Origin: Nitrososphaerales archaeon
GTDB taxonomy: Archaea > Thermoproteota > Nitrososphaeria > Nitrososphaerales > Gagatemarchaeaceae
Direction: 5' to 3'
Length of the DNA: 64,000 bases
Assembly (NCBI GenBank): GCA_032906765.1
Contig: JAJTZB010000001.1
Span: forward strand, 186,001-250,000
Position 1 is the stretch's first letter, and every line of letters begins with the position of its first letter. This document shows positions 1 through 64,000 of this stretch, in pieces. Under the pieces are notes generated by a model, which saw nothing but the letters and a program-made list of their open reading frames with translations, did not search any database and was not told the origin of the DNA. The translations under genes were made by a program, and so were the position numbers.

Positions 1-70
1 GAGCCTTGGCGGGGAATAGCTAAAGATTTTTCTTAATTAGCCTTCTGGTGGATGGTGCGAGTTAGCAGGA

Positions 71-940
71 TTGTACCCCAAACCCTTCGAGTACCACTCC
101 CCCAAGACCGTCGAGGAGGCGGCCGCCCTCGTTGAGAGATACGGACAGGAGGCCAAGGTCCTAGCCGGGGGGCAGAGCCTGATTCCTCTCATGAAGCTCA
201 GGCTCCTCTCTCCAGCACACGTCATCGACCTCGGCAAGGTGGAAGGGCTCTCGTACATCAGGAAGGAGGGGGGAGAGCTGGCCATCGGGGCAATGACAAC
301 GATGGTCACAATCGTAGACGCAGAGGTCGTCAGGAACGAATGCCCGATACTCCGTGACTGCGCACTCGTGGTGGCGGACGCAGAGGTAAGGAACATGGGG
401 ACAATCGGCGGGAACGTCTCCCACGCAGACCCGACCAACGACATGCCGGGGGTAATGGTCGCGACTGGAGCCAGCTTCGTCGTCGCTTCGACTAGGGGCA
501 GGAGGACGATACCAGCCTCAGAGTTCTTTGTTGACACATTCACGACCGCGATTCAGGAGGGCGAGATACTCGTCGAAGCCAGGGTACCGCTCGGCCAGAG
601 GAGGTTCGGGGCCTACCTCAAGCTGGAAAGGCAGGCGGGCGACTTCGGCATAGCGGGAGTCGCGGCCGTCCTCGACATGTCGCCTGACGGGACGTGTGCC
701 TCCTGCGGGATTGGATTGACAGCTGTCGGGCCCACAGCGATCAAGGCGACAAAGGCAGAGAAGATACTGCGGGGAACGAGGCTTGAGAAAGAGAGGGTGG
801 AAGAAGCAGCGAAGGCTGCGGCTCAGGAAGCCCAGCCTGTCAGCGACCTACGCGGGTCGGCCGAGTACAAGCGCGAGATGGTGAGGGTTCTGACAGTCAG
901 GGCCGTAAGGGCTGCAGCGAGGCGGAGGGCGAACGATTGA
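71..940 (+). CDS. Molybdenum hydroxylase FAD-binding (medium) subunit, CoxM/CutM-like
   Basis: A 289-residue FAD subunit of the xanthine dehydrogenase/CO dehydrogenase family; it passes electrons from the 2Fe-2S subunit to an acceptor. Two flavin-binding signatures are visible: AGGQS at residues 32-36 and TIGGNVSHADP at about 111-121. The only usable start after the upstream in-frame stop (38-40) is TTG at 71. An AT-rich stretch at about 24-38 could be box A, giving a leaderless or very short-leader mRNA. The stop overlaps the TTG of the 2Fe-2S subunit gene (TTGA), so the two are translationally coupled. The catalytic large subunit is not adjacent on the right; it may lie left of the window. 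The substrate cannot be told. Confidence 0.9.
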   Translation: MYPKPFEYHSPKTVEEAAALVERYGQEAKVLAGGQSLIPLMKLRLLSPAHVIDLGKVEGLSYIRKEGGELAIGAMTTMVTIVDAEVVRNECPILRDCALVVADAEVRNMGTIGGNVSHADPTNDMPGVMVATGASFVVASTRGRRTIPASEFFVDTFTTAIQEGEILVEARVPLGQRRFGAYLKLERQAGDFGIAGVAAVLDMSPDGTCASCGIGLTAVGPTAIKATKAEKILRGTRLEKERVEEAAKAAAQEAQPVSDLRGSAEYKREMVRVLTVRAVRAAARRRAND

Positions 941-1488
941 TCAAGACTAACGTCAGCATCGAGGTGAACGGGAAGAAGGGGCAGGCAGAAGTGGAGCCGC
1001 GCACCCTCCTTGTGAAGTTCCTGAGGGAGGACCTCGGACTGACCGGGACGCACGTCGGCTGCGAAACGACGAACTGCGGGGTCTGCACAGTCCTTCTCGA
1101 CGGCAAGGCGGTGAAGTCGTGCACGGTCTTCGCCGTCCAGGCCGACGGGAAGAAGGTCACCACGATTGAAGGAATCGGGGGAGTGGACGACCTCGACCCA
1201 ATCCAGCTCGCGTTCTGGGAGAAGCATGGAGTACAGTGCGGCTTCTGCACACCTGGGATGATAATGGCCTCGTACCAGCTCCTCTCCGAGATTCCGGACC
1301 CTGACGAGGAGGAAATCAGGAGGGCGCTCTCGGGCAACCTCTGCAGGTGCACGGGCTACGTCAAGATCATAGAGTCAGTCCAGTACGCGGCAAAGCTCAG
1401 GAAGAAGGGAACACGCACAGTCAAGCGAGAAGAGAAGAGAGAGAAGCCGGAAGAGCCTAGGAAGCCCAGAGAAATCGAGGGCATGTAA
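937..1488 (+). CDS. Molybdenum hydroxylase 2Fe-2S (small) subunit, CoxS-like
   Basis: This is the two-cluster iron-sulfur subunit. Cys42, 47, 50 and 62 form the plant-ferredoxin-type cluster, and Cys101, 104, 136 and 138 form the C-terminal cluster (CGFCTPG then CRCTGY). At 183 residues it is slightly longer than usual because of a highly charged Lys/Glu/Arg tail of about 30 residues that is absent from the second copy in this window (29494). TTG start overlaps the FAD-subunit stop. It lies between the FAD subunit and a CoxG gene in an M-S-G order. Confidence 0.93.
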   Translation: MIKTNVSIEVNGKKGQAEVEPRTLLVKFLREDLGLTGTHVGCETTNCGVCTVLLDGKAVKSCTVFAVQADGKKVTTIEGIGGVDDLDPIQLAFWEKHGVQCGFCTPGMIMASYQLLSEIPDPDEEEIRRALSGNLCRCTGYVKIIESVQYAAKLRKKGTRTVKREEKREKPEEPRKPREIEGM

Positions 1489-1925
1489 TGCATTACGAGG
1501 GGACCATTGAAGCGTCTGTCCCGAAGGGGAGGTTCTACGCCTTCATTACCGACCCGGCAAGCGTCATAGGAATCTTGCCCGACGTAGCAGAATCAAAGAT
1601 AGCTGACCAAGACCACTTCACCGTGAAGGCCAAGGCAGGTGTAGCCTACCTGAGGGGAGCGCTCGACATTGCGTTCGAGGTCGCCGAGAAGAAGAAAGAT
1701 TCGATGACAAGAATAACAGGGCACGGCCAGGGGATGCAGAGTTCTGTCGAAATCCAGCTGCAGATTGATCTTGAGGACTCGGCCGCAGGCACGAGGGCTA
1801 GCTGGGCCGCGGACGTCGCCGTCGGAGGCCTGCTTGCTAGCGTCGGAGGCCGTCTGATCGACGGGGTGGCGGCGAAGTACGTGATGCAGATAACGGAGAA
1901 TCTCAGGCAGAAGGTCGCGGCCTAA
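1488..1925 (+). CDS. CoxG-like SRPBCC protein, copy 1
   Basis: A 145-residue START/SRPBCC-fold protein of the CoxG family. It opens with the typical pattern EGTIEASVPKGRFYAFITDP and the later pattern of alternating beta-strands (DHFTVKAKAG, TRITGHGQGM, RASWAADVAVGG). CoxG proteins accompany Mo-hydroxylase operons and are thought to help anchor or mature the enzyme. The ATG overlaps the stop of the 2Fe-2S gene (TAATG), so it belongs to that operon. Two more copies lie at 10022 and 38887. Confidence 0.85.
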   Translation: MHYEGTIEASVPKGRFYAFITDPASVIGILPDVAESKIADQDHFTVKAKAGVAYLRGALDIAFEVAEKKKDSMTRITGHGQGMQSSVEIQLQIDLEDSAAGTRASWAADVAVGGLLASVGGRLIDGVAAKYVMQITENLRQKVAA

Positions 1926-1973
1926 GGCCACGGCTCGTTTCCGCAAAGACCTCTCTCTGGCGGCCCCCGTGGT

Positions 1974-1984
1974 ATCATTAATTA
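1974..1984 (+). promoter_or_regulatory. Probable box A for pyruvate phosphate dikinase
   Basis: AT-rich ATCATTAATTA in a GC-rich gap, about 36 bases before the ATG at 2015. Spacing is slightly longer than for most genes in the window. Confidence 0.45.
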
Positions 1985-2014
1985 CCCGACCCATTCGAAG
2001 GGCATCGGGGCAGA

Positions 2015-4663
2015 ATGGTCTTCGTATACCTCTTTGAGGAAGCGAAAGGGCTCGACAAGTTCGCCCTTGGCGGCAAGGGTTACGGGCTCGTGCAAATGGC
2101 ATCAATCGGCCTCCCCGTCCCGCCTGGCATGGTTGTCTCAACAGAAGCGTGCAAGCAGTACTTCCGGACTGGTAAGGTTCCAAGCGGGCTCTTCAGCGAA
2201 ATCAAGTCGAAGCTCTCCGTGGTCGAGAAAAAGACGGGCAAGAAGCTGGGTGGTCTGGACGCCCCACTGCTCCTGTCCGTGAGGTCGGGAGCCCCGTTCT
2301 CGATGCCGGGCATGATGGACTCGATCCTGAACCTCGGGTTGAACGACGAAGTGACCGAGAGGATGGCCGCCCTCACGAATAACAAGCGCTTTGCAATGGA
2401 CGCATACAGACGGCTACTCCAGATGTACGGAAGGATAGCGCTGGGCGTTCCGGGCGAGTTGTTCGAGGCGTTACTGGAGCAGAGGAAGAAAAAGCTCGGG
2501 GTCGCCCAGGACACCGCGATACCAGCCGGAGATATGGAGGAGTTGGTGCACGCATTCAAAGACGTGATTCATGATAGGACGGGCAAGCCGTTCCCCCAGG
2601 ACGCGTGGCAGCAGCTGGAAGGGGCGGTGAATGCGGTCTTCAGGTCGTGGGAGAATCCGAGGGCGAGGGAATACCGGCGCTACTACAAGATATCCGACGA
2701 CCTGGGGACGGCGGTGAACATACAGACGATGGTCTTCGGTGATATGGGAGAGAACTCGGGCTCTGGAGTCGGGTTCACGCGAGACCCCTCGACTGGAGAG
2801 AAGAGGCTCTTCGGGGAATACCTCAGAAATTCCCAGGGAGAGGACGTCGTGGCAGGAACAAGGACGCCCGTCGCAATCGACTCGGTCGACATCTCGCTAA
2901 AGTCACAGCTGAAGAGCGTCGCGGAAAAACTGGAGAGGCACTTCCGGGACATGCAGGACTTCGAGTTCACAGTGGAAAACGAAAGGTTGTACATGCTTCA
3001 GACGAGGAACGGCAAGAGGACGGCACAGGCGGCGGTCAGGATCGCGTACGAGATGGCGAACGAGGGGCTGATCACAAGAGAAGACGCAGTTGGGAGACTG
3101 GACCCAGCGGACGTTGACAAACTGCTTCACAGGACGATAGACCCCTCCGTCAAGGTCAAGCCCATCGCGAAGGGATTGAACGCCTCCCCAGGCGCTGTGT
3201 CTGGAGCTGTCGTCCTGGACACCTCAGAGGCGGCCGCGATGGGGGGCAGAGGGGAGAAGGTGATTCTGGTCAGGCCGGAGACGACGCCGGACGACATAAG
3301 GGGCGTCATAGCCGCGCAGGGGGTCCTTACAGCGAGGGGAGGGATGACGTCGCACGCTGCGGTCGTCGCGAGGGGGATGGGGAAGCCTGCCGTGGTTGGC
3401 TGCGGCACCATCAGGCTGCACCCTGCGGAGGGCTACTTCGAGGTCGAAGGTGGCGGAATCGTGAAGAAAGGGGACATCATTACAATCGATGGCACGACAG
3501 GCACAGTGATGCTGGGCGTCGTGCCGACGGTCGAGCCACAGCTCACACCCGAGTTCAGGAAGCTCCTTGAGTGGGCGGACGACATCAGGAGGCTAGGGGT
3601 ATACGCAAACGCTGACACCCCTGATGCTGCTGCCAGAGCGAGGGAGTTCGGCGCCGAGGGGATTGGCCTCTGCAGGACGGAGAGGATGTTCAACGCGCCT
3701 GACAGGCTGAAGATAATGCAGGAGATGATCCTCTCGGAGACAGTCGAAGAGAGGAGCGACGCACTGAGGAGGCTCGTGCCCTTCCAGCTGAATGACTTCC
3801 TCGGAATCTTCAGGGCGATGAAAGGACTCCCAGTCGTCGTCAGGCTGCTGGACCTGCCGCTCCACGAGTTCCTCCCGGAGAGAGAGAAGGTGGTCGGAGA
3901 GATTGAGGCCCTCAGGAAGCGCGGTGCGCCGCAGCAAGAAGTCAAGAGATGGGAGAGGATGCTGGAGAAGCTCGGGCAACTGACGGAGCACAACCCGATG
4001 CTCGGCCATCGGGGCTGCAGGCTCGCGGTGACCTACCCCATCATCTACGAAGTGCAGGTGGAGGCAATAATCAGGGCCGCCGTGCAAGTGAGGAGGGAGG
4101 AAGGCGAGACAGCAAAGGTGAACATAATGCTGCCCCTGGTGAGCGACAAGAACGAGGTGGTTATCCTCAGGGGAGTCATAGATGCCGCTGCCAAGAGGAC
4201 GCTCGACGAGCTGGGCGAAGATATCCAGTACAAGGTTGGGACGATGATTGAGACGCCCAGGGCAACACTGACCGCTGCGGAGATAGCCGTTCACGCCGAC
4301 TTCTTCTCGTTCGGTACGAACGACCTGACGCAGGCGACCTTCGCCTTCAGCAGGGACGACGCGGAGGCGAAGTTCATGGCCAAGTACCTCGAGGAGAAGA
4401 TACTCCCGGAGAGCCCGTTCGAGGTTCTCGACACCGAGGGTGTGGGGAAGCTAGTCGCGCTCGCAGTCGCAGATGGGAGGAGGGCGAAGCCGAACCTAGA
4501 GGTCGGGATCTGCGGGGAGCACGGCGGAGAGCCGAGGAGCATCGCATTCTTCAACAGTGTTGGACTGGACTACGTGAGCTGCTCGGGGTTCAGGATTCCC
4601 GTCGCCAGGCTGGCGGCTGCACAGGCAGTGCTCAAGGGGGAGAAGGGACCGTCCTCGGTCTGA
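2015..4663 (+). CDS. ppdK: Pyruvate, phosphate dikinase
   Basis: An 882-residue enzyme interconverting pyruvate + ATP + Pi with PEP + AMP + PPi; length is normal for the family. Domain order is visible: N-terminal ATP-grasp domain (SVRSGAPFSMPGMMDSILN near residue 90, GVGFTRDP near 250), the swivelling phosphohistidine domain with catalytic His in GGMTSHAAVVARG near 450, and the C-terminal TIM-barrel PEP domain (GHRGCRL, FSFGTNDLTQ, GICGEHGG). Residues SVRSGAP and the TSHAAV loop are intact, so it should be active. A pyruvate kinase lies 1.6 kb downstream on the other strand, so both directions of PEP-pyruvate conversion are encoded here. Confidence 0.97.
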   Translation: MVFVYLFEEAKGLDKFALGGKGYGLVQMASIGLPVPPGMVVSTEACKQYFRTGKVPSGLFSEIKSKLSVVEKKTGKKLGGLDAPLLLSVRSGAPFSMPGMMDSILNLGLNDEVTERMAALTNNKRFAMDAYRRLLQMYGRIALGVPGELFEALLEQRKKKLGVAQDTAIPAGDMEELVHAFKDVIHDRTGKPFPQDAWQQLEGAVNAVFRSWENPRAREYRRYYKISDDLGTAVNIQTMVFGDMGENSGSGVGFTRDPSTGEKRLFGEYLRNSQGEDVVAGTRTPVAIDSVDISLKSQLKSVAEKLERHFRDMQDFEFTVENERLYMLQTRNGKRTAQAAVRIAYEMANEGLITREDAVGRLDPADVDKLLHRTIDPSVKVKPIAKGLNASPGAVSGAVVLDTSEAAAMGGRGEKVILVRPETTPDDIRGVIAAQGVLTARGGMTSHAAVVARGMGKPAVVGCGTIRLHPAEGYFEVEGGGIVKKGDIITIDGTTGTVMLGVVPTVEPQLTPEFRKLLEWADDIRRLGVYANADTPDAAARAREFGAEGIGLCRTERMFNAPDRLKIMQEMILSETVEERSDALRRLVPFQLNDFLGIFRAMKGLPVVVRLLDLPLHEFLPEREKVVGEIEALRKRGAPQQEVKRWERMLEKLGQLTEHNPMLGHRGCRLAVTYPIIYEVQVEAIIRAAVQVRREEGETAKVNIMLPLVSDKNEVVILRGVIDAAAKRTLDELGEDIQYKVGTMIETPRATLTAAEIAVHADFFSFGTNDLTQATFAFSRDDAEAKFMAKYLEEKILPESPFEVLDTEGVGKLVALAVADGRRAKPNLEVGICGEHGGEPRSIAFFNSVGLDYVSCSGFRIPVARLAAAQAVLKGEKGPSSV

Positions 4664-4680
4664 GGCCGACGGGACAGAAC

Positions 4681-4690
4681 GCTTTTAGTG
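4681..4690 (+). promoter_or_regulatory. Possible box A for the helicase gene
   Basis: GCTTTTAGTG, about 40 bases ahead of the TTG at 4725. It resembles the CTTTTA-type boxes seen before other genes here, but the spacing is long. Confidence 0.3.
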
Positions 4691-4724
4691 CAATCAGGGG
4701 TAAAGGGACAATCGCAGTGGGAAG

Positions 4725-6275
4725 TTGCTGACGGGCAAGTTCGAGGCCAGGGAGTATCAGAAGCACATCGCAGAATCGGCCTCGGGCGGCAACACTCTGG
4801 TAGTCCTGCCCACTGGGCTGGGGAAGACCATGATAGCGATGATGGTCGCGGCCGGGAGGCTCGGAAAGTTCCGCGAGTCGAAGGTGATGGTCCTGGCACC
4901 GACGCGCCCGTTGGTGCTGCAGCACTTCCGCGCATTCGGAGAGAACCTGAACCTTCCGCAAGGCTCGATGGTAGCGCTGACCGGGACTGTGGACCCCGGG
5001 GAAAGGGAGGTCCTGTGGCTGAAATCGAGGGTGATCTTCGCCACGCCCCAGACGGTCTACAACGACGTCAGGCACGGCCGGGTCTCGCTGGACGACGTTG
5101 TTCTCGCTGTCTTCGACGAAGCGCACAGGAGCGTGAAGGATTACACCTACACCAGACTCGCGGAGGCGTACCGCGACCAAGCTAGACACCCCCTCATACT
5201 TGGCCTCACCGCGTCGCCGGGAGGCTCCAAGGAGAAGGTGAACGAAATCAAGCGCAACCTGTTCATCGAGAAGGTAGAGGCGAGGACGGAGGAGAGCGAG
5301 GACGTCAGCGCGTACGTCGAACAGACTTCGGTCCAGCCAGTCAAGGTCAAGGTGCCGGAGGAGTACGAGGAGGAGATACTACGGCTGCGGGAGCTGTTCA
5401 ACGACAAGGTCAAGAAGCTCATCGACGGCGGATTCCTGAGGAGCAACAGGGTCTCGAAGAAGGCGCTCCTCGAGGCCAGGGGGACGATATCCGCCAGGCT
5501 GAAGGCAGCCCAGGCTCAAGGAGGGCAGAAGGGGTACATCTTCGGGGCGATAATCAATCAGGCGCAGGCCGTTGTGATAGTACATGCGCTCGAGGTCATA
5601 GAGACGCAGGGAGCACCGACCCTTGCGAGGTACCTCGAGAGGGTTCGAGAGAGGCCCGAGAAGGGGAAGTCTACTGCTTCCCTACTCAAGGACCCGAGAT
5701 GGATCAGAATCGAGCAGGAGGCCTCCAAGCTGCGCAACGTGGAACACTCCAAGCTGGGCGTACTGCTCTCCGTTATGCGAGAGCAGCTGGCCACGAAACC
5801 TGATTCAAAGGTCATCGTCTTCACCCAGTACAGGGACACGATTGAGGACATAGTGAAGGCACTGGAATCTGCCGGGTACTCGGCGGAGAGGTTCGTCGGG
5901 CAGGCGGACAAGACGGGGAACAAGGGAATGGACCAGCAGACCCAGACGAACGCGCTGGAGAGATTCAGGAAAGGAGAGTTCACCGCACTCGTCAGCAGCA
6001 GCATCGGGGAGGAGGGGCTGCACGTGCCCGACGTCGACTTGGTGGTCTTCTACGAGGCTGTGCCGTCCGAAATCAGGTACATCCAGAGGAGGGGCAGGAC
6101 GGGCAGGACCACTGCAGGGAAGGTCGTAATCCTGCTGGCAGAAGGCACTGTGGACGAGGCGTACTACTACAGCAGCCTCTTCAAAGAGAACAGGATGAGG
6201 AAGCTCGTCTCTGAACCGAGCGAGAGCGTTAGAAAGCGCAAGGGCAAAAGCCCGACTCTCATGGACTTCGTTTAG
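4725..6275 (+). CDS. Hef/MPH1-family DEAH-box DNA helicase without nuclease domain
   Basis: A 516-residue superfamily 2 helicase. Motif I is LPTGLGKT (about residue 28), motif II is DEAH, motif III is TASPG, and motif VI is QRRGRTGR. An insertion between the RecA-like domains matches the thumb-like segment of Hef/MPH1/FANCM proteins, which remodel stalled forks. Euryarchaeal Hef carries a C-terminal XPF nuclease and HhH; this protein stops after the helicase core. Its last residues (PTLMDFV) resemble a degenerate PCNA-interacting tail lacking the leading Gln; that is an inference. TTG start gives the usual short lead-in to LTGKFEAREYQ. The last 17 bases overlap the convergent pyruvate kinase gene. 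Confidence 0.88.
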   Translation: MLTGKFEAREYQKHIAESASGGNTLVVLPTGLGKTMIAMMVAAGRLGKFRESKVMVLAPTRPLVLQHFRAFGENLNLPQGSMVALTGTVDPGEREVLWLKSRVIFATPQTVYNDVRHGRVSLDDVVLAVFDEAHRSVKDYTYTRLAEAYRDQARHPLILGLTASPGGSKEKVNEIKRNLFIEKVEARTEESEDVSAYVEQTSVQPVKVKVPEEYEEEILRLRELFNDKVKKLIDGGFLRSNRVSKKALLEARGTISARLKAAQAQGGQKGYIFGAIINQAQAVVIVHALEVIETQGAPTLARYLERVRERPEKGKSTASLLKDPRWIRIEQEASKLRNVEHSKLGVLLSVMREQLATKPDSKVIVFTQYRDTIEDIVKALESAGYSAERFVGQADKTGNKGMDQQTQTNALERFRKGEFTALVSSSIGEEGLHVPDVDLVVFYEAVPSEIRYIQRRGRTGRTTAGKVVILLAEGTVDEAYYYSSLFKENRMRKLVSEPSESVRKRKGKSPTLMDFV

Positions 6276-7692
6276 CTGCCGCCCGTCTTCTTCCGGCGAC
6301 CCTCAGAACTTTGATTAGGTCTGTGCTTCCGCCGACTCCCGGCGTGCCAGATAACATCACCATCCTGTCGCCGGGTTCTGCGAGGCCCAAGAACAGCACG
6401 GTCGATTCTGCCAGAGCGAAGAGTCTGTCTGTCGTTCTTGACTGCCTTGCCAGGACTGGTACAACGCCCCAGCAGAGTTTCATCCTCCGCGCCACAGACG
6501 GCGCAGTGCAGAGCGCTACAATCGGCTGCTCAGGTCTGTACTTCGAGATCCTTCTCGCGGTAGAACCCGTGTGGGTCGGCGTGACGATGACCTTTGCGCC
6601 GACATAGCGGGCGAGCCTGGAGGCGGCCCTGGCTATCGCCTCCTCGGTCGGTAAGGTCTCCTCTTCGGGAAGGGGGTGGCCGTACTTCCCCAGAACCCTC
6701 TCTGCGGATTTCGCGATTCTTTCGAGTGTCAAGACAGCCTCCACTGGATACTTGCCGACTGCAGTCTCGTCCGAGAGCATCACCGCGTCGGCCCCGTCCA
6801 GCACCGCGGTCGAAACGTCTGTTGCCTCCGCCCTAGACGGGACTGGGCTGCTGACCATGCTCACAAGCATCTGCGTGGCGACTATCACGGGTTTGCCCGC
6901 CTCATTGCACTTGCTGATGATCTCCTTCTGGATGACGGGGACACGCTCGATGGGCACCTCTATTCCGAGGTCGCCTCTGGCAACCATGATTCCGTCGGCC
7001 ACTTCAAGCAGAGGGTCGAAGTTCTCGACCGCCTCCCGCTTCTCCACTTTGGCTATGACCGAGGCGTCGGATCTCCCGAAGAGCCTTCGGGCGGCCTTCA
7101 CGTCAGACGGGCTCCTCACGAACGAAAGGGCTACGAAGTCCACGCCGTGGCTGAGCCCGAACTTCAGGTGTTCGACATCCTGCGGAGTCGGATACTTGAT
7201 CTTCATCCTGACTCCGGGGGCGTTGACCCCCTTGCCGGAGCTGAGCGTCCCGCCGACGGCGACGGTGCAACTGGCGCCATCGGCCGTTGTCTCCTCCACC
7301 TTGAGTCTAATCAGCCCGTCAGCGAGATGCAGCGTGTCCCCTCTCTTGACGAAACGGATGAGATCGGGGTAGTTCACGGAGACTTCGCTCTCGTTCCCCA
7401 AGACCTTTCGCGAGGTGAGCAGGAGAGACGAACCCTTGACAAGGTCGACCGCGCCATTCTCGATCTTTCCCACCCGAATCTTTGGTCCGGGCAAGTCCTG
7501 AAGGATGGCTACCGTCTTCTTCGCCCGAACGGCCTCCTTCCTGATTGTCCGTATCTCTTCGAGGTGCTCCCCCCTGTCGCCGTGCGAGAAGTTGATCCTG
7601 AAGACATCCACTCCACAGGCGACCAGTCTCCTGACCATGCTCTGGTCCCTGGTCGCCGGCCCGATTGTGCAGACTATCTTTGTCCTCCTCAA
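6259..7692 (-). CDS. pyk: Pyruvate kinase
   Basis: Catalyses PEP + ADP to pyruvate + ATP. The TIM-barrel signature is clear: RRTKIVCTIGPATRD at the N-terminus, then NFSHGD, the Lys/Glu/Asp metal region (IAKVEKREAVENFD, IMVARGDLG), VATQML and SDETAVGKYP, with the C-terminal regulatory domain ending near LIKVLRV. The reading frame stays open upstream to a GTG at 7791, but the extra 33 residues are hydrophobic and unlike the family. TTG at 7692 gives the canonical MRRTKIV start; GTG at 7755 is the alternative. The 3' end overlaps the helicase gene. Single promoter not identified with confidence. Confidence 0.95.
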   Translation of the reverse strand: MRRTKIVCTIGPATRDQSMVRRLVACGVDVFRINFSHGDRGEHLEEIRTIRKEAVRAKKTVAILQDLPGPKIRVGKIENGAVDLVKGSSLLLTSRKVLGNESEVSVNYPDLIRFVKRGDTLHLADGLIRLKVEETTADGASCTVAVGGTLSSGKGVNAPGVRMKIKYPTPQDVEHLKFGLSHGVDFVALSFVRSPSDVKAARRLFGRSDASVIAKVEKREAVENFDPLLEVADGIMVARGDLGIEVPIERVPVIQKEIISKCNEAGKPVIVATQMLVSMVSSPVPSRAEATDVSTAVLDGADAVMLSDETAVGKYPVEAVLTLERIAKSAERVLGKYGHPLPEEETLPTEEAIARAASRLARYVGAKVIVTPTHTGSTARRISKYRPEQPIVALCTAPSVARRMKLCWGVVPVLARQSRTTDRLFALAESTVLFLGLAEPGDRMVMLSGTPGVGGSTDLIKVLRVAGRRRAAAKRSP

Positions 7693-7770
7693 GTCGTTCC
7701 CGCTCTCAGTTGGCTGGCCGACGGCAGAGATAAGCCCACTGAGGGCAGCCAGCACGTATCCGCAGCACGC

Positions 7771-7782
7771 TATTCTTTTAGG
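7771..7782 (+). promoter_or_regulatory. Box A for the membrane protein at 7805
   Basis: TATTCTTTTAGG, about 29 bases before GTG at 7805. The reverse reading (CCTAAAAGAATA) could also serve the divergent pyruvate kinase gene. Confidence 0.5.
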
Positions 7783-7804
7783 CCTGGGCACATCTTGCTT
7801 ATTC

Positions 7805-8455
7805 GTGGACTCGGCTCAAGACCACTCTCGCGAAGACGAAATCGGAGAGAGTATGAACGCCATAGTAGACATATCGGAGAAGTGGACGCAATACATCAGG
7901 ACGAGGGAATCTCAGGTAAGGGTGGTGAAGTCATTCCTCGCAGGCATGCTCGTCTTCCTTGCGACGTCCGCGGCCATAGTAGCGTCCGTATTGATGCAGA
8001 ACCCGCCAGAGTACTTCTTCGTCCACAGGGAGATCCTTGAAGGAGTGGGCGTGGCCGCTTTGGTAGGACTCGCCTGCGGCGTTGGCGTGTACATAGTGAT
8101 AGGCCGTGGCAGGAACGCGGAGCTGGAGGAGCTCAGCGGCCTCATAGCCAACATGAAGAAGGCAAGCGAGAGCGAGAGAGCTACGGAGAACGCGCTCTCT
8201 GTCACAGAGAAGATTCTGACTCTGCTCCCTAAGGTGGTCAGGCGGAGGACTGGCGACGCGCTCATCTTCGGGATCGCAGCGTTCATAATCGGCTCCCTCT
8301 TCGGCACCCCTGCAGTCGGGATCGTCGTCGGCGTGCTGGTGTGGCTGTACTTCAGGTACGAGTCGAACCAGAGCTACGAGAAGCAGATGTCGCGACTCGA
8401 GGAACAGAGGCGCGCGTTCGATAGGGAAAAGAAGAACTTCATTGAATCCTTGTGA
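7805..8455 (+). CDS. Four-helix membrane protein of unknown function
   Basis: I do not recognise this 216-residue protein. It has two hydrophobic helices at about residues 38-60 and 80-100, a charged helical segment rich in Glu/Ala (likely coiled coil, about 103-145), two more hydrophobic helices in about 158-182 (FGIAAFIIGSLFG, VGIVVGVLVWLYF), then a charged C-terminal helix. The start GTG at 7805 is chosen from the box A spacing; ATG at 7853 is an alternative. The stop overlaps the next gene's GTG (GTGA), suggesting that the small winged-helix protein is co-translated with it. Confidence 0.7.
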   Translation: MDSAQDHSREDEIGESMNAIVDISEKWTQYIRTRESQVRVVKSFLAGMLVFLATSAAIVASVLMQNPPEYFFVHREILEGVGVAALVGLACGVGVYIVIGRGRNAELEELSGLIANMKKASESERATENALSVTEKILTLLPKVVRRRTGDALIFGIAAFIIGSLFGTPAVGIVVGVLVWLYFRYESNQSYEKQMSRLEEQRRAFDREKKNFIESL

Positions 8456-8739
8456 TCGCCAGGATGGAAAAGCCTGACCTCTACGTAGTCGCTAGGTTCC
8501 TCGATATCCTGTACAGGAGCGACGGGCCGATGAAGAGGACGAACATACAGATGAGACTTGGCCTCAACTACCCCAGGTTCACAGAGTACCTGGACTGGCT
8601 CCTCAGCCATGAGCTGGTGGCGAAGGCCTTCGACAAGGAGGACGCCTCGGAGAAGTTCGCCCTGACATCGAAGGGGCTGGAGTCGTACCACAGGCTCGTG
8701 GACTGGATCAGAGAGATGATGAAGGAGATACAGATATGA
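8452..8739 (+). CDS. Small winged-helix DNA-binding protein
   Basis: A 95-residue protein with the archaeal winged-helix pattern: helix 1 YVVARFLDILYRSD, helix-turn-helix MKRTNIQMRLGLNYPRFTEYLDWLL, and a wing ending in FALTSKGLESYHRLVDWI. The family is widespread in Thermoproteota as small transcription regulators. Translation could begin at GTG 8452 (overlapping the preceding stop) or ATG 8464. Its coupling to the membrane protein gene suggests a membrane-linked sensing pair, an inference only. Confidence 0.8.
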   Translation: MIARMEKPDLYVVARFLDILYRSDGPMKRTNIQMRLGLNYPRFTEYLDWLLSHELVAKAFDKEDASEKFALTSKGLESYHRLVDWIREMMKEIQI

Positions 8740-8769
8740 GGACTAAGGCAGTCGGACGGACGAAGGGTT

Positions 8770-10008
8770 TCACCGTATCACAGAGAGTCTGTCTCCTTTC
8801 TCAATAGAAAGATAGGCAGCGATGTACGCGCCTGCATTCCACGACTGGGCTCGCTGACCGAGAGGTCTTCCGGACCTGCCGTGCAGCCACTCGTTGAAGC
8901 CCAGGCCGTCCCCTTCGCCGCGCACCATGTTCGCGGCTGCCAGCCTGTCCAGCCCCGTCGGGGCTTCCTCAGACCCGAGCTTGTTGAGCGCCCAGACGTA
9001 CAGGCCTCCGACGAAGGGCCAGATGCCCCCGTTGTGGTACGCGAAGGGAGGGCTCCTGTGCTGCTCGGGAAGAGTCGCGTCCAACCGAGTGTCGAACCCC
9101 GGCTCCCCCGCACTGTAGGGTGGGTCGAGGACCCTGACAGGGTAGGGTTTGGACAGCTCCCGCGACCTGATGGCTTCCATGATCGACCTGGATGTCTTGG
9201 ACTCGGCAAGGCCGAAGAGGATGCAGAGGAGGTTCGAGAGGGTATCGAAGTGGGTGTCTATCCTGGCGAACGAGACGTACTGGACGTAGTACTCTTGGGA
9301 GAGGCCCACGGGCCTCTGGGACGAGAGCTGTTCTGCCAGCCTTGGAGAGAAACCGGAGACCCTCTTGGGGCTCTCCTCGTCAGGCAGGAAGACGTCATTG
9401 AACCTTTCCAAGAGCGCTGTGTAATCCAACTTCGAGCCGTCGTTGAGCCTCCTGCCCGCCACAGAGCACAGATCACCGATGCACCTCGTGGCCATAAGGA
9501 GGAGTGCGTTGTTGTAGACTGTCTTTCCTGTCCTCTGAATCGCAGCGTCCATCCAGTCGGCGCCCTGGGGCGAGTCGACCAGCCAAGAGTTGTTCGAGTC
9601 CTGATACCTGAGCCATCTGTAGGCGTCGACGGCTGCATCGAGCGGTTCCTTCAAAAGCGACCGGTCATCTGTTGCGCGATAGAGGTCGGCGAGTCCTATG
9701 ATGTACCACGGGGCCGAGTCGGTCGAGCCTGAGAAACCGAAGTCGGCCCGGCCGTTGGCCGGGTCGTAGAAGTTGGCTATCTGCCCGAGCGGAGACCTGC
9801 TCCTCGCGAAGGTGTCTACGGTCGCCCTGGCGCACGACAGCAGCGTTTCGTCCCCGAGCATGTTCGAGCCGAGGAAGGAAATGAATGAATCTCTGGCCCA
9901 CACCTGGTTGTAGTACGAGCTGGAAGCCTTCAGCCCCCGAGGAGTGGAGTTCCCTTTGAGCACCTCGACAGCTGCGTCGAAGGTTCTCTCCGTCGCGCTG
10001 CTCGTCAC
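8770..10008 (-). CDS. Alpha/alpha-barrel glycoside hydrolase (amylo-1,6-glucosidase / neutral invertase-like)
   Basis: A 412-residue cytoplasmic protein (no signal peptide) with the (alpha/alpha)6-barrel glycosidase pattern: VWARDSFI near residue 31, DSAPWYIIGLADLYR near 97, DSPQGADWMDA near 147 and YHNGGIWPFVGGLYVWAL near 325. The WxRD and HNGG-WP motifs are shared by glycogen-debranching C-terminal domains (GDE_C/GH15-like) and GH100 invertases; the acidic residues in WARD and GADWMDA are the likely catalytic set. Substrate is unresolved. It follows a CoxG-like gene on the same strand by 13 bases. Confidence 0.75.
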   Translation of the reverse strand: MTSSATERTFDAAVEVLKGNSTPRGLKASSSYYNQVWARDSFISFLGSNMLGDETLLSCARATVDTFARSRSPLGQIANFYDPANGRADFGFSGSTDSAPWYIIGLADLYRATDDRSLLKEPLDAAVDAYRWLRYQDSNNSWLVDSPQGADWMDAAIQRTGKTVYNNALLLMATRCIGDLCSVAGRRLNDGSKLDYTALLERFNDVFLPDEESPKRVSGFSPRLAEQLSSQRPVGLSQEYYVQYVSFARIDTHFDTLSNLLCILFGLAESKTSRSIMEAIRSRELSKPYPVRVLDPPYSAGEPGFDTRLDATLPEQHRSPPFAYHNGGIWPFVGGLYVWALNKLGSEEAPTGLDRLAAANMVRGEGDGLGFNEWLHGRSGRPLGQRAQSWNAGAYIAAYLSIEKGDRLSVIR

Positions 10009-10021
10009 CCTTCCCCTCCTG

Positions 10022-10471
10022 TTAGCCGGCCGTCCGCTCTATTGCTCCCGTGATACCCCCGAAGATTTCCTCCACCTTCTTGGTGGCGAAGCTCTTCAGC
10101 AAGGTCGAGCCGAGGCCTGCCATTATACCCGTGATCTCTGCGTCCGCTGACCAGGCCATCGTTGTTGGGGAGTCCCCGGTCAGTGTGAAAGTGCTTACGA
10201 CCTTCAGGTTGCTGCCGCTCCCCGAGCCCTCGGCAACGAGTTTGGCCCGTGCTGGCGGTTCCGTGTCGGAGACTGTCATTCTGACCTTGAAGGCGCTCGA
10301 GACAACCGCGACCCTCACTTTGATTCTCGCTTCGAGTGTGGACCCGTCCAGGACCCTGACATCCTCGGCGTCTTGGAGTGTCTTCGCCAAGAACTCAGGG
10401 TTGACGAGAAGGCCGAAGACGTGATCACGCTTGGCGTTGATGCTCGTCGAGCCATCCAAGTGGAGCTGCAT
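10022..10471 (-). CDS. CoxG-like SRPBCC protein, copy 2
   Basis: A 149-residue SRPBCC protein of the CoxG type (start HLDGSTSINAKRDHVFGLLVNPEFLAKTLQD; later TMAWSADAEITGIMAGLGSTLL). It stands between an acyl-CoA dehydrogenase and a glycosidase, with no Mo-hydroxylase gene nearby, so its role may have drifted from CoxG proper. A box A lies upstream, so it can be transcribed on its own. Confidence 0.8.
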   Translation of the reverse strand: MQLHLDGSTSINAKRDHVFGLLVNPEFLAKTLQDAEDVRVLDGSTLEARIKVRVAVVSSAFKVRMTVSDTEPPARAKLVAEGSGSGSNLKVVSTFTLTGDSPTTMAWSADAEITGIMAGLGSTLLKSFATKKVEEIFGGITGAIERTAG

Positions 10472-10494
10472 CCTGCGTCCAGAATCCGGGTCGC

Positions 10495-10503
10495 TGTATA
10501 AAG
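10495..10503 (-). promoter_or_regulatory. Box A for CoxG-like copy 2
   Basis: Minus-strand CTTTATACA, centred about 28 bases before the ATG at 10471. Confidence 0.6.
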
Positions 10504-10504
10504 G

Positions 10505-11761
10505 TCACGTGTAGGCCTCGAAGTCTTTCCCGAGGACTGAGGAAGCGATCTTCAACTCCATGATTTCGTCCGTCCCTTCGTATATTCTGGCGACGCGGGT
10601 GTCGAGAAAATGCTTTGCCACCGGAGACATTATCGAATAGCCGAAGCCGCCGAAAATCTGAAGAGCCCTATCGGCTGATTCAAACGCAGCCCTCGATGCA
10701 ACGTACTTGGCCAGCGCCGACAGCCTATCCGTCTCCGCCCTCAGCGCGAGGTTCTGAGCGTCCTTCTCGTACTCGTCCTTCTTCATGGCAGCCCTGTAGA
10801 CGAGCCACCTGCTGGCCTCCAGGCTGGACGCTATGAAAGCAACGTGCCTTTGGACGAGCTGATGCCTGCCGATCAGCTTGCCGTGCTGGAACCGCGAGGT
10901 GGCCCTCTCCTTCACCTGGTTCAGGCAGTCCTCCATCACACCGAGACACCCTGAACTTATGCCGATTCTTCCGTTCAGGAGGGCGGAGTAAGCAACAGCG
11001 AAGCCCTTTCCCTCCGGTCCTAGCATGTCCTCTCTGGGTACGAACACGCTATCAAATGAAAGGAGCGCGGTGTCAGAGGTGAAGAGACCAACCTTCTCCT
11101 CGAGCCTCATGTCGACGTTGAAACCCTCCTGCTTTGTGTCGACGAGGAAGGCACTCAGGCCTTCTGACCTGCCCTTGGGATAGGCGAACACGATTATGTT
11201 GGTGGCTATCGAGCCGTTTGAGATCAGGTACTTCGACCCTGTCAGCCTGAAACCACTGCCGTCTGCAACATAGGACGTCTTCAGCGAGGCGGGGTCGCTG
11301 CCTGCCTCTGGTTCAGTGAGGCCGTAGGCAAGAATCGCCTCTCCTCGCGCGGCTTTGGAGAGATACCTCTGCTTCTGCTCCTCGTTCCCCCAGTCTTGGA
11401 TCGAGAGGCTGCCCAAGGACTGGTGGACGTCGGCGAAGGTGACGACGCCCATCCCTGCCTGCCCGAGCCTCTCGAGGAATAGAGCGTGCACGAGCTGCCT
11501 AGCCCCCCTCCCGCCGTACTTCTCCTCGATTGGCACGCCCAGCAGGTTGTGGCTCTTGAGGATCCTTGGCACCTCAGGGTTGTACTTCCGTTCCACATAC
11601 TTCTCGAATTCTGAGATGACCAGTTCGTTGGCGGCAGCGTCCGTGTCCTCGAGTATCGATAGGTCATCCTTGCCCAACCCCGCTATCTTCGCTACCTCTC
11701 TCATCGACTTCTCGAAGAGTTGTTCCATTCGGCTCCCGTCGGCGCGGGATGCTTTAACCAT
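10505..11761 (-). CDS. Acyl-CoA dehydrogenase
   Basis: A 418-residue flavoenzyme oxidising acyl-CoA to enoyl-CoA. Family marks: YGLTEPEAGSDPASLKT and GSKYLISNG (substrate/FAD loops), GRIGISSGCLGVMEDCL, and the C-terminal QIFGGFGY...RVARIYEGTDEIM, whose EGT element holds the usual catalytic Glu. It is complete. Together with the enoyl-CoA hydratase at 17355 and the propionyl-CoA module at 19-26 kb it points to fatty- or branched-chain acid breakdown. It shares a promoter region with the divergent zinc-ribbon gene. Confidence 0.95.
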   Translation of the reverse strand: MVKASRADGSRMEQLFEKSMREVAKIAGLGKDDLSILEDTDAAANELVISEFEKYVERKYNPEVPRILKSHNLLGVPIEEKYGGRGARQLVHALFLERLGQAGMGVVTFADVHQSLGSLSIQDWGNEEQKQRYLSKAARGEAILAYGLTEPEAGSDPASLKTSYVADGSGFRLTGSKYLISNGSIATNIIVFAYPKGRSEGLSAFLVDTKQEGFNVDMRLEEKVGLFTSDTALLSFDSVFVPREDMLGPEGKGFAVAYSALLNGRIGISSGCLGVMEDCLNQVKERATSRFQHGKLIGRHQLVQRHVAFIASSLEASRWLVYRAAMKKDEYEKDAQNLALRAETDRLSALAKYVASRAAFESADRALQIFGGFGYSIMSPVAKHFLDTRVARIYEGTDEIMELKIASSVLGKDFEAYT

Positions 11762-11779
11762 CTCGCACCTCTAGGCACG

Positions 11780-11790
11780 CTTTTCTAAGG
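11780..11790. promoter_or_regulatory. Shared box A between divergent genes
   Basis: CTTTTCTAAGG: about 25 bases before the plus-strand GTG at 11810 and about 25 before the minus-strand start at 11761. One AT-rich element could serve both directions. Confidence 0.5.
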
Positions 11791-11809
11791 CGGGGTGGCC
11801 ATTGCTACT

Positions 11810-12019
11810 GTGCGGATCGAGCGTTCCGGAGACCTGATCTTCTGGACTTACCACATGGTCGATTGGAAGAAGACTAGCCAGGAGCCTTCGGGGGTGAAGT
11901 GCGTGCAATGCGGAGGAGAGATGATGAAGGTTGAGCCCGTGACAGACAGCAAGGGGGCACGGTACGACGGACTTGTCTGCCACATATGCAAGAGGGTCAT
12001 TTGGGTGAAGGACACCTAG
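11810..12019 (+). CDS. Small zinc-ribbon protein
   Basis: A 69-residue protein with two CxxC knuckles (CVQCGG about residue 31 and CHICKRVIW about 58), the layout of a single zinc ribbon. GTG at 11810 fits the leaderless spacing; GTG at 11795 would add five residues. No function can be assigned. Its end meets the convergent HNH gene with a four-base overlap. Confidence 0.65.
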   Translation: MRIERSGDLIFWTYHMVDWKKTSQEPSGVKCVQCGGEMMKVEPVTDSKGARYDGLVCHICKRVIWVKDT

Positions 12020-12537
12020 GATGCCTTCGGTGCCCTCCTTCTGAACTCCATTTTCTCGACTCTCTTCAGCCAATTGCAGTTAGGACAAAGAACTTGGAGC
12101 TTCATGGGAGCGAGCACAGGATTCTTTGAGTAGAACTCCAACATCTTCAAGCTACTCCCCAAGGACCTAACCTCTGTAGATCCGTCCCCATCCTTGTGGT
12201 CAAACTGGAGTATCTTCTTGTCAGTACAACCGTAGGGACAACCCGCTCCGTCATGCCCAACACAGTGTGGCCCTCCGAGAATGTCGAATAGTTTCTCCCT
12301 GAGCAGCAGCCGCGCCTGAGTCCTCTGCTCGCTAATTCGAGCTTGGTTCATAAGACGGTATTGTTTCTTGCGGGCGAGAACCTCGGCACGATGAGCAGTA
12401 TTGTATCTTCTAACCCCCATAAGGCGGTCTTCCCGATGGGCTTTGTAGTATTCTCTTTCATAGTGTTTCCTGCAGACCCCCTTGCAGTAGAGGGATTCAC
12501 CGCAACCTAGTATCGTGCAAGTTGGTTTGTTCGAAAT
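12016..12537 (-). CDS. HNH-type endonuclease with N-terminal zinc finger; start codon abnormal
   Basis: The C-terminal part (ATG at 12420, 134 residues) has an HNH nuclease core: LQFDHKDGDG (the DH dyad) and a zinc pair CPNCN in VLCPNCNWLKR, plus an earlier Cys/His group. The same open frame runs upstream and encodes CTILGCGESLYCKGVCRKHY, the small Cys/His finger that usually begins phage-like HNH nucleases. No ATG, GTG or TTG precedes this finger before the stop at 12547; ATT at 12537 follows an AGGAG and is the best candidate. The gene follows the MazG-like gene directly. It could be an intact gene with ATT start, or a 5'-broken mobile nuclease. Confidence 0.6.
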   Translation of the reverse strand: MSNKPTCTILGCGESLYCKGVCRKHYEREYYKAHREDRLMGVRRYNTAHRAEVLARKKQYRLMNQARISEQRTQARLLLREKLFDILGGPHCVGHDGAGCPYGCTDKKILQFDHKDGDGSTEVRSLGSSLKMLEFYSKNPVLAPMKLQVLCPNCNWLKRVEKMEFRRRAPKAS

Positions 12538-12546
12538 AACTCCTGG

Positions 12547-12861
12547 TCAGCTCTTCTCTCTAAATCCCTCACCATACTTAAACGGCCTCCCGATGTTCTT
12601 CTCCAGTTTCTTCAAGAATACCTCGTCCAGGTTGGCCTTAGGGTCGATGAGTCTCGAGGCGTCCAGTACGTAGAAGATCACGTCTATCAGCTCCTCGATG
12701 GTCTCCTCGGTCGGCTTGCCCTTCTTCCAAGAGTCCCCAGCTTCGCCGAGCTCTATGAAGGCGAAGAGCAGTTTGTTGGGAATCTCTTCGGACTTGTTTC
12801 CGAAACCCTTCGCAACGACAAGCTCACCTACCTTCTTCTTCGCCTCCTCGAGAGAGGGCAC
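12547..12861 (-). CDS. MazG-like nucleotide pyrophosphohydrolase
   Basis: About 104 residues. An all-alpha MazG/dUTPase-type fold is indicated by the paired acidic motifs ExxE in FIELGEAGD and ExxD in ETIEELIDVIFYVLDASR, which bind Mg2+ in this superfamily. Such enzymes clean nucleotide pools of non-canonical NTPs. The frame is open to 12933, but that would overlap endonuclease III by about 50 bases; GTG at 12861 gives the compact start MPSLEEAKKKVGEL. Placement beside endonuclease III is consistent with a nucleotide-damage theme. Confidence 0.7.
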   Translation of the reverse strand: MPSLEEAKKKVGELVVAKGFGNKSEEIPNKLLFAFIELGEAGDSWKKGKPTEETIEELIDVIFYVLDASRLIDPKANLDEVFLKKLEKNIGRPFKYGEGFREKS

Positions 12862-12884
12862 GCTTAGAGCCGCCCCTCGGAGGG

Positions 12885-13577
12885 CTAAGAAGCTTTTCGC
12901 TTGGGCGCCACGACCGTTCGATAGTACTTGCACGCGCCCGTTAGACTACATTCGCCGCATCGCGGGCCTATCGGTTTGCACGTGGTCTGCCCGAAGCGGA
13001 CGAAGAGGTCGTTGAGGTCGAGCCAGTAATTCTTGGGAACCGTTCGCGCGAGCTCGGCTTCGGTGTCCTCCGGCTTCTTCGTGTTCACAAGGCCGAGCCT
13101 GTTCGAGATTCGGTGTACGTGTGTGTCAACCGGGATAGCGGGCGTGTTGAAAGCGTATACCAAGACACAGTTGGCTGTCTTCCTTCCCACTGAGTGAAGC
13201 TTGAGAAGGTCGTCCATGTCGTCTGGGACCTTTCCGCCGAAGTCGTCGAGGAGTTGTCTGGAGACCCGGATGATGTTCTTTGCCTTCACGTTGTAGAACC
13301 CAGACGGCCGTATCAGCCTCTTCACTGTCGAGACTCTGGCGTGCGCGAGCTGCTGGGGGGTCTTGTATCGTGAAAACAGGTTTTCAACTGCCCTCGTTGT
13401 GTTTTCATCGCGCGTCCTGTGGGAGAGTATAGTCCCGATCAGAATCCGGAACGGGTCTCCCTCCTCGGACTCCTGGAGGTTCGCCAGTGCTGTCGCTCGG
13501 GTATCTTCCGAGCCGTACACCATCTTTCTGATCCTGGACAGGATGGTTGAAATCCTCAGCCCTGTTCGACCGTCCAT
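12885..13577 (-). CDS. nth: Endonuclease III (DNA glycosylase/AP lyase)
   Basis: A 230-residue base-excision repair enzyme for oxidised pyrimidines. The helix-hairpin-helix is [13 protein letters not shown] with catalytic Lys133; catalytic Asp151 is in PVDTHVHR; the 4Fe-4S loop is Cys200-x6-Cys207-x2-Cys210-x5-Cys216. All are intact. The frame opens at 13613, but ATG 13577 removes an unlikely Cys-rich lead and reduces overlap with the SDR gene to 22 bases. The 3' end is close to the MazG-like gene, suggesting one transcript. Confidence 0.93.
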
Positions 13578-14476
13578 GGCTCCTTGCGGTACCAGGCAGC
13601 AATATCCTCGCATGTCTGCTTCAGCCCGAACTGGGGCGCGTAGCCGAGCTTGGTCCAGCTCTCTTGTGCTCCGATTGTGAGTGCAGCCTTGAGCTGGTCG
13701 GATGCGTATGGATTAAGCTGGCCCTTGGACATCAACCCCTGCCTCTTTACGACTACGCTCTTCCCCAACGCTTCGGCAATCCCCTTCGCGAGCATCTCAG
13801 GTGCCGCATCGAAAGACTTCAGGAGGTACACAGTACCCGAGGGTGACTGGCCCGTCGCGGCACGGTACATAGCCTGCGCGATGTCTCTCGGGTGCGAGAA
13901 CGACATCTCCTTCGATTCGGGGAGGGTGACCTTCCCGGATTCGACCATCCGAAGCAGTGGCACAGTAAGTATTCGGTCTCTTGAGCCTACAGCCCTCGCA
14001 GACCTGATTATGACGATCCTCGGCTCCTGACTCCGTTTCGCGAACTCCAGGAGAGCCCTATCCGCTTGTAGCTTCGACACTTGGTAGGCGCCTGATGGCC
14101 TGGGTTCGGCTGAGTCTGTGACTTCGCCCACCTTGAACCCGTAAACGTCGAGAGTGCTAAGATGGACTACGGTCTTCACCTTCATCTCCTGGGCGACCTC
14201 CAGCATGTTCATGATTCCCTCCGCGTTGACCCTGTAGTCGTCAGTAGCCCCAGGCGGCGGCGAGGCCATGCTGTAAATCGTGTCTACACCCTCCACGGCC
14301 TCGTGAAGGGAGTGGTGGTCGAGGAGGTCCGCCTCCACGCCCTGAACGCCGTTGAGGTCCATGATCTTCAGGTGGGCGCCCTTCCTGAAGGCGCCCTTCG
14401 AAATCTCGTTCTGTTGGAAGAGGTACTCGACAACGTGGCCGCCGATGAAGCCGGTGGAGCCCATGAGGAGGTTCAA
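13556..14476 (-). CDS. NAD-dependent epimerase/dehydratase (extended SDR)
   Basis: A 306-residue extended short-chain dehydrogenase. The N-terminal Rossmann motif is GSTGFIGG (residues 6-13), the catalytic Tyr-Lys pair is in YQVSK, and the Ser/Thr region is HLSTLDVYG. Such enzymes act on sugar nucleotides or other NAD(P)-linked substrates; the substrate is unknown. Translation starts with TTG. It is uninterrupted, unlike the intein-containing epimerase at 58954. Its end overlaps the endonuclease III start. Confidence 0.88.
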
Positions 14477-14499
14477 GGCCCTTCTCTCTCAGCCCGGTT

Positions 14500-14805
14500 T
14501 CAGGATGCCCCGAGGTGCGTGTGGGCGTGCTTCTCGTCCTTCGGTGGCTTCGCCTCGAATTCGCCCTTCACGAGCTTCAGCTGGAGGTCCTCCTCGAACT
14601 TGTCTACGTCACCGGTGAGCTGTTTTATCGTCTTCTTCGCGCTGGGCGAGAGCTGAGGAGAGAAGTTCTGCCCACCAAAGCGGCCGTAGGCCACACCTGT
14701 GAACCTGACCTTCTTCCCCTTGATCTGGACGTATCCCCTGACGAGGTTGGCGACATCGCCCTCGCTGACGTAGTCCACGACCACATCGTAAGCAGGAATG
14801 CTCAT
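14500..14805 (-). CDS. Conserved-looking hypothetical protein
   Basis: I do not recognise this 101-residue protein. It has a beta-rich first half (YDVVVDYVSEGD, GYVQIKGKKVRFTGVAYG) and a charged helical second half ending in a His-containing tail. It has its own box A and an ATG at the expected leaderless distance, so it is very likely expressed. No cofactor motif is seen. Confidence 0.6.
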   Translation of the reverse strand: MSIPAYDVVVDYVSEGDVANLVRGYVQIKGKKVRFTGVAYGRFGGQNFSPQLSPSAKKTIKQLTGDVDKFEEDLQLKLVKGEFEAKPPKDEKHAHTHLGAS

Positions 14806-14828
14806 GCGACCTGACCGCCCCGAAGCTG

Positions 14829-14838
14829 GCTTATATCC
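14829..14838 (-). promoter_or_regulatory. Box A for the hypothetical gene at 14500
   Basis: Minus-strand TTGGATATAAG, about 27 bases before ATG 14805. Confidence 0.6.
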
Positions 14839-14892
14839 AATTCAACTTTGTGCGACATGTAGCGAGTGCCGTGCCTCGACGCGCCTCGATGT

Positions 14893-16212
14893 TCATTGAC
14901 CAGCCAACGCCAACTTGGCGTTGACCAGCTGTTCCAGGGTAGGTCTGCCGGCGTCGACTGCCTCGAACCTCACCCTCGCCACCGGCTTCTTGATGCTGAT
15001 GAGTCTGGTGAGGTCGGCAGGAGTGCCCAGGACCACGGCGTCGCACTCGACGGCGTTTATGCTCCTTTCAAGTTCCTTGAGCTGCACGTCGCTGTAGCCC
15101 AGGGCCGGAAGCACCTTGCCCAGCTTGGGGAATCTCGAATACGCCCTTCGGATTGACCCGACAGCTTTGCTCTTGGGGGAAACCAGGACGGCATGGGCAG
15201 CCTTTGCTGCGACTGCTCCCGCCCCTTCAGACAATCCACCGTGCGTTACCGACGGGCCGTCCTCCACCACCAGTACCCTCTTCCGCCTGATGAGCTCGGG
15301 TCTGTCTAGAATCGCCTCCGACCTCACCTTGACTATTCCAGCGCGAGGGTTGAGCTCCTTGCAGGACCTGACAAGCTCTTCGACTGCCCGCTTTCGGGCC
15401 ATGTTCACCTTGTTGACGACAATGATATCGGCGAGCCTGACGTTGGTCTCCCCTGGATAGTACTTCGATTCATCCCCGACCCTAATCGGGTCTGCGACAG
15501 CTATGGTCAGGTCGGGCACGTAGAAGCTGAAATCGTTGTTACCGCCGTCCCAGATGACGACGTCCCCCTCCTTCTCGGCTTCGTCCAGAATCGCCTTGTA
15601 ATCCACGCCTGCGTAGACGACCAGTCCCTTCCCGATATGTCCCTCGTACTCCTCCCTCTCTTCGATTGTCGTGTGGAACCTTTCCAAGTCGCTCGGTGAC
15701 TCGAACCTCTGGACGGCAACGGAGAGGTCCCCGTATGGCATCGGGTGACGCACCACGACCGGCTTCAGACTCCGCCTTTGCAGGATGTCGGCGACCTTTC
15801 TGCTGACCGTGCTCTTGCCCGCCCCAGTCCTTACGGCGACGACTGCGACGACGGGTCTGCTGGCCTTGATCATCGTGTCCGATGGCCCGAGGAGGTGGAA
15901 GCTAGCACCCTTCGACTGCGCTAATGCTGCGCGGTGCATCACGTACTCGTCGGACACGTCGCTGTAGGAGAAGAACACGTCCGTGACTCTCTCGGAGGCG
16001 ATTAGGTCACCAAGCTCCTCCTCTGGATGGATGGGAATACCGTCAGGGTAAAGCGCACCAGCAAGAGACGCGGGATACACCCTGTTCGAGATGTACGGAA
16101 TCTGCGTCGCCGTAAAAGCGACTACCTTGTAGTCTGGGTTGTCGCGGAAATACACATTGAAGTTATGGAAATCCCTGCCTGCTGCCCCCATGATGATTGC
16201 TCGTCTAGACAA
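14893..16212 (-). CDS. Cyclic 2,3-diphosphoglycerate synthetase-like GTPase
   Basis: A 439-residue protein of the archaeal/bacterial family annotated as cPGS-like or predicted GTPase. It begins RRAIIMGAAGRDFHNFN, a hallmark of the family, then a P-loop RTGAGKST near residue 142, a Walker-B-like VIWDGGNND, and NKVN as a guanine-recognition-like element. True cPGS makes the thermoadaptive solute cyclic 2,3-diphosphoglycerate; many relatives have unknown roles, so the name is a family label. The frame opens at 16245, but TTG 16212 gives the family N-terminus. Confidence 0.85.
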   Translation of the reverse strand: MSRRAIIMGAAGRDFHNFNVYFRDNPDYKVVAFTATQIPYISNRVYPASLAGALYPDGIPIHPEEELGDLIASERVTDVFFSYSDVSDEYVMHRAALAQSKGASFHLLGPSDTMIKASRPVVAVVAVRTGAGKSTVSRKVADILQRRSLKPVVVRHPMPYGDLSVAVQRFESPSDLERFHTTIEEREEYEGHIGKGLVVYAGVDYKAILDEAEKEGDVVIWDGGNNDFSFYVPDLTIAVADPIRVGDESKYYPGETNVRLADIIVVNKVNMARKRAVEELVRSCKELNPRAGIVKVRSEAILDRPELIRRKRVLVVEDGPSVTHGGLSEGAGAVAAKAAHAVLVSPKSKAVGSIRRAYSRFPKLGKVLPALGYSDVQLKELERSINAVECDAVVLGTPADLTRLISIKKPVARVRFEAVDAGRPTLEQLVNAKLALAGQ

Positions 16213-16246
16213 AGCCCAGAACCCACCAGTGGCTCTCGTCGTCACC

Positions 16247-16255
16247 TTATATCGA
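16247..16255. promoter_or_regulatory. AT-rich box between divergent cPGS-like and UbiA genes
   Basis: CTTATATCG; nearly symmetrical, about 38 bases from the minus-strand start at 16212 and about 59 from the plus-strand GTG at 16310. It marks the promoter region, though spacing to either start is not ideal. Confidence 0.35.
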
Positions 16256-16309
16256 TTCGGACGCGAAGAATCAGGTAGCCAGGATGTTCGGCGAAACTTC
16301 TATCTCTCC

Positions 16310-17197
16310 GTGCTGAGATACGGGCAAAGGTTGCCGGCCATAGGTAGGCTCTTCGTCGTAACTGGCCCTTGGAGCTTCGCGATGAGCTTCGTTGCCATAA
16401 CTGTCGGGACATTCGTCGCCGGCGGTCTTCGGGTCGACCCGCTGCTGTACTTCCTGTCATTGGCAATGGTCGTACCCATTCACGCGGGCGCCAACCTCCT
16501 GAACGACTGCTACGATGTGATCACAGGGGCCGACAAGCCTGGTGCGCTCGTGCTGAAGCCTCACCCGATCCTCTCCGGTATCCTCTCCTTGAAGTCGACC
16601 CTCCTGTACGCCGCAATCCTAATGGCGCTAGGAATCGCTGCGGGAATCGGACTCTACGCCCTAGGCAGGCCGTACTCCCTCGTGGTCGCCAGCGCAGCAG
16701 TCGCCCTGATGCTCTGCTACAATGTCCCCCCGCTGAGGCTGAAGGATAGGGGCCTAGGTGAGTTGCTTGTCTTCTTGGTATGGGGACCACTCATCTTCCT
16801 CGGGTCATTCTACCTGCAATCAGACACGTTTGCTTCAATGTCAGTGGTGTACTCCGTCCCAATCGGGCTTCTCGTTGCCTCCGTCCTGCTGATAGACGAC
16901 ATACGTGACATCGAGGAAGACACCTCGATAGGCAGAGTGACAATCCCGATCTTGTTAGGAAAGGAGAGGGCGCTCAGGCTCTATCTTTGGTTCATAGCAT
17001 CGTCCTACATCATTGTGGCACTGTTCGGGGTCTACTTTGGTCGCCCATTACTGCTTCTTGTACTTCTGAGCGCCCCGGCATCTCTTGCACTCGCGAAGAG
17101 GTTCAAAACTGAGCTTCCCCGCGTAGCTCCCGACAAGATGGCTGCCAAGTTCATGATCCTCTTTGGGCTACTCTACGCTGTGGCCATTGCAATCTGA
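16310..17197 (+). CDS. UbiA-family prenyltransferase (MenA-like)
   Basis: A membrane prenyltransferase of about 295 residues with eight or nine hydrophobic helices. The first Asp-rich motif is NLLNDCYDVITGAD (NDxxD-like) and the second is DDIRDIEEDTSIG; both bind Mg2+ and prenyl diphosphate. Proteins of this group attach an isoprenoid chain in menaquinone, haem or lipid synthesis; the order of motifs and 1,4-dihydroxy-2-naphthoate-octaprenyltransferase-like ending (GRVTIPILLGKERA) favour a quinone role. GTG at 16310 is preferred over the far upstream ATG, which would lie inside the divergent gene. Confidence 0.88.
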   Translation: MLRYGQRLPAIGRLFVVTGPWSFAMSFVAITVGTFVAGGLRVDPLLYFLSLAMVVPIHAGANLLNDCYDVITGADKPGALVLKPHPILSGILSLKSTLLYAAILMALGIAAGIGLYALGRPYSLVVASAAVALMLCYNVPPLRLKDRGLGELLVFLVWGPLIFLGSFYLQSDTFASMSVVYSVPIGLLVASVLLIDDIRDIEEDTSIGRVTIPILLGKERALRLYLWFIASSYIIVALFGVYFGRPLLLLVLLSAPASLALAKRFKTELPRVAPDKMAAKFMILFGLLYAVAIAI

Positions 17198-17320
17198 GGC
17201 CCAACCCCGCCGGCTCGCTCTCCCTGAGGCCAATCGCGGCGAGAGCGCCAAAGTCGCGTAAATTCGCCTGGGAATGACAACCACTCCCGCTCCAGCGACG
17301 CCGCGGCGGAAGACTGGGCA

Positions 17321-17330
17321 AACTTAAGAA
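17321..17330 (+). promoter_or_regulatory. Box A for enoyl-CoA hydratase
   Basis: AACTTAAGAA, about 30 bases before ATG 17355. Confidence 0.55.
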
Positions 17331-17354
17331 CGCCACAGTGGACGCGTGCACTCG

Positions 17355-18104
17355 ATGGTTTCGCTCGTAAAGTCGAAGGAGGCGAACGGCGTCTTCTGGA
17401 TAACCCTGAACAGACCCGAGAAGGCGAACGCGATAAACTTCCAGATGTGGCGCGACATCTCGGCGAAACTGGACGAGGGTACCGCTTCGAAAAAGTCCAG
17501 CGTCATAGCGATAACGGGGACGGGAAAGTACTTCTCCGCCGGCGAGGACCTCAAGGACCTCATGGGCGCGTCGAGCTTCAACGCTGCGCTCGACCTTTTT
17601 CTGGGGACGATGAGACCCGTCTTCGACAAGATATTCAGATGCGCGAAACCAGTGGTCGCGGCTGTGAACGGCGTGGCCGTTGGAGCGGGCGTGGAACTCA
17701 TCTTCGCCTGCGACATGGCCGTGGCTGTTCCCAAGGCCACCTTCGCGCTTGCACAAGGAAAGCAGGGGATAGGTCCCGCGCTGGCGCTTACGCTGGGGAT
17801 GGTACGCATGGGAAAGAAGAGGTTGGCTGAACTCGGCATGACAGGTCGGAGGTTTGGCGCCAAAGAGGCTGAGGATTGGGGGCTCATCAACGGTGTGGCT
17901 CGGCGAGGCCTTGAGGCAGAGGTCGAGAGGCTTGCCAAAGAAGTCGCCATGACACCCCCGACCCTCATCAGGACGATGAAGGAAGTGATGTTGAGGGAGA
18001 TGACAATCCTTGGAGTCGAGAGCGCCTTCACTTCCATAGCGATGTACTCGCAGTCCGAGGAGACCAGAGAAGGAATCAACAAGTTCCTCTCTAAACGTTC
18101 CTAG
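17355..18104 (+). CDS. Enoyl-CoA hydratase/isomerase (crotonase family)
   Basis: A 249-residue crotonase-fold protein. The oxyanion-hole regions are visible: KYFSAGEDLKDL and VNGVAVGAGVELIFACDMAV. The second stretch contains Gly-Ala-Gly-Val-Glu, so at least one catalytic acid position is occupied. It hydrates trans-2-enoyl-CoA in acid breakdown; in 3-hydroxypropionate/4-hydroxybutyrate pathways relatives also dehydrate 3-hydroxypropionyl-CoA, which would suit the nearby propionyl-CoA genes, but this is inference. GTG at 17346 is an alternative start. Confidence 0.9.
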   Translation: MVSLVKSKEANGVFWITLNRPEKANAINFQMWRDISAKLDEGTASKKSSVIAITGTGKYFSAGEDLKDLMGASSFNAALDLFLGTMRPVFDKIFRCAKPVVAAVNGVAVGAGVELIFACDMAVAVPKATFALAQGKQGIGPALALTLGMVRMGKKRLAELGMTGRRFGAKEAEDWGLINGVARRGLEAEVERLAKEVAMTPPTLIRTMKEVMLREMTILGVESAFTSIAMYSQSEETREGINKFLSKRS

Positions 18105-18140
18105 CTGTCTTGTTCCTGAGTTGACTGTTTAGGGACAACC

Positions 18141-18150
18141 GATAAATACA
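18141..18150 (+). promoter_or_regulatory. Box A for the GNAT-like gene at 18172
   Basis: GATAAATACA, centred 26 bases before ATG 18172. Confidence 0.6.
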
Positions 18151-18171
18151 TTCCAGAGTCCGCTTTCGATT

Positions 18172-18912
18172 ATGGTCAAGCCAGCTGTTCCGATTTCTTT
18201 CGACGAATTCAAGTTCTCCTTGGAGGAGATAGAGGGCTATCTCGGCGGAATCCCCGACGAGCCCGCATTTCAGAAACCGTTCGCGCCGAAGTCGTACACG
18301 CTGAAGAACGGTGAGCAGCTTATCATCAGGACTGCCGAGAAGAGCGAGGCTCCCGCGATTCTGAAGTCCCTGAAGCCCCTGATTGATTCAAAGTACGACA
18401 AGGACTTCTATCACCTCGTGGGGACGCGAACCTACGGCGAGATACTCGGCTGGTACCAGAACAGGCTCAAGGACGCGTACGTGATAGTCGCAACGAGAAA
18501 GAACGGGGAACTGGCCGGCCTCGTCGACCACAGGTACTGGGACAAGAACGTGGCGATCAGCCTCCACACTTTGGTCCTCAAGAGGGCGGAGAGGCTGGGA
18601 GTACTCCTCTACATCTCGAAGATCGAGCACGCCTTTGATGTGGTGGGCGTCAATGAATGGTGGGCCACTTTCGAGAGCCCATTCGGGTTCAGGCTGGGCT
18701 TCAGGTTCAACCACGTCACAAAGCCATGGCCCGAGATGCAGCATGAGCTGGGAGGGGCGAGGATATTCTACATCAACAGGCAGCAATGGGAGCAGTATGT
18801 GAAGCCCTTCGCGAAGGAGAAGAACTGGCTAGGAATCAGGCCGGTGGACAAGAAGACGCTGGACGCCACAAGGCCATTGAAGCCCACCTCCGAGATAGAC
18901 ATAGAATTCTAG
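18172..18912 (+). CDS. GNAT-like protein of unknown function, paralogue 1
   Basis: A 246-residue protein with an acetyltransferase-like core: EQLIIRTAEKSEAPAILKSL at about residue 44, then VIVATRKNGELAGLVDHRYWDKNVAISLHTL and NEWWATFESPFGFR. The classic acetyl-CoA loop (Q/RxxGxG/A) is weak, so acetyltransferase activity is uncertain. A full-length paralogue is at 39425 (shared SLHTL, EWWAT, MQHELGG, WYxxR). Conserved Trp/His residues point to a defined pocket. It has its own promoter and is not in an obvious operon. Confidence 0.7.
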   Translation: MVKPAVPISFDEFKFSLEEIEGYLGGIPDEPAFQKPFAPKSYTLKNGEQLIIRTAEKSEAPAILKSLKPLIDSKYDKDFYHLVGTRTYGEILGWYQNRLKDAYVIVATRKNGELAGLVDHRYWDKNVAISLHTLVLKRAERLGVLLYISKIEHAFDVVGVNEWWATFESPFGFRLGFRFNHVTKPWPEMQHELGGARIFYINRQQWEQYVKPFAKEKNWLGIRPVDKKTLDATRPLKPTSEIDIEF

Positions 18913-18980
18913 CCGCGGAGAAAGCCTGAGTGGGGCGACTTTCGGTTGGGCTGCGCTTCCTCACGCGGAACCCGGGAATG

Positions 18981-18990
18981 CTTTTCTAAC
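18981..18990 (+). promoter_or_regulatory. Box A for the B12-binding mutase subunit
   Basis: CTTTTCTAAC, about 23 bases before ATG 19008. Confidence 0.55.
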
Positions 18991-19007
18991 GGCGGCAGTT
19001 CACGGGG

Positions 19008-19448
19008 ATGACTGGATTGAGCAAGGCTAAGACATTGACAGAGACGAGGAGGATTCGCATCCTAGTCGCAAAGCCCGGCCTCGACGGTCACGACAGGGGA
19101 GCGCTTGTGCTCGCCAGGGCGTTCAGGGACGCCGGGATGGAGGTAATCTATAGCGGAATCCTCCCCACTCCGGAGCAGGTCGCCCAGATGGCCGTCGACG
19201 AGGACGTCGACGTAGTGGCCCTCTCTCTTCTCAACGGGGCGCACATGACAATATTCCCCAAGGTCAAGAAACTGCTGGAACGGAAGGGGGCGAAGGACAT
19301 AATCGTGGTGGGCGGTGGGATAATCCCTGACGAGGACAAGCCGAAGCTCCTGAGGCTCGGAATCACCGGGCTCTTCGGTCCAGGCAGCTCAATCGACGAG
19401 ATAGTCAACCACATCAAAGGCAGAGTGCTGAAAGAGAGAAAACATTAG
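19008..19448 (+). CDS. mcmA2: Methylmalonyl-CoA mutase, cobalamin-binding subunit
   Basis: A 146-residue B12 domain protein. The cobalamin signature DxHxxG is Asp26-x-His28-x2-Gly31 in GLDGHDRGA; the later SLLNGAH and VVGGGIIP elements are also typical. It pairs with the catalytic subunit at 19871 to isomerise (R)-methylmalonyl-CoA to succinyl-CoA. It is transcribed convergently to the rest of the module, separated by 23 bases from the epimerase gene end. Confidence 0.95.
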   Translation: MTGLSKAKTLTETRRIRILVAKPGLDGHDRGALVLARAFRDAGMEVIYSGILPTPEQVAQMAVDEDVDVVALSLLNGAHMTIFPKVKKLLERKGAKDIIVVGGGIIPDEDKPKLLRLGITGLFGPGSSIDEIVNHIKGRVLKERKH

Positions 19449-19471
19449 CGACCGGTCGGACCCATCATTAG

Positions 19472-19861
19472 TCAGTGCTGTGTGAGTTCGATCAGCACCC
19501 TACCCGTGTCTTTGGGGTGCATGAAGTTCACCTTGCTCCCGAACTTCCCCGCCGCAGGTTTCTCGTAGAGGAAATGGAAGCCCTTCGCCTTGAACTCGGC
19601 CATGCTAGCCTCTATGTCCTCCACCTCGAACGCGATGTGATGGAGTCCCTCTCCTCTCTCGCTGATGAACTTCGCAATCGTGCTCTCCTCGTTAAGAGGT
19701 TCGAGCAGCTCGAGGTAGATCTCACCGACAGGTACCAGCGCAAGCCTGACCTTTTGCGATTCCACTTCGGTCCTCTTCTCCTCAACGGGCATCATCTTCT
19801 TGTACACGGCCAGAGTTGTCTCGAGGCTCTTCACCGCGATTCCAATGTGGTCTAGCTTCAA
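19472..19861 (-). CDS. mce: Methylmalonyl-CoA epimerase
   Basis: A 129-residue vicinal-oxygen-chelate protein. Metal ligands are visible: His5 in MKLDHIGIAV, a central Glu-rich LELLEPL, and GEGLHHIAFEVED with the second His. It converts (S)- to (R)-methylmalonyl-CoA. It is last in the pccB-accC-bccP-meaB-mcmA1-mce series, 9 bases after mcmA1. Confidence 0.95.
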   Translation of the reverse strand: MKLDHIGIAVKSLETTLAVYKKMMPVEEKRTEVESQKVRLALVPVGEIYLELLEPLNEESTIAKFISERGEGLHHIAFEVEDIEASMAEFKAKGFHFLYEKPAAGKFGSKVNFMHPKDTGRVLIELTQH

Positions 19862-19870
19862 TTCAACTAC

Positions 19871-21427
19871 CTACAATGGGGCAGCGGGCCTGAATTCGCC
19901 GTATGCCTCTCTCAGTACATCGCTTATCTCGCCGACCGTGCACCTCGCCCTGACAGCCTTCATTATCGCGGGGGTAAGATTCTTCTTGGTGGGGGCGATG
20001 CTCCTGAGACCCTCTAGGGCGCCACTGACCTCTGACTCTTCGCGCCGCTTCCTGTACCGTCTGAGCTGGGCGACTCGGAGCCTCTGGATGCTCTCGGGAA
20101 CAGATAGAACGCGGTACTTGGCAATCTTCTTGGGTCGAAACATGTTCACGCCTACTACAACCCTCCTCCCTGCCTCAATCTCGAGCTGCTTCTCGTATGC
20201 GGAACGGAGAATCTCCTTCTTGGCGTAACCTGTCTCGATCGCCTTCAACATCCCCCCAATCTTCTCTATCTTCTCTATCTCGGCAGCGGCAAGCCTATCG
20301 AGTTCCGAGGTCAGGTGCTCTAGATAGAAGGAACCCCCCAACGGGTCGGCCGAGGCCGTGATGCCAGACTCGAAGGCTATGATCTGCTGCGTCCTCAAGG
20401 CGAGCATGGCAGAGTGCTCGGTGGGGAGTCCAAGAGCCTCATCCTGGGAGTTGGTGTGCAACGACTGGGTGCCCCCGAAGGCTGCCGCGAGTGCTTGGAT
20501 GGCAACCCTCACAACGTTGTTCTCCGGGTCCTGGGCGGTGAGAGTCTCTCCCGCCGTCTGCGTGTGAAACCTGAGTTTCATGGACTCCTCGTCCTTCGCC
20601 CCGAACCTTTCTTTCATTATCCGCGACCAGAGCCTCCTTGCTGCCCTGAACTTCGCCACTTCTTCGACGAAGTCGTTGTTGCAGGAGAAGAAGAAGGAGA
20701 GGTGAGGGGCGAACTCGTCGATTCCGAGCCCCCTGCTCAGCGCTTCCTGGGTGTACGCGATAGCGTCGGCAAGCGTGAAGGCAAGCTCCTGGACCGCTGT
20801 CGCCCCGGCTTCCCTGATGTGGTACCCGCTTATGCTGATGGGATGCCACTTTTGGTAGGTCCTGACAGAGTACTCTACAAGGTCGATGGAGAGCCGAAGA
20901 GATTGGGCTGGAGGATAGATGAACGTGTTCCGAGCGAGGTACTCCTTTAGTATGTCATTCTGTACGGTCCCTTTGACCTCCTCCGCTCTCGCGCCCTGCT
21001 CCTCCGCGATCGCGGTGTACATCGAGAACAGAATCGGCGCGGTCGCGTTGATGGTCATCGATGTGCTCACTTGTCTGAGGTCAATCCCGTTGAATATCTC
21101 GCGCATGTCATCGAGGATGCTTACGGCCACCCCCGTCTTCCCAATCTCTCCGAACGAGCGCGGGTTGTCAGAGTCGAGCCCCAGTTGAGTCGGCAGGTCG
21201 AAGGCGATGCTGAGGCCTGTCTGCCCCTGTGAGAGCATGTACCTGAGCCGCTCGTTTGTCTCCTTCGCAGTTCCGAACCCAGTGTACTGCCGCATCGTCC
21301 AGATACGCTTCCTGTACATCTCCGGGTAGATCCCCCGAGTGTACGGGTACTCTCCTGGCGTCTCTTCCCGTATGACGCCATCTCCCGGACCGTAGAATGG
21401 CTTTCGTTCCTCGGGGCCTTCGCTCAA
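19871..21427 (-). CDS. mcmA1: Methylmalonyl-CoA mutase, catalytic (N-terminal) subunit
   Basis: A 518-residue TIM-barrel mutase subunit without its own B12 domain, as usual in archaea. Family landmarks: YPYTRGIYPEMY near the N-terminus, RQYTGFGTAKETNER, SIAFDLPTQLGLDSD, ISGYHIREAGATAVQE, RFHTQTAGETLTAQDPENN and GGTQSLHTNSQDEALGLPTE. TTG start overlaps the MeaB stop (TTGA). It is complete and should form the alpha2beta2 enzyme with the 19008 product. Confidence 0.97.
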   Translation of the reverse strand: MSEGPEERKPFYGPGDGVIREETPGEYPYTRGIYPEMYRKRIWTMRQYTGFGTAKETNERLRYMLSQGQTGLSIAFDLPTQLGLDSDNPRSFGEIGKTGVAVSILDDMREIFNGIDLRQVSTSMTINATAPILFSMYTAIAEEQGARAEEVKGTVQNDILKEYLARNTFIYPPAQSLRLSIDLVEYSVRTYQKWHPISISGYHIREAGATAVQELAFTLADAIAYTQEALSRGLGIDEFAPHLSFFFSCNNDFVEEVAKFRAARRLWSRIMKERFGAKDEESMKLRFHTQTAGETLTAQDPENNVVRVAIQALAAAFGGTQSLHTNSQDEALGLPTEHSAMLALRTQQIIAFESGITASADPLGGSFYLEHLTSELDRLAAAEIEKIEKIGGMLKAIETGYAKKEILRSAYEKQLEIEAGRRVVVGVNMFRPKKIAKYRVLSVPESIQRLRVAQLRRYRKRREESEVSGALEGLRSIAPTKKNLTPAIMKAVRARCTVGEISDVLREAYGEFRPAAPL

Positions 21428-22350
21428 GCTCTCTCCTCTAATCTCCTTGCGGCCTCTTTCATTTCCATCTTTCCCTCCAGCACCTGCTCCGCAAGCTTCT
21501 CCGCGTAGTCGCTGTCCACAACCCTCTGGAGTTCTTCCAGAAGCTCGTTCTTCGCCAGTTCAATAATCATCCCCTTCATCCCCCTTTTCCTGATTGCCTC
21601 CCCCTCCCTAGTGTGGAGCTTCGACCGCATCTCTTCAATCGTCTCGGTCAGCCTGTCTATCCCTTCCCCTTTCAAAGCCGAGGTCTTCAGGACGTACGGC
21701 CTCTTTCCCTTGATGTCCCTCACCATGGAGAGGAGGTTGACGACCATCAGCTCGGCCCCCTCGAGGTCGCTCTTGTTCACCACGTAGATGTCGCCTATCT
21801 CCATCAGTCCAGCCTTCGAAGCCTGGATGTCGTCCCCGAACCCCGGCGTCAGTACCACCAGGACAGAGTGCGCGATCTTCATCACCTCGATGTCAGCTTG
21901 GCCCACCCCTACTGTCTCGATCAGGATGATGTCGCAACCAGACGCCTCAAGAATCTGAATCACGTAGGGTATCGCCCGGTTGAGTCCGCCGGCCCAACCC
22001 CTCGAAGCCATGCTGCGAATGAAGACACCCTCGTCGGTAGAGTGCTTCAGCATCCTGACCCTGTCTCCCAGGAGCGCTCCGCCCGTAATCGGGCTTGTGG
22101 GGTCGACGGCTATGACGCCCACCCTCAGCTCCCTCGCCCTGAACGCCTCGATCAGTCTGTCGACAAGCGTGCTCTTGCCTGCCCCGGGCGGACCTGTGAC
22201 CCCTAGCAAGAAGGAGCCCCTCTTCGACCTCGACAGAGCCGTAAGGACCAGGTCGGCCCTCTTTCCGTCGTTCTCGACGAGTGTTATCGCCCGGGCGATC
22301 GCGCGCCTGTCGCCGGCCATGACATCCCTTGCAAGAGCCGTTTCATCCAT
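21424..22350 (-). CDS. meaB: MeaB/ArgK-type G-protein chaperone of methylmalonyl-CoA mutase
   Basis: A 308-residue GTPase that protects and reloads the mutase with adenosylcobalamin. P-loop GPPGAGKST at about residue 54, DPTSPITGGALLGDR (switch region), ETVGVGQ (G3-like), and NKSD (G4). Placement between the BCCP gene and mcmA1 is the normal functional neighbourhood. Confidence 0.95.
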   Translation of the reverse strand: MDETALARDVMAGDRRAIARAITLVENDGKRADLVLTALSRSKRGSFLLGVTGPPGAGKSTLVDRLIEAFRARELRVGVIAVDPTSPITGGALLGDRVRMLKHSTDEGVFIRSMASRGWAGGLNRAIPYVIQILEASGCDIILIETVGVGQADIEVMKIAHSVLVVLTPGFGDDIQASKAGLMEIGDIYVVNKSDLEGAELMVVNLLSMVRDIKGKRPYVLKTSALKGEGIDRLTETIEEMRSKLHTREGEAIRKRGMKGMIIELAKNELLEELQRVVDSDYAEKLAEQVLEGKMEMKEAARRLEERA

Positions 22351-22351
22351 C

Positions 22352-22876
22352 CTACCCCTCCCCTCGTGAGAACCTCATTAGAACTTGGCCCTTGGTCACG
22401 CCTTCTCCCTCCTTCACAAGGACCTCCCTTACAGTGTGCTTGGCCTCAGCTCGGATGACTGATTCCATCTTCATCGACTCTATGACCAGGAGCGACTGAC
22501 CCTTATCCACTCCATCTCCTGCCTTCACGTCAACTGAGACAATCTTGCCGTAGAGCGGCGAGGTCAGCGCGTCCTTCTCTGTTGTTCCCTGTGGGGTCTC
22601 GTCAGAGCCTGCCGGACCGGTGAGCAGTTGAGCCTGTGCCCTGCCCACGGTCACCGGATTCCCGTTTATGCCTAACTTCAGGACTGCCTCCGTCTCATCT
22701 TCGAGCATCACCCTCAGCTCGTCATCGTCGAAGTGCGCAAGGAATTCGTTTGTGGTTCGCCCCTTCTCAAGCCGGACCGCGAACTTCTTCCCGTCGAAAG
22801 CGACGCCCAAGTCCTCTCCCTGCGGCGTCACTTCGACGTCGACCTTCCGGCTTCCGGCGTACAGCTCAAACTTCAT
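22352..22876 (-). CDS. Biotin carboxyl carrier protein of acyl-CoA carboxylase
   Basis: A 174-residue protein. The C-terminal biotinyl domain holds ESMKMES with the biotinylated Lys136; the first 90 residues form a beta-rich assembly domain (MKFELYAGSRKVDVEV). The linker is TSPLYGKIVSV where many proteins have APMPG. ATG 22876 is chosen; upstream the frame is Arg-rich and only shadows the biotin carboxylase gene. Its first 11 bases overlap the end of that gene. Confidence 0.93.
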   Translation of the reverse strand: MKFELYAGSRKVDVEVTPQGEDLGVAFDGKKFAVRLEKGRTTNEFLAHFDDDELRVMLEDETEAVLKLGINGNPVTVGRAQAQLLTGPAGSDETPQGTTEKDALTSPLYGKIVSVDVKAGDGVDKGQSLLVIESMKMESVIRAEAKHTVREVLVKEGEGVTKGQVLMRFSRGEG

Positions 22877-24392
22877 CGAAGAACCTCGCCTCTCGGTTCG
22901 TCGGAGGCAGCGCCCACCTCGACACTCCCTTCGTCTCGGTCTCGAGCTCGACGACTTTGTGGATGCCCTTCGCGAGCATCGCCGCCGCAATCACGAGCCC
23001 CTGATCCTCAAGTTGCTGCCTTTCAATCTCGGCTCTCTTTGCCATCTGCTCAACAATCCCCGTCCGTTCTATGAAGTCGGTGCCAAGGTCCCACTTCATG
23101 AAGGGCTCGCTCTGCAATAGAGTGGTGTGGAACGGGATCGTCGTCCTTATCCCTGTTATCGAAAACTCGGAGAGTGCGGCGACCATCCTCCGCCTGGCGT
23201 CCTCCAGGTCCTCTCCGCGTACGATAATCTTTGCAATCAGTGAATCGTAGAACTCTGGGATGACATAGCCGTCATACAGGGCAGTATCTACTCTGACGCC
23301 AGGACCTCCCGGCAGGTGCACGTGACCAATGGTACCGGCTGAGGGAGCGAAACCAGAGGCTGGATCCTCCGCGTTTATCCTGCATTCGATTGCCGCGCCG
23401 CTCCTCACTATGTCATTTTGGGCCAACGGAAGGCACCCCGTCGACGCGATGATTAGCTGCTGTCTGACGAGGTCCACCCCGGTCACCGCCTCCGTGACAG
23501 GGTGCTCGACTTGCAGCCTCGAGTTAACCTCCATGAAGTAGAAGTTGCCGTCTTTGTCCATGAGGAACTCGATAGTGCCTGCGTTCTCGTAGCCCACGGC
23601 CTTGGCCACCTTGACCGCGTATCCGCCCACCCGCTTCCTGATCTCCTCGGTGACAGCCGGGCTTGGGGTCAACTCGACGAGCTTCTGGTGCCTTCTCTGG
23701 ATGCTGCATTCCCTCTCGCCAAGATGGATTGCGTTGCCCTTGCCGTCGGCGAGAATCTGTATCTCTATGTGCCGCGCAGGCGCGATGAGTTTCTCTATGT
23801 ACATCCCCGCCCTTCCGAATGCACCTTTCGCCTCGTTTGTGGCGCGAGTAAAACCCTGCTTGAGTTCGTCTTCGCTTCTCACTTCCCTGATGCCTCTGCC
23901 GCCGCCTCCGTACGCCGACTTGAGCAGTATGGGGTAACCTATGGAATCGGCTATGCCCTTTGCTTCATCCACATCCTCGATTATCCTCTCGGTCCCCGGA
24001 GTCACGGGGACGCCCTGCGCCTTCGCCAGCCTCTTGGACTCGGTCTTGTTCCCAGTTGTCAGCAGTGTCTTCTCGGTTGGGCCGATGAACTTGATCCCCT
24101 CTTTCTCGCACGCGCCGGAGAACGTGGAGTTCTCTGCGAGGAATCCGTAGCCAGGGTGGACTCCTTCGGCGCCGCTCCGCTTGGCTATCGAGATGATCGA
24201 CGCTATGTTGAGGTAGCTGTCGGAAGGCGGCGGGGAACCGACGCGGTAAGCCTCATCGGCGAGCTTGACGTGCAGCGCGTCCCTGTCTGCGTCGGAGTAG
24301 ATGGCGACCGTGCTGACGCCCATCAGCCTGCACGCTCTGATGACCCTGACCGCTATCTCCCCCCTGTTTGCTATCAGGACCTTGTTGAACAT
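22866..24392 (-). CDS. accC: Acetyl/propionyl-CoA carboxylase, biotin carboxylase subunit
   Basis: A 508-residue ATP-grasp enzyme: MFNKVLIANRGEIAVRVIRA at the N-terminus, the glycine-rich ATP loop KSAYGGGGRGIREV, EIQILADGKGNAIHLGERECSIQRRHQK, and FYFMEVNSRLQVEHPVTE. It carboxylates biotin on the carrier protein. With the carboxyltransferase at 24402 it makes methylmalonyl-CoA (and possibly malonyl-CoA) as in archaeal bifunctional acetyl/propionyl-CoA carboxylases. Confidence 0.96.
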   Translation of the reverse strand: MFNKVLIANRGEIAVRVIRACRLMGVSTVAIYSDADRDALHVKLADEAYRVGSPPPSDSYLNIASIISIAKRSGAEGVHPGYGFLAENSTFSGACEKEGIKFIGPTEKTLLTTGNKTESKRLAKAQGVPVTPGTERIIEDVDEAKGIADSIGYPILLKSAYGGGGRGIREVRSEDELKQGFTRATNEAKGAFGRAGMYIEKLIAPARHIEIQILADGKGNAIHLGERECSIQRRHQKLVELTPSPAVTEEIRKRVGGYAVKVAKAVGYENAGTIEFLMDKDGNFYFMEVNSRLQVEHPVTEAVTGVDLVRQQLIIASTGCLPLAQNDIVRSGAAIECRINAEDPASGFAPSAGTIGHVHLPGGPGVRVDTALYDGYVIPEFYDSLIAKIIVRGEDLEDARRRMVAALSEFSITGIRTTIPFHTTLLQSEPFMKWDLGTDFIERTGIVEQMAKRAEIERQQLEDQGLVIAAAMLAKGIHKVVELETETKGVSRWALPPTNREARFFDEV

Positions 24393-24401
24393 GCGATCTC
24401 T

Positions 24402-25943
24402 TTACAACTGAATGTTTCCGTGCTTCTTATAGGGCCTGAACTCCCTCTTGTTTCTCAACGACCAGAGCGCCGACGCAAGCTTCGGCCTCGTTTCGGCCGG
24501 GTCGATGACTTCGTCTATTATCCCCCTCGCGGCTGCTGCGTACGGGTTGGCAAACTTCTCCCTGTATTCCCGAGTCAGCCTTTCTGCCATCGCCTCCCTG
24601 TCGCTGGCTGCAGCTATCTCCTTCCTGAAAATTACGTTGATGGCTTCCTCGGGCCCCATCACAGCTATTTCCGCTGTGGGCCAAGCGTAATTGAAGTCGG
24701 CCTTGCTGAACTTCGAGCCCATTGCGCAGTATGCGCCTCCGTAGGCTTTCCGGGTGATGATCGTGATTTTGGGGACGGTGGCCTCACAGTATGCGAAGAG
24801 AAGCTTTGAACCATGCTTGATTATGCCCTTCTGCTCTTCCTCCGCGCCTGGCATGTAACCAGGAACGTCGACGAACGTCACTATCGGCACGCTGAAAGAG
24901 TCGCAAAGCCTGACGAACCTCGCTGCCTTCACGGAGCTGAGACTGTCCAAGACGCCGGCGAGCACGAGTGGTTGGTTTGCCACTATGCCCACGGTATCGC
25001 CGTCGAGTCTGCCGAACCCCACTGTGACCGTCGTGGCGAAGTTTGCCTGCACCTCAAGATACTCCTCCTTGTCGAATACGCATTTGATGATGTCCCTCAT
25101 GTCGTAGGGTTTGCGCGGCTCTATAGGAACAATCTCCCGCAGACTCTCGGCTCTCCTCTCGATTGGGTCGTTGGTGTTGACATGGGGCGGAGCCACGGAG
25201 TTGTTCTCTGGCAGGTAGCTGAGTAGTCTCCTGATCAACGTAAAGCAGTCCTGCTCGTTCCTAGTAACGAAGTCAGCTACGCCGCTCTTCGCCGCATGAA
25301 TGTCGGCTCTGCCAAGGTCCTCGAAAGTGACGTTCTGGCCCAACGCAGCCTTGACAACGTCGGGCCCGGTGACGAACATCTGGCTGATTCCCTCCACCAT
25401 CACTGTGAAGTCGCCCAGGGCGGGGCCGTAGACTGCGCCACCGGCGCAGGGGCCTACAATCGCATTTATCTGGGGCACCACCCCGGAGGCCATGATGTTC
25501 CTGTAGAAGACCTCGCTGTACGCGGCGAGACTGAGCACCCCCTCCTGTATCCTGGCTCCCCCAGAATCGTTGATGCCTACGATGGGGGCCCCATTCTTTA
25601 GTGCAAGGTCCATCACCTTGTTGACCTTTCTGCCAAATGCCTCGCTGAGCGACCCCCCGAAGACAGTGAAGTCGTGGGCGAAGAGATAGACAAGTCTCCC
25701 GTTCACCTTTCCGTACCCAGTCACCACTCCGTCGCCTAGCGGATGGCTCTTGTCCATCATGAGATCAGTAGACCTGTGGGTGACAAACTTGTCAAGTTCG
25801 TGAAACGTCCCAGGGTCGAGCAGGTACTGGATTCTCTCCCTCGCGGTGAGCTTGCCCTTCTTGTGCTGGCTGTCAATCCTCTCCTGTCCGCCGCCCAGCT
25901 CCGCGAGCTTGTTGAGTTCGTTGAGTTTGTCAAGAAGGTCCAA
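24402..25943 (-). CDS. pccB: Propionyl-CoA carboxylase, carboxyltransferase subunit
   Basis: A 513-residue carboxyltransferase with two crotonase-like halves: GGSLSEAFGRKV and NDSGGARIQEGVLSL in the first, VDVPGYMPGAEEE, RKAYGGAYCAMGS and WPTAEIAVMGPEEA in the second. Ends in the usual KHGNIQL. It is first in a six-gene operon running to the epimerase. TTG start at 25943. Confidence 0.96.
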   Translation of the reverse strand: MDLLDKLNELNKLAELGGGQERIDSQHKKGKLTARERIQYLLDPGTFHELDKFVTHRSTDLMMDKSHPLGDGVVTGYGKVNGRLVYLFAHDFTVFGGSLSEAFGRKVNKVMDLALKNGAPIVGINDSGGARIQEGVLSLAAYSEVFYRNIMASGVVPQINAIVGPCAGGAVYGPALGDFTVMVEGISQMFVTGPDVVKAALGQNVTFEDLGRADIHAAKSGVADFVTRNEQDCFTLIRRLLSYLPENNSVAPPHVNTNDPIERRAESLREIVPIEPRKPYDMRDIIKCVFDKEEYLEVQANFATTVTVGFGRLDGDTVGIVANQPLVLAGVLDSLSSVKAARFVRLCDSFSVPIVTFVDVPGYMPGAEEEQKGIIKHGSKLLFAYCEATVPKITIITRKAYGGAYCAMGSKFSKADFNYAWPTAEIAVMGPEEAINVIFRKEIAAASDREAMAERLTREYREKFANPYAAAARGIIDEVIDPAETRPKLASALWSLRNKREFRPYKKHGNIQL

Positions 25944-26231
25944 TTTCGGCTCTAATGTGGCGACCGCATCTCATCTGTTATAAAACTAACCACTAATCTG
26001 GCTAGGAATCGACCTCGAAACGACAATCTGCACTCGCATTTTTCAGAAATCGGGATTCGGAAACCAGAGACGCAAACTTGCTGCCGTTGCGGCAGGGGGA
26101 AGACGAGGCGAGGCGGCGTGGAAGGCAAAGCCGGGTCCCCCCGACGGGAGGAAGACTTGGCTCGGGTAGCTCATGATAGCCTAACAGAGTAGCGGTAAAT
26201 CTTTTATATTTCATGAGCGTCCAATCGGTCC
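25944..26231. other. Intergenic region with hairpins; possible non-coding RNA
   Basis: A 288-base gap between divergent operons. A TTATAAAA box at 25979-25986 probably drives pccB on the minus strand (about 38 bases) but could also fire rightward. Between about 26005 and 26180 lies GC-rich sequence with a perfect 6-bp hairpin, CTGCCG-TTG-CGGCAG (26081-26095), several G- and C-runs at 26131-26150 able to pair, and a GGCT/AGCC pair at about 26158-26180. I found no match to tRNA, SRP RNA, RNase P or a riboswitch I know. Confidence 0.35.
26201..26209 (+). promoter_or_regulatory. Box A for the Mo-hydroxylase L-M-S operon
   Basis: CTTTTATAT, centred about 27 bases before TTG 26232; one of the best boxes in the window. 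Confidence 0.65.
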
Positions 26232-28625
26232 TTGACAGAAGGTAGCGTCGGAAAGCCGGTACCACCGCAAGACGGAGTCCTCAAAGTAACAGGAACGGCG
26301 CTCTACACCTTCGACTGGCAGCTCCCAGGGATGCTTCACGCGAAACTCGCAACGAGCACGGTCCCTCACGCTAGAATCCTGAACATAGACACGAGGAGGG
26401 CAGAACAGGTTCCGGGCGTCGTCGCTGTCTTGACTGGGAAGGACATGCCTTTCAGAGTGGGCATGTACGCTGGCGACAGGGACCTTCTGGCTGTGGAGAA
26501 GGTGAGGTGGGTCGGCCATCCTGTGGCGCTTGTGGTCGCGGAGACTCTCGAAAGCGCTGAACGGGCCTCCGAGCTGGTCGACGTGGAGTATGAAGCTCTG
26601 CCAGCTGTCTTCGACCCGATCGAGGCCCTAAAGTCTGACGCGCCTCTGCTTCACGAGAGGATGGAGGAATACAAGCACGCGCCGGTGTTCTACCCGGTGC
26701 CGGGAACGAATATCGCGAACAGGTTCAAACTCGTCCACGGGGACGCAGAGAAGGCCTTCGAACAGGCAGACGAGATCCTGGAGGACCAGTTCAGAGTCTC
26801 CCACGTCAGCCACGCCTACATGGAGACTCAGAATGTTGTCGCCCAGTACAAGAGAGACGGAAGCCTCGAGATATGGTCGAGTTGCCAGTCCCCGTTCGTG
26901 GTCAGGCAGATAGTCTCAGAGTGCCTCAAAGTGCCGTACAACATGGTTGTCGTGAAGACACCCTTCGTAGGGGGAGGGTTCGGCGGGAAGGCAGGATTGG
27001 GGTGGGAGGCCTTGGTAGCGATGGCCTCGAAGGCAGTGGGATACAAACCAGTGAGACTGTGTCTGTCGAGGAGGGAGAATTTCGTGTCTTCCGCGTCCAG
27101 AGAGGGAGTTGTGGCCACAGTGAAGGCCGGGTTCAAGAAGGATGGGAAGTGCGTCGCATACAAGGTGAGGTTCGTGCTCGACGCTGGGGCTTATGCGGAC
27201 TACACAGTGAACGTCTCCAGGGCAATGGGCTATTGTGCCGAAGGGGTCTATGAGATACCGAACGTCTACTGCGAGTCCCTGGCAGTATACACAAACAAGA
27301 CTCCGACCACAGCCTTGAGAGGCTTCGGGTATCCGGAGAGCAACTGGGTGCTCGAGCAGGTGTTCGAGAGAGTGGCGAAGAAACTTGGGATGGATTCTGC
27401 GAGGATAAGAAGGATAAACCTGCTCAGGCCCGGCGAGTCGGAGACAGCAACTGGTGAGAGCCTGAGAGAGGACGTAGGCGACCCGAGGAAGGTGCTCCAG
27501 GTGGTTCTGGATGAGTTGAAGTGGGACGAGAAGCTGCCGCCTTCGAGCCCGTGGAAGGTGAGGACGAAAGGATTCGCGCTATGCTTGAAGGGACCGTCGC
27601 AGCCGCCAAACGCCTCATCGTCCGCGATAGTCAAGTTCAACGAAGATGCGACGATTGACCTCAGCGTGGGAACAGGGAACTTCGGGCAGGGCACTCCTAC
27701 AGCGCTGTCCCAGCTCGTCGCGGACCAGTTCGGCGTTCCTGTGGAGAAGGTTCGGGTGGACATGCTGAGGGACACGAGCAAGACCGCGTACACCTGGCAG
27801 ACAGTCGGGAGCAGGGGATTCTTCGCAGACGGAGTCTCTTCCCTGCGTGCCTGCGAAGACGCGAAGAAACAGATACTCGACCTCGCGTCGCAGGTGCTGA
27901 GGCTACCGGTGGAAGAGCTGGAACTGGCGGATGGGATGGTGAAGGCGAAGGGAAGACCTACGCTCACTCTCCCGCTGAAGGACCTTGTATTCGGCTACGT
28001 CTACCCGAACGGAAACACGATTGGAGGCCCTGTAATCGGGCGAGGCCGTTATGTATCAAGCCTGAACACATTCCTAGACCCCAACACTGGTCAGGGAGTG
28101 CCCACAATCTTCCATACCTTCGGTGGGACAGGAGTCGAAATCGAGCTGGACCTGATAACAGGCGTGATAGAGGTGCAGAAGGCCATCTCTGTGTTCGACG
28201 TCGGGAAGGCCATCAACCCTCTCCTGCTCAAGATGCAGCTTAGCGGTGGCTTCGTGATGGGGATGAGCATCGCCCTGTTCGAGAAGATGAAGTTCGACGA
28301 GCAGGGATGGGTCACAAACCCCAACTTCACTAGCTACTACATAGCCAGAATGAAGGACGTTCCCAAGGAGTTCGTAGCGAGGTTCGTGGAGACGCCGCAA
28401 CTGGATGGTCCCTTGGGAGCGAGGGGGATTGGAGAGTTGAGCATGATCTCTGTGGCTTCCGCCATCTCGAACGCAATCTTCGACGCCATCGGGGTGAAGC
28501 TGAACGACCTGCCCATGAGTCCAGAGGTCGTCTGGGCGGCGATAAGCCAACAGAGACCTGACCTGATTAAGGGCGCCATGGAGAGCTACGCGAAGGTCGG
28601 GGTCCCGAAGATGGTCTCGCAATGA
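26232..28625 (+). CDS. Molybdenum hydroxylase large (catalytic) subunit, XDH/CoxL-like
   Basis: A 797-residue molybdopterin-binding subunit. The Moco region VGGGFGGK is at residues 246-253; the active-site loop reads TALRGFGYPES, the xanthine/aldehyde dehydrogenase type, not the AYxCSFR loop of true form I CO dehydrogenase. The C-terminal catalytic Glu is in GARGIGELSM. So this is a hydroxylase of unknown substrate; a purine or other N-heterocycle would suit the neighbouring transporter and allFGH-like genes, as inference. It is cotranscribed with the M and S subunits (ATGA overlap at 28622). Confidence 0.92.
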   Translation: MTEGSVGKPVPPQDGVLKVTGTALYTFDWQLPGMLHAKLATSTVPHARILNIDTRRAEQVPGVVAVLTGKDMPFRVGMYAGDRDLLAVEKVRWVGHPVALVVAETLESAERASELVDVEYEALPAVFDPIEALKSDAPLLHERMEEYKHAPVFYPVPGTNIANRFKLVHGDAEKAFEQADEILEDQFRVSHVSHAYMETQNVVAQYKRDGSLEIWSSCQSPFVVRQIVSECLKVPYNMVVVKTPFVGGGFGGKAGLGWEALVAMASKAVGYKPVRLCLSRRENFVSSASREGVVATVKAGFKKDGKCVAYKVRFVLDAGAYADYTVNVSRAMGYCAEGVYEIPNVYCESLAVYTNKTPTTALRGFGYPESNWVLEQVFERVAKKLGMDSARIRRINLLRPGESETATGESLREDVGDPRKVLQVVLDELKWDEKLPPSSPWKVRTKGFALCLKGPSQPPNASSSAIVKFNEDATIDLSVGTGNFGQGTPTALSQLVADQFGVPVEKVRVDMLRDTSKTAYTWQTVGSRGFFADGVSSLRACEDAKKQILDLASQVLRLPVEELELADGMVKAKGRPTLTLPLKDLVFGYVYPNGNTIGGPVIGRGRYVSSLNTFLDPNTGQGVPTIFHTFGGTGVEIELDLITGVIEVQKAISVFDVGKAINPLLLKMQLSGGFVMGMSIALFEKMKFDEQGWVTNPNFTSYYIARMKDVPKEFVARFVETPQLDGPLGARGIGELSMISVASAISNAIFDAIGVKLNDLPMSPEVVWAAISQQRPDLIKGAMESYAKVGVPKMVSQ

Positions 28626-29497
28626 GCTTTGGTTCACCGTATCTGACCCTCCCTGACTTCACGTACCACAGAGCTTCAACCGTGGAGGAGGTCATAGCCC
28701 TTCTGAAGGAACATGGGGACGAAGCAAAGGTCATGGCGGGCGGAGTCGGCCTGATTGCTTTCATGAAGGAGAGGCTGATGTCCCCCGCTCACATCATAGA
28801 CGTCAAGGGAGTAGAGGAACTCAGGCAGCTCAGGTACGCTCCCGGTAAGGGCCTCAGTGTCGGCGCGTCCGTGACTTACGAAGAACTGGCCTCCAGCGAG
28901 GTTCTGAAGGAGAAGTACACGGTTCTTCACGAGGCTGTGTCTAGGACGGGCGACCCGATGATCAGGGCGCGAGCAACTTTGGTCGGAAACGTTTGCGAGG
29001 CGATACCGTGGATAGACAGCGCTCCCGCGCTGATATCGCTCGACGCGTCTGTGGAGATAGCAGGCGCCAGAGGGAAGCGGACAGTGCCCGTGGCAGGGTT
29101 CATCAGAGGGCCGGTGGACATCGACCTAGAGTCGGACGAATTCGTCACAGGCATACAAATCCCAGATGCCGTTCGCGGTACGAGGGGGGCGTTCGAGAAG
29201 TTCACTGGAGGCTCAGAGTTCGCAGTCGCGAGCGTGGCGGTGACCCTGGCGAGCGAGAACAAGCGGAGGAGGGCGAGGGTCGTCTTCGGGTCGGTGAACT
29301 CGACCCCGGTCCGCTGCACGGAGGCCGAGAAGGCGCTCGAGGAAGGGGAGTTCACGCAGGCGACAATCAGGAGGGCTGCGAAGGTCGCAGCCGAAAGCGT
29401 GGAGTGCGTCAGCGACGTACTCGCCAGCTCGGAGTACAGGAAGCACCTTGTCGAGGTGGTGACACTGCAGGCGCTCTGGAGGCTGCTCCAGAATTGA
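28622..29497 (+). CDS. Molybdenum hydroxylase FAD-binding subunit, second copy
   Basis: A 291-residue FAD subunit. The flavin motifs are more diverged than in the copy at 71: AGGVGLIAF replaces AGGQSLIPL and ATLVGNVCEAIP replaces TIGGNVSHADP, so a Gly-Gly of the second motif is lost. ATG overlaps the large-subunit stop, and its own stop overlaps the TTG of the 2Fe-2S subunit. Flavin affinity or substrate path may differ. Confidence 0.88.
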   Translation: MSFGSPYLTLPDFTYHRASTVEEVIALLKEHGDEAKVMAGGVGLIAFMKERLMSPAHIIDVKGVEELRQLRYAPGKGLSVGASVTYEELASSEVLKEKYTVLHEAVSRTGDPMIRARATLVGNVCEAIPWIDSAPALISLDASVEIAGARGKRTVPVAGFIRGPVDIDLESDEFVTGIQIPDAVRGTRGAFEKFTGGSEFAVASVAVTLASENKRRRARVVFGSVNSTPVRCTEAEKALEEGEFTQATIRRAAKVAAESVECVSDVLASSEYRKHLVEVVTLQALWRLLQN

Positions 29498-29997
29498 ACG
29501 AGTGCGTGGTGAAGGTCAACGGGCAGACGAGGAGAGAGAGGGTAAAGGACAACGTGCTCCTTCTCGACTTCCTCAGGGACAAGCTGGAGGTCAGGAGCGT
29601 GAAGGCGGCTTGCTGGAGAGGCGAGTGCGGCCTCTGCACCGTCCTGTTGAACGGCAAGCTCGTGAAGTCGTGCATAGTGCTCGCGGTCGAGGCGAACGGA
29701 GGAGAGGTCACGACCGTCGAAGGAATCACGGACGGAAGTAAGCTCGCCCCCATCCAGCAGGCCTTCGTGGAGCATGGAGCGAGCCAGTGCGGGTTCTGCA
29801 CCCCGGCCTTCGTGCTCACATGTCATGAGCTACTGAAGCACAATCCGAGGCCAACGGAGAGGGAGGTAGAGGAGGCGGTGAGCGGCCTGGTGTGCAGGTG
29901 CGGCACGTACGCCCAGATCAGGGAGGCGATAGCGTCGGTGTCACAGCCCCCCACAAGGGCAGAAGCCCTACAGAAGCTTGGAAAGGGCGTCAGATAG
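29494..29997 (+). CDS. Molybdenum hydroxylase 2Fe-2S subunit, second copy
   Basis: A 167-residue iron-sulfur subunit with Cys40, 45, 48, 60 and Cys99, 102, 134, 136. TTG at 29494 overlaps the preceding stop (TTGA), exactly as in the first cluster; the much longer open frame upstream is only a shadow of the FAD gene. The second-cluster motif ends CRCGTY instead of CRCTGY. The last 30 bases overlap a convergent 58-residue ORF. Confidence 0.92.
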   Translation: MNECVVKVNGQTRRERVKDNVLLLDFLRDKLEVRSVKAACWRGECGLCTVLLNGKLVKSCIVLAVEANGGEVTTVEGITDGSKLAPIQQAFVEHGASQCGFCTPAFVLTCHELLKHNPRPTEREVEEAVSGLVCRCGTYAQIREAIASVSQPPTRAEALQKLGKGVR

Positions 29998-30144
29998 CTT
30001 CTTTTCCAGCTTGGGCGCCTGCTGAAGTTCGAGCTGCGCGCACTTCACCTTCTGGTCCTGCAGAGCCTGCCTGAAGATGTCGAGTCCTAGGTTGAGGACC
30101 ACGAGATCGGAGGTCAGAAGTTGCGCGTCCTTGTCAGCCTTCAC
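29968..30144 (-). CDS. 58-residue ORF coupled to FdrA/AllF
   Basis: A short frame of 58 codons beginning GTG, in +1 register over the last 11 bases of the FdrA gene, hence likely translationally coupled. The product contains DLVVLNLGLDIFRQALQDQ followed by a Lys-rich helix ending LSDALSKLL. The pattern V(I/L)N(I/L)GL..F...L..Q.V resembles a small segment I associate from memory with FdrA/DUF1116 gene sets, where it occurs as a tiny ORF or domain; that link needs a profile search. No catalytic residues are evident, so a structural role in a carbamoyltransferase complex is a guess. Confidence 0.6.
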   Translation of the reverse strand: MKADKDAQLLTSDLVVLNLGLDIFRQALQDQKVKCAQLELQQAPKLEKKLSDALSKLL

Positions 30145-31759
30145 CGAGCAATCCCTCCCACTTTGCCTTCAAAGAAGCGGAAGCCTTGGCCCCGCCCACC
30201 ACGAGGGCAGAGGCGATTGCCATCTGCGCGTTGGTGGGGAAGAGGACAACGCCTGCCTTCGAGAGCTTCTCGCTCTGTTCCGAAAGCGACTGCGGGTCCG
30301 ATTCCGTGCCGCAGACGTGCGCCATCACGATAAGCTCCCTCCGGTTCTTCTTCGCCTCACGCTTCGCCTCTGCAATAGCTCCGATAAGCGAGCCGCCAGG
30401 GTCGGGGGAAGACCCGTATCCTAGGACGACGTCCAGCATGATTTCAGCAACTGACGGGTCCTTCGCCTCCTCGAGGATGCGGAGCCGCCTGACTGTGGAG
30501 TCGATCATGGGATGAGGCCTGCCGGCTGTGAAGAACTCGTCCCCCAAGTCGAGGATTGTGTTCCTCCTGCTCTTTGTCGGGTCGGCGAGCGCATAACGGT
30601 CGGAGAGGGGCGTGTTGCTGTACGCTTCCCCCAACAGTTCCCGGAAGATGAGGAGAGTCTCGTGGGCGAGGGTCCCCCCGCTATACAGCCCGCGGACGTG
30701 GCGCTGGCCAGAGGCGAGGCCTGTCGAGAGGTCTCTGGACATCCTGGCAAGCTTGTCAAAGCTCATGGAGACCTTTCCCTTGAACTGCTTGGTGGCCTCC
30801 CTTCCAGAAATCGACGTGGCAGCAGATGCTGCCGAATGCAACGTCTTCCGGTACTGGATTCTCCCCTTCGGCTTACCCAGCGAATCCAGGCCGAGGAAAC
30901 ACGCTATCACAGGTTTCCGAACGCTCTTGTCGACGAATCCCATGACCCCTCGCATCACCTTCTCCGTCGGAGTCTTCGCAACTATCATCACGACCTTCGT
31001 GCCCTTGTCCTTCTCGAGCAGACCAAGGCACCTCTTCATCATCAGGCCACCTATCTCATTTGAGACGTCCGAACCCCCCACTCCCAGCCCCTGCGACACG
31101 CCCAGACCGACCCTGTCGAGGAGGACCGACACTTCCTGGAGACCAGTCCCAGCTGAGGCAACAATCCCTATTCCTCCTCTCCTAACCGCGTTGGCGAATC
31201 CCAGGCCGACACCGTTGATGATAGAGGTCCCCGCCCCCGGCCCAAGAACGAGCAATCCGTTCGAGCTCGCATACTCCTTGAGCTTCGCCTCCTCCTCCCG
31301 GGACACGTGGTCGCTGAAGAGGTGGACGTTGATTCCACTCCTGAGGAGCTCCATGGACGGCTCGAAGGCTTGTTTTCCCGGAACCGAGACTATCGCGAGG
31401 TTTGCCCCAGGCAGGTGCTCTACTGCCGAGGCGATGCTGTGGTATGTCTCGAAACCCGAGCTCTGGACGCCCGATGCCGAAGGAGGGGACATGACCAGCT
31501 GCTGCACCTTCCCCATCACCTCCTCTCCATTGGAACCCGGCGAAACACTGATGGCTAGAACCAGGTCGCCGTCGCCTGCGCTTTTCCCCTCCGACCCAAG
31601 AAGCCCGAGCTGCTGTAGGAGACGCCTGTTCGTGTCCGTACCCATCGCGACGACAGCGTCGACGACTCCAGGCACCTTCTTCGCCTCCTCTGTCAGGCGC
31701 ATGAGTTGAATCGAATCCCGGAAGAAGTTGCGCTTGACAACGTTGAGGACGGGCATCAT
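30134..31759 (-). CDS. allF: FdrA-family protein (oxamate carbamoyltransferase AllF-like subunit)
   Basis: A 541-residue member of the FdrA family, which has succinyl-CoA-synthetase-like CoA-binding and ligase folds. The Rossmann part includes LVLGPGAGTSIINGVGLGFAN and GIVASAGTGLQEVSVLL; a His-containing loop with GVGGSDVSNEIGG follows. In E. coli AllF (formerly FdrA), AllG (YlbE) and AllH (YlbF) together make oxamate carbamoyltransferase. AllG- and AllH-like genes lie immediately divergent here, so the same reaction (oxamate + carbamoyl phosphate from oxalurate, or the reverse) is the best prediction. Length is close to the bacterial protein (about 555). Confidence 0.85.
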   Translation of the reverse strand: MMPVLNVVKRNFFRDSIQLMRLTEEAKKVPGVVDAVVAMGTDTNRRLLQQLGLLGSEGKSAGDGDLVLAISVSPGSNGEEVMGKVQQLVMSPPSASGVQSSGFETYHSIASAVEHLPGANLAIVSVPGKQAFEPSMELLRSGINVHLFSDHVSREEEAKLKEYASSNGLLVLGPGAGTSIINGVGLGFANAVRRGGIGIVASAGTGLQEVSVLLDRVGLGVSQGLGVGGSDVSNEIGGLMMKRCLGLLEKDKGTKVVMIVAKTPTEKVMRGVMGFVDKSVRKPVIACFLGLDSLGKPKGRIQYRKTLHSAASAATSISGREATKQFKGKVSMSFDKLARMSRDLSTGLASGQRHVRGLYSGGTLAHETLLIFRELLGEAYSNTPLSDRYALADPTKSRRNTILDLGDEFFTAGRPHPMIDSTVRRLRILEEAKDPSVAEIMLDVVLGYGSSPDPGGSLIGAIAEAKREAKKNRRELIVMAHVCGTESDPQSLSEQSEKLSKAGVVLFPTNAQMAIASALVVGGAKASASLKAKWEGLLGEG

Positions 31760-31870
31760 TGGTCGCGACCTCCGTGATTGTGATAAACATTGTCCCGAAT
31801 CCCTTGCCCTAGAAACGAACGTCGCTCTGCAACCACACGCCTACGGCCGAAACCGAAGCAGTTAGCTGGA

Positions 31871-31880
31871 AACCTTTTAA
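31871..31880 (+). promoter_or_regulatory. Box A for the allG-allH-like operon
   Basis: AACCTTTTAA, about 37 bases before TTG 31913. It sits in the 153-base divergent gap shared with the FdrA gene. Confidence 0.45.
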
Positions 31881-31912
31881 CAACCAAACGAGGTTAGAGA
31901 TTCGGAGATAAC

Positions 31913-33178
31913 TTGACTCTGTCGAAGGAAGTGGTCGAACAGGCGAACGCTGAAGCTGTCAATAGGATGATGGACTCTGATCCTGTCTGGGTCGACATCG
32001 CCCCAGCCAGGGAGAAGATCCGAGGAATGAAGAAGACGATGCTCCACGCCGGCCCACCTGTGGCTTGGAAAGAAGCGAGCGGGCCACTCAGGGGGGCAAT
32101 AATCGGGGCCGCAATCTACGAGGGATGGGCGGAGGACGAGAAGGCAGCGACAAAGTTGGCAGTTGAGGGTGAGATAGAGCTGGACTGCGACCACCACAGG
32201 GACGCTGTGGGACCCATGGCGGGAGTGATCTCGCCCAGCATGCCCGTCTTCGAGCTCGTGGACAGGAAGTACGGGACCAAGACCTATTCGAACATGAACG
32301 AGGGGATAGGCAAGGTCCTAAGGTATGGGGCGTTCAGCAAGGACGTCCTCGACAGACTCAGATGGATGTCGGAGATAGTCGCGCCCGTCTTCAAAGCCAC
32401 CGTGAAGGAACTCGTCAAAGACGGCGGTGGCCTCGCGATCAAGCCGATGATAGCCCAGGCGCTCACAATGGGCGATGACTGCCACAACAGGTACATCGCC
32501 ACGACTTCGCTCTTCGCGAAGCAGATCGCACAATACATTGTAAGGACCGGCTTCGACTCAAAGACCTTGTCAGAGGTGAGCAAGTTCATTGACGCGAACA
32601 ACTTCACGATGTTGAACATGGGAATGGCAGCGGCCAAGGCCATGACACTCGCCGGGCATAACGTGAAGTACAGCACAATCGTGACAGTCATGTCGAGGAA
32701 CGGGACGGACGCCGGGATTTGGGTGAGTTCGCTGGGAAACAGATGGTTCACAGCCAAGGCCCCGATTCCCAAAGGCCTCTGGTTCCCCGGCTTCTCCGAC
32801 GCCGACGCAAACCCAGACATAGGCGACAGCGCCATAACCGAGACCGCGGGCTTCGGCGGTTTCGCCATGGCCGCAGCGCCTGCGATCGTCTCGTGGGTTG
32901 GAGGGAGCGTGCAGGCAGCCCTGGACGTCACGAACAGGATGTACGAGATAACCCAGGCAGAGCACAGGCACTTCCAGATTCCGTTCCTCAACTTCAGAGG
33001 AACTCCGGTTGGAATCGACCTCAGGAAAGTGCTGAAGACCGGAATCGCGCCCACGATTAACACCGGGATTGCCCACAAGAAGGCTGGTGTAGGGCAGATA
33101 GGCGCTGGAACGATCACGTTCCCCATGCAAGCCTTCAAGGATGCATTCGCTGCTTACGTGGACAAATACGGAGTATGA
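31913..33178 (+). CDS. allG: DUF1116 protein (AllG/YlbE-like)
   Basis: A 421-residue protein, nearly the same length as E. coli YlbE. Recognisable blocks: WVDIAPAREKIRGM, LLHAGPPVAWKEASGPLRGA, IYEGWAEDE, CDHHRDAVGPMAGVIS and NMNEGIGKVLRYGA. These match the DUF1116 N-terminal region closely. It is predicted to be part of the oxamate carbamoyltransferase complex. Its stop overlaps the start of the DUF2877 gene. Confidence 0.9.
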   Translation: MTLSKEVVEQANAEAVNRMMDSDPVWVDIAPAREKIRGMKKTMLHAGPPVAWKEASGPLRGAIIGAAIYEGWAEDEKAATKLAVEGEIELDCDHHRDAVGPMAGVISPSMPVFELVDRKYGTKTYSNMNEGIGKVLRYGAFSKDVLDRLRWMSEIVAPVFKATVKELVKDGGGLAIKPMIAQALTMGDDCHNRYIATTSLFAKQIAQYIVRTGFDSKTLSEVSKFIDANNFTMLNMGMAAAKAMTLAGHNVKYSTIVTVMSRNGTDAGIWVSSLGNRWFTAKAPIPKGLWFPGFSDADANPDIGDSAITETAGFGGFAMAAAPAIVSWVGGSVQAALDVTNRMYEITQAEHRHFQIPFLNFRGTPVGIDLRKVLKTGIAPTINTGIAHKKAGVGQIGAGTITFPMQAFKDAFAAYVDKYGV

Positions 33179-34071
33179 TCCTGAAGGTCACTGACATCGG
33201 AGAACTGGTCCTCAAACAGAGGTCGCGGGCGAGGGAGGGCACTGTGAGGCGCGTCTTCCACAGCTCTGCGTACGTCGAGACATCAGAAGGTCTCATCCTG
33301 CTGCTTCATGGCGGCCTCAGGTCGCCCATGACGGTGAACCTCGACCCTGGAGAGAACCCGGAAGGCGTCTTGTCGGCAGGCGACGCCTTTCACTTCAGGG
33401 GCGCCACAATCAAGGTCGGAGAGCTGTCGCTGGTCTTGGAGGGGGCAAAGGTGTTCCGCAGCAGTCTGAGAAGGAGAGCGCCGTTCAGACCAATAGCAGC
33501 CAAGGAACTTGTTAGGGGAGCGGTCATGCTAAGGCTGCTCTACAACGTCTCTTCTCCTGCGTTGGACCTTGTTGGAGACAGGTCCTTCAAGAAGTTCGTC
33601 CGCTCTGTTCTCCTGCCGGTTGCGGGCGGTCGGTTGAGCGGGGCATACCTCCCCGACAACTACTTCGCCCTCATAGGCCTCGGGAGCGGGTTCACGCCGG
33701 CCGGAGATGACTTCGTAAGCGGATTCACAGCTGCGTTCAACTATGTGGCCAGGCGGACAGGAGCCAAACTGATAGCGCTCCCGATGTCTGAGCTGCTTCG
33801 CAGGACGGTGCCAGAGAGCGCGACTATCCTTGGATACGCCCAGAACGGGTACGTGGACGAGGACCTCGAGAAGCTAATCCTCTCGGCCGCAGGCGCCAGG
33901 CAAGGGAAGTTCACCGATCAGTTGTTGGAAGTCGCCAGGCGCGGCCACACCTCTGGCATCGACATGTCGTCGGGCGTCGTTCTTTCTGTGGCTGCAGTCA
34001 GGGACGGAATCGAGCACGATGGCGCACTTGAGAGCGTCCTGCTAGCCCTAACTGGTTCGCGAACACTTTAA
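33175..34071 (+). CDS. allH: DUF2877 protein (AllH/YlbF-like)
   Basis: A 298-residue protein with the DUF2877 signature: LIGLGSGFTPAGDDFVSGFTAAFN near residue 165 and a C-terminal GHTSGIDMSSGVVLSV. The GxGxTPxGDD element is conserved across the family and is probably catalytic or phosphate-binding. Together with the neighbouring AllG-like and AllF-like proteins it completes the three-subunit set. ATG overlaps the preceding stop (ATGA). Confidence 0.88.
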   Translation: MILKVTDIGELVLKQRSRAREGTVRRVFHSSAYVETSEGLILLLHGGLRSPMTVNLDPGENPEGVLSAGDAFHFRGATIKVGELSLVLEGAKVFRSSLRRRAPFRPIAAKELVRGAVMLRLLYNVSSPALDLVGDRSFKKFVRSVLLPVAGGRLSGAYLPDNYFALIGLGSGFTPAGDDFVSGFTAAFNYVARRTGAKLIALPMSELLRRTVPESATILGYAQNGYVDEDLEKLILSAAGARQGKFTDQLLEVARRGHTSGIDMSSGVVLSVAAVRDGIEHDGALESVLLALTGSRTL

Positions 34072-34073
34072 TC
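34063..34073 (+). promoter_or_regulatory. Box A for the ABC-transporter ATPase gene
   Basis: ACACTTTAATC, about 31 bases before TTG 34100, overlapping the end of the DUF2877 gene. Confidence 0.5.
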
Positions 34074-34099
34074 TGCCTCGGGCGGACGTCAATGTTACT

Positions 34100-35641
34100 T
34101 TGGAAGTGGCAAAGAACGAAGAGGTCGTCCTCGAGACTGTCAAGCTTGTCAAGAGATTCGGAGACCTGGTTGCAGTCAACGACGTGAACTTTAGGCTCAG
34201 GAAGGGGGAAATCCACGCGCTACTCGGAGAGAACGGCGCAGGTAAGTCCACTCTATGCAACGTCCTGTACGGCTACTACAAGGCAGACGGTGGAGAGGTG
34301 ATTCTCAAGGGGAAGCCGGTGAGGTTCTCTTCTCCTAAAGACGGCATTAAGGCAGGAATCGGCATGGTCCACCAGGACCTGATGCTCATACCCAACATGA
34401 CTGTGGCCCAGAACTTGAGCCTGATGACAGACCTGAACCTGAAGAAACCAGTGCTGGACCTCAAAGACGTCAAGAGCAAGTTGGCAGGGATGGAGGAGGC
34501 ATACGGCCTTTCAGTAGATCCAGAGGCCTTCGTCGAGAATCTCTCGGTCGGCGAAAGGCAGAGGGTCGAGATACTGAAGTGCCTCTTCATTGGCGCGGAC
34601 ATACTCCTCTTCGACGAACCCACAAGCCACCTGACTGAAATAGAAACGGAGAAGCTCTTCGAGAACCTGAAGAGGATGGCGGGGGAAGGCAAGTCCATCG
34701 TGTTCGTCACTCACAGGGTGGACGAGGTCCTAGAGGTGGCGGACAGGATAACAGTGATGAAATTGGGGAAGGTCGTATCAGAGAACAAGAGGAGCGAGGT
34801 GACGCGGGACACGATGGCGATGCTCATAGTGGGTAGGGAAGTGTTGTACAACGTCACGAAGATCCCGACTCAAATCGGCAAACCTGTCCTTCAGCTGGTT
34901 GACGTTTCAGCGGACGGCGATCTGGGCAGACGCGCGGTGCGCGACGCTTCCTTCGAGCTCAGGGCTGGCGAGATCCTCGGAGTCGCTGGCGTCGCGGGAA
35001 ACGGACAGAGGGAGTTGGACGAGGTGATTACCGGCATGAGAAAGGTTGCCTCCGGCAAGATTCTATTGGATGGCAAGGACATTACTAACGAGACGCCAGA
35101 CGAGGCCAGAAGGGTGGGGGTTGCACATGTGTGCGAGGAGCACAAGACTGGATTCGTCTTCGATTTCAGTCTGAAAGACAACCTGATACTGTCGCCCTTC
35201 TTGGCAGAGAAGTTCACTCGCGGACTGTTTTTGGACGACGGGAAGGTGAGGGAGAAGACAAAGGAGCTGCTCAAGGAGTTCAATGTAGTTGCTGGTTCGG
35301 AGAATGACGAGCTAAGAACGCTGAGCGGGGGCAACAGACAGAAGTTCCTGCTCGCGAGAGAGCTCTTCTGGGGACCTAGGGTAATCGTTGCGAACAACCC
35401 CACAAAGGGACTGGACATATCGGCGGCGGAATACATCAGGAACGTGCTGGAGAAGATCAAGGCTGAGGGGAAGGGAATCCTGATGATCTCCACCGACTTC
35501 GACGAGATACTTGACATGAGTGATAGGATTGCTGTGATGAATCAGGGTAAAGTAGTGCGTGTCGTCGACGCAAAGGATGCGGACATCCATGAACTCGCCA
35601 CACTCATGACTACGACCTCCCATGTCGCGACGAGCGGCTAG
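34100..35641 (+). CDS. BMP-type nucleoside/ureide ABC transporter, double ATPase
   Basis: A 513-residue protein with two ABC cassettes. First cassette: Walker A GENGAGKST (about residue 48), signature LSVGERQRVEI, Walker B ILLFDEP. Second cassette: Walker A GVAGNGQRELD is degenerate, signature LSGGNRQKFLLA, Walker B VIVANNPTKGLD. This asymmetry is normal for RbsA/BmpC-type sugar and nucleoside importers. It serves the two permeases and the binding lipoprotein encoded on the opposite strand at 35638-38835. TTG start at 34100; GTG 34106 is possible. Confidence 0.93.
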   Translation: MEVAKNEEVVLETVKLVKRFGDLVAVNDVNFRLRKGEIHALLGENGAGKSTLCNVLYGYYKADGGEVILKGKPVRFSSPKDGIKAGIGMVHQDLMLIPNMTVAQNLSLMTDLNLKKPVLDLKDVKSKLAGMEEAYGLSVDPEAFVENLSVGERQRVEILKCLFIGADILLFDEPTSHLTEIETEKLFENLKRMAGEGKSIVFVTHRVDEVLEVADRITVMKLGKVVSENKRSEVTRDTMAMLIVGREVLYNVTKIPTQIGKPVLQLVDVSADGDLGRRAVRDASFELRAGEILGVAGVAGNGQRELDEVITGMRKVASGKILLDGKDITNETPDEARRVGVAHVCEEHKTGFVFDFSLKDNLILSPFLAEKFTRGLFLDDGKVREKTKELLKEFNVVAGSENDELRTLSGGNRQKFLLARELFWGPRVIVANNPTKGLDISAAEYIRNVLEKIKAEGKGILMISTDFDEILDMSDRIAVMNQGKVVRVVDAKDADIHELATLMTTTSHVATSG

Positions 35642-36573
35642 CCTTTCCTGTACGGTTTCAGCAGGTACTTCGGAAACCTCGCCTTCCTGCCGAGAATAGG
35701 AATCAGCGCAAGGAGAAAGACGTACGGCAGCATGTTGAAGAGCTGTGAACTCCCTGCCGTTGCGATGCCAGAAATACTCACGAACTCTGACTGGGCCGCG
35801 TACACAATGTTGAAGGAGATTGCCGCAAACAACGTCTTGAACGGCCCCCAATTCGCAAGGTAAATCATGGCGAGTGCTATGAAGCCCCTGCCTGCAATTA
35901 TGTCGAACTGGAACGACTGAAGGAAACCGATTTCAAAGTAGGCACCGGCCAAGCCAGCCAGCATTGCTCCGAGGAGAACGGCCAGGAATCTGACCTTCAG
36001 AACATTGACGCCCATGTTGTCGGCCGCCTTCGGGTTCTCGCCGACCGCCCTCACTCTGAGCCCCAAGGATGTCCGGCCAAGGAAGAAGGAGATTACAATT
36101 ACCAGAGCAAGAGCGAAGTATACGAGCGGGTTCTGTTGGAAGAGCACCCTCCCGACGATCGGAATATCACTCAGGAATGGGATGTAGATGTTCGGAATAT
36201 TATGTGTGAGTGAAGCGCCGCCGCCTGCGAAGCTGCTGTAGAGGACGAACGACAAGCCCAGACCAAACAGGTAAACGGCTAACCCAAGGACTATTTGGTC
36301 CAGGCGCAGACGAACGGTGAGATACGCGAAGATGGCTCCAATTAGCCCCGCAACAGCAAGGGCAGCCAGTATCCCCAACCATGGATTCCCGGTTGTGAAG
36401 TCGACTGCTAGGGTCGTGAATGCAGCCATAAGCATGATGCCCTCAATACCCATGTTCGCCACCCCTGACTTTTCCGCCACAATCTCGCCCATACCGGCAA
36501 AAATGTAGAGGGGGGAAAGCTGTAGAGTTGTGGAGAATATCCCTATGAGAACGTTCGTCAGGAGGTCCGTCAT
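35638..36573 (-). CDS. BMP-type ABC transporter permease 2
   Basis: A 311-residue permease of the BPD_transp_2 family with about eight to ten hydrophobic helices; EIVAEKSGVANMGIEGIMLM and RTSLGLRVRAVGENPKAADNMGVNV are family hallmarks (the second is the cytoplasmic coupling loop). Its end overlaps the convergent ATPase gene by four bases. It follows the other permease with a four-base overlap. Confidence 0.93.
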   Translation of the reverse strand: MTDLLTNVLIGIFSTTLQLSPLYIFAGMGEIVAEKSGVANMGIEGIMLMAAFTTLAVDFTTGNPWLGILAALAVAGLIGAIFAYLTVRLRLDQIVLGLAVYLFGLGLSFVLYSSFAGGGASLTHNIPNIYIPFLSDIPIVGRVLFQQNPLVYFALALVIVISFFLGRTSLGLRVRAVGENPKAADNMGVNVLKVRFLAVLLGAMLAGLAGAYFEIGFLQSFQFDIIAGRGFIALAMIYLANWGPFKTLFAAISFNIVYAAQSEFVSISGIATAGSSQLFNMLPYVFLLALIPILGRKARFPKYLLKPYRKG

Positions 36574-37580
36574 GTCCTCGTCCTCCTCTCAGTCAAGTAG
36601 GCGCTGAGAAGGAGTCCTATCATTATGACTCCTTCCATCGCAAAGACGACCGAAGTTGTCACATTAGATTGAAGGGCCATGGCCTCCGCCCCTATAGTGA
36701 TGTAGGCGAAGAAGATTGAGGCGAAGCCTATCCCTATCATGTGTTTCCGTCCTACCAGCGCTGCGATGACCGCAATGAAACCGAAGTTTGTCCCGAACGA
36801 ACCAGCGTCAAGGTGGTACAAGTATCCCAATTGAAACGTCGCTCCCGCTAGTCCGGCGAGGGCACCGGCCACCAACATGGTGGTAATCATCACCCGTTGT
36901 ATGCTAATCCCCGCGTACTTCGCCGTTTCAGCGCTTTCCCCGACGGTGTTCGCCTTTATTCGAAACGACGTCCGCTCGACCAAGAAGTAAAGTAGGATTC
37001 CGATGGCAACCGTAAAGGGTACAGCGTAGGTGATAGGCGTCCCGCTGACAATATTGGGAATCCGGAACTGCGGGACGAGTGTAGCGGTGTAAGGATAACC
37101 ACCGGACTGACCGCTCTTGATTGGCCCGTTGAGCATGTAATAACCAAAGTTCGAGGCAACGACGTTCAGAAGTAGCGTCACAACGATCTCGTTGGCTCCG
37201 AATCTGACTCTCAAGACTGCTGGAACAACGATCCAAAGGAGCCCGCCCAAGGTCGCGAGGAGTATCATCGAGAGATAGAGAAGAGGCCAAGGAAGAAACG
37301 CCATGTAGGTGTACGCGACAAAGACCATGACCATTCCGACTACCAGCTGACCTTGCGCTCCGATGTTCCAGAGACCCGCCTTCAGGGCGAACCCGATTCC
37401 CATCGCCATCGTGTAGAACACGACAAACCTGACGAAAATCTGCTGGACCCCACTGGACGTCGTGATAGGATTCAGAAAAAGAGTGGACAGGGCGACTTCG
37501 ACGTTACCGCCGGCATACGCCACCACCGCCAGCCCGGCTATCACGCCGAGCCCAATGGCGATGGCGTTGTACGCCGTCAC
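36570..37580 (-). CDS. BMP-type ABC transporter permease 1
   Basis: A permease of about 336 residues: FALKAGLWNIGAQGQLVVG, VTLLLNVVASNFGYYML, and coupling loop RTSFRIKANTVGESAETAKYAGI. Around ten hydrophobic helices. The frame is open to 37688, but that would overlap the binding-protein gene by 70 bases and add a non-hydrophobic Gln/His-rich lead; GTG 37580 gives MTAYNAIAIGLGV. The start is uncertain by about 35 codons. Confidence 0.9.
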   Translation of the reverse strand: MTAYNAIAIGLGVIAGLAVVAYAGGNVEVALSTLFLNPITTSSGVQQIFVRFVVFYTMAMGIGFALKAGLWNIGAQGQLVVGMVMVFVAYTYMAFLPWPLLYLSMILLATLGGLLWIVVPAVLRVRFGANEIVVTLLLNVVASNFGYYMLNGPIKSGQSGGYPYTATLVPQFRIPNIVSGTPITYAVPFTVAIGILLYFLVERTSFRIKANTVGESAETAKYAGISIQRVMITTMLVAGALAGLAGATFQLGYLYHLDAGSFGTNFGFIAVIAALVGRKHMIGIGFASIFFAYITIGAEAMALQSNVTTSVVFAMEGVIMIGLLLSAYLTERRTRT

Positions 37581-37617
37581 GCGTAGCCATCGAAGGCCCT
37601 GTATGTCGCTCGCACCC

Positions 37618-38835
37618 TTATGGTAGGCTTGATACTGGTGGCAGATAGCTGAATTGAGCCGCCGCAGTTGCAAGGCTCGTGTCCGCACAGCCGGCGTTAG
37701 TGGGATTGTCGAAGCAGAACGGGTTCCCTGTTGATGGGTTGGTCTTGAAGTACATGACTATTGAACCCAGAGTGATGTCGGTCTGTAACGCGTGTCCCGC
37801 TGCCTTCACGTTGGCTGGGAGGTTGGGTCCGGGTTGCACCTGGACTATCCCTGACTGCATGTTGGCAGTAACGAAGCCCCAGGACCAGTTGTGTGTCACG
37901 TAGTCAATCATTGCTTTGTTGTATAGTGCGGCCCAGTTGACGACAATCGAACCCAACAGGATTCTGTTGTTCGTGGGGGCAACGGCTGTCAAGTTCGTGT
38001 AGACATTGGTTGCCCACACCTGGCTTGTTGTTGGTTGTGCCATCGCTGCTCCGAGCACTCCGACGTCGATTCCGTCTCCAGACGAGAAGACGACATCCGC
38101 ACCGTTGGTGTAGTCGTTGGTTGCGTCAGTTTGGGCTCCGGCCGAGTCCGCCCAGGCGAACGCCTCGAACTTGTTGTAGAAGGTCGGAGAGGTGGAGGAA
38201 GTGTACAGAACACCGGCTTTGAAGCCTTCGTGACCACCCCAAATCGATGGGACGAAGCCGCCACCTATGAGGCCGAATTTGGCAGTGTGGCTGATCATGC
38301 CTGCCATCGCTCCAAGGACGAATCCGCCTCCACTGATGTCCAACCAAATCCTGTAGACGTTGGAGGCGTTGGCTGCCAAACAGTCAACGCAGACGAATAG
38401 TGTCTTTGGATACTGAGGAGCTATTGTGCTCGCCATGACCTGATACTGGATTCCTTGCAGGAAGATCACGCCATAGCCTTGGGACGCCCATTGCTGGGCG
38501 ACCGGCTGCGCGTCTGTACCTGAAACCTTGTTCTCAGAGAAGCTGAGTGTGAAACCGTACTGAGATTGAAGCGTCTTCAGTTCGTGTTCAGCTTGATAGT
38601 TCCACGAATTGTCCGCTGGTGTGATAGGTTCTATCAACCCAACCTTGAGGGCCGCTAGAGCGCCTGCAACGGCAGTGCCTTGCGCTGTGGTCGTGACCGT
38701 ATTGGTGACTGTGCTGGTTGCGCCAGCAGAGGGATAGAGGAAGGCGTATCCTGCAACGCCGAGTAGGATGATGATGACGACGATTAAAGCACTTACGAGC
38801 GCTGTTATTCCATTTCTTTTCTTTACTTGCATCAT
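37618..38835 (-). CDS. BMP-family substrate-binding protein
   Basis: A 405-residue membrane-anchored binding protein. The first 35 residues are Lys/Arg then a hydrophobic helix (ALIVVIIILLGVAGYAFL), followed by a Thr-rich linker typical of archaeal solute-binding proteins. The mature domain shows the BMP/PnrA pattern: ALKVGLIEPITPADNSWNYQAEHEL, YGVIFLQGIQYQ and GGGFVLGAMAGMISHT. Family members bind purine nucleosides or related N-rich compounds. It is first in the transporter operon and has a strong box A. Confidence 0.92.
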   Translation of the reverse strand: MMQVKKRNGITALVSALIVVIIILLGVAGYAFLYPSAGATSTVTNTVTTTAQGTAVAGALAALKVGLIEPITPADNSWNYQAEHELKTLQSQYGFTLSFSENKVSGTDAQPVAQQWASQGYGVIFLQGIQYQVMASTIAPQYPKTLFVCVDCLAANASNVYRIWLDISGGGFVLGAMAGMISHTAKFGLIGGGFVPSIWGGHEGFKAGVLYTSSTSPTFYNKFEAFAWADSAGAQTDATNDYTNGADVVFSSGDGIDVGVLGAAMAQPTTSQVWATNVYTNLTAVAPTNNRILLGSIVVNWAALYNKAMIDYVTHNWSWGFVTANMQSGIVQVQPGPNLPANVKAAGHALQTDITLGSIVMYFKTNPSTGNPFCFDNPTNAGCADTSLATAAAQFSYLPPVSSLP

Positions 38836-38855
38836 GTTTGCAAACGGACTGTTGG

Positions 38856-38865
38856 TTATATAAGG
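38856..38865 (-). promoter_or_regulatory. Box A for the BMP transporter operon
   Basis: Minus-strand CCTTATATAA, centred 26 bases before ATG 38835. Confidence 0.65.
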
Positions 38866-38886
38866 TAGATTGCTTAGCCGTTAGGT

Positions 38887-39324
38887 TCAGCTAAGCTTCG
38901 TCTTGACGCAATCGAACATCTGAGTCACAATCTTCTTGATGTTCCCTTCGATCAGTGGCTTGGCAAGACTTCCTAGGGGGCCGTTGATGTTGACGTCTGC
39001 CTTCCAGCTCAGCTCGGACTCGGAGCCAACTTCTGCGATGCCGAGGTTGACCACAGCGCTGAAGCCGCTTCCTGCACCGGAGCCCGACAGTTCCAGGGTT
39101 GCTGTGTAAGAGTCGTGGTCCTCTTTGACCACCTTGCTCGTTGCCTGGAAGTTGCCCCTGATGAACCCAATCGCGACCTTGACAGTAGCGGCGATCCGCT
39201 TGTTCTCGCCGACCGTGAAGTTCTGCAGCCCGGGGACGCACTGGATTATCTTCGTCGGGTCGGAGACGAAGTTCCAGACCTTCTCGCGGTTGCTGGGCAT
39301 TTTGAACTTTCCTTCAAGAAGCAT
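38887..39324 (-). CDS. CoxG-like SRPBCC protein, copy 3
   Basis: A 145-residue SRPBCC/CoxG protein (MLLEGKFKMPSNREKVWNFVSDPTKIIQCVPGLQNF). It matches CoxG closely and lies 9 kb from the L-M-S operon, next to the transporter genes, so it could serve that Mo hydroxylase. It has its own promoter. Confidence 0.85.
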   Translation of the reverse strand: MLLEGKFKMPSNREKVWNFVSDPTKIIQCVPGLQNFTVGENKRIAATVKVAIGFIRGNFQATSKVVKEDHDSYTATLELSGSGAGSGFSAVVNLGIAEVGSESELSWKADVNINGPLGSLAKPLIEGNIKKIVTQMFDCVKTKLS

Positions 39325-39346
39325 GTCGTCAAACGCAGGTCGCGAC

Positions 39347-39356
39347 GATTTAAGGG
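39347..39356 (-). promoter_or_regulatory. Box A for CoxG-like copy 3
   Basis: Minus-strand CCCTTAAATC, centred 28 bases before ATG 39324. Confidence 0.6.
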
Positions 39357-39390
39357 TTGGCCGTCGTTTCGAATTTTCTGATTAGGGAAC

Positions 39391-39400
39391 AAACTTATAA
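39391..39400 (+). promoter_or_regulatory. Box A for the GNAT-like gene at 39425
   Basis: AAACTTATAA, centred about 29 bases before ATG 39425. Confidence 0.65.
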
Positions 39401-39424
39401 CATTACAAAAGGCCGCGAGCTGAC

Positions 39425-40153
39425 ATGCCAACAGACTGGTCTCCCCCTGAGAATGTAACGCTGAAAGAAGTGAAGATCAACGTAGAGGACATCGAGCCGA
39501 TCCTCCGCGGTCTGGAATCCCCCCTGCTCAAGGTGCAGTATCCGCCAGGCTATGTGAACCTGCCCACTGGTGAGAAGATGGTTGTGCGAAGGGCGAAGAA
39601 GGAAGAGGCGCCCATAGTCATGAAGACCGCGTTGAAGCTGTTCGACAGGGACACCGACTTCTACGACATAGTCTCGGCCAGAGTCTATGCGGAGTTCCTT
39701 GGTTGGTATCGCAGCAGGATAAAGGACCACGTGGCTCTCGTGGGTGTCATCGACGGCGAACTGGCTGCCATAGGCAACTTCAGGCTGTGGGACGACAACA
39801 CCGCGGTCAGCCTCCACACCCTGACCTTCAAGAGGAGGGCAGGGATAGGTGCCACGATGTACGCAGCCAAGCTAGAGTACGTATTCGACTTCATGAAGTG
39901 CAGAGAATGGTGGGCGACGTACGAGAGCTACACCGGCTTCAGGTACTGGGGAGTCAAATACGCCCAGTATCAGAAACCCTACCCGCAGATGCAGCACGAG
40001 CTGGGAGGAGGAAGAATCTTCTTCAACACCAAAGACGACTGGGATAGGTTCGTGAAGGGGATCATGAAGGAGAGACTCGTCATTCGCCCTGCCCCCGCCA
40101 AACTCCTGGCCACAGCAGAGAAGCTCGCGGCGCCGAAAGAAGTGGAAGTCTAG
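39425..40153 (+). CDS. GNAT-like protein of unknown function, paralogue 2
   Basis: A 242-residue paralogue of the 18172 product. Shared blocks include EKMVVRRAKKEEAPIVMKTAL, the WY.xRIKD segment, DDNTAVSLHTLTFK, CREWWATYESYTGFRYWGVKY and MQHELGGGRIFF. The acetyl-CoA pyrophosphate loop is again weak (RRAGIGATMY). It follows its own box A and is divergent to the CoxG-like copy 3. Confidence 0.7.
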   Translation: MPTDWSPPENVTLKEVKINVEDIEPILRGLESPLLKVQYPPGYVNLPTGEKMVVRRAKKEEAPIVMKTALKLFDRDTDFYDIVSARVYAEFLGWYRSRIKDHVALVGVIDGELAAIGNFRLWDDNTAVSLHTLTFKRRAGIGATMYAAKLEYVFDFMKCREWWATYESYTGFRYWGVKYAQYQKPYPQMQHELGGGRIFFNTKDDWDRFVKGIMKERLVIRPAPAKLLATAEKLAAPKEVEV

Positions 40154-40294
40154 TCAGCTCCAGCGGTGAGTCCCGCAAAGCCCTGGGGCGGCGAAGGTTC
40201 CCAAGACACTGAGCGTCTAGTCTACTGACACAACCGCCTTGCGTCTTCTGAGGAACTCTGTGTCGAGACTATTGACTGTGAGAAACGTGTCATA

Positions 40295-40304
40295 TCTTTA
40301 AAAC
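40295..40304 (+). promoter_or_regulatory. Box A for the cyclase-family gene
   Basis: TCTTTAAAAC, centred about 28 bases before ATG 40328. Confidence 0.65.
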
Positions 40305-40327
40305 GGCGTGGCAGCGCGCGCTCTCCT

Positions 40328-41137
40328 ATGACTAAGATATACGACCTATCACAACCACTGAACCAAGAGACGCCATTCTGGCCGCTGTATCCTCCTTTTG
40401 AAGTCAAGTTCATCAAGAGGAAACCGGAACACGGCGTCAACGCAATGTACATCATGACAGCCATGCACATAGGAACACATCTTGACGCGCCACTGCACTT
40501 CGTCACAAACGGGAGGACAATCGACCAGATACCCCTCGAGTGGCTGTACGGACCTGGCATCATAGTCGATGTCAGTGAGGTGGGAGACCTGGGAATCTAC
40601 ACGGAGGAGATAGTCGAGAGGAATGCGAAGGCTGCGGGCGGAGTCAAGGACGGCGACATCGTGGTCCTCTACACAGGATGGAGCAAGTATGGTTGGTACC
40701 AGAAGCCCAAGCCACAAGGAACAGCAGATGAGGAGAGGTACATCCACATGCACCCAGGTCCCACCAGGGCGTTCTGCGACTACTTGCTTAGGAAGAAGGT
40801 CCACATCTGGGGTGTAGACGCTGTGTCAACTGACCATCCGATGAACCTACCAATCGGCAGGTTCCTCCCACGCGTGAGCGACAAGGTCAGGGCCGCGGCT
40901 GCGCAGAAGTTCGGCGAGGCCAACCTGGCCAAGCTCTTCCCCCTCGAAGACTACCAAGTAACGCACAACATACTCTTCCCACGCGACTGCATTCACATGG
41001 AGAATCTGGGCGGCCAGATCGAAGAGGTTCTGGGCGGGCAGAAGGCCGTGCGCACTACTATCGGCTGCTTCCCGTTCCTGTTCAAGGGCGGAGAGGCCGC
41101 GTTCGCGAGGGTAGTAGCGTTCGACTTCAACAAGTGA
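40328..41137 (+). CDS. Cyclase-family metal-dependent hydrolase
   Basis: A 269-residue protein of the cyclase family (kynurenine formamidase, isatin hydrolase and relatives). The metal motif HxGTHxDxPxH appears as MHIGTHLDAPLHF near residue 48; IIVDVSEVGD, DIVVLYTGWSKYG and GVDAVSTDHPMN are other family marks. These enzymes open cyclic or formyl amides, which fits a ring-opening step in N-heterocycle breakdown, but the substrate is not determined. T-rich sequence after the stop probably ends transcription. Confidence 0.85.
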   Translation: MTKIYDLSQPLNQETPFWPLYPPFEVKFIKRKPEHGVNAMYIMTAMHIGTHLDAPLHFVTNGRTIDQIPLEWLYGPGIIVDVSEVGDLGIYTEEIVERNAKAAGGVKDGDIVVLYTGWSKYGWYQKPKPQGTADEERYIHMHPGPTRAFCDYLLRKKVHIWGVDAVSTDHPMNLPIGRFLPRVSDKVRAAAAQKFGEANLAKLFPLEDYQVTHNILFPRDCIHMENLGGQIEEVLGGQKAVRTTIGCFPFLFKGGEAAFARVVAFDFNK

Positions 41138-41146
41138 ACGCCCACC

Positions 41147-41165
41147 TTTTTCTTTTTTTTCTATT
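41147..41165 (+). terminator. T-rich transcription terminator
   Basis: CCTTTTTCTTTTTTTTCTATT directly after the cyclase gene; archaeal intrinsic termination needs mainly such T-runs. Confidence 0.6.
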
Positions 41166-41211
41166 AGTTCAGCACTGATGCAATTCCACGGGCAGAACGT
41201 TTGAGCTGATT

Positions 41212-41640
41212 CTAAGGAACGAAGTCAGGGGGCCTGTAACGAGCGCTGACCATCTCATTCAGAGAAGTCACCAGGGCGAAACTCGATTCGACGATGTCTG
41301 TCTGTGTGATGATTCCAACCAACTTGCCTCCTTCCATGACGGGGAGCTTCTTGACCCCGGCTGCTGCCATGATCCGGGCTGCGCCTTCAAGCCTTTCCGT
41401 GGGTCCGACGGTTACGAGCTTCTTGCGTTTGAAACTGACAGACGTTTTGAAGGGGTTCAACCCTTTGGCAACTGCCTTGGAGACGTCGCCCTCGGTTATT
41501 ATCCCCGCGGGCTTGCCTCTTTCGACAATCACCAGGGACCCTATCCTCCACTTCGCCATCCTCTTGGCTGCCTCCTTTAGCGTGGCTGAAGAATCAACGG
41601 TCCTGACACGCCTGCTCATCACGTCAGCCACGCAGATCAT
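41212..41640 (-). CDS. CBS-domain protein
   Basis: A 142-residue protein made of two CBS motifs (VADVMSRRVRTVDSSATLKEA ... GSLVIVERGKPAGIITEGDV; and KKLVTVGPTERLEGAARIMAA ... LPVMEGGKLVGIITQTDIV). CBS pairs bind adenine nucleotides and act as energy sensors. It follows the universal-stress gene by three bases in the same operon. Confidence 0.92.
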   Translation of the reverse strand: MICVADVMSRRVRTVDSSATLKEAAKRMAKWRIGSLVIVERGKPAGIITEGDVSKAVAKGLNPFKTSVSFKRKKLVTVGPTERLEGAARIMAAAGVKKLPVMEGGKLVGIITQTDIVESSFALVTSLNEMVSARYRPPDFVP

Positions 41641-41643
41641 TCG

Positions 41644-42104
41644 CTACCTCACCACCATAACAGGGCAGTGGGCGTGGCTGACCACTCCGCTCGACACGCT
41701 GCCTAGGACAAGCTTCCTGAAACCTGTCATGCCCCGCGTTCCCATCACGATCAGGTCGCACTTCTCGCTTTCTGCGAACTCGACCACTGCTTGGACAACT
41801 GATGCAGCCTCGATCAGCTCTGCTTCAGCTTTCGCGCCCGACTCCTGTGCGATGCGCATTCCGCCCTCCAGGGTCCCCCTCGCCTTCTCCTTTGCCGACT
41901 CCTCTATGGCGTTGACGTCGACCTGAGGCATGGGCGCAGGGGCAGCGTAGGTGTAGATTGGCACGGAGTAGACGTGCAGTATCTTCAGCTTCGCCCCGTA
42001 CTCCTTGGCCATCGAGCTTGCCATCTTTACAGCTTTGACTGCGTCTGGTGAGCCGTCGAATGCGACGACGATCTTCTGAAAGGGGTTTCCGGTCGTTTTC
42101 TCAC
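41644..42104 (-). CDS. Universal stress protein with a displaced start (probable frameshift or rare start codon)
   Basis: The frame from ATG 42024 gives 126 residues ending GTRGMTGFRKLVLGSVSSGVVSHAHCPVMVV, with the ATP loop Gly-x2-Gly-x9-Gly-Ser typical of UspA. The first beta-strand and nucleotide motif, QKIVVAFDGSPDAVKAVK, is encoded just upstream in the same frame but has no ATG, GTG or TTG. A GTG at 42104 sits 26 bases after a strong box A, but one base out of frame; adding one A to the AAAA run at 42096-42099 would join it. It may be a sequencing error, a true frameshift, or an unusual start (ATC). Confidence 0.75.
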
Positions 42105-42125
42105 AAGGTTGGTAGCGCTTGCTCG

Positions 42126-42135
42126 ATATTTAAGG
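42126..42135 (-). promoter_or_regulatory. Box A for the universal stress/CBS operon
   Basis: Minus-strand CCTTAAATAT, centred 26 bases before GTG 42104. Confidence 0.6.
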
Positions 42136-42185
42136 CGGTCACTGATTTCCAAGGATGAAAATCAGGCATGGGAAACGTCGTTCCA

Positions 42186-42194
42186 TCTTTTATT
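42186..42194 (+). promoter_or_regulatory. Box A for the sulfur-transfer operon
   Basis: TCTTTTATT, about 28 bases before ATG 42218. It precedes the DsrE-TusA-SQR-like genes. Confidence 0.6.
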
Positions 42195-42217
42195 CCGACC
42201 GCCTCTCCGCCATACAC

Positions 42218-42724
42218 ATGGCTACGATACTGGCCCAGAAGGAGAGGGTTGAGAGGGTCGAGGCGGCCCAAAGCAAGCTCAGCATAATCCTGTCGAAAGG
42301 GTCCCTGGACATGGCGTACCCTGCGTTCATGCTCGCCACAACGGCGGCGACCATGGGGAGCGAGGTGCACGTTTTCTTCACGTTCTGGGGCCTCGACGTA
42401 GTAAACAGAAAGAAGGTGGACTCGCTCAAGGTTTCGCCGGTCGGCAACCCAGGCATGCCCATGCCTAACATATTGGGGATGCTTCCGGGAATGACGGCGA
42501 TGGCAACTAGGATGATGAAGGGGAAGATGCAAAAGATCAAGATGCCCGCAATACCCGACATGATCCGCACAGCGAAGGACCTGGGCGTGAAGTTGCACGC
42601 TTGCTCGACCACAATGGACGTTCTCGGCGTGAAGAAGGAGGACCTCATTCCCGAGATCGATGACGTGGTGGGAGCTGCGACGTTCCTCCAGATGAGCGAG
42701 GGCGGTCAGACGCTCTTCATCTAA
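42218..42724 (+). CDS. DsrE2-like sulfur carrier/peroxiredoxin-fold protein
   Basis: A 168-residue DsrE/DsrF-like protein. The conserved Cys is in LHACSTTMDVLGV, matching the ACxMSMDVMG active-site region of DsrE2, and the fold pattern KLSIILSKGSLDMAYPAFMLATTAATMG...VHVFFTFWGLDVV is typical. DsrE proteins accept persulfide sulfur and pass it to TusA. The Met-rich insertion (GMPMPNILGMLPGMTAMATRMM) is also characteristic of DsrE2 and may be membrane-associated. ATG 42218 is preferred over 42155 because of box A spacing. TusA follows 12 bases later. Confidence 0.88.
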   Translation: MATILAQKERVERVEAAQSKLSIILSKGSLDMAYPAFMLATTAATMGSEVHVFFTFWGLDVVNRKKVDSLKVSPVGNPGMPMPNILGMLPGMTAMATRMMKGKMQKIKMPAIPDMIRTAKDLGVKLHACSTTMDVLGVKKEDLIPEIDDVVGAATFLQMSEGGQTLFI

Positions 42725-42736
42725 GGGGGGGTGTGA

Positions 42737-42985
42737 ATGAGCGCCCCGGCAAGCAGGCGGCAGGTCGATTCAAGGGGCAGCTTCTGCCCAGGCCCCATCA
42801 CCGACCTCTTCAAGGCGTACAGGGCAGCGAACGTCGGAGACGAAATCGAACTCCTGGCCACAGATCCGGCCGCCAAGAGCGACGTCGAAGCGTGGGCAGC
42901 GAGGAGCGGCAACCAGGTTCTCGAGGTGGCGCAGGAGAAGGACTACCTCCGGATAGTCATCAAGGTAACGAGGAAGGGTAGGTAG
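42737..42985 (+). CDS. tusA: TusA-like sulfur carrier protein
   Basis: An 82-residue protein with the TusA active-site pattern VDSRGSFCPGPITDLFKAY; the Cys near residue 18 carries persulfide. Rest: GDEIELLATDP, DVEAWAARSGN. It sits between DsrE2-like and SQR-like genes with short gaps, so all three are probably co-transcribed. A second TusA domain fused to a cupin is encoded at 46692. Confidence 0.92.
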   Translation: MSAPASRRQVDSRGSFCPGPITDLFKAYRAANVGDEIELLATDPAAKSDVEAWAARSGNQVLEVAQEKDYLRIVIKVTRKGR

Positions 42986-44212
42986 ATGGTCAAGAGGCTG
43001 GTCGTCCTCGGCGCGGGGACGGGCGGGACGCTACTCGCCAACCTCCTCAGCAGCAGGCTCCACGACCGCATTAGGTCCGGAGAGATAGAGGTCCTCCTCT
43101 TGGGCGATGGGTTCAGGCACTATTTCCAACCCGCCAATCTGGACATCGCATTCAAGGGGGTGCCTCCGGATTCGGAGAGCAGGAATGAGTCGGACCTCCT
43201 GAAACCAGGCGTCACCTTCGTGCCTGACCCGGCCGCCAAAGTTGACCTGGCAAACAGGAGAATCACGACAGCGGGCGGGACAACCTACGGCTACGACTTT
43301 CTGGTGATGGCGCCTGGAGCAGAGGCGGCGCCAGAGATGATGCCGGGACTGAAGGAGGGTTCGCTCAACTTCCACACGGGACCGTGGGGCGCGGAGATGG
43401 TCTGGGACGCGGTCCGGAACTTCAAGAAGGGGAAGGTCGTGGTCGCAATCGCAGGCGTGCCGTACAAGTGTCCGCCGTCGCCAGACGAAGCCCTATTCCT
43501 CCTCGAAGAGCACTTCAAGAAGCGCGGGGTGAAGGAGGACGTCGAACTGACCTTGCTGACGCCCTACCCGAGGTCCTATCCGGCCGAGAAGACAGCGAAA
43601 ATCGTCGGGCCGCTTCTCGAGGAGAGAAATATCAAGGTCGTTCCCTTCTTCAACATGGAGTCGGTCGACCCGACCAAGAAGAGGGTGTATTCCCTGGAAG
43701 GCGAAGAGATTCCTTACGACCTTCTGATCTCTGTGCCGCCCCACAGGGGCACCCGCGTGGTGAGAGACTCAGGGATAGGGGATCAAGAGGGGTGGATTCC
43801 GACCGACAGGAGAAACCTCAGGATAAAGGGGCATGATGACGCGTTCGCAATCGGAGATGCTACAGACATACCAGTCTCGAAGTCAGGCGTGGTCGCGCAC
43901 CTCGAGTCCAAGGTGGTAGCCAACAATCTGATTGCTGCGATGGATGGTGAACCGATAGAGTACGCGTACAACGGCAGGATAAACTGCCCAATGGAACTGG
44001 GGCACCACAGAGCGATTTTCGTTTCCGCGACCTACGAGAGTCCGCCAACGCCCCAGAGCCCGTCCTTGGTGAAGTACGCCATGAAGAGGGGGTTCGCCTC
44101 AATCTATTGGTCAACCCTGTCAGGAAGCTTGGAATGGCTTATGGACGCCTATTTCGGCGAAACAAGCAAGAAGGTCGAGATGTCTCGGCCCATGCCTGCC
44201 TCCCAAGTTTGA
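42986..44212 (+). CDS. Sulfide:quinone oxidoreductase-like flavoprotein
   Basis: A 408-residue FAD enzyme of the SQR/FCSD family. GAGTGGTLLANLL is the N-terminal dinucleotide fold. Two Cys that correspond to the redox pair are present: GVPYKCPPSPDEALF and GRINCPMELG. A third Cys found in many SQRs, in the first third of the chain, is missing, so the sulfur chemistry may differ. The C-terminal part has an amphipathic region (MKRGFASIYWSTLSGSLEWLMDAYFG) suited for membrane attachment. ATG directly follows the TusA stop (TAGATG). Confidence 0.88.
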   Translation: MVKRLVVLGAGTGGTLLANLLSSRLHDRIRSGEIEVLLLGDGFRHYFQPANLDIAFKGVPPDSESRNESDLLKPGVTFVPDPAAKVDLANRRITTAGGTTYGYDFLVMAPGAEAAPEMMPGLKEGSLNFHTGPWGAEMVWDAVRNFKKGKVVVAIAGVPYKCPPSPDEALFLLEEHFKKRGVKEDVELTLLTPYPRSYPAEKTAKIVGPLLEERNIKVVPFFNMESVDPTKKRVYSLEGEEIPYDLLISVPPHRGTRVVRDSGIGDQEGWIPTDRRNLRIKGHDDAFAIGDATDIPVSKSGVVAHLESKVVANNLIAAMDGEPIEYAYNGRINCPMELGHHRAIFVSATYESPPTPQSPSLVKYAMKRGFASIYWSTLSGSLEWLMDAYFGETSKKVEMSRPMPASQV

Positions 44213-44239
44213 TTATCAAGATTGAAAATAGGCACGGCG

Positions 44240-44250
44240 AGTTATATACC
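44240..44250 (+). promoter_or_regulatory. Box A for the membrane protein at 44269
   Basis: AGTTATATACC, centred about 24-30 bases before TTG 44269/ATG 44275. Confidence 0.6.
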
Positions 44251-44268
44251 GTGGGCCGATAGCTGGCC

Positions 44269-44820
44269 TTGAAAATGCAATCACTCCAAGGGAAATGGGC
44301 TGGCAGATTCATCTGGGCCGCCGTCATCCAAGGACTCGTGGCGACCATTATCACGGTAATGGTCCTCGACCCTATCCAATACTTCACAGGTACTCCCACG
44401 TACTACTCTCCGGCAAGAGTAATCGCCGGAGGAAGCGGTGGCACCTGGTTCTTCACCGGGTACATCTCATACATGGTCGTCGGCGTCGTTGCGACTGCTG
44501 TCACGGCCATCTTCTACTTCTACATCGAGGGCATCAAAGGCAAAGTGTACAAGGGCATCACCAACTTCATGGCATGGGGCCATCTCATATTCATGAACGT
44601 GGGCGTGGCGGGCTCGATGTTCCTGATGATGTGGGGAGGCTACTTGGCAGGGTGGGGCCAGTCGGCTGCGAGCGCTGGTGGCGGCGGGCTCAACGCCGGC
44701 CAAGTCCATGTGCAGATTCTTGGATGGATGGTCGAACCAATCGGCGCCTTCATACTGCTCGCAGCAGTCGGCGCCCTCCTAGGCGGACTAGGATACATAG
44801 TCAGAAGCAGGACGCCTTAA
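44269..44820 (+). CDS. Four-helix membrane protein with conserved histidines
   Basis: A 183-residue membrane protein with helices at about 12-36, 62-92, 100-125 and 150-175. His residues in MAWGHLIFMNVG and QVHVQILGWM are also present in the truncated copy at 47650 and could be haem or quinone-site ligands. I cannot name the family; context right after the SQR-like gene suggests a membrane anchor or electron-transfer partner. The gene ends inside a strong terminator hairpin. TTG 44269 or ATG 44275 start. Confidence 0.7.
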   Translation: MKMQSLQGKWAGRFIWAAVIQGLVATIITVMVLDPIQYFTGTPTYYSPARVIAGGSGGTWFFTGYISYMVVGVVATAVTAIFYFYIEGIKGKVYKGITNFMAWGHLIFMNVGVAGSMFLMMWGGYLAGWGQSAASAGGGGLNAGQVHVQILGWMVEPIGAFILLAAVGALLGGLGYIVRSRTP

Positions 44821-44845
44821 GTCCTGCTTCCACTTTTCTTTTCTT
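44804..44845 (+). terminator. Hairpin plus T-run terminator overlapping a stop codon
   Basis: A perfect 10-bp stem (44804-44813 with 44821-44830), loop 44814-44820 containing the TAA stop, then T-rich sequence 44834-44845. Confidence 0.8.
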
Positions 44846-44973
44846 GAGGAGCATTGCCAGACACGCCAGTGCCTCCGTCGAATCAAACACGTTCGGCAGA
44901 GCTCTTTCTGGGACTCGGACCTTTCCGCCCAATCAGGTCACATCAGTTCCTAGGATTGGAAATCATGTCTAGT

Positions 44974-44983
44974 GCTTATATCG
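44974..44983 (+). promoter_or_regulatory. Box A for the membrane protein at 45017
   Basis: GCTTATATCG, about 38 bases before TTG 45017. Confidence 0.45.
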
Positions 44984-45016
44984 GCCCGCTGTAGCGTCGG
45001 TCTCAACAGAGAGAAA

Positions 45017-45517
45017 TTGGCAAAGGCTGAGAGAAGATACTGGTACACCACCTTCAGGATGGCTTCTTACGCCAACACATTCGGAGCACTCATCTGGACC
45101 GCCCTGATGGTCCTGCCGTTCGCGCCCTTCTCGTCTGTCCCACCGATAATGGTTGCCGGGGGTCCGGGGCAGTGGCTTGTGGTCGCATACCTGCTCTTCG
45201 TCACAGTGGGTGCGGGAGGATTCGGCTGGCTGTCGGGCCTTCTCCACACGATTGAGGTGCACGAGGGCCGGAAAGCGGACCCATCGCTAATGTGGCCGGG
45301 CTTCATACTACTTTATTTCGGCGTAACATCGAGCTGCGCAATGCTCGCGGCAGCCGGTACGCTAGGAGGGTATGCGTCGACGGTCAGCGCAGGGCCTGTC
45401 ACTCCCCTCCGAGAAGTGCTCTCTCCGTACGTTTACCCTATCACTGCGACAGTCCTGGTTGCGGTGGCAGGTGCCTTTCTGGCGCTCCTAGCAATGATTC
45501 GTGCTAGGGGCCCTTGA
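45017..45517 (+). CDS. Four-helix membrane protein, possible respiratory component
   Basis: About 166 residues with four hydrophobic helices (TFGALIWTALMVLPF; WLVVAYLLFVTVGAGGFGWLSGLL; FILLYFGVTSSCAMLAAAG; PITATVLVAVAGAFLALLAM). The loop after helix 2 has HTIEVHEG, two His that could bind metal or haem. I do not recognise the family. The upstream open frame reaches 44972, but TTG 45017 avoids starting inside the promoter. It overlaps the next gene. Confidence 0.6.
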   Translation: MAKAERRYWYTTFRMASYANTFGALIWTALMVLPFAPFSSVPPIMVAGGPGQWLVVAYLLFVTVGAGGFGWLSGLLHTIEVHEGRKADPSLMWPGFILLYFGVTSSCAMLAAAGTLGGYASTVSAGPVTPLREVLSPYVYPITATVLVAVAGAFLALLAMIRARGP

Positions 45518-46661
45518 ATTGCACGCCAGCCGTGGAAAGGTCGCGGACAGACTCCTGAAGCCCGCCCTGGCGCTCTGGCTCGTCGCCTCGCTGGCGGTTC
45601 CGGGTGCCATTGCTGCTGCTCGGCCGAGCGCCAATGGAGCTGGGACATCAGGTGAAGCAGGGTATTCTGGGACCCCCTGGGGGCTTGGGGTGGTAGTGCC
45701 AGACGGGGCCGGGCTTTCGGGCGGGGACGCACTTTCCTGGAGCGCCGCGACCAACGTGACGGTGGTGGTGCGGATACCCGACATAGTCAACGCTACACAA
45801 ATCATGTATGCGATACTGTCCCTCATGACTCGAGACGGCTCTGTCCTTCAGGTTGCGGCTGGTATCTACCCAGGCAACAGGAGCTGGCTCGTCTATTCCA
45901 TGTTCATCGCTGATGTCGGAACCTATCCGCAGAGGTATCAGTGGGTGCTCAATTCGAGCGAACCCAGGATGTCGCCTGGCGACTCGGTCGCGATAGCAAT
46001 CATCCTCACGCAGACGGACGGGTGGATGTTCATTGTGAGGGACCTTTCGACCGGGTCTTCTGTGGAGCGGAGCTTCGGGGCAAACGCAGCACATTCACTA
46101 AAGGTCGGGGATCAAGAGGTCTTCGCACTGGAGTCTTACTCCCGCGACGCCTCAACCTTCGAAAAGATGGGCAACCTGACCTTGGTATCCATCCTGGTCG
46201 ACGGAATGAGGGTCTCAAATGGCTGGTACCCCTACGCGGACTGGGACGTCAGGCACAACCCTCTTTTCGTTGTGGGCGGCGCGACCCCTCCGCAGTTCAT
46301 CGCCTTCAGCCGCGGCGGAAACGTGACTGCGGTCTGGTACTACGTGGAAGGCTGGAGCGGGAGCTGGCAACCTGCCCAGCTGGACCTGTTTGTCTCTGCA
46401 GCCTTGATCGCCGCAGCAGGGTGCGTCATGTTGGTCGCCAGGTGGTACGTTGGCAGGGCAGGTGCGCTGAAGCGATTCAGCACAGTAAATTGTGCTGAAC
46501 TTCCGGCGACCGTACACTTCATAGGTCTGAAAGCGCTGAGTTTGTTAGTCGTTTCCGGGTGTTCTGATTTGGCCTTCAGAATCCCCGGACGCGCCCAATT
46601 TCCCGAATTGATTCGGCCAGTAGCGTTTTTCAATCATGAGAAACGTATTCTGACCTTTTAA
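45501..46661 (+). CDS. Large secreted/membrane-anchored protein of unknown function
   Basis: A protein of about 380-386 residues. N-terminal signal-like helix (LLKPALALWLVASLAVPGAIAAA), a beta-rich extracellular region with many Asn-x-Ser/Thr sites (residues about 50-290), then a transmembrane helix (LFVSAALIAAAGCVMLVA) and a cytoplasmic tail of about 70 residues. GTG 45501 or TTG 45519 start. Its place among the sulfur/membrane genes suggests an outer-surface partner; no enzymatic motif is visible. Confidence 0.6.
   Translation: MLGALELHASRGKVADRLLKPALALWLVASLAVPGAIAAARPSANGAGTSGEAGYSGTPWGLGVVVPDGAGLSGGDALSWSAATNVTVVVRIPDIVNATQIMYAILSLMTRDGSVLQVAAGIYPGNRSWLVYSMFIADVGTYPQRYQWVLNSSEPRMSPGDSVAIAIILTQTDGWMFIVRDLSTGSSVERSFGANAAHSLKVGDQEVFALESYSRDASTFEKMGNLTLVSILVDGMRVSNGWYPYADWDVRHNPLFVVGGATPPQFIAFSRGGNVTAVWYYVEGWSGSWQPAQLDLFVSAALIAAAGCVMLVARWYVGRAGALKRFSTVNCAELPATVHFIGLKALSLLVVSGCSDLAFRIPGRAQFPELIRPVAFFNHEKRILTF
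46653..46661 (+). promoter_or_regulatory. Possible box A for the TusA-cupin gene
   Basis: ACCTTTTAA, about 35 bases before ATG 46692, overlapping the end of the preceding gene. Confidence 0.4.
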
Positions 46662-46691
46662 GGGCACAATCGGCAATAAGACTCTATCGAC

Positions 46692-47318
46692 ATGGAAAAC
46701 ACGACTCAGCAATCGCCGCGAATACTTGTTGATTCAAGGGGCATCTGGTGTCCACCGACACCCCTTACGGATCTGTTCAAGGCGTGGCGTCAGGGGAACA
46801 TCGGTGACGAGATCGAACTTCTGGCAACAGAGCCTAACACAGAAGCCGACGTAAGAGCGTGGGCAAAGAAGAGTGGCAACCGGATAATTGAGGTTGAGCA
46901 GAAGAAAGACTATGTGAGGGTGGTCGTGAAAGTTACTCGGAAGGGGAAGAGTATGCTGAAGCTGGCCGCGTCAAGGAGGAGCTTCAGCGAACCCGACGAA
47001 ACCAAAGAGACGCCGAAAGGAAGACTCCAGCTCGTCACAATCGGGGGATTCACGCTCGGACTGCGTTCACTACAGCCTGGTTGGAAGTGGTCGACATCGA
47101 TGAAGCCGATTGCTAAGACGGAGACTTGCGAGATACGTCACATGGGGTACGTGCTCTCTGGTCAGATGGCATTTTCGATGGACGATGGAACGGTTCTTGA
47201 GGTCGGCGCAGGAGATGTCTTTGATGTCCAAGCAGGCCACGACGCGTGGACCGTTGGCAAGGACCCATTCGTCTTCGTCGACCTAATTGGTGCAGTCAAT
47301 GCTCAGGGGAGAGTCTGA
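46692..47318 (+). CDS. TusA-cupin fusion protein
   Basis: A 208-residue fusion in one uninterrupted frame. Residues about 10-90 are a TusA domain: VDSRGIWCPPTPLTDLFKAW holds the persulfide Cys, followed by GDEIELLATEPNTEADVRAWAKKSGN; it is close to the stand-alone TusA at 42737. Residues about 118-208 are a cupin: GLRSLQPGWKWS, ETCEIRHMGYVLSGQMAFSM, LEVGAGDVFDVQAGHDAW. One metal-site His (RHMGYV) and one in AGHDAW are visible. A sulfur carrier joined to a cupin suggests transfer of sulfane sulfur to, or oxidation by, the cupin (persulfide dioxygenase-like), an inference. Confidence 0.85.
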   Translation: MENTTQQSPRILVDSRGIWCPPTPLTDLFKAWRQGNIGDEIELLATEPNTEADVRAWAKKSGNRIIEVEQKKDYVRVVVKVTRKGKSMLKLAASRRSFSEPDETKETPKGRLQLVTIGGFTLGLRSLQPGWKWSTSMKPIAKTETCEIRHMGYVLSGQMAFSMDDGTVLEVGAGDVFDVQAGHDAWTVGKDPFVFVDLIGAVNAQGRV

Positions 47319-47649
47319 CTTTAGGTTCGAAACCCTTCCGGCTCGAATCCTTGGCTAGGAGGGGCAGCCGAGCTATGATGACTAGGTTGGGGTTCACATC
47401 CCATCATCAGCGGATTCTCTGAGACACTTATGTCCATGGCGTTCCTCGTGTCGGGCGAGCCTTCACTGCCTGTAGTAAGGCCCAGGGGACTTGGACCTGT
47501 AGTTTGGCGCAATCAGGATGTTAAGCCGCCCGGAAACACGATCATTTCTCCCGAACAACTTTCTGGTCGAAATGCCCGCATCCGAGAGAGGGGGGCTCCG
47601 ACACACTCTGATTGCGAACAGACGCCGGAATCAGCCTTCTTGAGGAGAG
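47319..47649. other. 331-base non-coding stretch before the truncated membrane gene
   Basis: No convincing gene. It contains a chance ATGATGA/CTGA pair (about 47375-47422) reminiscent of C/D-box RNA, several short dead-end frames and no homology to the missing 5' end of the 44269-type gene. It probably marks the breakpoint of the duplication. Confidence 0.4.
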
Positions 47650-47982
47650 ATGTCCGTCAGTTCAACTGGCAGATTCTACTTCTACATCGAAGGGATTCTG
47701 GGCAGAGTCTACAGCGGCCTGACGTCTTACCTGGCTTGGGGGCACCTCGTCCTCATGACCGTGGGCGTTGACGTCTCAATGTTCCTCATGATGTGGGGAG
47801 GCTACATGGCAGGTTACGCCTTGGCACCGACCGCTCAAGGAGGCGGAGGTCTCACAACACTCCAAGTTCACGAGCAGATACTCGGCCAGCTAACATGCCC
47901 AATCGGATTCTTCATCGGACTGACAGCACTAGGCGCCCTCCTCAGGGGCCTAGGTTACATACTCAGAAGCAGGCAGAAGTAA
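47650..47982 (+). pseudogene. 5'-truncated copy of the 44269 membrane gene
   Basis: The 110-residue frame matches the 44269 protein from its residue about 84 to the end: FYFYIEGI, YLAWGHLVLMTVG, SMFLMMWGGYMAG, GGGGL, LQVHEQILG, GALLRGLGYILRSR. The first two transmembrane helices are missing. Similarity begins abruptly at about 47672. ATG 47650 could give a short protein with two helices, so function is not excluded; both conserved His remain. Its end carries the same kind of stop-in-loop terminator as the full-length gene. Confidence 0.65.
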
Positions 47983-48003
47983 CCTGCTTCTGAACCCCTT
48001 TTT
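47964..48003 (+). terminator. Hairpin plus T-run terminator overlapping a stop codon
   Basis: Perfect 10-bp stem (47964-47973 with 47983-47992), loop contains the TAA stop, T-run 47999-48003. Confidence 0.8.
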
Positions 48004-48090
48004 CTACTGCACGGGTGTGTAGAATAGACTCAAATACGATATTCCCACCGCGAACAAATCTGGGATGCTCAACCAGGAGTTTCGCGGCAG

Positions 48091-48450
48091 TTGGTACAGG
48101 TAACGGACCCTGGGACCCTCCAGGCCTTGGTTCAGGCCCTCTCCGACGAATACTCCAGGAAGATAATGCTGGGGTGCATAACCGCAGCAAAGTCTGTCGA
48201 GGATCTGAGCAAGGAGAACGACATCCCCCTCAGCACCTGCTACAGGAGGGTGCACGAACTGCTTGACTCAAGGGTGCTGATAGTCGAGAGGATAATCGTC
48301 ACGCCCGACGGGAAACGCTACGAGATGCTGAGGAGCGCCTACCGGTCAATCACAGTCAACTTGGAGAGCGGAATCATGAAGGTGGAAGCGTTGATCAACG
48401 AGGATGTTGCGGACAAGCTGAGGCGCCTCTGGGTGACGATGAAGCAATGA
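48091..48450 (+). CDS. Winged-helix transcription regulator
   Basis: A 119-residue ArsR-like winged-helix protein: LQALVQALSDEYSRKIMLGCI, helix-turn-helix AKSVEDLSKENDIPLSTCYRRVHELLDS, wing LIVERIIVTPDGKRYEMLRSAY. Archaea often pair such a regulator with a small membrane protein like the next gene. TTG start at 48091. It may control the upstream membrane/sulfur genes; that is an inference. Confidence 0.85.
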   Translation: MVQVTDPGTLQALVQALSDEYSRKIMLGCITAAKSVEDLSKENDIPLSTCYRRVHELLDSRVLIVERIIVTPDGKRYEMLRSAYRSITVNLESGIMKVEALINEDVADKLRRLWVTMKQ

Positions 48451-48482
48451 AGTTGTTACCAGTGTTGAGAATCGTGTTCACT

Positions 48483-48491
48483 ACTTTAAAG
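48483..48491 (+). promoter_or_regulatory. Box A for the small membrane protein at 48505
   Basis: ACTTTAAAG; 18 bases before GTG 48505, 33 before TTG 48520. Confidence 0.45.
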
Positions 48492-48504
48492 GGTCAATTC
48501 GGGG

Positions 48505-48798
48505 GTGATTCAAAGTAATTTGAACTTGATTGATTTCCTCAGGATCGAGCAGCTGCTCATCCTCCTTTTCGGTGGGATAGTTGTCTACTACGCGACGAAG
48601 AGCTACAGCAGGACCAAGAGCAAGTCGATGCTGTTGCTCGCAGTGGGCTTCACATTCGTGGCGATTGGAGCTGGGCTAGCTGGAATCTTCTTCGAGCTGA
48701 TGAACACAGACCTCATAACTGTCGAAACGATACAGGCAGCTAGTCAGGCAGTTGGCTTCTTCATAATAGTCTACTCCCTAGCAGGAACGAAGGACTGA
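48505..48798 (+). CDS. Small membrane protein beside regulator (DUF7521-like)
   Basis: A 97-residue protein with three hydrophobic helices (LLILLFGGIVVYYATKSY; MLLLAVGFTFVAIGAGLAGIFFELM; QAVGFFIIVYSL). The Tyr/Arg-containing loop between helices 1 and 2 (KSYSRTKSKSM) is typical of small archaeal proteins paired with ArsR-like regulators. Starts GTG 48505 or TTG 48520 are both possible; the box A spacing favours the latter. Confidence 0.7.
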   Translation: MIQSNLNLIDFLRIEQLLILLFGGIVVYYATKSYSRTKSKSMLLLAVGFTFVAIGAGLAGIFFELMNTDLITVETIQAASQAVGFFIIVYSLAGTKD

Positions 48799-48866
48799 TC
48801 CGCAATGACCGCGGCGAGTCACCTCCTTACTGTTACGCGGCACCAGCCGAAGGCGAGTGGGTCCCC

Positions 48867-50513
48867 ATGAAAGCTGCGACGTTCAGGAGGGCCGGGACGG
48901 TCACCTCAGCTCGGGCGGCGCTCTCGACCATACCCGACTCCGCCGTTGTGGCAGTCTCCGGGTTCAACATGGCCGTTACCCCAGAGTATCTCATCCTCCA
49001 GCTCTTGGAGCTTTACAGGAGCACGGGGCACCCGCGCGACCTCTTTCTGATAGCCGATGCCTGCCCGGCAGTGCCGGGCCGAGCCTTGGACAAGGTTGCC
49101 GAGTACATCTACACGTCTCACGACTCGGGTCTAATCAGAGGGGTCTCGATGCCGTTCTTCGGCTTCGCGCCAACGTTCCAGAAGCTGGTTTCAGACAACA
49201 TTGTCGAGGCGTACAGCTGGCCGATGGGAGTGGGTGCCTACTGGTTCAGGGAGGTAGCCTCTGGCAGACCGGGCGTGATAAGCAAGATAGGCGTCGACAC
49301 GTCGATTGACCCAAGGAGGGGTGGCGGGCGGTTCAACGAACTCGCGGAGAAAAGGAAGACGTGCACCGTCAGGAGGATATTGATAGACGAAGAAGATTAC
49401 CTGATCTACGAGGCTCCAAAGCCGAACGCTGCGCTCGTCAGGGCCACGTCGGCCGACCCCTCGGGCAACGTGACAATGGAGGAGGAGCTCATGCGCGGGA
49501 CCGTCCAGAGCATAGTCCAGGCGACAAAGGCACACCCTAACCCTGGGACAGTCATTGTCCAGGTGAAGCGGGTACAGACTGATCGAGCCAACCCGAGGAC
49601 GGTGGAGGTGCCCGGCCCATTCATCGATTACATCGTCGTCTCCCCAGAGCAATATCACTGGCAGACAGGATCCTCATTGTTCGATCCACGACTCAGAATG
49701 GGAGCCCCTGAGGCGCGGGCTGCGGCAGATTTGTGCACCCAGATGGTGGAGGAACCGCACCACACAGTGATAGCGAGGAGGGTTCTGATGGAGCTCGTGC
49801 ATGCGGCCTTGGGGAAGGGAACCCCAATCGTCGTGAACCTCGGAATTGGAATCCCGGCCTTCATCTCCTGTCTTGCCTTGGAAGAGAAGGTCACGGACTA
49901 CATAGTGACAGTCCTCGAGTCGGGGCAGTGGGGCGGGGTCGCCCTTTCTGGCGCCGACTTCGGCGTTGCCATCAACCCCTTCGCCCTCTCGACGATGCCG
50001 GACATGTTCTCCAACTTCGAGGGTGGCGTGATTGACGCCGCGTCCCTCGGCTTCCTCCAGGTGGAGGAGGGCGGCGACGTGAATCCATCCATGCTGCCCG
50101 GGAGGCTTTTCGGTCCGGGCGGCTTCCCAGTCATAGCGGGAGGGTCACCCCGCCTCTACTTTGCGGGTGCGTTTACAGCAGGCGAGTCGAAGATAGAGGT
50201 GGAGGGCGCGAAGCTCAGGATCGAAAAGGACGGGGCGACCAAGAAGTTCGTGAACAAGGCTTACAGGAACTTCTTCAGCGGTCGCCAGGCGCTGCGGTTC
50301 GACAAGGAGGTTCTGTACGTGACAGAAAGGGCGGTCTTCAAGCTGACTCTTCAGGGGCTGGAGTTGAAGGAGCTTGCCCCCGGAGTGGACCTTGAGCGCG
50401 ACGTACTTGCGAAGATGGAATTCACTCCCAGGGTAGGGGGAAGCGTGGGGGAGATGGACGCCAGGATCTTCGCGAAGGGACCGATGGGCCTGGCGCGAGA
50501 GCTCGCCTCGTAG
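48867..50513 (+). CDS. Fused alpha-beta CoA-transferase (acyl-CoA:acetate type)
   Basis: A 548-residue class I CoA-transferase with both subunits in one chain. The N-terminal half has IPDSAVVAVSGFN; the C-terminal half has VNLGIGIP and the catalytic Glu in TVLESGQWGG. YdiF/propionate CoA-transferases share this layout. It may activate propionate or another short acid that feeds the propionyl-CoA carboxylase module. ATG 48867. Confidence 0.88.
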   Translation: MKAATFRRAGTVTSARAALSTIPDSAVVAVSGFNMAVTPEYLILQLLELYRSTGHPRDLFLIADACPAVPGRALDKVAEYIYTSHDSGLIRGVSMPFFGFAPTFQKLVSDNIVEAYSWPMGVGAYWFREVASGRPGVISKIGVDTSIDPRRGGGRFNELAEKRKTCTVRRILIDEEDYLIYEAPKPNAALVRATSADPSGNVTMEEELMRGTVQSIVQATKAHPNPGTVIVQVKRVQTDRANPRTVEVPGPFIDYIVVSPEQYHWQTGSSLFDPRLRMGAPEARAAADLCTQMVEEPHHTVIARRVLMELVHAALGKGTPIVVNLGIGIPAFISCLALEEKVTDYIVTVLESGQWGGVALSGADFGVAINPFALSTMPDMFSNFEGGVIDAASLGFLQVEEGGDVNPSMLPGRLFGPGGFPVIAGGSPRLYFAGAFTAGESKIEVEGAKLRIEKDGATKKFVNKAYRNFFSGRQALRFDKEVLYVTERAVFKLTLQGLELKELAPGVDLERDVLAKMEFTPRVGGSVGEMDARIFAKGPMGLARELAS

Positions 50514-50523
50514 GGAATCAGAG

Positions 50524-50532
50524 CACTTAAAC
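50524..50532 (+). promoter_or_regulatory. Box A for the blue copper protein
   Basis: CACTTAAAC, about 31 bases before ATG 50560. Confidence 0.6.
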
Positions 50533-50559
50533 CGCGGAAGTTCGACCTAGGCGCGAGTA

Positions 50560-51501
50560 ATGAGGGCAGAACGCGATGGGATATCCACGGCCGGGACAGC
50601 GCTAATCCTCCTGATTCTAGTTGTGGGGGCAGTGTCGGTCTTGTATGTCAACACTACGCAAGGAAACGAGGATCAGATTGCTCAGCTAAAGTCGCAGATC
50701 GCCCACGTCGCCTTGCAGCAGAGGAGCTTCAACGCGTCGATTCTGAGTCTCGGCAGTTTGCCGGTGATGAACCAAGCTCCCACGATCAGGACAATTTGGG
50801 AGACATGGTACCTTTCGCCACAGGCGCATCAGGACAGGTTCGACCCTTCTTTCATCGTAGTCAACCAGGGCGACACGGTCCACCTGACCTTCATAGACAA
50901 CGACACGGTTGCGCACGACTTCGTCCTGGGGCCTCCCTACAGCGTACTCGTGAACGCGACAGTGCCCGGCCTAATCAATGACCTCACGGGGCAGACGTTC
51001 ACTACAGACGCGAAGAACAATTCCCCTGGCGTCGTGGTCGTGGGCACCCCCGGCAGGGTATCGGCTACGTACTCCTTCGTGGCTGAGTACCCCGGAATTT
51101 TCGAGTTCGTCTGCACTTATCACGCCCAAGTCGGGATGATAGGCTATCTCGTGGTCCTCCCCAACTCAGCCTACAAGGGCTCTGTCCCGGCGGGAGGGCA
51201 TCCTTCGAACGCGTCAGCGGCCGGGGTTGTGGTCAGCATAGTCCCGGGAGCCGGGGAAAACACCGCAATCCCGGGTTACAGTCCGGATAGCATCACGGTC
51301 GTAATCGGTGTAAACAATACAGTCGAGTGGACGAACAATGACAGCGCCCCCCACACGGTTACAGCGAACGGAGGAAGCTTCTACTCTGGAAACCTCGCTC
51401 CGGGCCAATCGTTCACCTATGTGTTCTTGACGCCCGGCGTGTACGAATATCATTGCACCTACCACCCGTGGATGACGGGCAAGGTCACAGTAAAGGGCTA
51501 G
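50560..51501 (+). CDS. Two-domain membrane-anchored blue copper protein
   Basis: A 313-residue protein with an N-terminal membrane helix (TALILLILVVGAVSVLYV) and two plastocyanin-like domains outside. Domain 1 (about 75-205): His in DNDTVAHDF, Cys and His in FEFVCTYHAQVGM, Met. Domain 2 (about 225-313): His in APHTVT and Cys-His-Met in YEYHCTYHPWMTG. Both type 1 copper sites appear complete. It probably carries electrons at the outer membrane face to an oxidase; similar proteins are common in Nitrososphaeria. Confidence 0.9.
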   Translation: MRAERDGISTAGTALILLILVVGAVSVLYVNTTQGNEDQIAQLKSQIAHVALQQRSFNASILSLGSLPVMNQAPTIRTIWETWYLSPQAHQDRFDPSFIVVNQGDTVHLTFIDNDTVAHDFVLGPPYSVLVNATVPGLINDLTGQTFTTDAKNNSPGVVVVGTPGRVSATYSFVAEYPGIFEFVCTYHAQVGMIGYLVVLPNSAYKGSVPAGGHPSNASAAGVVVSIVPGAGENTAIPGYSPDSITVVIGVNNTVEWTNNDSAPHTVTANGGSFYSGNLAPGQSFTYVFLTPGVYEYHCTYHPWMTGKVTVKG

Positions 51502-51830
51502 CGAAGGGCTTCCTGCTGAATCAATTCCGAGAGCTTCTGGAAGTACAGCCTCGTCGCAGTCGGCATGTCGGCGAGGTTCCGTTCTATTGAGTCGAGGACG
51601 TACCGGACTGCCCTCTTGGACGTCTTGAACTCGAACTTCATAGGGAGGATGGGGTCCTGAACCACGCCTATCGAATCGCTCAGGTAGGAGGGCGCTTCGG
51701 CCTTCGCGTCGGCAGCGACCCTCTCGTACCACCCAGCGAGCACGTTGGGGTCGAGCCCCTGCTTCAGGTTTTCTATTTCCTGCAGCAACCTTTGTAGGAA
51801 GAGCATCTCCTCGTTTGCCATCGCGCTCAA
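51498..51830 (-). CDS. Helical hypothetical protein
   Basis: A 110-residue all-helical protein (LFLQRLLQEIENLKQGLDPN; ATRLYFQKLSELIQQEALR). I do not recognise it. No cofactor motif is visible. It overlaps the end of the copper protein by four bases. Confidence 0.6.
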   Translation of the reverse strand: MSAMANEEMLFLQRLLQEIENLKQGLDPNVLAGWYERVAADAKAEAPSYLSDSIGVVQDPILPMKFEFKTSKRAVRYVLDSIERNLADMPTATRLYFQKLSELIQQEALR

Positions 51831-51898
51831 AGCTCATGTCCAGTGCGCGACCTTATAGGAAAAAATGTGCAAACAATTTGAGCAGGCATGTGAGGATT

Positions 51899-52318
51899 TC
51901 AGCTGCACTTCATCTGGAATAGTTCGGTCTTCTCATACTCGGCCTCCCAGACGTGGGTGCTGTTCCTCGCGCGCCTCACGCTCAGGAGGGTATAACCATC
52001 CGGAGCTTCGGAGTAGGCGCGCGCCAGTATCGACGCAGCCGGTTCTTGGTCCTCGTCGAAGCTCACAACTACGTTCTTCCTGAACTTCTCAATCTCCTTC
52101 ATGTGGTCCGCGAGGCAGAGTGTCCTGCCCTGAAGGCGGGACGATGTGAGAAGCTTGACCTCGTTGCCGCAGGCCTCGCACTTCACCTTCTTCATGCCGC
52201 AGCTGAGGCAGACCCTGCCGACGCCCACGACCATGGGATAAGTGCCACTGGTGGGCTCCGGAGTCCCGCACAGAGCGCACTTGGCAGGCGATTTGGTCGA
52301 AAGGTGCTGCAACGTCAT
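51899..52318 (-). CDS. Multi-zinc-ribbon protein
   Basis: A 139-residue protein with three CxxC pairs in the first half (CALCGTPEP, CLSCGMKKV, CEACGNEV) plus Cys-x3-His in LCLADH, suggesting two zinc ribbons. The C-terminal half is a mixed alpha/beta domain (ASILARAYSEAPDGYTLLSV). Function is unknown; a nucleic-acid or protein-binding role is possible. Confidence 0.65.
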   Translation of the reverse strand: MTLQHLSTKSPAKCALCGTPEPTSGTYPMVVGVGRVCLSCGMKKVKCEACGNEVKLLTSSRLQGRTLCLADHMKEIEKFRKNVVVSFDEDQEPAASILARAYSEAPDGYTLLSVRRARNSTHVWEAEYEKTELFQMKCS

Positions 52319-52340
52319 TCTTCGCGGCTTCAGTCAATCA

Positions 52341-52349
52341 ATTTAAGGT
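52341..52349 (+). promoter_or_regulatory. Box A for the enolase-superfamily gene
   Basis: ATTTAAGGT, about 27 bases before TTG 52372. Confidence 0.6.
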
Positions 52350-52371
52350 TACCCCGTCCTACCCGACCCAG

Positions 52372-53460
52372 TTGAGAGTAGAAACAGTCGAGGCTTTCCC
52401 GATCAGAATCAAGGCCGACGAGAAGTTGAAGGGGGGGACCTTCAGCTATTCGTACTTCCAGACTGTGCTTGTGAAGGTCGTCTGCGACGGCGAGACAGGT
52501 TGGGGAGAGGCGATGACACGGCTCGAACCGAAGGCGACCGCCGCCCTGGTGGAGTTCCTCGGGAGACGAATCGTAGGCAAGAAGTTCGTGAGACCTCGAG
52601 AAGCCTGGAATGTCATATGGAGAGAGCTAAGGATTAGAGGGCACACGAGAGGCACGGATGTCGAGGCCCTGAGCGGCATAGAAATAGCGCTTTACGACTG
52701 CTACAGCAGGCTCAAGCGAGAACCTCTCTGCAAGATGCTCTCTGGACGCGCAGCCGACTCGGTTCCCGCATTCGCAGGGTCGCTCTTCAGGTCTCGTGGC
52801 GGAATCGACGAGCAGGTGAAGAGGGCGAGAGAAGCTGGGTTGAAGGGAGCCAAGGTGAAGATCGGGTTCGGGCCCGGGAGGGACCTCGAGCTGCTCAGGA
52901 AGGTGAGGAAGGCGTGGCCGAACGCTATGCTGGTGGCCGATGCGAACGGCGCGTACGACATCCGAACTGCAGAGAAGGCCTGCCGGCTGTTCAGGGAGAT
53001 CGGCCTTTCCTGGTTCGAGGAACCGCTGTTATCGGACGACTGGGCAGGCTACTTGAGGCTCGGCAGACAGAAGGACGTCCGCATCGGTGCGGGAGAGAGC
53101 TGGTTCGTGGGAGACATTACTGCAGCGCTGGAGGCTGGGCTGGTCGGTGTGCTCGAACCCAGCGTCAGCCGGTGCGGGGGGGTAGACATCGAGCTAAGGG
53201 CTGGAAGGCGGGCAGCGAGAAGGGGAGTGCTTTTCTCCCCGATGACGGGCATGAATTCAGTCGTCTCGCTCGCAGCGTCCCTGCACGTTGCGGCCGCCGT
53301 GCCCACGATAGGCGTGGAGTTCAACCCGTTTCCGAACCCGCTCCAGACGGAGCTGGCGAGTGGGTTGTCGGCGCCTTCCGAGGGTTTCATTGCAGTTCCC
53401 AAGGGGAACGGGCTTGGCCTGGAAGTGGACACCAGGTTCATCCACCGCAACGCGGCGTGA
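52372..53460 (+). CDS. Enolase-superfamily enzyme (mandelate racemase/muconate lactonising type)
   Basis: A 362-residue enzyme. The Lys-x-Lys base is in KGAKVKIG, and the metal ligands are Asp in VADANGAYD, Glu in WFEEPLL and Glu in IGAGESWF. A further His/Lys may come from the C-terminal segment. Members dehydrate sugar acids or racemise hydroxy acids; the substrate is not inferable. TTG start at 52372. Confidence 0.88.
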   Translation: MRVETVEAFPIRIKADEKLKGGTFSYSYFQTVLVKVVCDGETGWGEAMTRLEPKATAALVEFLGRRIVGKKFVRPREAWNVIWRELRIRGHTRGTDVEALSGIEIALYDCYSRLKREPLCKMLSGRAADSVPAFAGSLFRSRGGIDEQVKRAREAGLKGAKVKIGFGPGRDLELLRKVRKAWPNAMLVADANGAYDIRTAEKACRLFREIGLSWFEEPLLSDDWAGYLRLGRQKDVRIGAGESWFVGDITAALEAGLVGVLEPSVSRCGGVDIELRAGRRAARRGVLFSPMTGMNSVVSLAASLHVAAAVPTIGVEFNPFPNPLQTELASGLSAPSEGFIAVPKGNGLGLEVDTRFIHRNAA

Positions 53461-53468
53461 GTGGGCCT

Positions 53469-54254
53469 TCAGAGGTACTCGACGAGGTCGTCCACGTTGG
53501 AGACCATTGCCAGGGCTCTTGTGCCGCGGATGCTGCGGTCGACGCCCGTAGCGACTAGCACCGCGTCGATGCCCGCGCGGGCTGCGCCTGCAATGTCTGT
53601 CTCGACCTGATCGCCCACCATCAGAGCGTCTCTTGCCGTGCAACCGGCGCGTCGGAGAGCCATGCGGAACATCTCCGGGTATGGCTTGCCGATCACTGTG
53701 GCGCGTTCCCCGGTGGCGTACTCGAGTGCTTTGACTATCGGACCTGTAGCCAACGCGGGCCCGTTTTTGTACATGTAAAGTCTTGATACGTGGGTAGCTA
53801 CCATCTTGGAGCCGTTCCGCACGAGTCTGGCCGCGTGGTCCAGCTTCTCATAGCTGAGCCGTCTGTCGAGTCCGATCACTACGAAGTCAGCCTCTTCACC
53901 CACCGTCCTTTCGTGGCCAAACCTCCTCATCTCCGCCTCGAGGCCCGGCTCCCCAACTAGGTAGTATGACACTTTGCCGTACTTCCTGCTTAGGTACTCA
54001 GCAGTGAGAAGACCGCTGGTGAGGATCTCCTCGTTACGGATAGGGATGCCCAGGGCCAGAAGTCTGGAGTGGACAGTCTTTACAGAGTCGGTCGAGTTGT
54101 TTGTGAGGAGGAGGAGCTTCTTCTGGTGCGACCTGAGCTTCTTCACTATCCTCGTTCCCCCAATCTTCACCGGTCTCTCTTTGCCCCTGTAGAAGACACC
54201 GTCTAGGTCGAAGAGGAACAGCCGTTTCCTGCTAAGGTCCAGTCTTCTTTTCAA
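53469..54254 (-). CDS. HAD-superfamily phosphatase (NagD-like)
   Basis: A 261-residue HAD enzyme with motif I LFDLDGVFYRG (near residue 14), motif II LLTNNST, and the C-terminal GKPYPEMF...MVGDQVETDIAGA. The cap is the NagD-type C2 kind, typical of phosphoglycolate/nucleotide phosphatases. Its ATG overlaps the stop of the AcnX small-subunit gene (53469-54676 form one transcript with the AcnX pair). Confidence 0.9.
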   Translation of the reverse strand: MKRRLDLSRKRLFLFDLDGVFYRGKERPVKIGGTRIVKKLRSHQKKLLLLTNNSTDSVKTVHSRLLALGIPIRNEEILTSGLLTAEYLSRKYGKVSYYLVGEPGLEAEMRRFGHERTVGEEADFVVIGLDRRLSYEKLDHAARLVRNGSKMVATHVSRLYMYKNGPALATGPIVKALEYATGERATVIGKPYPEMFRMALRRAGCTARDALMVGDQVETDIAGAARAGIDAVLVATGVDRSIRGTRALAMVSNVDDLVEYL

Positions 54255-54676
54255 CCCTCCAGCACCACCTCCGCCTTCCCCCTGACCGTTATCTGGTTGC
54301 CATTCTTGACTCTCGAGTACAGCTCCTCCGGGAAGGAAGAGAGAACAGGTACGGACTTCCCGTAGACAACCTTCGCCAACACGGAACCGATGACTGCAGA
54401 AAGGTCGGTGCTCTCAGTGACTACAGCCGCTGGGGCGTTGCCCAGCCTGAATGTCTCAAGGAACCAGGCGGATGCCGTTGTCGATCCCTTCCCGAATGGA
54501 TAGAAGAGGACTTTGCCTCTGACGTTATGGCCTCTGATGTCGCTGCGGATGTCAGTGACCTTCCCCGTGGCTGGATCGACCCCGTGCGCGAAAGTGAATG
54601 CGCGCCTCGAGATCAGAGCCTCGCCGCTCGCGTTGCCCTCGATCTGACGCCTCCCAGTGAAGCTTGCGGGTTTCAC
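54251..54676 (-). CDS. Aconitase X small (swivel) subunit, phosphomevalonate dehydratase
   Basis: A 141-residue DUF126 protein: FAHGVDPATGKVTDIRSD, VLFYPFGKGSTTASAWFLE, GNAPAAVVTES. It forms the swivelling domain of AcnX. In archaea the AcnX pair dehydrates mevalonate 5-phosphate to trans-anhydromevalonate phosphate for isoprenoid synthesis. The catalytic Ser in GKGSTT is present. Confidence 0.9.
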   Translation of the reverse strand: MKPASFTGRRQIEGNASGEALISRRAFTFAHGVDPATGKVTDIRSDIRGHNVRGKVLFYPFGKGSTTASAWFLETFRLGNAPAAVVTESTDLSAVIGSVLAKVVYGKSVPVLSSFPEELYSRVKNGNQITVRGKAEVVLEG

Positions 54677-55881
54677 CTAGTTACCTCCTCAATTATCTCC
54701 TTCAGTGACGCGTAACGCATCTTGATTTCGCCCTCGGAAGACACGATTTCTGCCATCTTGGCCGAATTCGTCAGAACCACGTTGAAGCCCATCTTCTTCA
54801 GGGGTGATATCTCTGCGTCTGTCGTGTGAGTGAGCCTCGCACCCGAGGACTCGATATCCCCTGCGATTCCCGACCGGATGGCCATGTCGTAGGCTTGGCT
54901 GGACGTGTAGACATACATCTTGACCTTCCTATCCACCTTCCTTCCTTTCAGCATCTCCGCGAGGTTGCCCAGCTCGCTTACCGAGAGGTGAGGGACGCCG
55001 AGGGCGACGAGGTCTGGGAGCTCATCGGTCTGGTTCAGGTCCCCCTCTACCTTCTGGAGGTCAGATCGTGTCACGTCGACAGACTCGACTGTCTCGCGCC
55101 GCGTCGCCTCGGCAAGAGAATCGGCGCCCCTCGTGACGCCAACAAAGTGAATCATTGTGACTGGCCCGGCTGCAGCAGCTGCTGCGCCCAAGTGTTTGAG
55201 CTCATCGGAAGTAACGGACGGAGGGAGCCCTTCGAGAGCGGGTACCCTTGAACCGGCGTGCTTGCCGATGAAGAACCCGATGCTGCGGTAGTCCAGGTCG
55301 GTGAGGGCTCCGGCTGCAACCTTGAAGGATATCTTGGGGACCCTGTTCTCGTCCAGGAGCATTCCGAACCTTGGGGTTAGCCCCGTGATGGCACAGGCCA
55401 TGTCCATCCCGGCAGTGATCTTGTTTGTCTTGCAGCCAATCAGAGAGTTCGCGAAGACAACGGAGCTCGACTCCGCCCAGGCAACATTCTCGCCCGGCTT
55501 CGGGAAGTTGCAGACCTGGTACTGTGCGCAGGTCCAGCACGGGATGCCTCCCAGCTTGTCGTAGGCGCGACAGAGCCTGAACTGCTTCTCGGCGTAGTCC
55601 TCTGGAATCCCGAAGCTCTTCCATTTCTCCAAGTCCATGCTCGCCGGGTCGACCGTGGTTGGGACCGCGAACTTGCCTCCCGCGTTGGCAAACCGCTCCA
55701 ACATCTCGATGCCTGCATCATGCAGGCTGCTGTAGTGCGCCAGGACGTGCGCAGAGACGATGGGCACGAGGGAGTCTGCCCCCACGGCGTCACCGACCTT
55801 GGTTAGTATCTCCATCGCGAGCTGCCTGGCCGCCCCTTCCTTGCCGCGCAGCATCTTCTCCTGGGACGCATCTAGGTGCAA
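54673..55881 (-). CDS. Aconitase X large subunit, phosphomevalonate dehydratase
   Basis: About 402 residues. Cluster Cys candidates: CWTCAQYQVC region, SSVVFANSLIGCKTN, and VPIVSAHVLAHY and GSRVPALEG regions typical of AcnX. Overlaps the small subunit by four bases. TTG 55881 gives MHLDASQEKMLRGKEG, matching the family start, and fits the shared box A; the longer frame from 55920 would begin in that box. Confidence 0.9.
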   Translation of the reverse strand: MHLDASQEKMLRGKEGAARQLAMEILTKVGDAVGADSLVPIVSAHVLAHYSSLHDAGIEMLERFANAGGKFAVPTTVDPASMDLEKWKSFGIPEDYAEKQFRLCRAYDKLGGIPCWTCAQYQVCNFPKPGENVAWAESSSVVFANSLIGCKTNKITAGMDMACAITGLTPRFGMLLDENRVPKISFKVAAGALTDLDYRSIGFFIGKHAGSRVPALEGLPPSVTSDELKHLGAAAAAAGPVTMIHFVGVTRGADSLAEATRRETVESVDVTRSDLQKVEGDLNQTDELPDLVALGVPHLSVSELGNLAEMLKGRKVDRKVKMYVYTSSQAYDMAIRSGIAGDIESSGARLTHTTDAEISPLKKMGFNVVLTNSAKMAEIVSSEGEIKMRYASLKEIIEEVTR

Positions 55882-55906
55882 GGCTAGGTCGCCTGCCCCG
55901 ACAATT

Positions 55907-55916
55907 CTTTTTAAAC
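55907..55916. promoter_or_regulatory. Bidirectional box A
   Basis: CTTTTTAAAC: about 26 bases before GTG 55938 (plus) and about 30 before TTG 55881 (minus). Confidence 0.6.
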
Positions 55917-55937
55917 GCAATTGCGCGACTCAGCTTC

Positions 55938-57089
55938 GTGAACTTCTCCTACTTCCTCCCCACGAAGATTGCTTTCGGCTACGGCGTCCTGGACGGTCTC
56001 GGGGAAGAGGTCAGGTCGCACAAGGCGGAGAAGGCGCTGATTGTCACGGACAAGGTGATGGTCAAGACGGGTGTGGTCGAGAAAGTGACGGCCAGGATGG
56101 GTCGGGTGACCTTTGACGTGTTCGACGGAGTCGAGCCAGAGCCGAGGATAGTGGTGGCTGACGCTGTCGCTGACAAGGTCAGAGGCGGGAAGTACGACCT
56201 AGTCATCGGAGTCGGGGGCGGGAGCTCAATGGACATGGCGAAGGTCGCAGCAGCGTTTGCGACAAACGAGGGACCCGCCAGGAAATACGTCGGCAACAAC
56301 CTGTTCACGAAGAAAGCGGTGCCCTCGGTGATGATTCCCACCACTGCCGGAACTGGGGCGGAACTGACTGTGACATCGATGGTGACTGTCGAAGGGCACA
56401 AGCAATGGATCAACAGCCCGCTGCTCCTCCCGAATGCAGCCCTCGTCGACCCCGAGCTCACCTTGACCATGCCGCAAGCTGTCACAGCAGCGACTGGGAT
56501 GGACGCACTCTGCCACAACGCGGAGGCATTCCTTTCATCCCTAGCTAATCCGATTACAGACTCGGCGGCAATCGAGGGAATCAAGCTAGTTGTCGCCAAC
56601 TTGGAGAGGGTGTACGACAACGCGACGGACAGGAAGGCACGCGAGGCGATGAGCCTGGGGGCGCTGATGGGGGGGATAGCCCTTCAAGCGAAGATGGTGT
56701 ACGGCCACTCGGTGGGTTACACATTAGCTACCAGGTTCAGGCTGGCGCATGGCGTCTCCTGCGGTCTTCCCCTCCCGTACATCATCTCGAATTACTCGGT
56801 TGCGTGTGGGCCGAAGATGAAGAGGCTCGCCGAGGCGTTCTCTGTTGGTGGAACATCGGACGACCCTGTCGCCCTGGGGATGGCTGTGGCCGAGCGCGCC
56901 ATGGCGATCGTCAGACACCTGAAGATGCAGGGTACCCTGAAGGAGCTAGGGGTGAAGGAAGAGGAACTTCCGATGCTCGCCAGAGAGTGCATCCAGATGT
57001 ATCCGAGGCCGAACAGCCCCCTTGTCTTCGACGAAAAGAGCATGACCCACTTCTATCAGATGATGTGGGACGGCAAACTGGCCAGATAA
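55938..57089 (+). CDS. Iron-type alcohol dehydrogenase
   Basis: A 383-residue group III alcohol dehydrogenase. NAD loop GGGSSMDMAK; iron ligands Asp in ALVDPEL, His in MDALCHNAEAF, and His/His in YGHSVGYTLATRFRLAHGV. All four ligands are present. Relatives reduce lactaldehyde or succinic/malonic semialdehyde; the adjacent aldehyde dehydrogenase fits a semialdehyde or alcohol-to-acid pair, inference. GTG 55938 matches the box A spacing; the frame upstream is a shadow of the divergent gene. Confidence 0.92.
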   Translation: MNFSYFLPTKIAFGYGVLDGLGEEVRSHKAEKALIVTDKVMVKTGVVEKVTARMGRVTFDVFDGVEPEPRIVVADAVADKVRGGKYDLVIGVGGGSSMDMAKVAAAFATNEGPARKYVGNNLFTKKAVPSVMIPTTAGTGAELTVTSMVTVEGHKQWINSPLLLPNAALVDPELTLTMPQAVTAATGMDALCHNAEAFLSSLANPITDSAAIEGIKLVVANLERVYDNATDRKAREAMSLGALMGGIALQAKMVYGHSVGYTLATRFRLAHGVSCGLPLPYIISNYSVACGPKMKRLAEAFSVGGTSDDPVALGMAVAERAMAIVRHLKMQGTLKELGVKEEELPMLARECIQMYPRPNSPLVFDEKSMTHFYQMMWDGKLAR

Positions 57090-57098
57090 CCCAGACAA

Positions 57099-57107
57099 TT
57101 CTTATAC
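57099..57107 (+). promoter_or_regulatory. Possible box A for the aldehyde dehydrogenase
   Basis: TTCTTATAC, about 38 bases before TTG 57141. Confidence 0.4.
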
Positions 57108-57140
57108 ATGGGATGGAGTCGGAGCTGCGGTGATTTCGCA

Positions 57141-58604
57141 TTGAAGATGCTCATCCAGGGAGAATGGGTGGACGCGCAAAGCAAGGAGACATTCGATGTC
57201 TTCAACCCAGCCACCGGTGAGGTCGTAGGGTCTGTCCCGAAGGGAGGTAGGGAGGACGTCAAGAGGGCAGTTGATTCGGCCAGAGAGGTATTCACGAAGT
57301 GGTCAGAGGTGCCGGCCCTCGACAGGTCGAGAGTCCTCTTCAAGATAGCCGAGACGGTCCGTGCAGATTTGGAGGGCCTCGGCAGGACGCTGACGACGGA
57401 GCAGGGCAAACCACTGAACGAAGCAAAGAGCGAGGTCGGCTCCTTCGCGAACAGCTGCGAGTACTATGCCGGTCTGGTCGGAAAGGAGAGGGGAGCACAC
57501 ACGCCATTCTCTACGGGCGAGGGTTTCTTCATTGTCACGAAGCTCCCGATAGGGGTTGTAGGAGCAATCCTACCTTGGAACTTCCCTGTTTCACTGATGG
57601 GCTGGAAGCTCGCCCCCGGACTCGCAGCGGGCAACACATTCGTTGTCAAGCCGGCCAGCTCAACACCGCTGACCGACCTGAAGGTCGCGGCTCTGCTGGT
57701 GAAGGCTGGCCTGCCGCCGGGCGCAGTGAATGTCGTCACCGGCCCAGGCGCAGTGGTCGGCGAGGAGCTGCTCGGCAACCCGAAGGTATCGAAGATAGCG
57801 TTCACGGGCGAGACTGCCACCGGGAAGAGAATCATGGAAGGCTCCGCGAAACAAATCAAGAGGCTCACCCTAGAACTCGGCGGTTCAGACCCTATGATAG
57901 TCTGCGACGACGCGGACATCGACCTCGCCGTGGAGGGTGCAGCGTGGGGCAGGTTCCGGAACTGCGGGCAGTCCTGCACGTCGGTCAAGAGGCTCTTCCT
58001 CTTCAAGTCGATAGCAGACGAGTTCACCGAAAAACTGGTCAGGTTGATGAAGCTGGTCAAGGTGGGAAACGGGCTAGACCCAGGCACAAACATCGGGCCA
58101 GTCCACAACGCGCCCCAGAGGGAGAAGGTGGAGGAGATGGTGGAGGACGCGAAAAGCAGGGATGCGAAGGTGCTGCTGGGCGGGGGGAGACCAAAGGAGA
58201 AGACCCTCGAAAGGGGCCTGTTCTACGAGCCCACGATCCTGAAGGACGTGGACTACGACGCGATGATGGCGAAGGAGGAATGCTTCGGGCCGGCTCTGCC
58301 AATCTTCGTCGTGCGAGACTTGGAGGAGGCAATACAGCGGGCCAACGACACCATCTACGGCCTCGGCTCCTCGGTGTGGACCAAGGACATGGAGAAGGCA
58401 TACCGCACGGCCGAAAGGATTCAGGCAGGGACGACGTGGGTCAACTCGCCCCCGATCGCGAGGGCGGAGGTCCCGTTCGGCGGCTTCAAGCAGAGCGGTT
58501 TCGGCAGGGAGCTGGGTCTGGAGGGGCTCGACCACTACTACGAGACCAAGAGCATCCAGTTCCTCGAGTACGACAAGGGCAAGAAGTGGAAGTTCCCGAT
58601 GTGA
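57141..58604 (+). CDS. Aldehyde dehydrogenase (semialdehyde type)
   Basis: A 487-residue NAD(P)+ aldehyde dehydrogenase. Landmarks: ILPWNFPVSLMGWK, KPASSTPL, catalytic Glu in LTLELGGSDP, catalytic Cys in RNCGQSCTS, and PFGGFKQSGFGRELG. The ending resembles succinate-semialdehyde dehydrogenases. TTG 57141 (or ATG 57147) gives MKMLIQGEWVDAQ; the upstream frame is not family-like. It follows the Fe-type alcohol dehydrogenase on the same strand. Confidence 0.93.
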   Translation: MKMLIQGEWVDAQSKETFDVFNPATGEVVGSVPKGGREDVKRAVDSAREVFTKWSEVPALDRSRVLFKIAETVRADLEGLGRTLTTEQGKPLNEAKSEVGSFANSCEYYAGLVGKERGAHTPFSTGEGFFIVTKLPIGVVGAILPWNFPVSLMGWKLAPGLAAGNTFVVKPASSTPLTDLKVAALLVKAGLPPGAVNVVTGPGAVVGEELLGNPKVSKIAFTGETATGKRIMEGSAKQIKRLTLELGGSDPMIVCDDADIDLAVEGAAWGRFRNCGQSCTSVKRLFLFKSIADEFTEKLVRLMKLVKVGNGLDPGTNIGPVHNAPQREKVEEMVEDAKSRDAKVLLGGGRPKEKTLERGLFYEPTILKDVDYDAMMAKEECFGPALPIFVVRDLEEAIQRANDTIYGLGSSVWTKDMEKAYRTAERIQAGTTWVNSPPIARAEVPFGGFKQSGFGRELGLEGLDHYYETKSIQFLEYDKGKKWKFPM

Positions 58605-58617
58605 TTCGGGAAAAAAC

Positions 58618-58627
58618 ATCTAAATAG
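58618..58627 (+). promoter_or_regulatory. Box A for the uS10 gene
   Basis: ATCTAAATAG, centred about 30 bases before ATG 58653. Confidence 0.6.
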
Positions 58628-58652
58628 AGTGCGAAGGCGCGGTTGCAAGAAA

Positions 58653-58964
58653 ATGCCCCAGTATGCCAGGATAAAGTTGACGAGCGCAAACCTCGAAGAA
58701 CTTGAGAAGGTGGCCAAGGACATCAAGGATATCGCTGACAAGACTGGAGTCAAGGTCAAGGGACCCCAGCCGCTCCCGACAAAGAAGCTCAAGATCACGA
58801 CGCGCAAGGCTCCGACGGGCGAGGGGAGCCACACATTCGACCACTGGCAGCTGCGGATTCACAGGAGGATACTCGACGTCCAGCCGGACGACAGGACGAT
58901 GAGGGCGATAACGAAGCTCAGGATCCCAGAGGACGTTAAGGTCGAGCTCATCCTTACTGCGTAG
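58653..58964 (+). CDS. rps10: Ribosomal protein uS10 (archaeal S10p)
   Basis: A 103-residue small-subunit protein: ARIKLTSANLEELEKVAKDI, KGPQPLPTKKLKITTRKAP, GSHTFDHWQLRIHRRILDV. ATG 58653 gives the usual archaeal length. It stands alone; in many archaea this gene follows translation factor EF-1A, which is not present here. It overlaps the convergent intein-bearing epimerase gene by 11 bases. Confidence 0.96.
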   Translation: MPQYARIKLTSANLEELEKVAKDIKDIADKTGVKVKGPQPLPTKKLKITTRKAPTGEGSHTFDHWQLRIHRRILDVQPDDRTMRAITKLRIPEDVKVELILTA

Positions 58965-60966
58965 GCTGGTTCTTCACCCAAGCGATTGTACGCCGCAACC
59001 CCTCCTCCAGCGTCAGCTCGTACCTGTAGCCGAGGAGCCTCCTTATCTTGGCGGTCGAGGGATAGCTCACCTGCGGTTCTCGCTCGAGTTCGCTCCTCGG
59101 GGGGGCCAAGTCTACTCTTGACTTCGACCCTGTCAGCCGCTTCACAGTTTGTGCAAGCTGCCTTATCGTTACTGCTTTCTCTCCTCCGAAGTTGAATGCT
59201 TCCCCGACAGCCCTCTCGTTAGTCAGCAGAGCGAGGGTCAATCTGGCATAGTTGACCGCATGTGAGGGCGCCGTTGTGTCCCTTCCCCTGTTGAAGAGGG
59301 TCAGCGGCTGGTCGGCGAGGCAGGCTCTGATGAACCTGATGGTCGCCCTGCTGGGCTGGTCGTACTCCCCGAAGAGAAGCCAGCTGCGTGTAATCGACAC
59401 TGGTAGCTGCTTGCTCCTGAAGTAGCTCGTCGCCATGTTCTCGCAGACGACCTTCGAGTAGTCGTAGGGAACTCTTGGGTCGAACGGGGCCCCCTCTGCG
59501 ACCGGGTTCTTCTTGGGCGCTCCGAAGACGTTGGCGGAGGAGTTTCCTGACAAGGTTATTCTTCCGTTTCTCTCGACGAGGAAATTATGGTTCTCGACCT
59601 CAGCGCACCAGACCTCTCCAGAGTAGTAATCAGAGTGGGCGTTGCCGTATTCTGTTCCGAACATGGGCGATCCAGATTTGGCAGAGATTCCAATTCTGTA
59701 GCTCGTCGATTCAATCTTGCGGCCGGCGATGTATGATACGTTATGATCTAGGGAGACTGTGGTGAAGTACCCAAGCTTCGCACAGAGTTCGAGTGTATCT
59801 TCCATGAGACCGGTCGATACAGTAGTTAATTCCTTTCCTCTGGACCCATCCGAATCGAGTAGGCCCTGTAGAAGAGACCTCAACAACACGACCGGAGCAT
59901 CAAGCATCCATCTTGGAATCCTCTTGAAGTGTGCGTTCTTCGAATCTGATCCTGCATCATAGCAATCGTCAAAAATCCTGTAAAGGGGGTCAGAAGTGAA
60001 GTATAGACTCTTGTCGTACCCCGACCATTTGATGGAGTCGCGTGTCAGCACTTCCTCAAGCCGCTGCCTGCACTTGTCTGCCTTCGGGACGTACAAGAAC
60101 ACGCGTGGGTAGAAGTACTTTCTTTTCACCGGCGTGGTTGGCCGCCTCTCAAAACGCCCTGAACCGTCGCGTCTCTGCATTAGCAGGCTCTTGGACAGTC
60201 CACTGGTAACGGTCTGGAACTGTCTTCCGTTTAGGCTTCCATCTCCAATGAACACCCCCGTCAAGTAAAACAGGTCGACAGGGTTGGGAAGGGATTCCGG
60301 AGGAACCGGTGGCGTGATTTGGGTCCCGACCCAACGGCCAGTCACCAGTCTGCAGACTGAACGAGCAGCGACTACATCCGCTCTTTCAAAGGTTGTACGC
60401 CAACCACGCTGCCCCTTAGAACTTGTGGGTGTCTGCACGAGCATGTTGTGGTTGGGTGTCACCATCAAATCTAGCCTTCTTCCCTTGAAGTGAACCATCT
60501 GGCCCTCATACGGATAGATGAACACGCGCTGCACCGGCTTGGGTTCCAAGATTCCCGTCCGCATGTTATGCGTGAAGACGTAGTCACCAGCATTCAGGTC
60601 GGTGTAATGCTTCAGCCCATCAGTCGTGAATGCCCTTGTTCGGGCGTCATGGCATGCGTAGACGAAGCGAGAGACATTCTTCTTGAGTGCGAGTTCGAGC
60701 ATGTTCAGAGTTCCGAAGCAGTTCACCTCGAAGCAGAGCTTCGGGTTCTCGATCGTCTTCTTGATCTCCGTGAGGGCTGCCAGGTGGACGACTGCGTCGA
60801 AGTCGAGGGAGGCGAGCTTCGTGAACACGAAATCCTTGTCGAGAAGGTTCCCGCTGACGGGCCACCCTGCGAGGTCGGTCGGAATCACCTCCACGTGGTT
60901 CTTCGCCAGGAAGTCGACGAGGTTCCTCCCGACCATTCCGGAGGCGCCAGTAACGAGTACCTTCAA
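58954..60966 (-). CDS. Sugar-nucleotide epimerase (extended SDR) interrupted by an intein
   Basis: A 670-residue precursor. The host protein (299 residues after splicing) is an extended SDR: MKVLVTGASGMVGRN at the N-terminus, Tyr501-x3-Lys505 in PYDYSK, and a GalE/RmlB-like C-terminus ending in EEGLRRTIAWVK. The intein is residues 105-475. After removal the join reads FVYA-SSANVFG, the conserved Ser region of SDRs. TTG 60966 gives the canonical start and sits about 31 bases from the box A at 60992; TTG 60981 is an alternative. Likely substrate: UDP- or dTDP-sugar. Confidence 0.93.
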   Translation of the reverse strand: MKVLVTGASGMVGRNLVDFLAKNHVEVIPTDLAGWPVSGNLLDKDFVFTKLASLDFDAVVHLAALTEIKKTIENPKLCFEVNCFGTLNMLELALKKNVSRFVYACHDARTRAFTTDGLKHYTDLNAGDYVFTHNMRTGILEPKPVQRVFIYPYEGQMVHFKGRRLDLMVTPNHNMLVQTPTSSKGQRGWRTTFERADVVAARSVCRLVTGRWVGTQITPPVPPESLPNPVDLFYLTGVFIGDGSLNGRQFQTVTSGLSKSLLMQRRDGSGRFERRPTTPVKRKYFYPRVFLYVPKADKCRQRLEEVLTRDSIKWSGYDKSLYFTSDPLYRIFDDCYDAGSDSKNAHFKRIPRWMLDAPVVLLRSLLQGLLDSDGSRGKELTTVSTGLMEDTLELCAKLGYFTTVSLDHNVSYIAGRKIESTSYRIGISAKSGSPMFGTEYGNAHSDYYSGEVWCAEVENHNFLVERNGRITLSGNSSANVFGAPKKNPVAEGAPFDPRVPYDYSKVVCENMATSYFRSKQLPVSITRSWLLFGEYDQPSRATIRFIRACLADQPLTLFNRGRDTTAPSHAVNYARLTLALLTNERAVGEAFNFGGEKAVTIRQLAQTVKRLTGSKSRVDLAPPRSELEREPQVSYPSTAKIRRLLGYRYELTLEEGLRRTIAWVKNQPTQ
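59542..60654 (-). other. Intein with LAGLIDADG homing endonuclease
   Basis: 371 residues in frame. N-terminus Cys105 in CHDARTRAFTTDGLKHY, then GDYVF; block B LMVTPNHNMLV (TxxH). Two LAGLIDADG-like dodecapeptides: YLTGVFIGDGSLN (234-246) and SLLQGLLDSDGSR (364-376), with acidic Asp242 and Asp373. C-terminal blocks EVWCAEVENHNFLVERNG and ITLSGN-S: Asn475 with +1 Ser476; the penultimate residue is Gly in place of the more common His. All splicing residues needed by the class are present, so it is probably active. Confidence 0.92.
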
Positions 60967-60991
60967 CTTCCTGCTCGCCAACCCTCCGAGT

Positions 60992-61001
60992 CTATTTAAG
61001 C
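60992..61001 (-). promoter_or_regulatory. Box A for the intein-bearing epimerase
   Basis: Minus-strand CTTAAATAGA, about 31 bases before TTG 60966. It overlaps the end of the upstream gene. Confidence 0.55.
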
Positions 61002-61381
61002 TGCGAAACCTTGGCAGCGAACTGGCCGACCAGTTCGGGGTCGACCACCCCGTAGCCCATGCTCTCGGTGCCGTCGCGAAGTGTCATCGGCATCCTAGCC
61101 ACGTAGTAAGGGACCTCGAACTCAGCGACCTTCGCCTCGTCCTCCGTGTCAAAGAGTTTCTCGCAAGCTCCGTCCCCGTATCGAAAGAGGGACACCTTCA
61201 CCACCTTTCGCTCGCCGAATCCTGCTCCCCGGCCACCTGCAGCATGGGAACCCTCTGTCAGCTTCAACAGGAGGAGGGTGTTCTCAGCGGCAAGCGACGT
61301 CAGGTCCACGTCGCGCTGAGCTATGACGACTACCCTTGCCCCGCCTGAAAGGAGCTGCGTGAGCTCGTCGATGGCGCTCAA
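60992..61381 (-). CDS. Hypothetical protein
   Basis: A 129-residue alpha/beta protein (IDELTQLLSGGARVVVIAQRD; EVPYYVARMPMTLRDGTESMGYGVVD). I do not recognise the family. TTG start overlaps the stop of the 52-residue ORF upstream (TTGA), so the two are translated together. Confidence 0.6.
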   Translation of the reverse strand: MSAIDELTQLLSGGARVVVIAQRDVDLTSLAAENTLLLLKLTEGSHAAGGRGAGFGERKVVKVSLFRYGDGACEKLFDTEDEAKVAEFEVPYYVARMPMTLRDGTESMGYGVVDPELVGQFAAKVSQLK

Positions 61382-61536
61382 TTTGCAACGAGCCGCGTTA
61401 CTGCTTCAGATGCTCCTCTCCTCACTTGGAAGACAATACCAGGAAGTCGGTTGAACTCCGCCACCTTGGCGTTCTGGTTGACCAAGCAGGGCGCAACGAA
61501 TGCGACCTTCTTCTTGGGTTGAGTGCGATTCGTCAA
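61378..61536 (-). CDS. 52-residue ORF resembling the start of a CLxNQN-type protein
   Basis: TTG at 61536, 30 bases after a strong box A (61561-61570). Product begins KKKVAFVAPCLVNQNAKVAEFNRLPGI, which resembles the N-terminus of an archaeal family with CLLNQNAKV and a following PG motif (about 150 residues in full); the rest (RRGASEAVTRLVAN) does not follow the family. So it is either a truncated remnant or a short independent peptide. It is coupled to the next gene. Family assignment is from memory. Confidence 0.5.
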   Translation of the reverse strand: MTNRTQPKKKVAFVAPCLVNQNAKVAEFNRLPGIVFQVRRGASEAVTRLVAN

Positions 61537-61560
61537 GGGATCGCGTTTTGCGCTCCGAAG

Positions 61561-61570
61561 TTATTTAAGC
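61561..61570 (-). promoter_or_regulatory. Box A for the 52-residue ORF
   Basis: Minus-strand GCTTAAATAA, about 30 bases before TTG 61536. Confidence 0.6.
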
Positions 61571-61593
61571 CTTGGAGCATTTTCGGTTAATCG

Positions 61594-61601
61594 TTTATAT
61601 C
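61594..61601 (+). promoter_or_regulatory. Box A for carbamate kinase
   Basis: TTTATATC, about 28 bases before TTG 61625. Confidence 0.65.
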
Positions 61602-61624
61602 GGCGCCGAGGGCCAGCCAGTTCC

Positions 61625-62569
61625 TTGAAGGTTGTGCTTGCGCTAGGGGGCAACGCCCTCGGGAGGCCCGAACAGGAGGGGACGTACGAGGAACAGGCTG
61701 CGAACGTGAAACTGGCCTGCGCTCAAGTCGTGAAGCTGCTCAAGAAGGGGCACAACCTCGTATTGACCCATGGCAACGGCCCTCAGGTAGGTGCCCTGGC
61801 CATACAGAGTGCTGCGACAAGGGAGGTGCCGGAGCAACCACTGCACGTGCTGGGAGCTATGACCCAGGGCGAGATTGGCTACCTCATCCAGCGAGAACTT
61901 GGCAACCAACTCAGGGCGGCGTCTCTGAAGCGTCCAGTCGTCGCACTGGTCACGCAAGTGGTCGTCAACAGGGACGACCCAGCCTTCCAGAACCCGTCGA
62001 AGCCGATTGGTCCGTTTTACGACGAGACCACCGCGAAGAGACTCGCAACAGAGAGGGGCTTCGTCGTCAAGAAGGTCCTCCCGAAGGGCGAGAGGCAGTT
62101 CAGGAGGGCAGTGCCTTCCCCGGACCCCGTCAGGATCGTCGAGGCGGAGCTGATCGCCGGTCTGGTCGAGACTGGAGCTGTCGTCATCTCTTCGGGAGGA
62201 GGAGGCATCCCTGTTGTGTCGGACGGGAGCGGGCAGCTTGTCGGTGTGGACGCAGTGATTGACAAGGACCTCGGTGCGGAAAGGCTCGCGGAGGCGGTGA
62301 GCGCGGACGCGCTGCTCGTACTGACGAACATAGAGAAGGTGAAGCTGAACTTCGGGAAGAGCGACGAGAAGGATCTCGACAAGCTCAGCGTGCGGGAGGC
62401 AGAGAGGTATCTCGCCGAAGGCCAGTTTGGGTCGGGCAGCATGGGACCGAAGGTGCTGGCCTGCATCCGGTTCTTGAAATGGGGCGGGAAGGTGGGAGTG
62501 ATCTCATCGCTTGAGAAGGCGACCGAGGCCCTCGATGGCACGGCCGGCACGCGCTTTGTGCCTGACTAG
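61625..62569 (+). CDS. arcC: Carbamate kinase
   Basis: A 314-residue amino-acid-kinase-fold enzyme: MKVVLALGGNALGRP (ATP/carbamate loop), LTHGNGPQVG, VVISSGGGGIPVV, GVDAVIDKDLGAERLAEAV, and FGSGSMGPKVLAC. It converts carbamoyl phosphate + ADP to ATP + NH3 + CO2. It lies 27 kb from the AllFGH-like genes but supplies the missing energy-recovery step. TTG 61625 matches the box A and the family start; the longer frame is spurious. Its end overlaps the convergent NUDIX gene by 66 bases. Confidence 0.94.
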   Translation: MKVVLALGGNALGRPEQEGTYEEQAANVKLACAQVVKLLKKGHNLVLTHGNGPQVGALAIQSAATREVPEQPLHVLGAMTQGEIGYLIQRELGNQLRAASLKRPVVALVTQVVVNRDDPAFQNPSKPIGPFYDETTAKRLATERGFVVKKVLPKGERQFRRAVPSPDPVRIVEAELIAGLVETGAVVISSGGGGIPVVSDGSGQLVGVDAVIDKDLGAERLAEAVSADALLVLTNIEKVKLNFGKSDEKDLDKLSVREAERYLAEGQFGSGSMGPKVLACIRFLKWGGKVGVISSLEKATEALDGTAGTRFVPD

Positions 62570-63067
62570 ATTGAGGCATTCTGACAGCAGGATCTTAGCG
62601 TCTGGGGTGAGAGCCCTCCCTTTCATCAGTCTTCTCAGAGTCAATCCTGACACAAGCTTGACACCCTCCAGCTCCTTCGGATCTATCTTCACAGGAAGGT
62701 CTGTCCAGCAGGCGAAGACTGTGACAATCTCCCACTCTGAGAGCCCGCTGCCCCTGACCTTGGGCAGGAATACCTTCGTGATGCGCGTTAGGCCGACATC
62801 GAGGCCTAGCTCTTCGAAGAGCTCCCGCCTTGCGGCCTCCCTGTAGCTCTCCCCGGCCTTCACGTGGCCGGTGCACGACAGTGTCAACCTTCCCGGGTGC
62901 CATCTGTCATGCCTGCTGCGTTTTTGCAGAAGCAGCTTGGCACCGCTCCTGAACACGAGCACTGCGACAGCCCTGTGCGGGAGGCCTTTCCTGAGGCATT
63001 CCTCCAGCCTGGCCGTTCCTATCGGGCGGTCGCCGGAATCGACCATGTCGACAATCTCTCCTTTCAC
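62504..63067 (-). CDS. NUDIX hydrolase (IPP isomerase-like)
   Basis: A 187-residue NUDIX protein with the box G-x5-E-x7-RELxEE in GHVKAGESYREAARRELFEELGL. DSGDRPIGTARLEECLRKGLPHRAVAVLVF resembles the start of type 1 isopentenyl-diphosphate isomerases and of several other NUDIX enzymes. Given the AcnX genes at 54-56 kb an isoprenoid role is tempting but not proven. Overlaps the carbamate kinase gene. Confidence 0.85.
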   Translation of the reverse strand: MKGEIVDMVDSGDRPIGTARLEECLRKGLPHRAVAVLVFRSGAKLLLQKRSRHDRWHPGRLTLSCTGHVKAGESYREAARRELFEELGLDVGLTRITKVFLPKVRGSGLSEWEIVTVFACWTDLPVKIDPKELEGVKLVSGLTLRRLMKGRALTPDAKILLSECLNLVRHKARAGRAIEGLGRLLKR

Positions 63068-63147
63068 GTTTCTGACCTCCGAGGAAGGCTCGATTCCGCG
63101 CTGTCAATTAAACGCTCGACGGTCAACGTATCTTCAACGATGGCGAA

Positions 63148-63156
63148 AGTTATATC
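63148..63156 (+). promoter_or_regulatory. Box A for the moeA gene
   Basis: AGTTATATC, about 33 bases before TTG 63185. Confidence 0.5.
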
Positions 63157-63184
63157 TGGACTGCTGGGTTCGGCGGAGCCTCCT

Positions 63185-64000
63185 TTGGTCACACCAGTGT
63201 CCGAGTATGCTCGCGTGGGGCAGGTCGTCGAAGGGGTCTTGGCGCTGACGGGCCGGGAGCTCAGGGTTGAGACGGTTCCTCCCCAGAGGGCCTATGGTCG
63301 TGTCAGCGCAGAGGATGTCAGAGCAACGACCGACTCCCCGCCTTTCAGCACGTCTCACATGGACGGGTTCGCGATCAGGAGCGCCGACACCAACAGGGCG
63401 TCCGAGAGGAATCCGGCAAGGCTCGAGGTTGTGGGCCAGGTCGGAGTCGGAAGAAGGCCTGACATCGGAGTGAGGGAGGGTCAAGCATTCAGAGTATCGA
63501 CGGGCTCGTTCATGCCCAAGGGCGCGGATGCGGTTGTTCCACTCGAGGAGACGACTGCGAGGGGAACCCGCGTGTCCATCGGCCACGCAGTAGCCGCTGG
63601 TAGCTTCGTATTCTCAGCTGGAGAGGATATCAAGAGGGGGAGCGTTGTCTTGAGGAAGGGAGCCCGGATAAGGGCGCAAGATGTCGGGCTGGCGATGGCC
63701 ATGGGGACGAGTGCCGTAAGGGTCTACGCTCGCCCGACAATCGCTTTCCTTGCCACGGGCAGCGAACTCACGAACGTAGCAGCTCCCGCCCCCGGAAAGA
63801 CGCGCAACACTCACGTCCCCATCTTCCTCTTGATGGCGAGGGAGCTGGGCTGTGACGCGATTGACTTGGGTATCGCGAAGGACAAGCGGGGAGACATCTT
63901 GGCGAAACTCAGGCGGGGCCTGAGAAGGGCCGACATGGTGCTCACCACGGGGGGCACATCGGTCGGGGCGTTGGACTTGGCAGAGGACGTTGTGAAGCGC
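63185..64000 (+). CDS. moeA: Molybdopterin molybdenumtransferase MoeA (partial, cut by window edge)
   Basis: 272 codons are present before the right edge. Landmarks: SPPFSTSHMDGFAIRSAD, VSTGSFMPKGADAVVPLEE, GEDIKRGS, FLATGSEL and VLTTGGTSVG. It inserts molybdenum into molybdopterin, as needed by the Mo hydroxylases in this window. TTG 63185 fits the box A; ATG 63140 lies upstream of the box, and GTG 63197 is another option. Confidence 0.92.
   Translation, partial: MVTPVSEYARVGQVVEGVLALTGRELRVETVPPQRAYGRVSAEDVRATTDSPPFSTSHMDGFAIRSADTNRASERNPARLEVVGQVGVGRRPDIGVREGQAFRVSTGSFMPKGADAVVPLEETTARGTRVSIGHAVAAGSFVFSAGEDIKRGSVVLRKGARIRAQDVGLAMAMGTSAVRVYARPTIAFLATGSELTNVAAPAPGKTRNTHVPIFLLMARELGCDAIDLGIAKDKRGDILAKLRRGLRRADMVLTTGGTSVGALDLAEDVVKR

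Follow-up and report, generated by a model that had tools for sequence, protein, structure and literature searches.

The window analysed here, 64,000 nucleotides of a Nitrososphaerales archaeon, carries a conserved gene module in which homologs of AllF, AllG and AllH, together with a detached C-terminal tail of AllF, are accompanied by a three-subunit Mo hydroxylase and a cyclase-family metal hydrolase. Synteny gives high confidence in the module as such, with no substrate named. That it serves the catabolism of an N-heterocycle, most likely a pyrimidine, is the preferred reading, and a tentative one. The full scheme, ATP-conserving oxidative pyrimidine degradation in Nitrososphaeria and Chloroflexota, in which the four-gene AllF–tail–AllG–AllH set would phosphorolyse ureido(methyl)malonate to carbamoyl phosphate, is put forward with still more reserve. 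The genes that enter the argument are the following (position in the window, strand, product).

18172–18912, plus: GNAT-like paralog, 41% identical to the protein of 39425–40153; adjoins MoS in relatives
19008–19448, plus: methylmalonyl-CoA mutase small (B12-binding) subunit (PF02310, 90 bits)
19871–21427, minus: methylmalonyl-CoA mutase large subunit, named from sequence; homologs near the cluster in relatives
21424–22350, minus: MeaB/ArgK-type GTPase, named from sequence
22352–25943, minus: acyl-CoA carboxylase genes (biotin carrier, AccC, PccB), named from sequence; PccB-like genes beside the cluster in relatives
26232–28625, plus: Mo hydroxylase large subunit, MoL (PF02738/PF20256); same clade as the relatives' gene
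28622–29497, plus: Mo hydroxylase FAD subunit, MoM (PF00941/PF03450)
29506–29997, plus: Mo hydroxylase FeS subunit, MoS, with an inferred start codon; its 3' end runs into that of the tail gene on the opposite strand; homologs beside MoM in relatives
29968–30144, minus: AllF C-terminal tail as a gene of its own, 58 residues, GTG start
30134–31759, minus: AllF (FdrA family) without its tail, 541 residues (PF00549/PF02629, PRK06091, PDB 3dmy)
31913–33178, plus: AllG (DUF1116), 421 residues (PF06545, PDB 3clq, tree)
33175–34071, plus: AllH (DUF2877), 298 residues (PF11392)
34100–35641, plus: ABC ATPase of a BMP-type transporter (PF00005)
35638–36573, minus: ABC permease (PF02653)
36570–37688, minus: ABC permease (PF02653)
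37618–38835, minus: BMP/PnrA-like binding protein (PF02608)
38887–39324, minus: CoxG-like protein, a frequent Mo hydroxylase partner (PF06240)
39425–40153, plus: conserved protein, GNAT fold predicted; no Pfam family even at E 1
40328–41137, plus: cyclase-family metal hydrolase (PF04199, 131 bits), proposed ring opener
61523–62569, plus: carbamate kinase (TIGR00746, 405.8 bits against an equivalog cut-off of 358)

In E. coli, AllFGH interconverts oxamate plus carbamoyl phosphate and oxalurate plus phosphate (PMC11326118), and this one known function of the family dates from 2024. Homologs of all three subunits, whose joint presence marks this oxamic transcarbamylase, are encoded together in the window, and the AllF C-terminal tail, another of its marks, is present as a separate ORF. 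Each of the three proteins aligns along its length with its E. coli counterpart, and AllG is 45% identical to E. coli AllG, with conserved blocks common to both. AllG and AllH score 281.5 bits (cut-off 27) and 72.6 bits (cut-off 25) against their Pfam families. AllF contains the Pfam CoA-binding and CoA-ligase domains (Ligase_CoA, 98 bits) and matches the NCBIfam FdrA profile PRK06091 with 411 bits, slightly below its cut-off of 433; the final 62 profile positions find no counterpart, since the tail is encoded apart. In the Protein Data Bank, AllF matches FdrA (3dmy, E 5e-67) and AllG matches 3clq (E 2e-107). The coordinates and lengths that the first-pass annotation gave for these three genes are exact, their families are confirmed by Pfam and NCBIfam, and family searches likewise recover the BMP ABC transporter, Mo hydroxylase, cyclase-family hydrolase and carbamate kinase that it had placed in the window.

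The 58-residue ORF, initially listed as a small fourth ORF, is a true gene. It shares 11 nucleotides with the end of the AllF frame and aligns with residues 500–554 of E. coli AllF, the part missing from the 541-residue protein, although the match to this single sequence is weak when taken alone (E 0.002). A profile built from ten seeds detects the tail at 41 of the 42 AllF loci; no tail is detected by it in L161. E. coli and Chloroflexota carry the tail as part of AllF. A gene of its own encodes it in the window and its archaeal relatives, in AOA and in a Clostridium, and it is joined to the N-terminus of AllG in one family of archaea (f22), at a single Chloroflexota locus (L166) and on two enterobacterial plasmids; L017 is ambiguous in this respect. 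Between close relatives, the separate tail has a pN/pS of 0.27–0.45, compared with 0.27–0.36 for AllF and 0.15–0.21 for AllG. Since it occupies the same place in relatives and has a pN/pS like that of AllF, the ORF encodes a conserved product and is not a chance reading frame. Judged by homology, it provides the C-terminal domain of AllF in trans. Because the tail can be fused to either AllF or AllG, it probably lies between the two. A movable tail of this kind points to an AllF–AllG contact and should guide structural work on how AllFGH assembles.

Within a sample of 400 Nitrososphaeria genomes, 35 gave an AllG match. The AllGs of the window type (type 1) form one clade of 11 entries (100/100), apart from the AllGs of AOA, family f22 and E. 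coli, and from YahG. Synteny was counted in the eight genomes with a window-type AllG and enough sequence (the window, G029, G033, G001, G071, G065, G049 and G057), which represent three families. A separate tail and a three-subunit Mo hydroxylase near AllF–tail–AllG are found in all eight, the cyclase-family hydrolase in seven, and methylmalonyl-CoA mutase lies nearby in six; the mutase is also present on a short contig of G074. In G049 (L070), the genome with no cyclase in its stretch, a dihydropyrimidinase is located directly beside MoL. Gene orders differ between the families, and carbamate kinase, the BMP transporter and CoxG are found at the cluster only in the window's own family. Carbamate kinase is 27 kb away from AllH in the window and adjoins MoL in three relatives. 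AllH was not detected beside AllG in L069 and L070.

Three AOA-type loci (L080, L082 and L087) carry AllF, a separate tail, AllH, carbamate kinase and AllG beside a BMP-type transporter, with no Mo hydroxylase or cyclase within the stretch read. The window itself contains another Mo hydroxylase set with CoxG at its left edge (41–1925, together with L145 8637–11937); the tree places its large subunit, which has a long branch, with the Chloroflexota type. A mandelate-racemase-like protein, a HAD protein, an aconitase X pair and an aldehyde dehydrogenase are encoded at 52372–58604, and this set recurs near the cluster in G033 and G001 (L033, L035). At 58954–60981 on the minus strand, the domain of an NAD-dependent epimerase is split by ~370 residues resembling an intein, which start with CHDAR, end with SGN before SS, and give weak LAGLIDADG_3 and HINT matches.

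The core of the module extends beyond the archaea. A Caldilineaceae cyclase query matched 99 of the 298 genomes of its class, some only via a more distant paralog, and 18 Chloroflexota loci of the close cyclase group were examined. Fourteen of them carry AllG and Mo genes, L162 carries Mo genes without AllG, and neither was found in the stretch examined at L151, L152 and L154. The cyclase of the window is ~60% identical to that of Chloroflexota locus L029, and has kynurenine formamidase and isatin hydrolase as relatives in the Protein Data Bank; a structure predicted for the cyclase was of low quality (pLDDT 60). The Chloroflexota Mo large subunits fall into a clade apart from the archaeal ones, with only ~30% identity between the two; being of another lineage, they indicate that the hydroxylation step accompanies the core in two independent forms. 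Conservation of the neighbourhood, the lack of which would by the first-pass annotation's own criterion have spoken against its reading, is thus seen for the set in several archaeal families and for the core in Chloroflexota.

Several partner genes in these loci bear on the substrate. A dihydropyrimidinase lies beside the Mo genes in L070 and L029 (529 and 614 bits, cut-off 393), and a dihydropyrimidinase-type gene plus a CN-hydrolase accompany the module in five Chloroflexota loci (L029, L157, L159, L162 and L164). An NCS2 permease in two of the 18 Chloroflexota loci, L155 and L161, is closest to E. coli RutG and shares its Glu (YGEN vs YAEN), at a position occupied by Gln in the xanthine carrier XanQ and the urate carrier UacT. 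In L015 and L034, an amidase, a CoA-transferase and an MmdA-like carboxyltransferase adjoin the cyclase.

From the observed gene families, synteny and tail we infer every substrate of the following route. The BMP-type ABC transporter would import nucleosides or bases. The Mo hydroxylase, aided by CoxG, would convert uracil or thymine to barbiturate or 5-methylbarbiturate, and the cyclase-family metal hydrolase would open the ring to ureidomalonate or ureidomethylmalonate, which are acylureas like oxalurate and one or two carbons larger. The AllF–tail–AllG–AllH set, identified by homology, would phosphorolyse the acylurea to (methyl)malonamate and carbamoyl phosphate, by the reaction that the E. 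coli enzyme carries out on oxalurate, and the carbamate kinase, of well-established family, would use the latter and ADP to produce ATP, NH3 and CO2. The remaining acid would be deamidated and activated to (methyl)malonyl-CoA, and, as adjacency suggests, enter metabolism via methylmalonyl-CoA mutase or acyl-CoA carboxylase. Such a route would account for the Mo hydroxylase, the ring opener, the carbamate kinase, the methylmalonyl-CoA mutase and the amidase, CoA-transferase and MmdA-like genes of relatives. The RutG-like permease and the dihydropyrimidinase beside Mo genes also speak for a pyrimidine; both are found in relatives, outside the window, and the permease comes from two closely related genomes.

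Other points make this scheme less secure. Central carbon metabolism in Nitrososphaeria also makes use of methylmalonyl-CoA mutase and acyl-CoA carboxylase, so their adjacency may have another reason. The only amidase-signature protein of the genome may be GatA rather than the proposed malonamate amidase. The 27 kb between AllH and carbamate kinase in the window, and the lack of an AllH beside AllG in L069 and L070, also weigh against the scheme. The idea of the first-pass annotation that the window encodes uptake and opening of an N-rich ring or ureide with ATP recovery fares well with respect to the conserved transporter, Mo hydroxylase, ring opener, AllFGH and carbamate kinase set; its description of the pathway as archaeal was too narrow, since the core is shared with Chloroflexota.

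Elsewhere in the genome, contig C5 carries a second ureide-type locus (L142, C5:108001–128000, positions 181–14806 therein). It encodes a PucD-like xanthine dehydrogenase, an SsnA-like aminohydrolase, a dihydropyrimidinase/hydantoinase (TIGR02033, 498.6 bits against 393), a deaminase-like protein, a knotted carbamoyltransferase that shares 30% identity with YgeW, and a carbamate kinase spread over two ORFs, possibly owing to a frameshift. The locus resembles a reductive uricolytic set, here in an archaeon. Allantoinase-type genes, which the first reading had called absent, are indeed missing from the window, but not from the genome, given the C5 dihydropyrimidinase/hydantoinase, and a relative has such a gene beside its Mo hydroxylase. 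Of the reductive pyrimidine pathway, the dihydropyrimidinase is present on C5; a query with PreA, its dihydropyrimidine dehydrogenase, gave only a 33% partial match (query residues 6–321 of 411) to a 366-residue frame that would fit PyrD. Neither PF09663 (barbiturase, AtzD family) nor an archaeal AmoA query matched the genome, but in both cases the control was silent as well, so we count neither as absent.

The same module logic may apply to another ring or ureide, such as a hydantoin or imidazolone derivative, a product of purine breakdown, a triazine or a biuret-type acylurea, a possibility that we consider somewhat doubtful. AllFGHK does occur with varied ring openers and partners: a Klebsiella plasmid carries it beside an AtzD-family ring-opening amidohydrolase, which suggests more than one upstream route, an E. 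coli plasmid carries it with a cysteine hydrolase and a cytosine permease, and biuret genes accompany it in AOA and comammox (PMC12625717). Plasmid matches in Rhodococcus, Methylocystis and Vibrio showed no comparable neighbourhood. Hydantoinase-family enzymes lie near the module, and the dihydropyrimidinase and CN-hydrolase pair also fits hydantoins. The archaeal and Chloroflexota Mo hydroxylases, being of different lineages, could act on different rings. A purine role, however, would fall to the C5 locus with its xanthine dehydrogenase, knotted carbamoyltransferase, SsnA-like protein and hydantoinase.

A true oxamate carbamoyltransferase, which would convert oxalurate, either imported or formed by the cyclase from the five-membered ring of parabanate, to oxamate and carbamoyl phosphate, is rather unlikely. 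It would have the only characterised activity of the AllFGH family (PMC11326118), oxalurate use has already been proposed for archaeal allFGHK, that of soil AOA included (PMC12625717), and both the resemblance of AllG to the E. coli protein and the presence of carbamate kinase agree with it. Yet AllD (PF02615) has no match in the whole genome, although the E. coli control matched, which makes the E. coli oxalurate route doubtful in this archaeon; for this reason the activity name given in the first-pass annotation is unsupported as written. Furthermore, the type-1 AllG clade is separate from E. coli AllG, and the E. coli route has no use for the conserved Mo hydroxylase, cyclase and methylmalonyl-CoA genes. 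Nor would one expect hydantoin to be turned into parabanate by a Mo hydroxylase, as this would involve an sp3 carbon.

The CoA-binding and CoA-ligase domains of AllF and the CoA-ester genes nearby could suggest that it is an acyl-CoA ligase feeding methylmalonyl-CoA mutase with no carbamoyl chemistry, but this is highly improbable, as transcarbamylase activity was demonstrated for E. coli AllFGH (PMC11326118) and AllF travels with AllG, and often with AllH and carbamate kinase. Just as improbable is a chance gathering of unrelated catabolic genes around AllFGH: gene orders vary between families and only the window's own family has the BMP transporter and carbamate kinase adjacent to the set, but the Mo hydroxylase and cyclase recur across three archaeal families and in most of the Chloroflexota loci.

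An archaeal AllFGH set as such is not new: a published study describes allFGHK from AOA, and together with bmpA-nupABC from a non-AOA Nitrososphaerales MAG, and interprets it as serving oxalurate use (PMC12625717). The main text of that paper does not mention a cyclase, Mo enzymes or barbiturate. In the open-access literature, to which the search was confined (subscription papers were outside its scope), we found no paper on the module and nothing relevant linking barbiturate, ureidomalonate or malonamate to carbamoyl phosphate. That the AllFGH core is associated, in two groups far apart, with a ring hydroxylase and a ring opener suggests a more general role in harvesting carbamoyl phosphate from acylureas, and oxidative pyrimidine breakdown would offer the family a concrete substrate that can be tested.

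The oxidative pyrimidine pathway of Rhodococcus consists of uracil/thymine dehydrogenase, barbiturase and ureidomalonase. The proposed archaeal route would share with it the oxidation of the ring and its opening to an acylurea; it would differ in employing a cyclase-family ring opener and in phosphorolysing the acylurea with ATP recovery instead of hydrolysing it to urea. The reductive uricolytic set of E. coli and Clostridium (YgeW, SsnA, HyuA; PMC12990295) similarly combines ring opening, a carbamoyltransferase and carbamate kinase, but its carbamoyltransferase family is unrelated to AllFGH, and the archaeon has a similar set on contig C5. Compared to E. coli AllFGH and AllK (PMC11326118), the three subunits are homologous over their length, and the AllF tail and carbamate kinase are present, whereas the tail is a separate gene, AllD is absent, AllG belongs to another clade, and a Mo hydroxylase, a cyclase, a BMP transporter and methylmalonyl-CoA genes are added around the core. 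The allFGHK and bmpA-nupABC loci of AOA and non-AOA Nitrososphaerales (PMC12625717) have the BMP-type transporter in common with the window, and the AOA tail is also separate; unlike the window, the AOA loci lack a nearby Mo hydroxylase or cyclase, and the AOA AllG belongs to a clade of its own.

Follow-up and report, generated by a model that had tools for sequence, protein, structure and literature searches.

Proteins of the TusA family (PF01206), including Ta1170 (1pav), E. coli TusA and YeeD/TsuB, share one fold with a conserved Cys before the first helix, and the active-site spacing of TusA is CPxP. In Sulfolobales, TusA stands beside DsrE2 in an archaeon, in sets that include an hdr cluster, as described in PMC5127849. 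The idea of fusing a sulfur carrier to a sulfur-processing domain is shared with the Rho-PDO (rhodanese-persulfide dioxygenase) proteins, which combine a rhodanese with a metallo-beta-lactamase (MBL) fold; ETHE1-type persulfide dioxygenases are metallo-beta-lactamase proteins with a 'PDO-like MBL fold' (PMC13047784), not cupins. Cupin-fold thiol dioxygenases use three His, MDO being termed '3-His coordinated' in PMC10966181.

The protein described here joins a TusA domain to a cupin instead of a rhodanese to an MBL fold. Its gene lies in a 64,000-nucleotide stretch of archaeal DNA (the window) from a genome of 1.77 Mb in 13 contigs. The host belongs to the group I.1c Thaumarchaeota, in a Gagatemarchaeaceae-like family that also holds REEA66 (Thaumarchaeota), A_CRE_07 (Nitrososphaerales) and Candidatus Gagatemarchaeum stordalenia bog_1369. 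The gene and its domains are as follows.

46692..47318 (+), TusA-cupin fusion gene (open reading frame, Pfam, AlphaFold2 model and fold match; recurs in four other genomes)
46719..46937 (+), TusA domain, residues 10-82 (PF01206, E 2e-12; 1pav; 3lvj_C)
46998..47294 (+), cupin domain, residues about 103-201 (PF07883, E 1.3e-4; family alignment, residue counts and fold matches)

The initial annotation described an uninterrupted 208-codon frame encoding a TusA domain with its Cys in GIWCPPTP, and both points hold: the frame runs for 208 codons plus stop from an ATG with no stop inside, and the Cys is Cys20 (codon 46749-46751). PF01206 matches residues 13-80 with 47.2 bits against a curated cut-off of 28.6 (E 2e-12), and the domain resembles Ta1170 (1pav) at E 3.5e-12. 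Cupin_2 (PF07883) matches residues 150-197 at E 1.3e-4, with 22.1 bits, under its curated cut-off of 27.2. An AlphaFold2 model from a 52-row alignment has a mean pLDDT of 88 and a pTM of 0.61, which would leave the predicted orientation of the two domains relative to each other loose. Model residues 7-82 resemble E. coli TusA in the IscS-TusA complex (3lvj_C; Z 11.2, rmsd 2.0, 75 aligned) and the N-terminal part resembles TsuB (8k1r_A; Z 11.1, rmsd 2.1, 76 aligned), while residues 91-207 form a double-stranded beta-helix similar to many cupins (Z 10-11 over about 100 residues); the absence of a family from these fold-match lists was not counted as evidence. Because Pfam matches and both folds of the model agree, the pairing of TusA and cupin in the window protein is real.

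Compared with its family, the TusA part carries a C-terminal cupin and has one extra residue inserted at its active Cys, reading CPPTP in five of five fusions versus CPGP in 12 of 12 stand-alone TusA proteins. The fusions thus depart from the CPxP spacing of TusA sulfur carriers, and the domain is therefore classed, by sequence, as a variant TusA domain rather than a proven carrier; the insertion might weaken persulfide transfer. Cys20 itself is invariant in all five fusions, is directly preceded by Trp in each, and lies at the N-terminus of helix 1, given a helix at residues 24-34 in the model. We infer that this Cys would be loaded with persulfide.

The cupin was said to have conserved His, and this stands in part: H150 and H183 are invariant, but the canonical HxH pair is absent. 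Canonical cupin motif 1 is G(X)5HXH(X)3-4E(X)6G, and many cupins do without it. Here the corresponding stretch is K-T-E-T-C-E-I-R-H-M-G-Y-V-L-S-G, with H150 at the Glu place and C146 at that of the second His. The HxH positions are E144, which is variable, and Cys146; HxH is missing from, and Cys146 takes the second His place in, all 51 cupins counted (47 stand-alone, 4 fused). Cys146 (codon 47127-47129), His150 (47139-47141) and His183 (47238-47240) are invariant in the five fusions. Together with Asp184 and Trp186 they recur in every one of the 47 stand-alone relatives that were sampled (out of 77 stand-alone cupin loci; alignment A2), and Thr143 in 46 of 47. The contig-scan loci were retrieved with the pattern [EQ]PGW[RK]W[ST]T, which by itself imposes the conservation of P129, G130, W131 and W133; C146, H150, H183, D184 and W186 fall outside this pattern, so their conservation is not built in. 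In a profile (HMM) alignment to the oxalate decarboxylase OxdC, H150 aligns with a Glu and H183 with a His, which we take to be metal ligands of OxdC. Because these pocket residues are invariant and two of them align in this way, Cys146, His150 and His183 are predicted to form a metal site, and the cupin would bind metal there.

This domain belongs to a group of small cupins with the signature C-x3-H...GHDAW, found across many bacterial phyla and in Nitrososphaerota. They give weak matches to Pfam Cupin_2/Cupin_3 and have no NCBIfam family; the group is widespread and uncharacterised. Its members show 41-54% identity to the fusion's cupin and keep the same conserved residues, but differ in standing alone and in having no sulfur-gene neighbours: phmmer searches with TusA, DsrE2 and SQR (sulfide:quinone oxidoreductase) over the ORFs of the 77 stand-alone loci, called by a simple longest-ORF rule, returned none, none and one distant SQR-like match, respectively.

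Among relatives of the host, a draw of 151 genomes contained the full-length fusion in 5 of 46 family genomes (the window's own, G014, G033, G031 and G013) and, among the matches listed, in none of 105 genomes from outside the family. The domain pair that the initial annotation had wanted sought in other archaea is thus present there, with its Cys kept in 5/5. A class draw of 400 genomes (E up to 1e-12) returned the same five fusions and no further one, a phylum draw of 398 (E up to 1e-15) only that of the window, and a contig scan, in the best 80 of 256 confirmed loci, the three of G033, G031 and G013 and none beyond. Fourteen plasmid records yielded the cupin part alone and no fusion, and in long matches such as L094 (24-203) TusA was not in the same frame as the cupin. 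As a TusA joined to a GHDAW-type cupin, the fusion was therefore not found outside the host's family. A sixth genome, G030, carries a frame-broken copy that has lost most of the cupin. An assembly chimera was rejected because the same fusion occurs in five genomes at about 60% identity. Two separate genes were likewise considered and dismissed; the window has an ATG at codon 88, but G014 has no start in the linker.

The other four fusions are 57-65% identical to the window protein. All five form one clade in a TusA tree (17 rows, 12 of them stand-alone TusA; support 100/99) and one in a cupin tree (61 rows, 56 of them stand-alone cupins; SH-aLRT 99), so a single fusion event is the simple reading. 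The rows nearest the fusions in the TusA tree are the stand-alone TusA of the window and of G091, with weak support (82/79, 85/97), and the nearest own-genome paralogue by blastp is the stand-alone TusA at 42737..42985 (64% over 77 aa); the fused TusA has the look of a copy that arose by duplication from the TusA of the operon. Over ten pairs, pN/pS is 0.27-0.52 for TusA, 0.11-0.24 for the cupin and 0.21-0.72 for the linker, values that are rough because synonymous sites are close to saturated. Purifying selection acts on both domains, and this, with the recurrence in five genomes and the single clade for each domain, shows that the fused frame is no product of chance.

The surroundings of the gene differ from the Sulfolobales sets of PMC5127849 in having SQR and the TusA-cupin protein instead of an hdr cluster. 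In the window they comprise the following genes.

42155..42724 (+), DsrE2-like sulfur carrier (PF13686, E 2.7e-43; NF047629, E 4.5e-39, below cut-off)
42737..42985 (+), stand-alone TusA (PF01206, E 5.7e-19; blastp; own-genome search)
42986..44212 (+), SQR-like flavoprotein (NF049943 type III SQR, E 1.5e-90, below cut-off; PDB SQR 8dhk, E 4.4e-35)
44269..44820 (+), membrane protein downstream of SQR, without a match in Pfam or NCBIfam
47650..47982 (+), truncated paralogue of that membrane protein, directly downstream of the fusion

The stand-alone TusA, placed by the initial annotation about 4 kb away, indeed lies 3.7 kb upstream of the fusion, in an operon with DsrE2 and SQR, and SQR ends 2.5 kb upstream. 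A relative of the first membrane protein (47%) occurs near SQR-TusA-DsrE2 in G091. The two membrane paralogues are 61% identical over 108 aa, the second lacking the N-terminal 73 residues, and their DNA is 71% alike. The paired membrane genes and the paired TusA copies suggest a putative segmental duplication.

DsrE2-TusA-SQR lies within 3 kb of the fusion in four of the five genomes. In G033 and G031 the fusion adjoins the module and is divergent from DsrE2, and G014 has it in convergent orientation behind SQR and an ArsR gene. G013 has an intact fusion with DsrE2, TusA, SQR and ArsR all absent from the 16 kb examined, and its genome gave no SQR or DsrE2 match; the fusion can therefore exist without the module. 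SQR occurs in 13 of the 46 family genomes. The fusion accompanies it in 4 of these 13, as against 1 of 33 SQR-negative genomes (one-sided Fisher 0.018, uncorrected for kinship); with nine of the 13 lacking it, the fusion is dispensable. In G030 the broken fusion has as neighbours an 80-residue C-terminal remnant of SQR and an ArsR gene of this same type. Fusion and SQR having both decayed, the cluster decayed jointly, which we read as the joint decay of one functional unit.

ArsR genes with two conserved Cys lie by the cluster in G014, G033, G031 and G030, at these positions.

L032, 1998-2444, ArsR regulator by the cluster
L033, about 10887-11195, ArsR regulator by the cluster
L034, about 9963-10271, ArsR regulator by the cluster
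L036, 8323-8694, ArsR regulator by the cluster

The G014 copy, the one on which the profile was run, is weakly BigR-like (NF040642, E 4e-15, below cut-off), and these regulators are candidate sulfide or persulfide sensors. A possible upstream operator, CGAATATTCG, is perfect in G031, matches 9/10 in G033 and G030 and at most 8/10 in the window, and was dropped because the match is too thin across genomes.

Other loci were noted in passing. An Hdr-like set lies on the same contig of the host genome, some 56-62 kb upstream of the fusion gene.

L165, 671-7046 (contig C1, about 170.7-177.0 kb), HdrA2-like protein with C-terminal FlpD domain, HdrC/CCG-type iron-sulfur protein and EtfAB pair

These genes may encode an Hdr-Etf electron-bifurcating complex. 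Second tusA-dsrE2 pairs near CCG-domain (Hdr-type) genes occur in other genomes of the family, namely G012 (C1:919886-921805), G009 (C5:35314-40801) and G031 (C71:36864-41098), and perhaps represent an sHdr-like set. Elsewhere in the window, the Pfam match of an NAD-dependent epimerase (58954-60981, minus strand) falls into two parts, residues 8-109 and 479 onward, which are separated by an insert of about 370 residues that begins with Cys and ends HN-like before Ser. This insert looks like an intein, and no intein family matched it at E 1e-3.

The occurrence of the domain pair in other archaea, the Cys kept in all five and the module nearby in four of five make a sulfane-sulfur role for the TusA-cupin protein likely on gene context; this context leaves undecided which chemistry is involved. 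The reading that we place first, and regard as having about an even chance, is that of a sulfane-sulfur carrier accessory to the SQR-DsrE2-TusA module, with a tethered cupin that accepts, converts or reads the sulfur. The fusion would have arisen once, in the host's family, when a duplicated operon TusA became fused with a stand-alone cupin. In a module for sulfide oxidation (or detoxification), SQR would turn sulfide into sulfane sulfur, DsrE2 and TusA would pass it on, Cys20 of the fusion would receive it, and the cupin, through its Cys146/His150/His183 pocket (the predicted metal site), may accept, convert or read it. The stand-alone cupin relatives, which have no sulfur context, count against this carrier role, as do the intact fusion of G013, the nine SQR-positive family genomes that lack a fusion, the CPPTP insertion and the loosely predicted domain orientation.

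Next in rank, possible but on balance unlikely, is a cupin that performs no sulfur chemistry and acts as a sensor or scaffold, dimerising the carrier or binding a ligand or metal and so reporting TusA loading. Regulators occur among the neighbours of stand-alone cupins (AraC 5, LuxR 4 and TetR 3, families that may overlap, in 78 neighbours picked from 118 references, these being the closest genes on either flank, of at most 420 aa, out of 281 neighbours), the BigR-like two-Cys ArsR genes (likeness from G014 only) stand by the cluster in four genomes, and CENP-C cupins, which serve in dimerisation as other cupin modules do, are among the fold matches. An invariant Cys146/His150/His183/Asp184/Trp186 pocket, however, exceeds the need of a pure scaffold, and the protein has neither a DNA-binding nor a signalling domain attached. 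That the fusion presents sulfane sulfur to the cupin for oxidation was proposed in the initial annotation; its sulfane-sulfur part survives on context, but its extension to an O2-dependent dioxygenase, turning the sulfur on Cys20 into sulfite, we consider improbable. The cupin fold of the model and its matches, two conserved His plus one Cys, and gene linkage to SQR all suit it. Yet the three His with an HxH pair of CDO, MDO and ADO are lacking, Cys146 occupying the second position in all 51 cupins counted, and the two folds of the window protein are those of TusA and of a cupin, not the MBL fold with HxHxDH of ETHE1-type enzymes. Relatives of the cupin include Geobacter sp. AOG1 (L109), Syntrophaceae (L114) and Desulfobulbaceae (L097), from mostly anaerobic lineages, and the same genome encodes an ETHE1/GloB-like MBL protein as a separate gene (L141; E 3e-25 to human ETHE1, TIGR03413 score below cut-off; GloB and ETHE1 are not distinguished here); both observations weigh against this reading.

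Least probable, and ranked last, is a neutral fusion of two separately acting domains joined by chance after tusA duplication. Its presence in only 5 of 46 family genomes, a poorly conserved linker (pN/pS 0.21-0.72) and the window's ATG at the domain border, which could start a separate cupin, fit such an origin. Against it, the fused frame is kept in 5/5 although the proteins have diverged to about 60% identity, purifying selection acts on both domains, and the G014 stretch examined, from TusA end to cupin core, contains no ATG, GTG or TTG save one GTG inside TusA.

TusA and cupin are each known, and their combination appears to be new; no paper on a TusA-cupin protein was found among the entries screened in the open-licence literature and the few subscription journals covered, and a term search of the main text of the family's main genomics paper (PMC10640624) returned no sulfide, thiosulfate, TusA or cupin. 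A bolder proposal goes beyond the accessory-carrier role, namely that the protein founds a novel class of sulfane-sulfur enzymes, handing its own persulfide substrate to a tethered Cys-His-His cupin. We hold this doubtful. If true, it would provide a dedicated persulfide sink in SQR-bearing soil archaea, unlike MBL dioxygenases, sHdr or Dsr, and would make the stand-alone GHDAW cupins candidates for related thiol or persulfide chemistry.

Fusion and gene linkage tie a widespread cupin family with no assigned job to sulfane sulfur in one lineage, and therefore give a testable handle on that family. For the host, the locus points to a sulfide-oxidising or sulfide-detoxifying SQR-DsrE2-TusA module in group I.1c soil Thaumarchaeota.

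Follow-up and report, generated by a model that had tools for sequence, protein, structure and literature searches.

The window, by which we mean the whole stretch of 64,000 nucleotides that was analysed, belongs to a 13-contig assembly, probably a MAG. On its minus strand lies a gene of an extended short-chain dehydrogenase (SDR; 58954-60966, stop codon included), interrupted by what is very probably an intein. The open frame itself runs from 58954 to 60981 and offers two TTG starts, giving a precursor of 670 residues from the TTG at 60966 or of 675 residues from the alternative TTG at 60981. As the initiator methionine of many orthologues (MKVLITG in L032, MKVLVTG in L023) aligns with the TTG at 60966, this second TTG is the better start; counting from the first one shifts all residue numbers by +5. 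At its 3' end, the SDR gene overlaps convergently with a ribosomal protein S10-like gene on the plus strand (58629-58964) by 11 bases (58954-58964), and an S10-like frame is found near the SDR gene in several relatives as well.

The N-extein (60655-60966, minus strand, as are all features below) comprises the Rossmann-fold half with the motif TGASGMVG (TGxxGxxG) and ends with FVYA. It is followed by an insert of 1113 nt (59542-60654), i.e. 371 codons in frame and without a stop, which starts with CHDARTR and finishes with VWCAEVENHNFLVERNGRITLSGN. The C-extein (58957-59541) then opens with SSANVFG and contains YDYSK (YxxxK) and the substrate-binding half. GC content is 52.3% for the insert and higher for the exteins, at 57.8% and 59.5%. 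A first-pass annotation of this DNA had described a 371-residue in-frame insertion beginning at Cys105 and had listed a TxxH block B, two LAGLIDADG-like motifs (Asp242, Asp373) and an SGN end followed by Ser476. With numbering from the TTG at 60966, the position of the insertion was found to be exact and each of these elements was present.

Host enzyme and its intein-free orthologues

The host is certainly an extended SDR. The motifs of both exteins, with SSANVFG adjoining FVYA once the insert is removed, are those of this group, and Pfam Epimerase covers both sides of the insert (E=5e-35). Among solved structures, UDP-glucuronate decarboxylase, dTDP-glucose dehydratase and UDP-glucose epimerase come nearest. 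The nucleotide-sugar reaction could be that of an epimerase, a decarboxylase or a dehydratase. When the unspliced precursor was scanned, it reached no NCBIfam equivalog (GalE equivalog TIGR01179: 79 bits, cut-off 262), so that "epimerase" is a family label only. The earlier designation of the host as a sugar-nucleotide epimerase is therefore right about the extended SDR, while the epimerase reaction is not fixed by family or structure matches.

A contiguous intein-free orthologue was present in 30 of the 36 genomes of the same family (59-76% identity), and an insert at the SDR site was found in none of the 36. In 25 aligned orthologues the motif reads SSANVFG or SSANVYG and is gap-free at the junction, from which it follows that excision of the insert is exact; the expected restoration of FVYA-SSANVFG and of a 299-residue host was thereby borne out. 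The first Ser after the insert (59539-59541), invariant in these 25 orthologues, is the +1 extein residue and the predicted acceptor nucleophile for splicing. The second one (59536-59538), which we take to correspond to Ser124 of E. coli GalE, falls in the same alignment column as the catalytic Ser of GalE and the Thr of RmlB/GMD. This agrees with the proposal that Ser477 is the catalytic one and places the insert one residue ahead of it; without splicing, the enzyme is therefore expected to be dead. There is no second copy of the SDR orthologue in the window's own genome, where other SDRs are about 30% identical or less, and a working enzyme therefore needs splicing. As for the organism, archaeal amoA is present in four families of the same order and absent from the window's family; from this distribution we infer that the family consists of non-ammonia-oxidising Nitrososphaerales.

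Identity of the insert and its predicted splicing

Searched as a single sequence, the insert matched no intein family and yielded only LAGLIDADG_3 at 19.0 bits, below the cut-off of 22.5. Its relatives were more informative. Ten of 12 relatives matched LAGLIDADG_3 at E<=0.01 (best 5e-9), relatives in the alignment matched Intein_splicing, LAGLIDADG_3 and Hom_end, and a profile built from the 12-relative alignment found PI-PkoII, VMA inteins and PI-SceI in the PDB; the search against inteins that the first-pass annotation had suggested thus succeeds with the profile. An AlphaFold model of the insert (pLDDT 87.3, pTM 0.84) gave the same picture, as the top 16 Foldseek matches were all HEN-containing inteins (TliVMA at E=4e-17, PI-SceI and PI-PfuI at about 1e-13). 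Profile, fold, alignment and intein-free orthologues hence agree on a Hint splicing domain with an internal two-motif LAGLIDADG homing endonuclease, as had been claimed.

The residues expected for splicing and DNA cleavage are in place. The class 1 set is complete, consisting of Cys1 (block A nucleophile, 60652-60654), TPNH of block B (intein residues 66-69, 60448-60459), the terminal Asn371 in blocks F and G (59542-59613) and Ser+1. In the endonuclease region, LAGLIDADG motif 1 (LTGVFIGDG, 60238-60264) supplies the catalytic Asp138, motif 2 (LQGLLDSDG, 59845-59871) the catalytic Asp269, and block D (KRIPRW) Lys244 (59923-59925). Cys1, TPNH, Asp138, Lys244, Asp269, Gly370 and Asn371 are all invariant across the 12-relative alignment. 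A class 3 intein was ruled out, since the intein has Cys1 and lacks the Trp-Cys-Thr set (Met and Ser stand at what we take to be block positions B12 and G5).

The penultimate His of block G and the Asp of block F are absent, being replaced by Gly and Cys, respectively. Both substitutions are invariant in the clade, so the penultimate Gly, correctly read earlier, is no quirk of this intein. The His and the Asp are common among inteins, with known exceptions (PMC5874633, PMC7765530), and non-His penultimate residues in particular occur among other inteins (PMC5874633); neither residue is a defining requirement for class 1. Because of the two replacements, splicing could nevertheless be slow or conditional. 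Taken together, we consider the insert to be a normal HEN-bearing class 1 intein located one residue before the catalytic Ser of an extended SDR gene, with a probability of roughly 0.93.

According to the model we propose, the 670-residue precursor would be made first. With its Rossmann half kept 371 residues away from the catalytic Ser and YxxxK, it should have no activity. Cys1 would then take the N-extein through an N-S shift, the N-extein would be transferred to Ser+1, and cyclisation of Asn371 would free the intein, with the exteins joining as FVYA-SSANVFG into the normal 299-residue enzyme. Once released, the intein would cleave alleles that lack it at the conserved motif, and homing would let it spread. 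It may have arrived horizontally, plausibly from a pool of inteins residing at this motif in the surface-sugar genes of viruses. For the window intein, we infer its splicing, its cutting of DNA and its horizontal arrival.

Other explanations of the insert have to be weighed against a normal intein. If the intein were degenerate, i.e. non-splicing or cleaving-only, the fold would be kept while the gene would be a pseudogene or would give a truncated product. The Gly of block G and the Cys of block F could be read in this way, and other SDR paralogues exist in the organism; however, the same Gly and Cys occur throughout the clade, intact hosts included, the frame is unbroken, the remaining splicing residues and the catalytic residues of the two exteins are preserved, and the +1 Ser is kept in all aligned orthologues. 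We regard such degeneration as very improbable. Hardly more credible is a role of splicing as a switch, with the intein being kept because its response to redox state or temperature gates the surface-sugar pathway. Cys1 and the block F Cys could be redox-responsive, conditional splicing of other inteins has been reported (PMC5790916), and the insertion site should make the precursor inactive. Yet 30 of 36 relatives do without the intein and none shares it, which is the pattern of a mobile parasite and not of a kept regulator, and the endonuclease is intact in its catalytic residues. That the insert is an ordinary extra domain and no intein at all is suggested by the weak single-sequence family matches only; the fold match to HEN-containing inteins, the profile match and the complete splicing signature make the chance negligible. 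Homologues carrying the insert as a normal domain, which would have spoken for such a domain, did not appear, as no orthologue has the insert in its active-site motif. A non-intein domain was thus rejected at the level of both sequence and fold.

Related inteins at the SDR catalytic motif and their origin

Scans of viral contigs with intein alignments revealed related inteins at the catalytic motif of extended SDRs on 11 distinct contigs, and when exteins were read, most of the best-scoring viral relatives lay in extended SDRs at this motif. An epimerase-type host is thus less unusual than the first-pass annotation had held. The viral hosts are varied (RmlB-like, GDP-mannose-dehydratase-like and epimerase-like) and only 20-27% identical to the window host, indicating that inheritance together with a single gene does not account for these inteins. 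In the alignment of joined hosts, the junctions are divided between two adjacent columns. Site a, which lies before the residue preceding the catalytic Ser/Thr, is occupied in the window, in the epimerase-like L169 and in the GDP-mannose dehydratase-like L171 (=L172) and L173. Site b, directly before the catalytic Ser/Thr, is occupied in eight cases (L085, L090, L091, L092, L094, L095, L096 (=L097, L098) and L170), and there the catalytic residue is itself the +1 splicing nucleophile. Viral origin is supported by a terminase gene next to L091, by a TubZ-like tubulin on the 406-kb contig of L170, and by RNR and RecA-like genes alongside L085; the other contigs with SDR inteins are taken as viral from their IMG/VR call. 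When used as single queries in viral scans, L085, L173 and L170 each recovered only themselves.

Several further inteins were observed on viral contigs. The SDR gene of L090 holds two of them (315-1454 and 1620-2642), one at the catalytic Ser motif and one at RFFN|CYGTRQ, belonging to different intein clades. An additional SDR site, in the NAD-binding half, is represented by L139 (5001-6146, INFAAKTFVDH|..CGN|SIRDPW). Outside SDRs, L093 (4889-5929) lies in a C-methyltransferase-like protein (GYGA|STKGNT), and on L099 (5001-6104) two inteins interrupt a single glycosyltransferase-like protein.

The corresponding searches of archaeal genomes, phages and plasmids gave no second case among the junctions read and the matches listed. 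In a junction-pattern scan of 400 genomes of the class, the window was the only in-frame SDR junction among 30 matches read, the others being unrelated reading frames, and when the SDR-intein profile was run against 398 genomes of the phylum, none of the loci with a junction that was read proved to be a further SDR-site intein on a chromosome. A scan of genome contigs with the single sequence returned only distant inteins in NrdD-, MCM- and PolB-like hosts. Among the matches listed from GenBank phages and plasmids there was no SDR-site intein; these were inteins of methylase, RNR, thymidylate synthase, polymerase and Nampt. A match in Prevotella phage Lak-A1 (L231, 504164-505285) was rejected as an SDR-site intein, its host not being an SDR; this intein lies in an unannotated protein (KEKFG|C..WCGN|SLRWYSEG).

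Inteins of NadE (NAD synthetase) from nine genomes of the same family are 35-39% identical to the window intein. Eight of them align end to end, while L014 is cut off near the end of its contig. All nine (L006-L014), together with L052 from another family of the order, which falls in the same identity range, are located at LGYF|TKxGDG. Some have lost endonuclease acids (IGGG in L012, RASDG in L010 and L012). In a tree of 38 rows, a single clade (support 100/99) united all 12 SDR-site inteins of sites a and b, the window included, with the NadE inteins, L093 and the viral L168, and stood apart both from three inteins of the window's own genome and from further viral inteins, those of ThyX and NrdD among them. 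Within it, the window intein was grouped with L169, from the same site, and with L168 (support 83-88%). Besides the window intein, the own genome holds at least four more inteins, L002, L003, L004 and L005 (contigs C2, C3, C4 and C2), in hosts which we named by eye as a PurD-like ATP-grasp ligase, a Ski2-like helicase, an EndoQ-like PHP protein and an Mrp/NBP35-like ATPase. All but the Mrp/NBP35-like one were included in the tree, and descent of the window intein from the three tested was rejected, as they fell into a different clade.

Alternatively, ectopic transposition might have brought the window intein from a nadE intein within its own archaeal family, and not from a viral SDR intein. 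The NadE inteins are as close to it as the best viral SDR intein is, and an AU test did not reject window and NadE inteins as one clade (p=0.108). On the other hand, the best tree joins the window with L169 at the very same site, and the block F sequence VE(D)NHNF is common to the window and several SDR inteins, while most NadE inteins have PPxEN. We therefore hold a NadE origin to be rather unlikely, albeit a serious contender. Topology tests likewise did not reject all SDR-site inteins as one clade (p=0.085), and gave p=0.054 for the four site-a inteins as one clade. Since neither the SDR-site clade nor the grouping of window with NadE inteins is rejected, a specialised SDR lineage is no more than possible. 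We put it forward tentatively, at somewhat short of even odds, that a single lineage of homing inteins has become specialised for the catalytic Ser/Thr motif across the extended SDR superfamily, having jumped among unrelated phage dehydratases and epimerases of nucleotide sugars and into an archaeal chromosome, with the catalytic Thr/Ser serving as splicing nucleophile in two thirds of the cases found.

Significance and comparison with known inteins

A metabolic host as such, which the first-pass annotation had considered unusual, is no exception. Although DNA metabolism is their favoured setting, inteins also occupy metabolic enzymes and active sites (PMC7765530, PMC5874633, PMC2814812), and reviews count both among intein habits (PMC7765530, PMC5874633). 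What goes beyond routine is that one catalytic motif of a sugar-enzyme superfamily is repeatedly used as an intein site. Judged by titles and abstracts, the open literature searched contains no report of an intein in a nucleotide-sugar enzyme or short-chain dehydrogenase, and the recurring SDR site appears to be undescribed in the literature searched. The usual hosts of inteins are replication and nucleotide enzymes; in the present case the motif is hit both in phages and in an archaeal chromosome. It thereby becomes possible to test cleanly whether a homing endonuclease is able to track one protein motif through paralogous gene families, and how inteins pass from the glycosylation genes of phages into cells. 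New candidates for split sites in SDR engineering are provided as well.

Of the systems compared, the viral SDR inteins share with the window intein both the catalytic motif and the clade, L169, L171 and L173 even the identical position; they differ in residing in other SDR subfamilies, and in eight of them the insertion point is shifted onwards by one residue, which makes the catalytic Ser/Thr the +1 residue. The NadE inteins (L006-L014, L052) belong to the same supported clade and have the same SGN/CGN ends, whereas their host and site are unrelated and some of their endonuclease motifs have decayed. In TliVMA (7QSS/7QSU), PI-SceI, PI-PfuI and PI-PkoII, Hint is likewise split by a two-motif LAGLIDADG endonuclease, and Cys1, TxxH and the terminal Asn are shared; the window intein is distinguished from them by its host and site, the block F Cys and the penultimate Gly, and its identity to HEN-bearing class 1 inteins in fold alignments amounts to merely 11-19%. 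Finally, the active-site inteins of replication proteins, RNR and V-ATPase are also inserted at the most conserved functional site of their hosts (PMC2814812), but the host interrupted here belongs to nucleotide-sugar metabolism.
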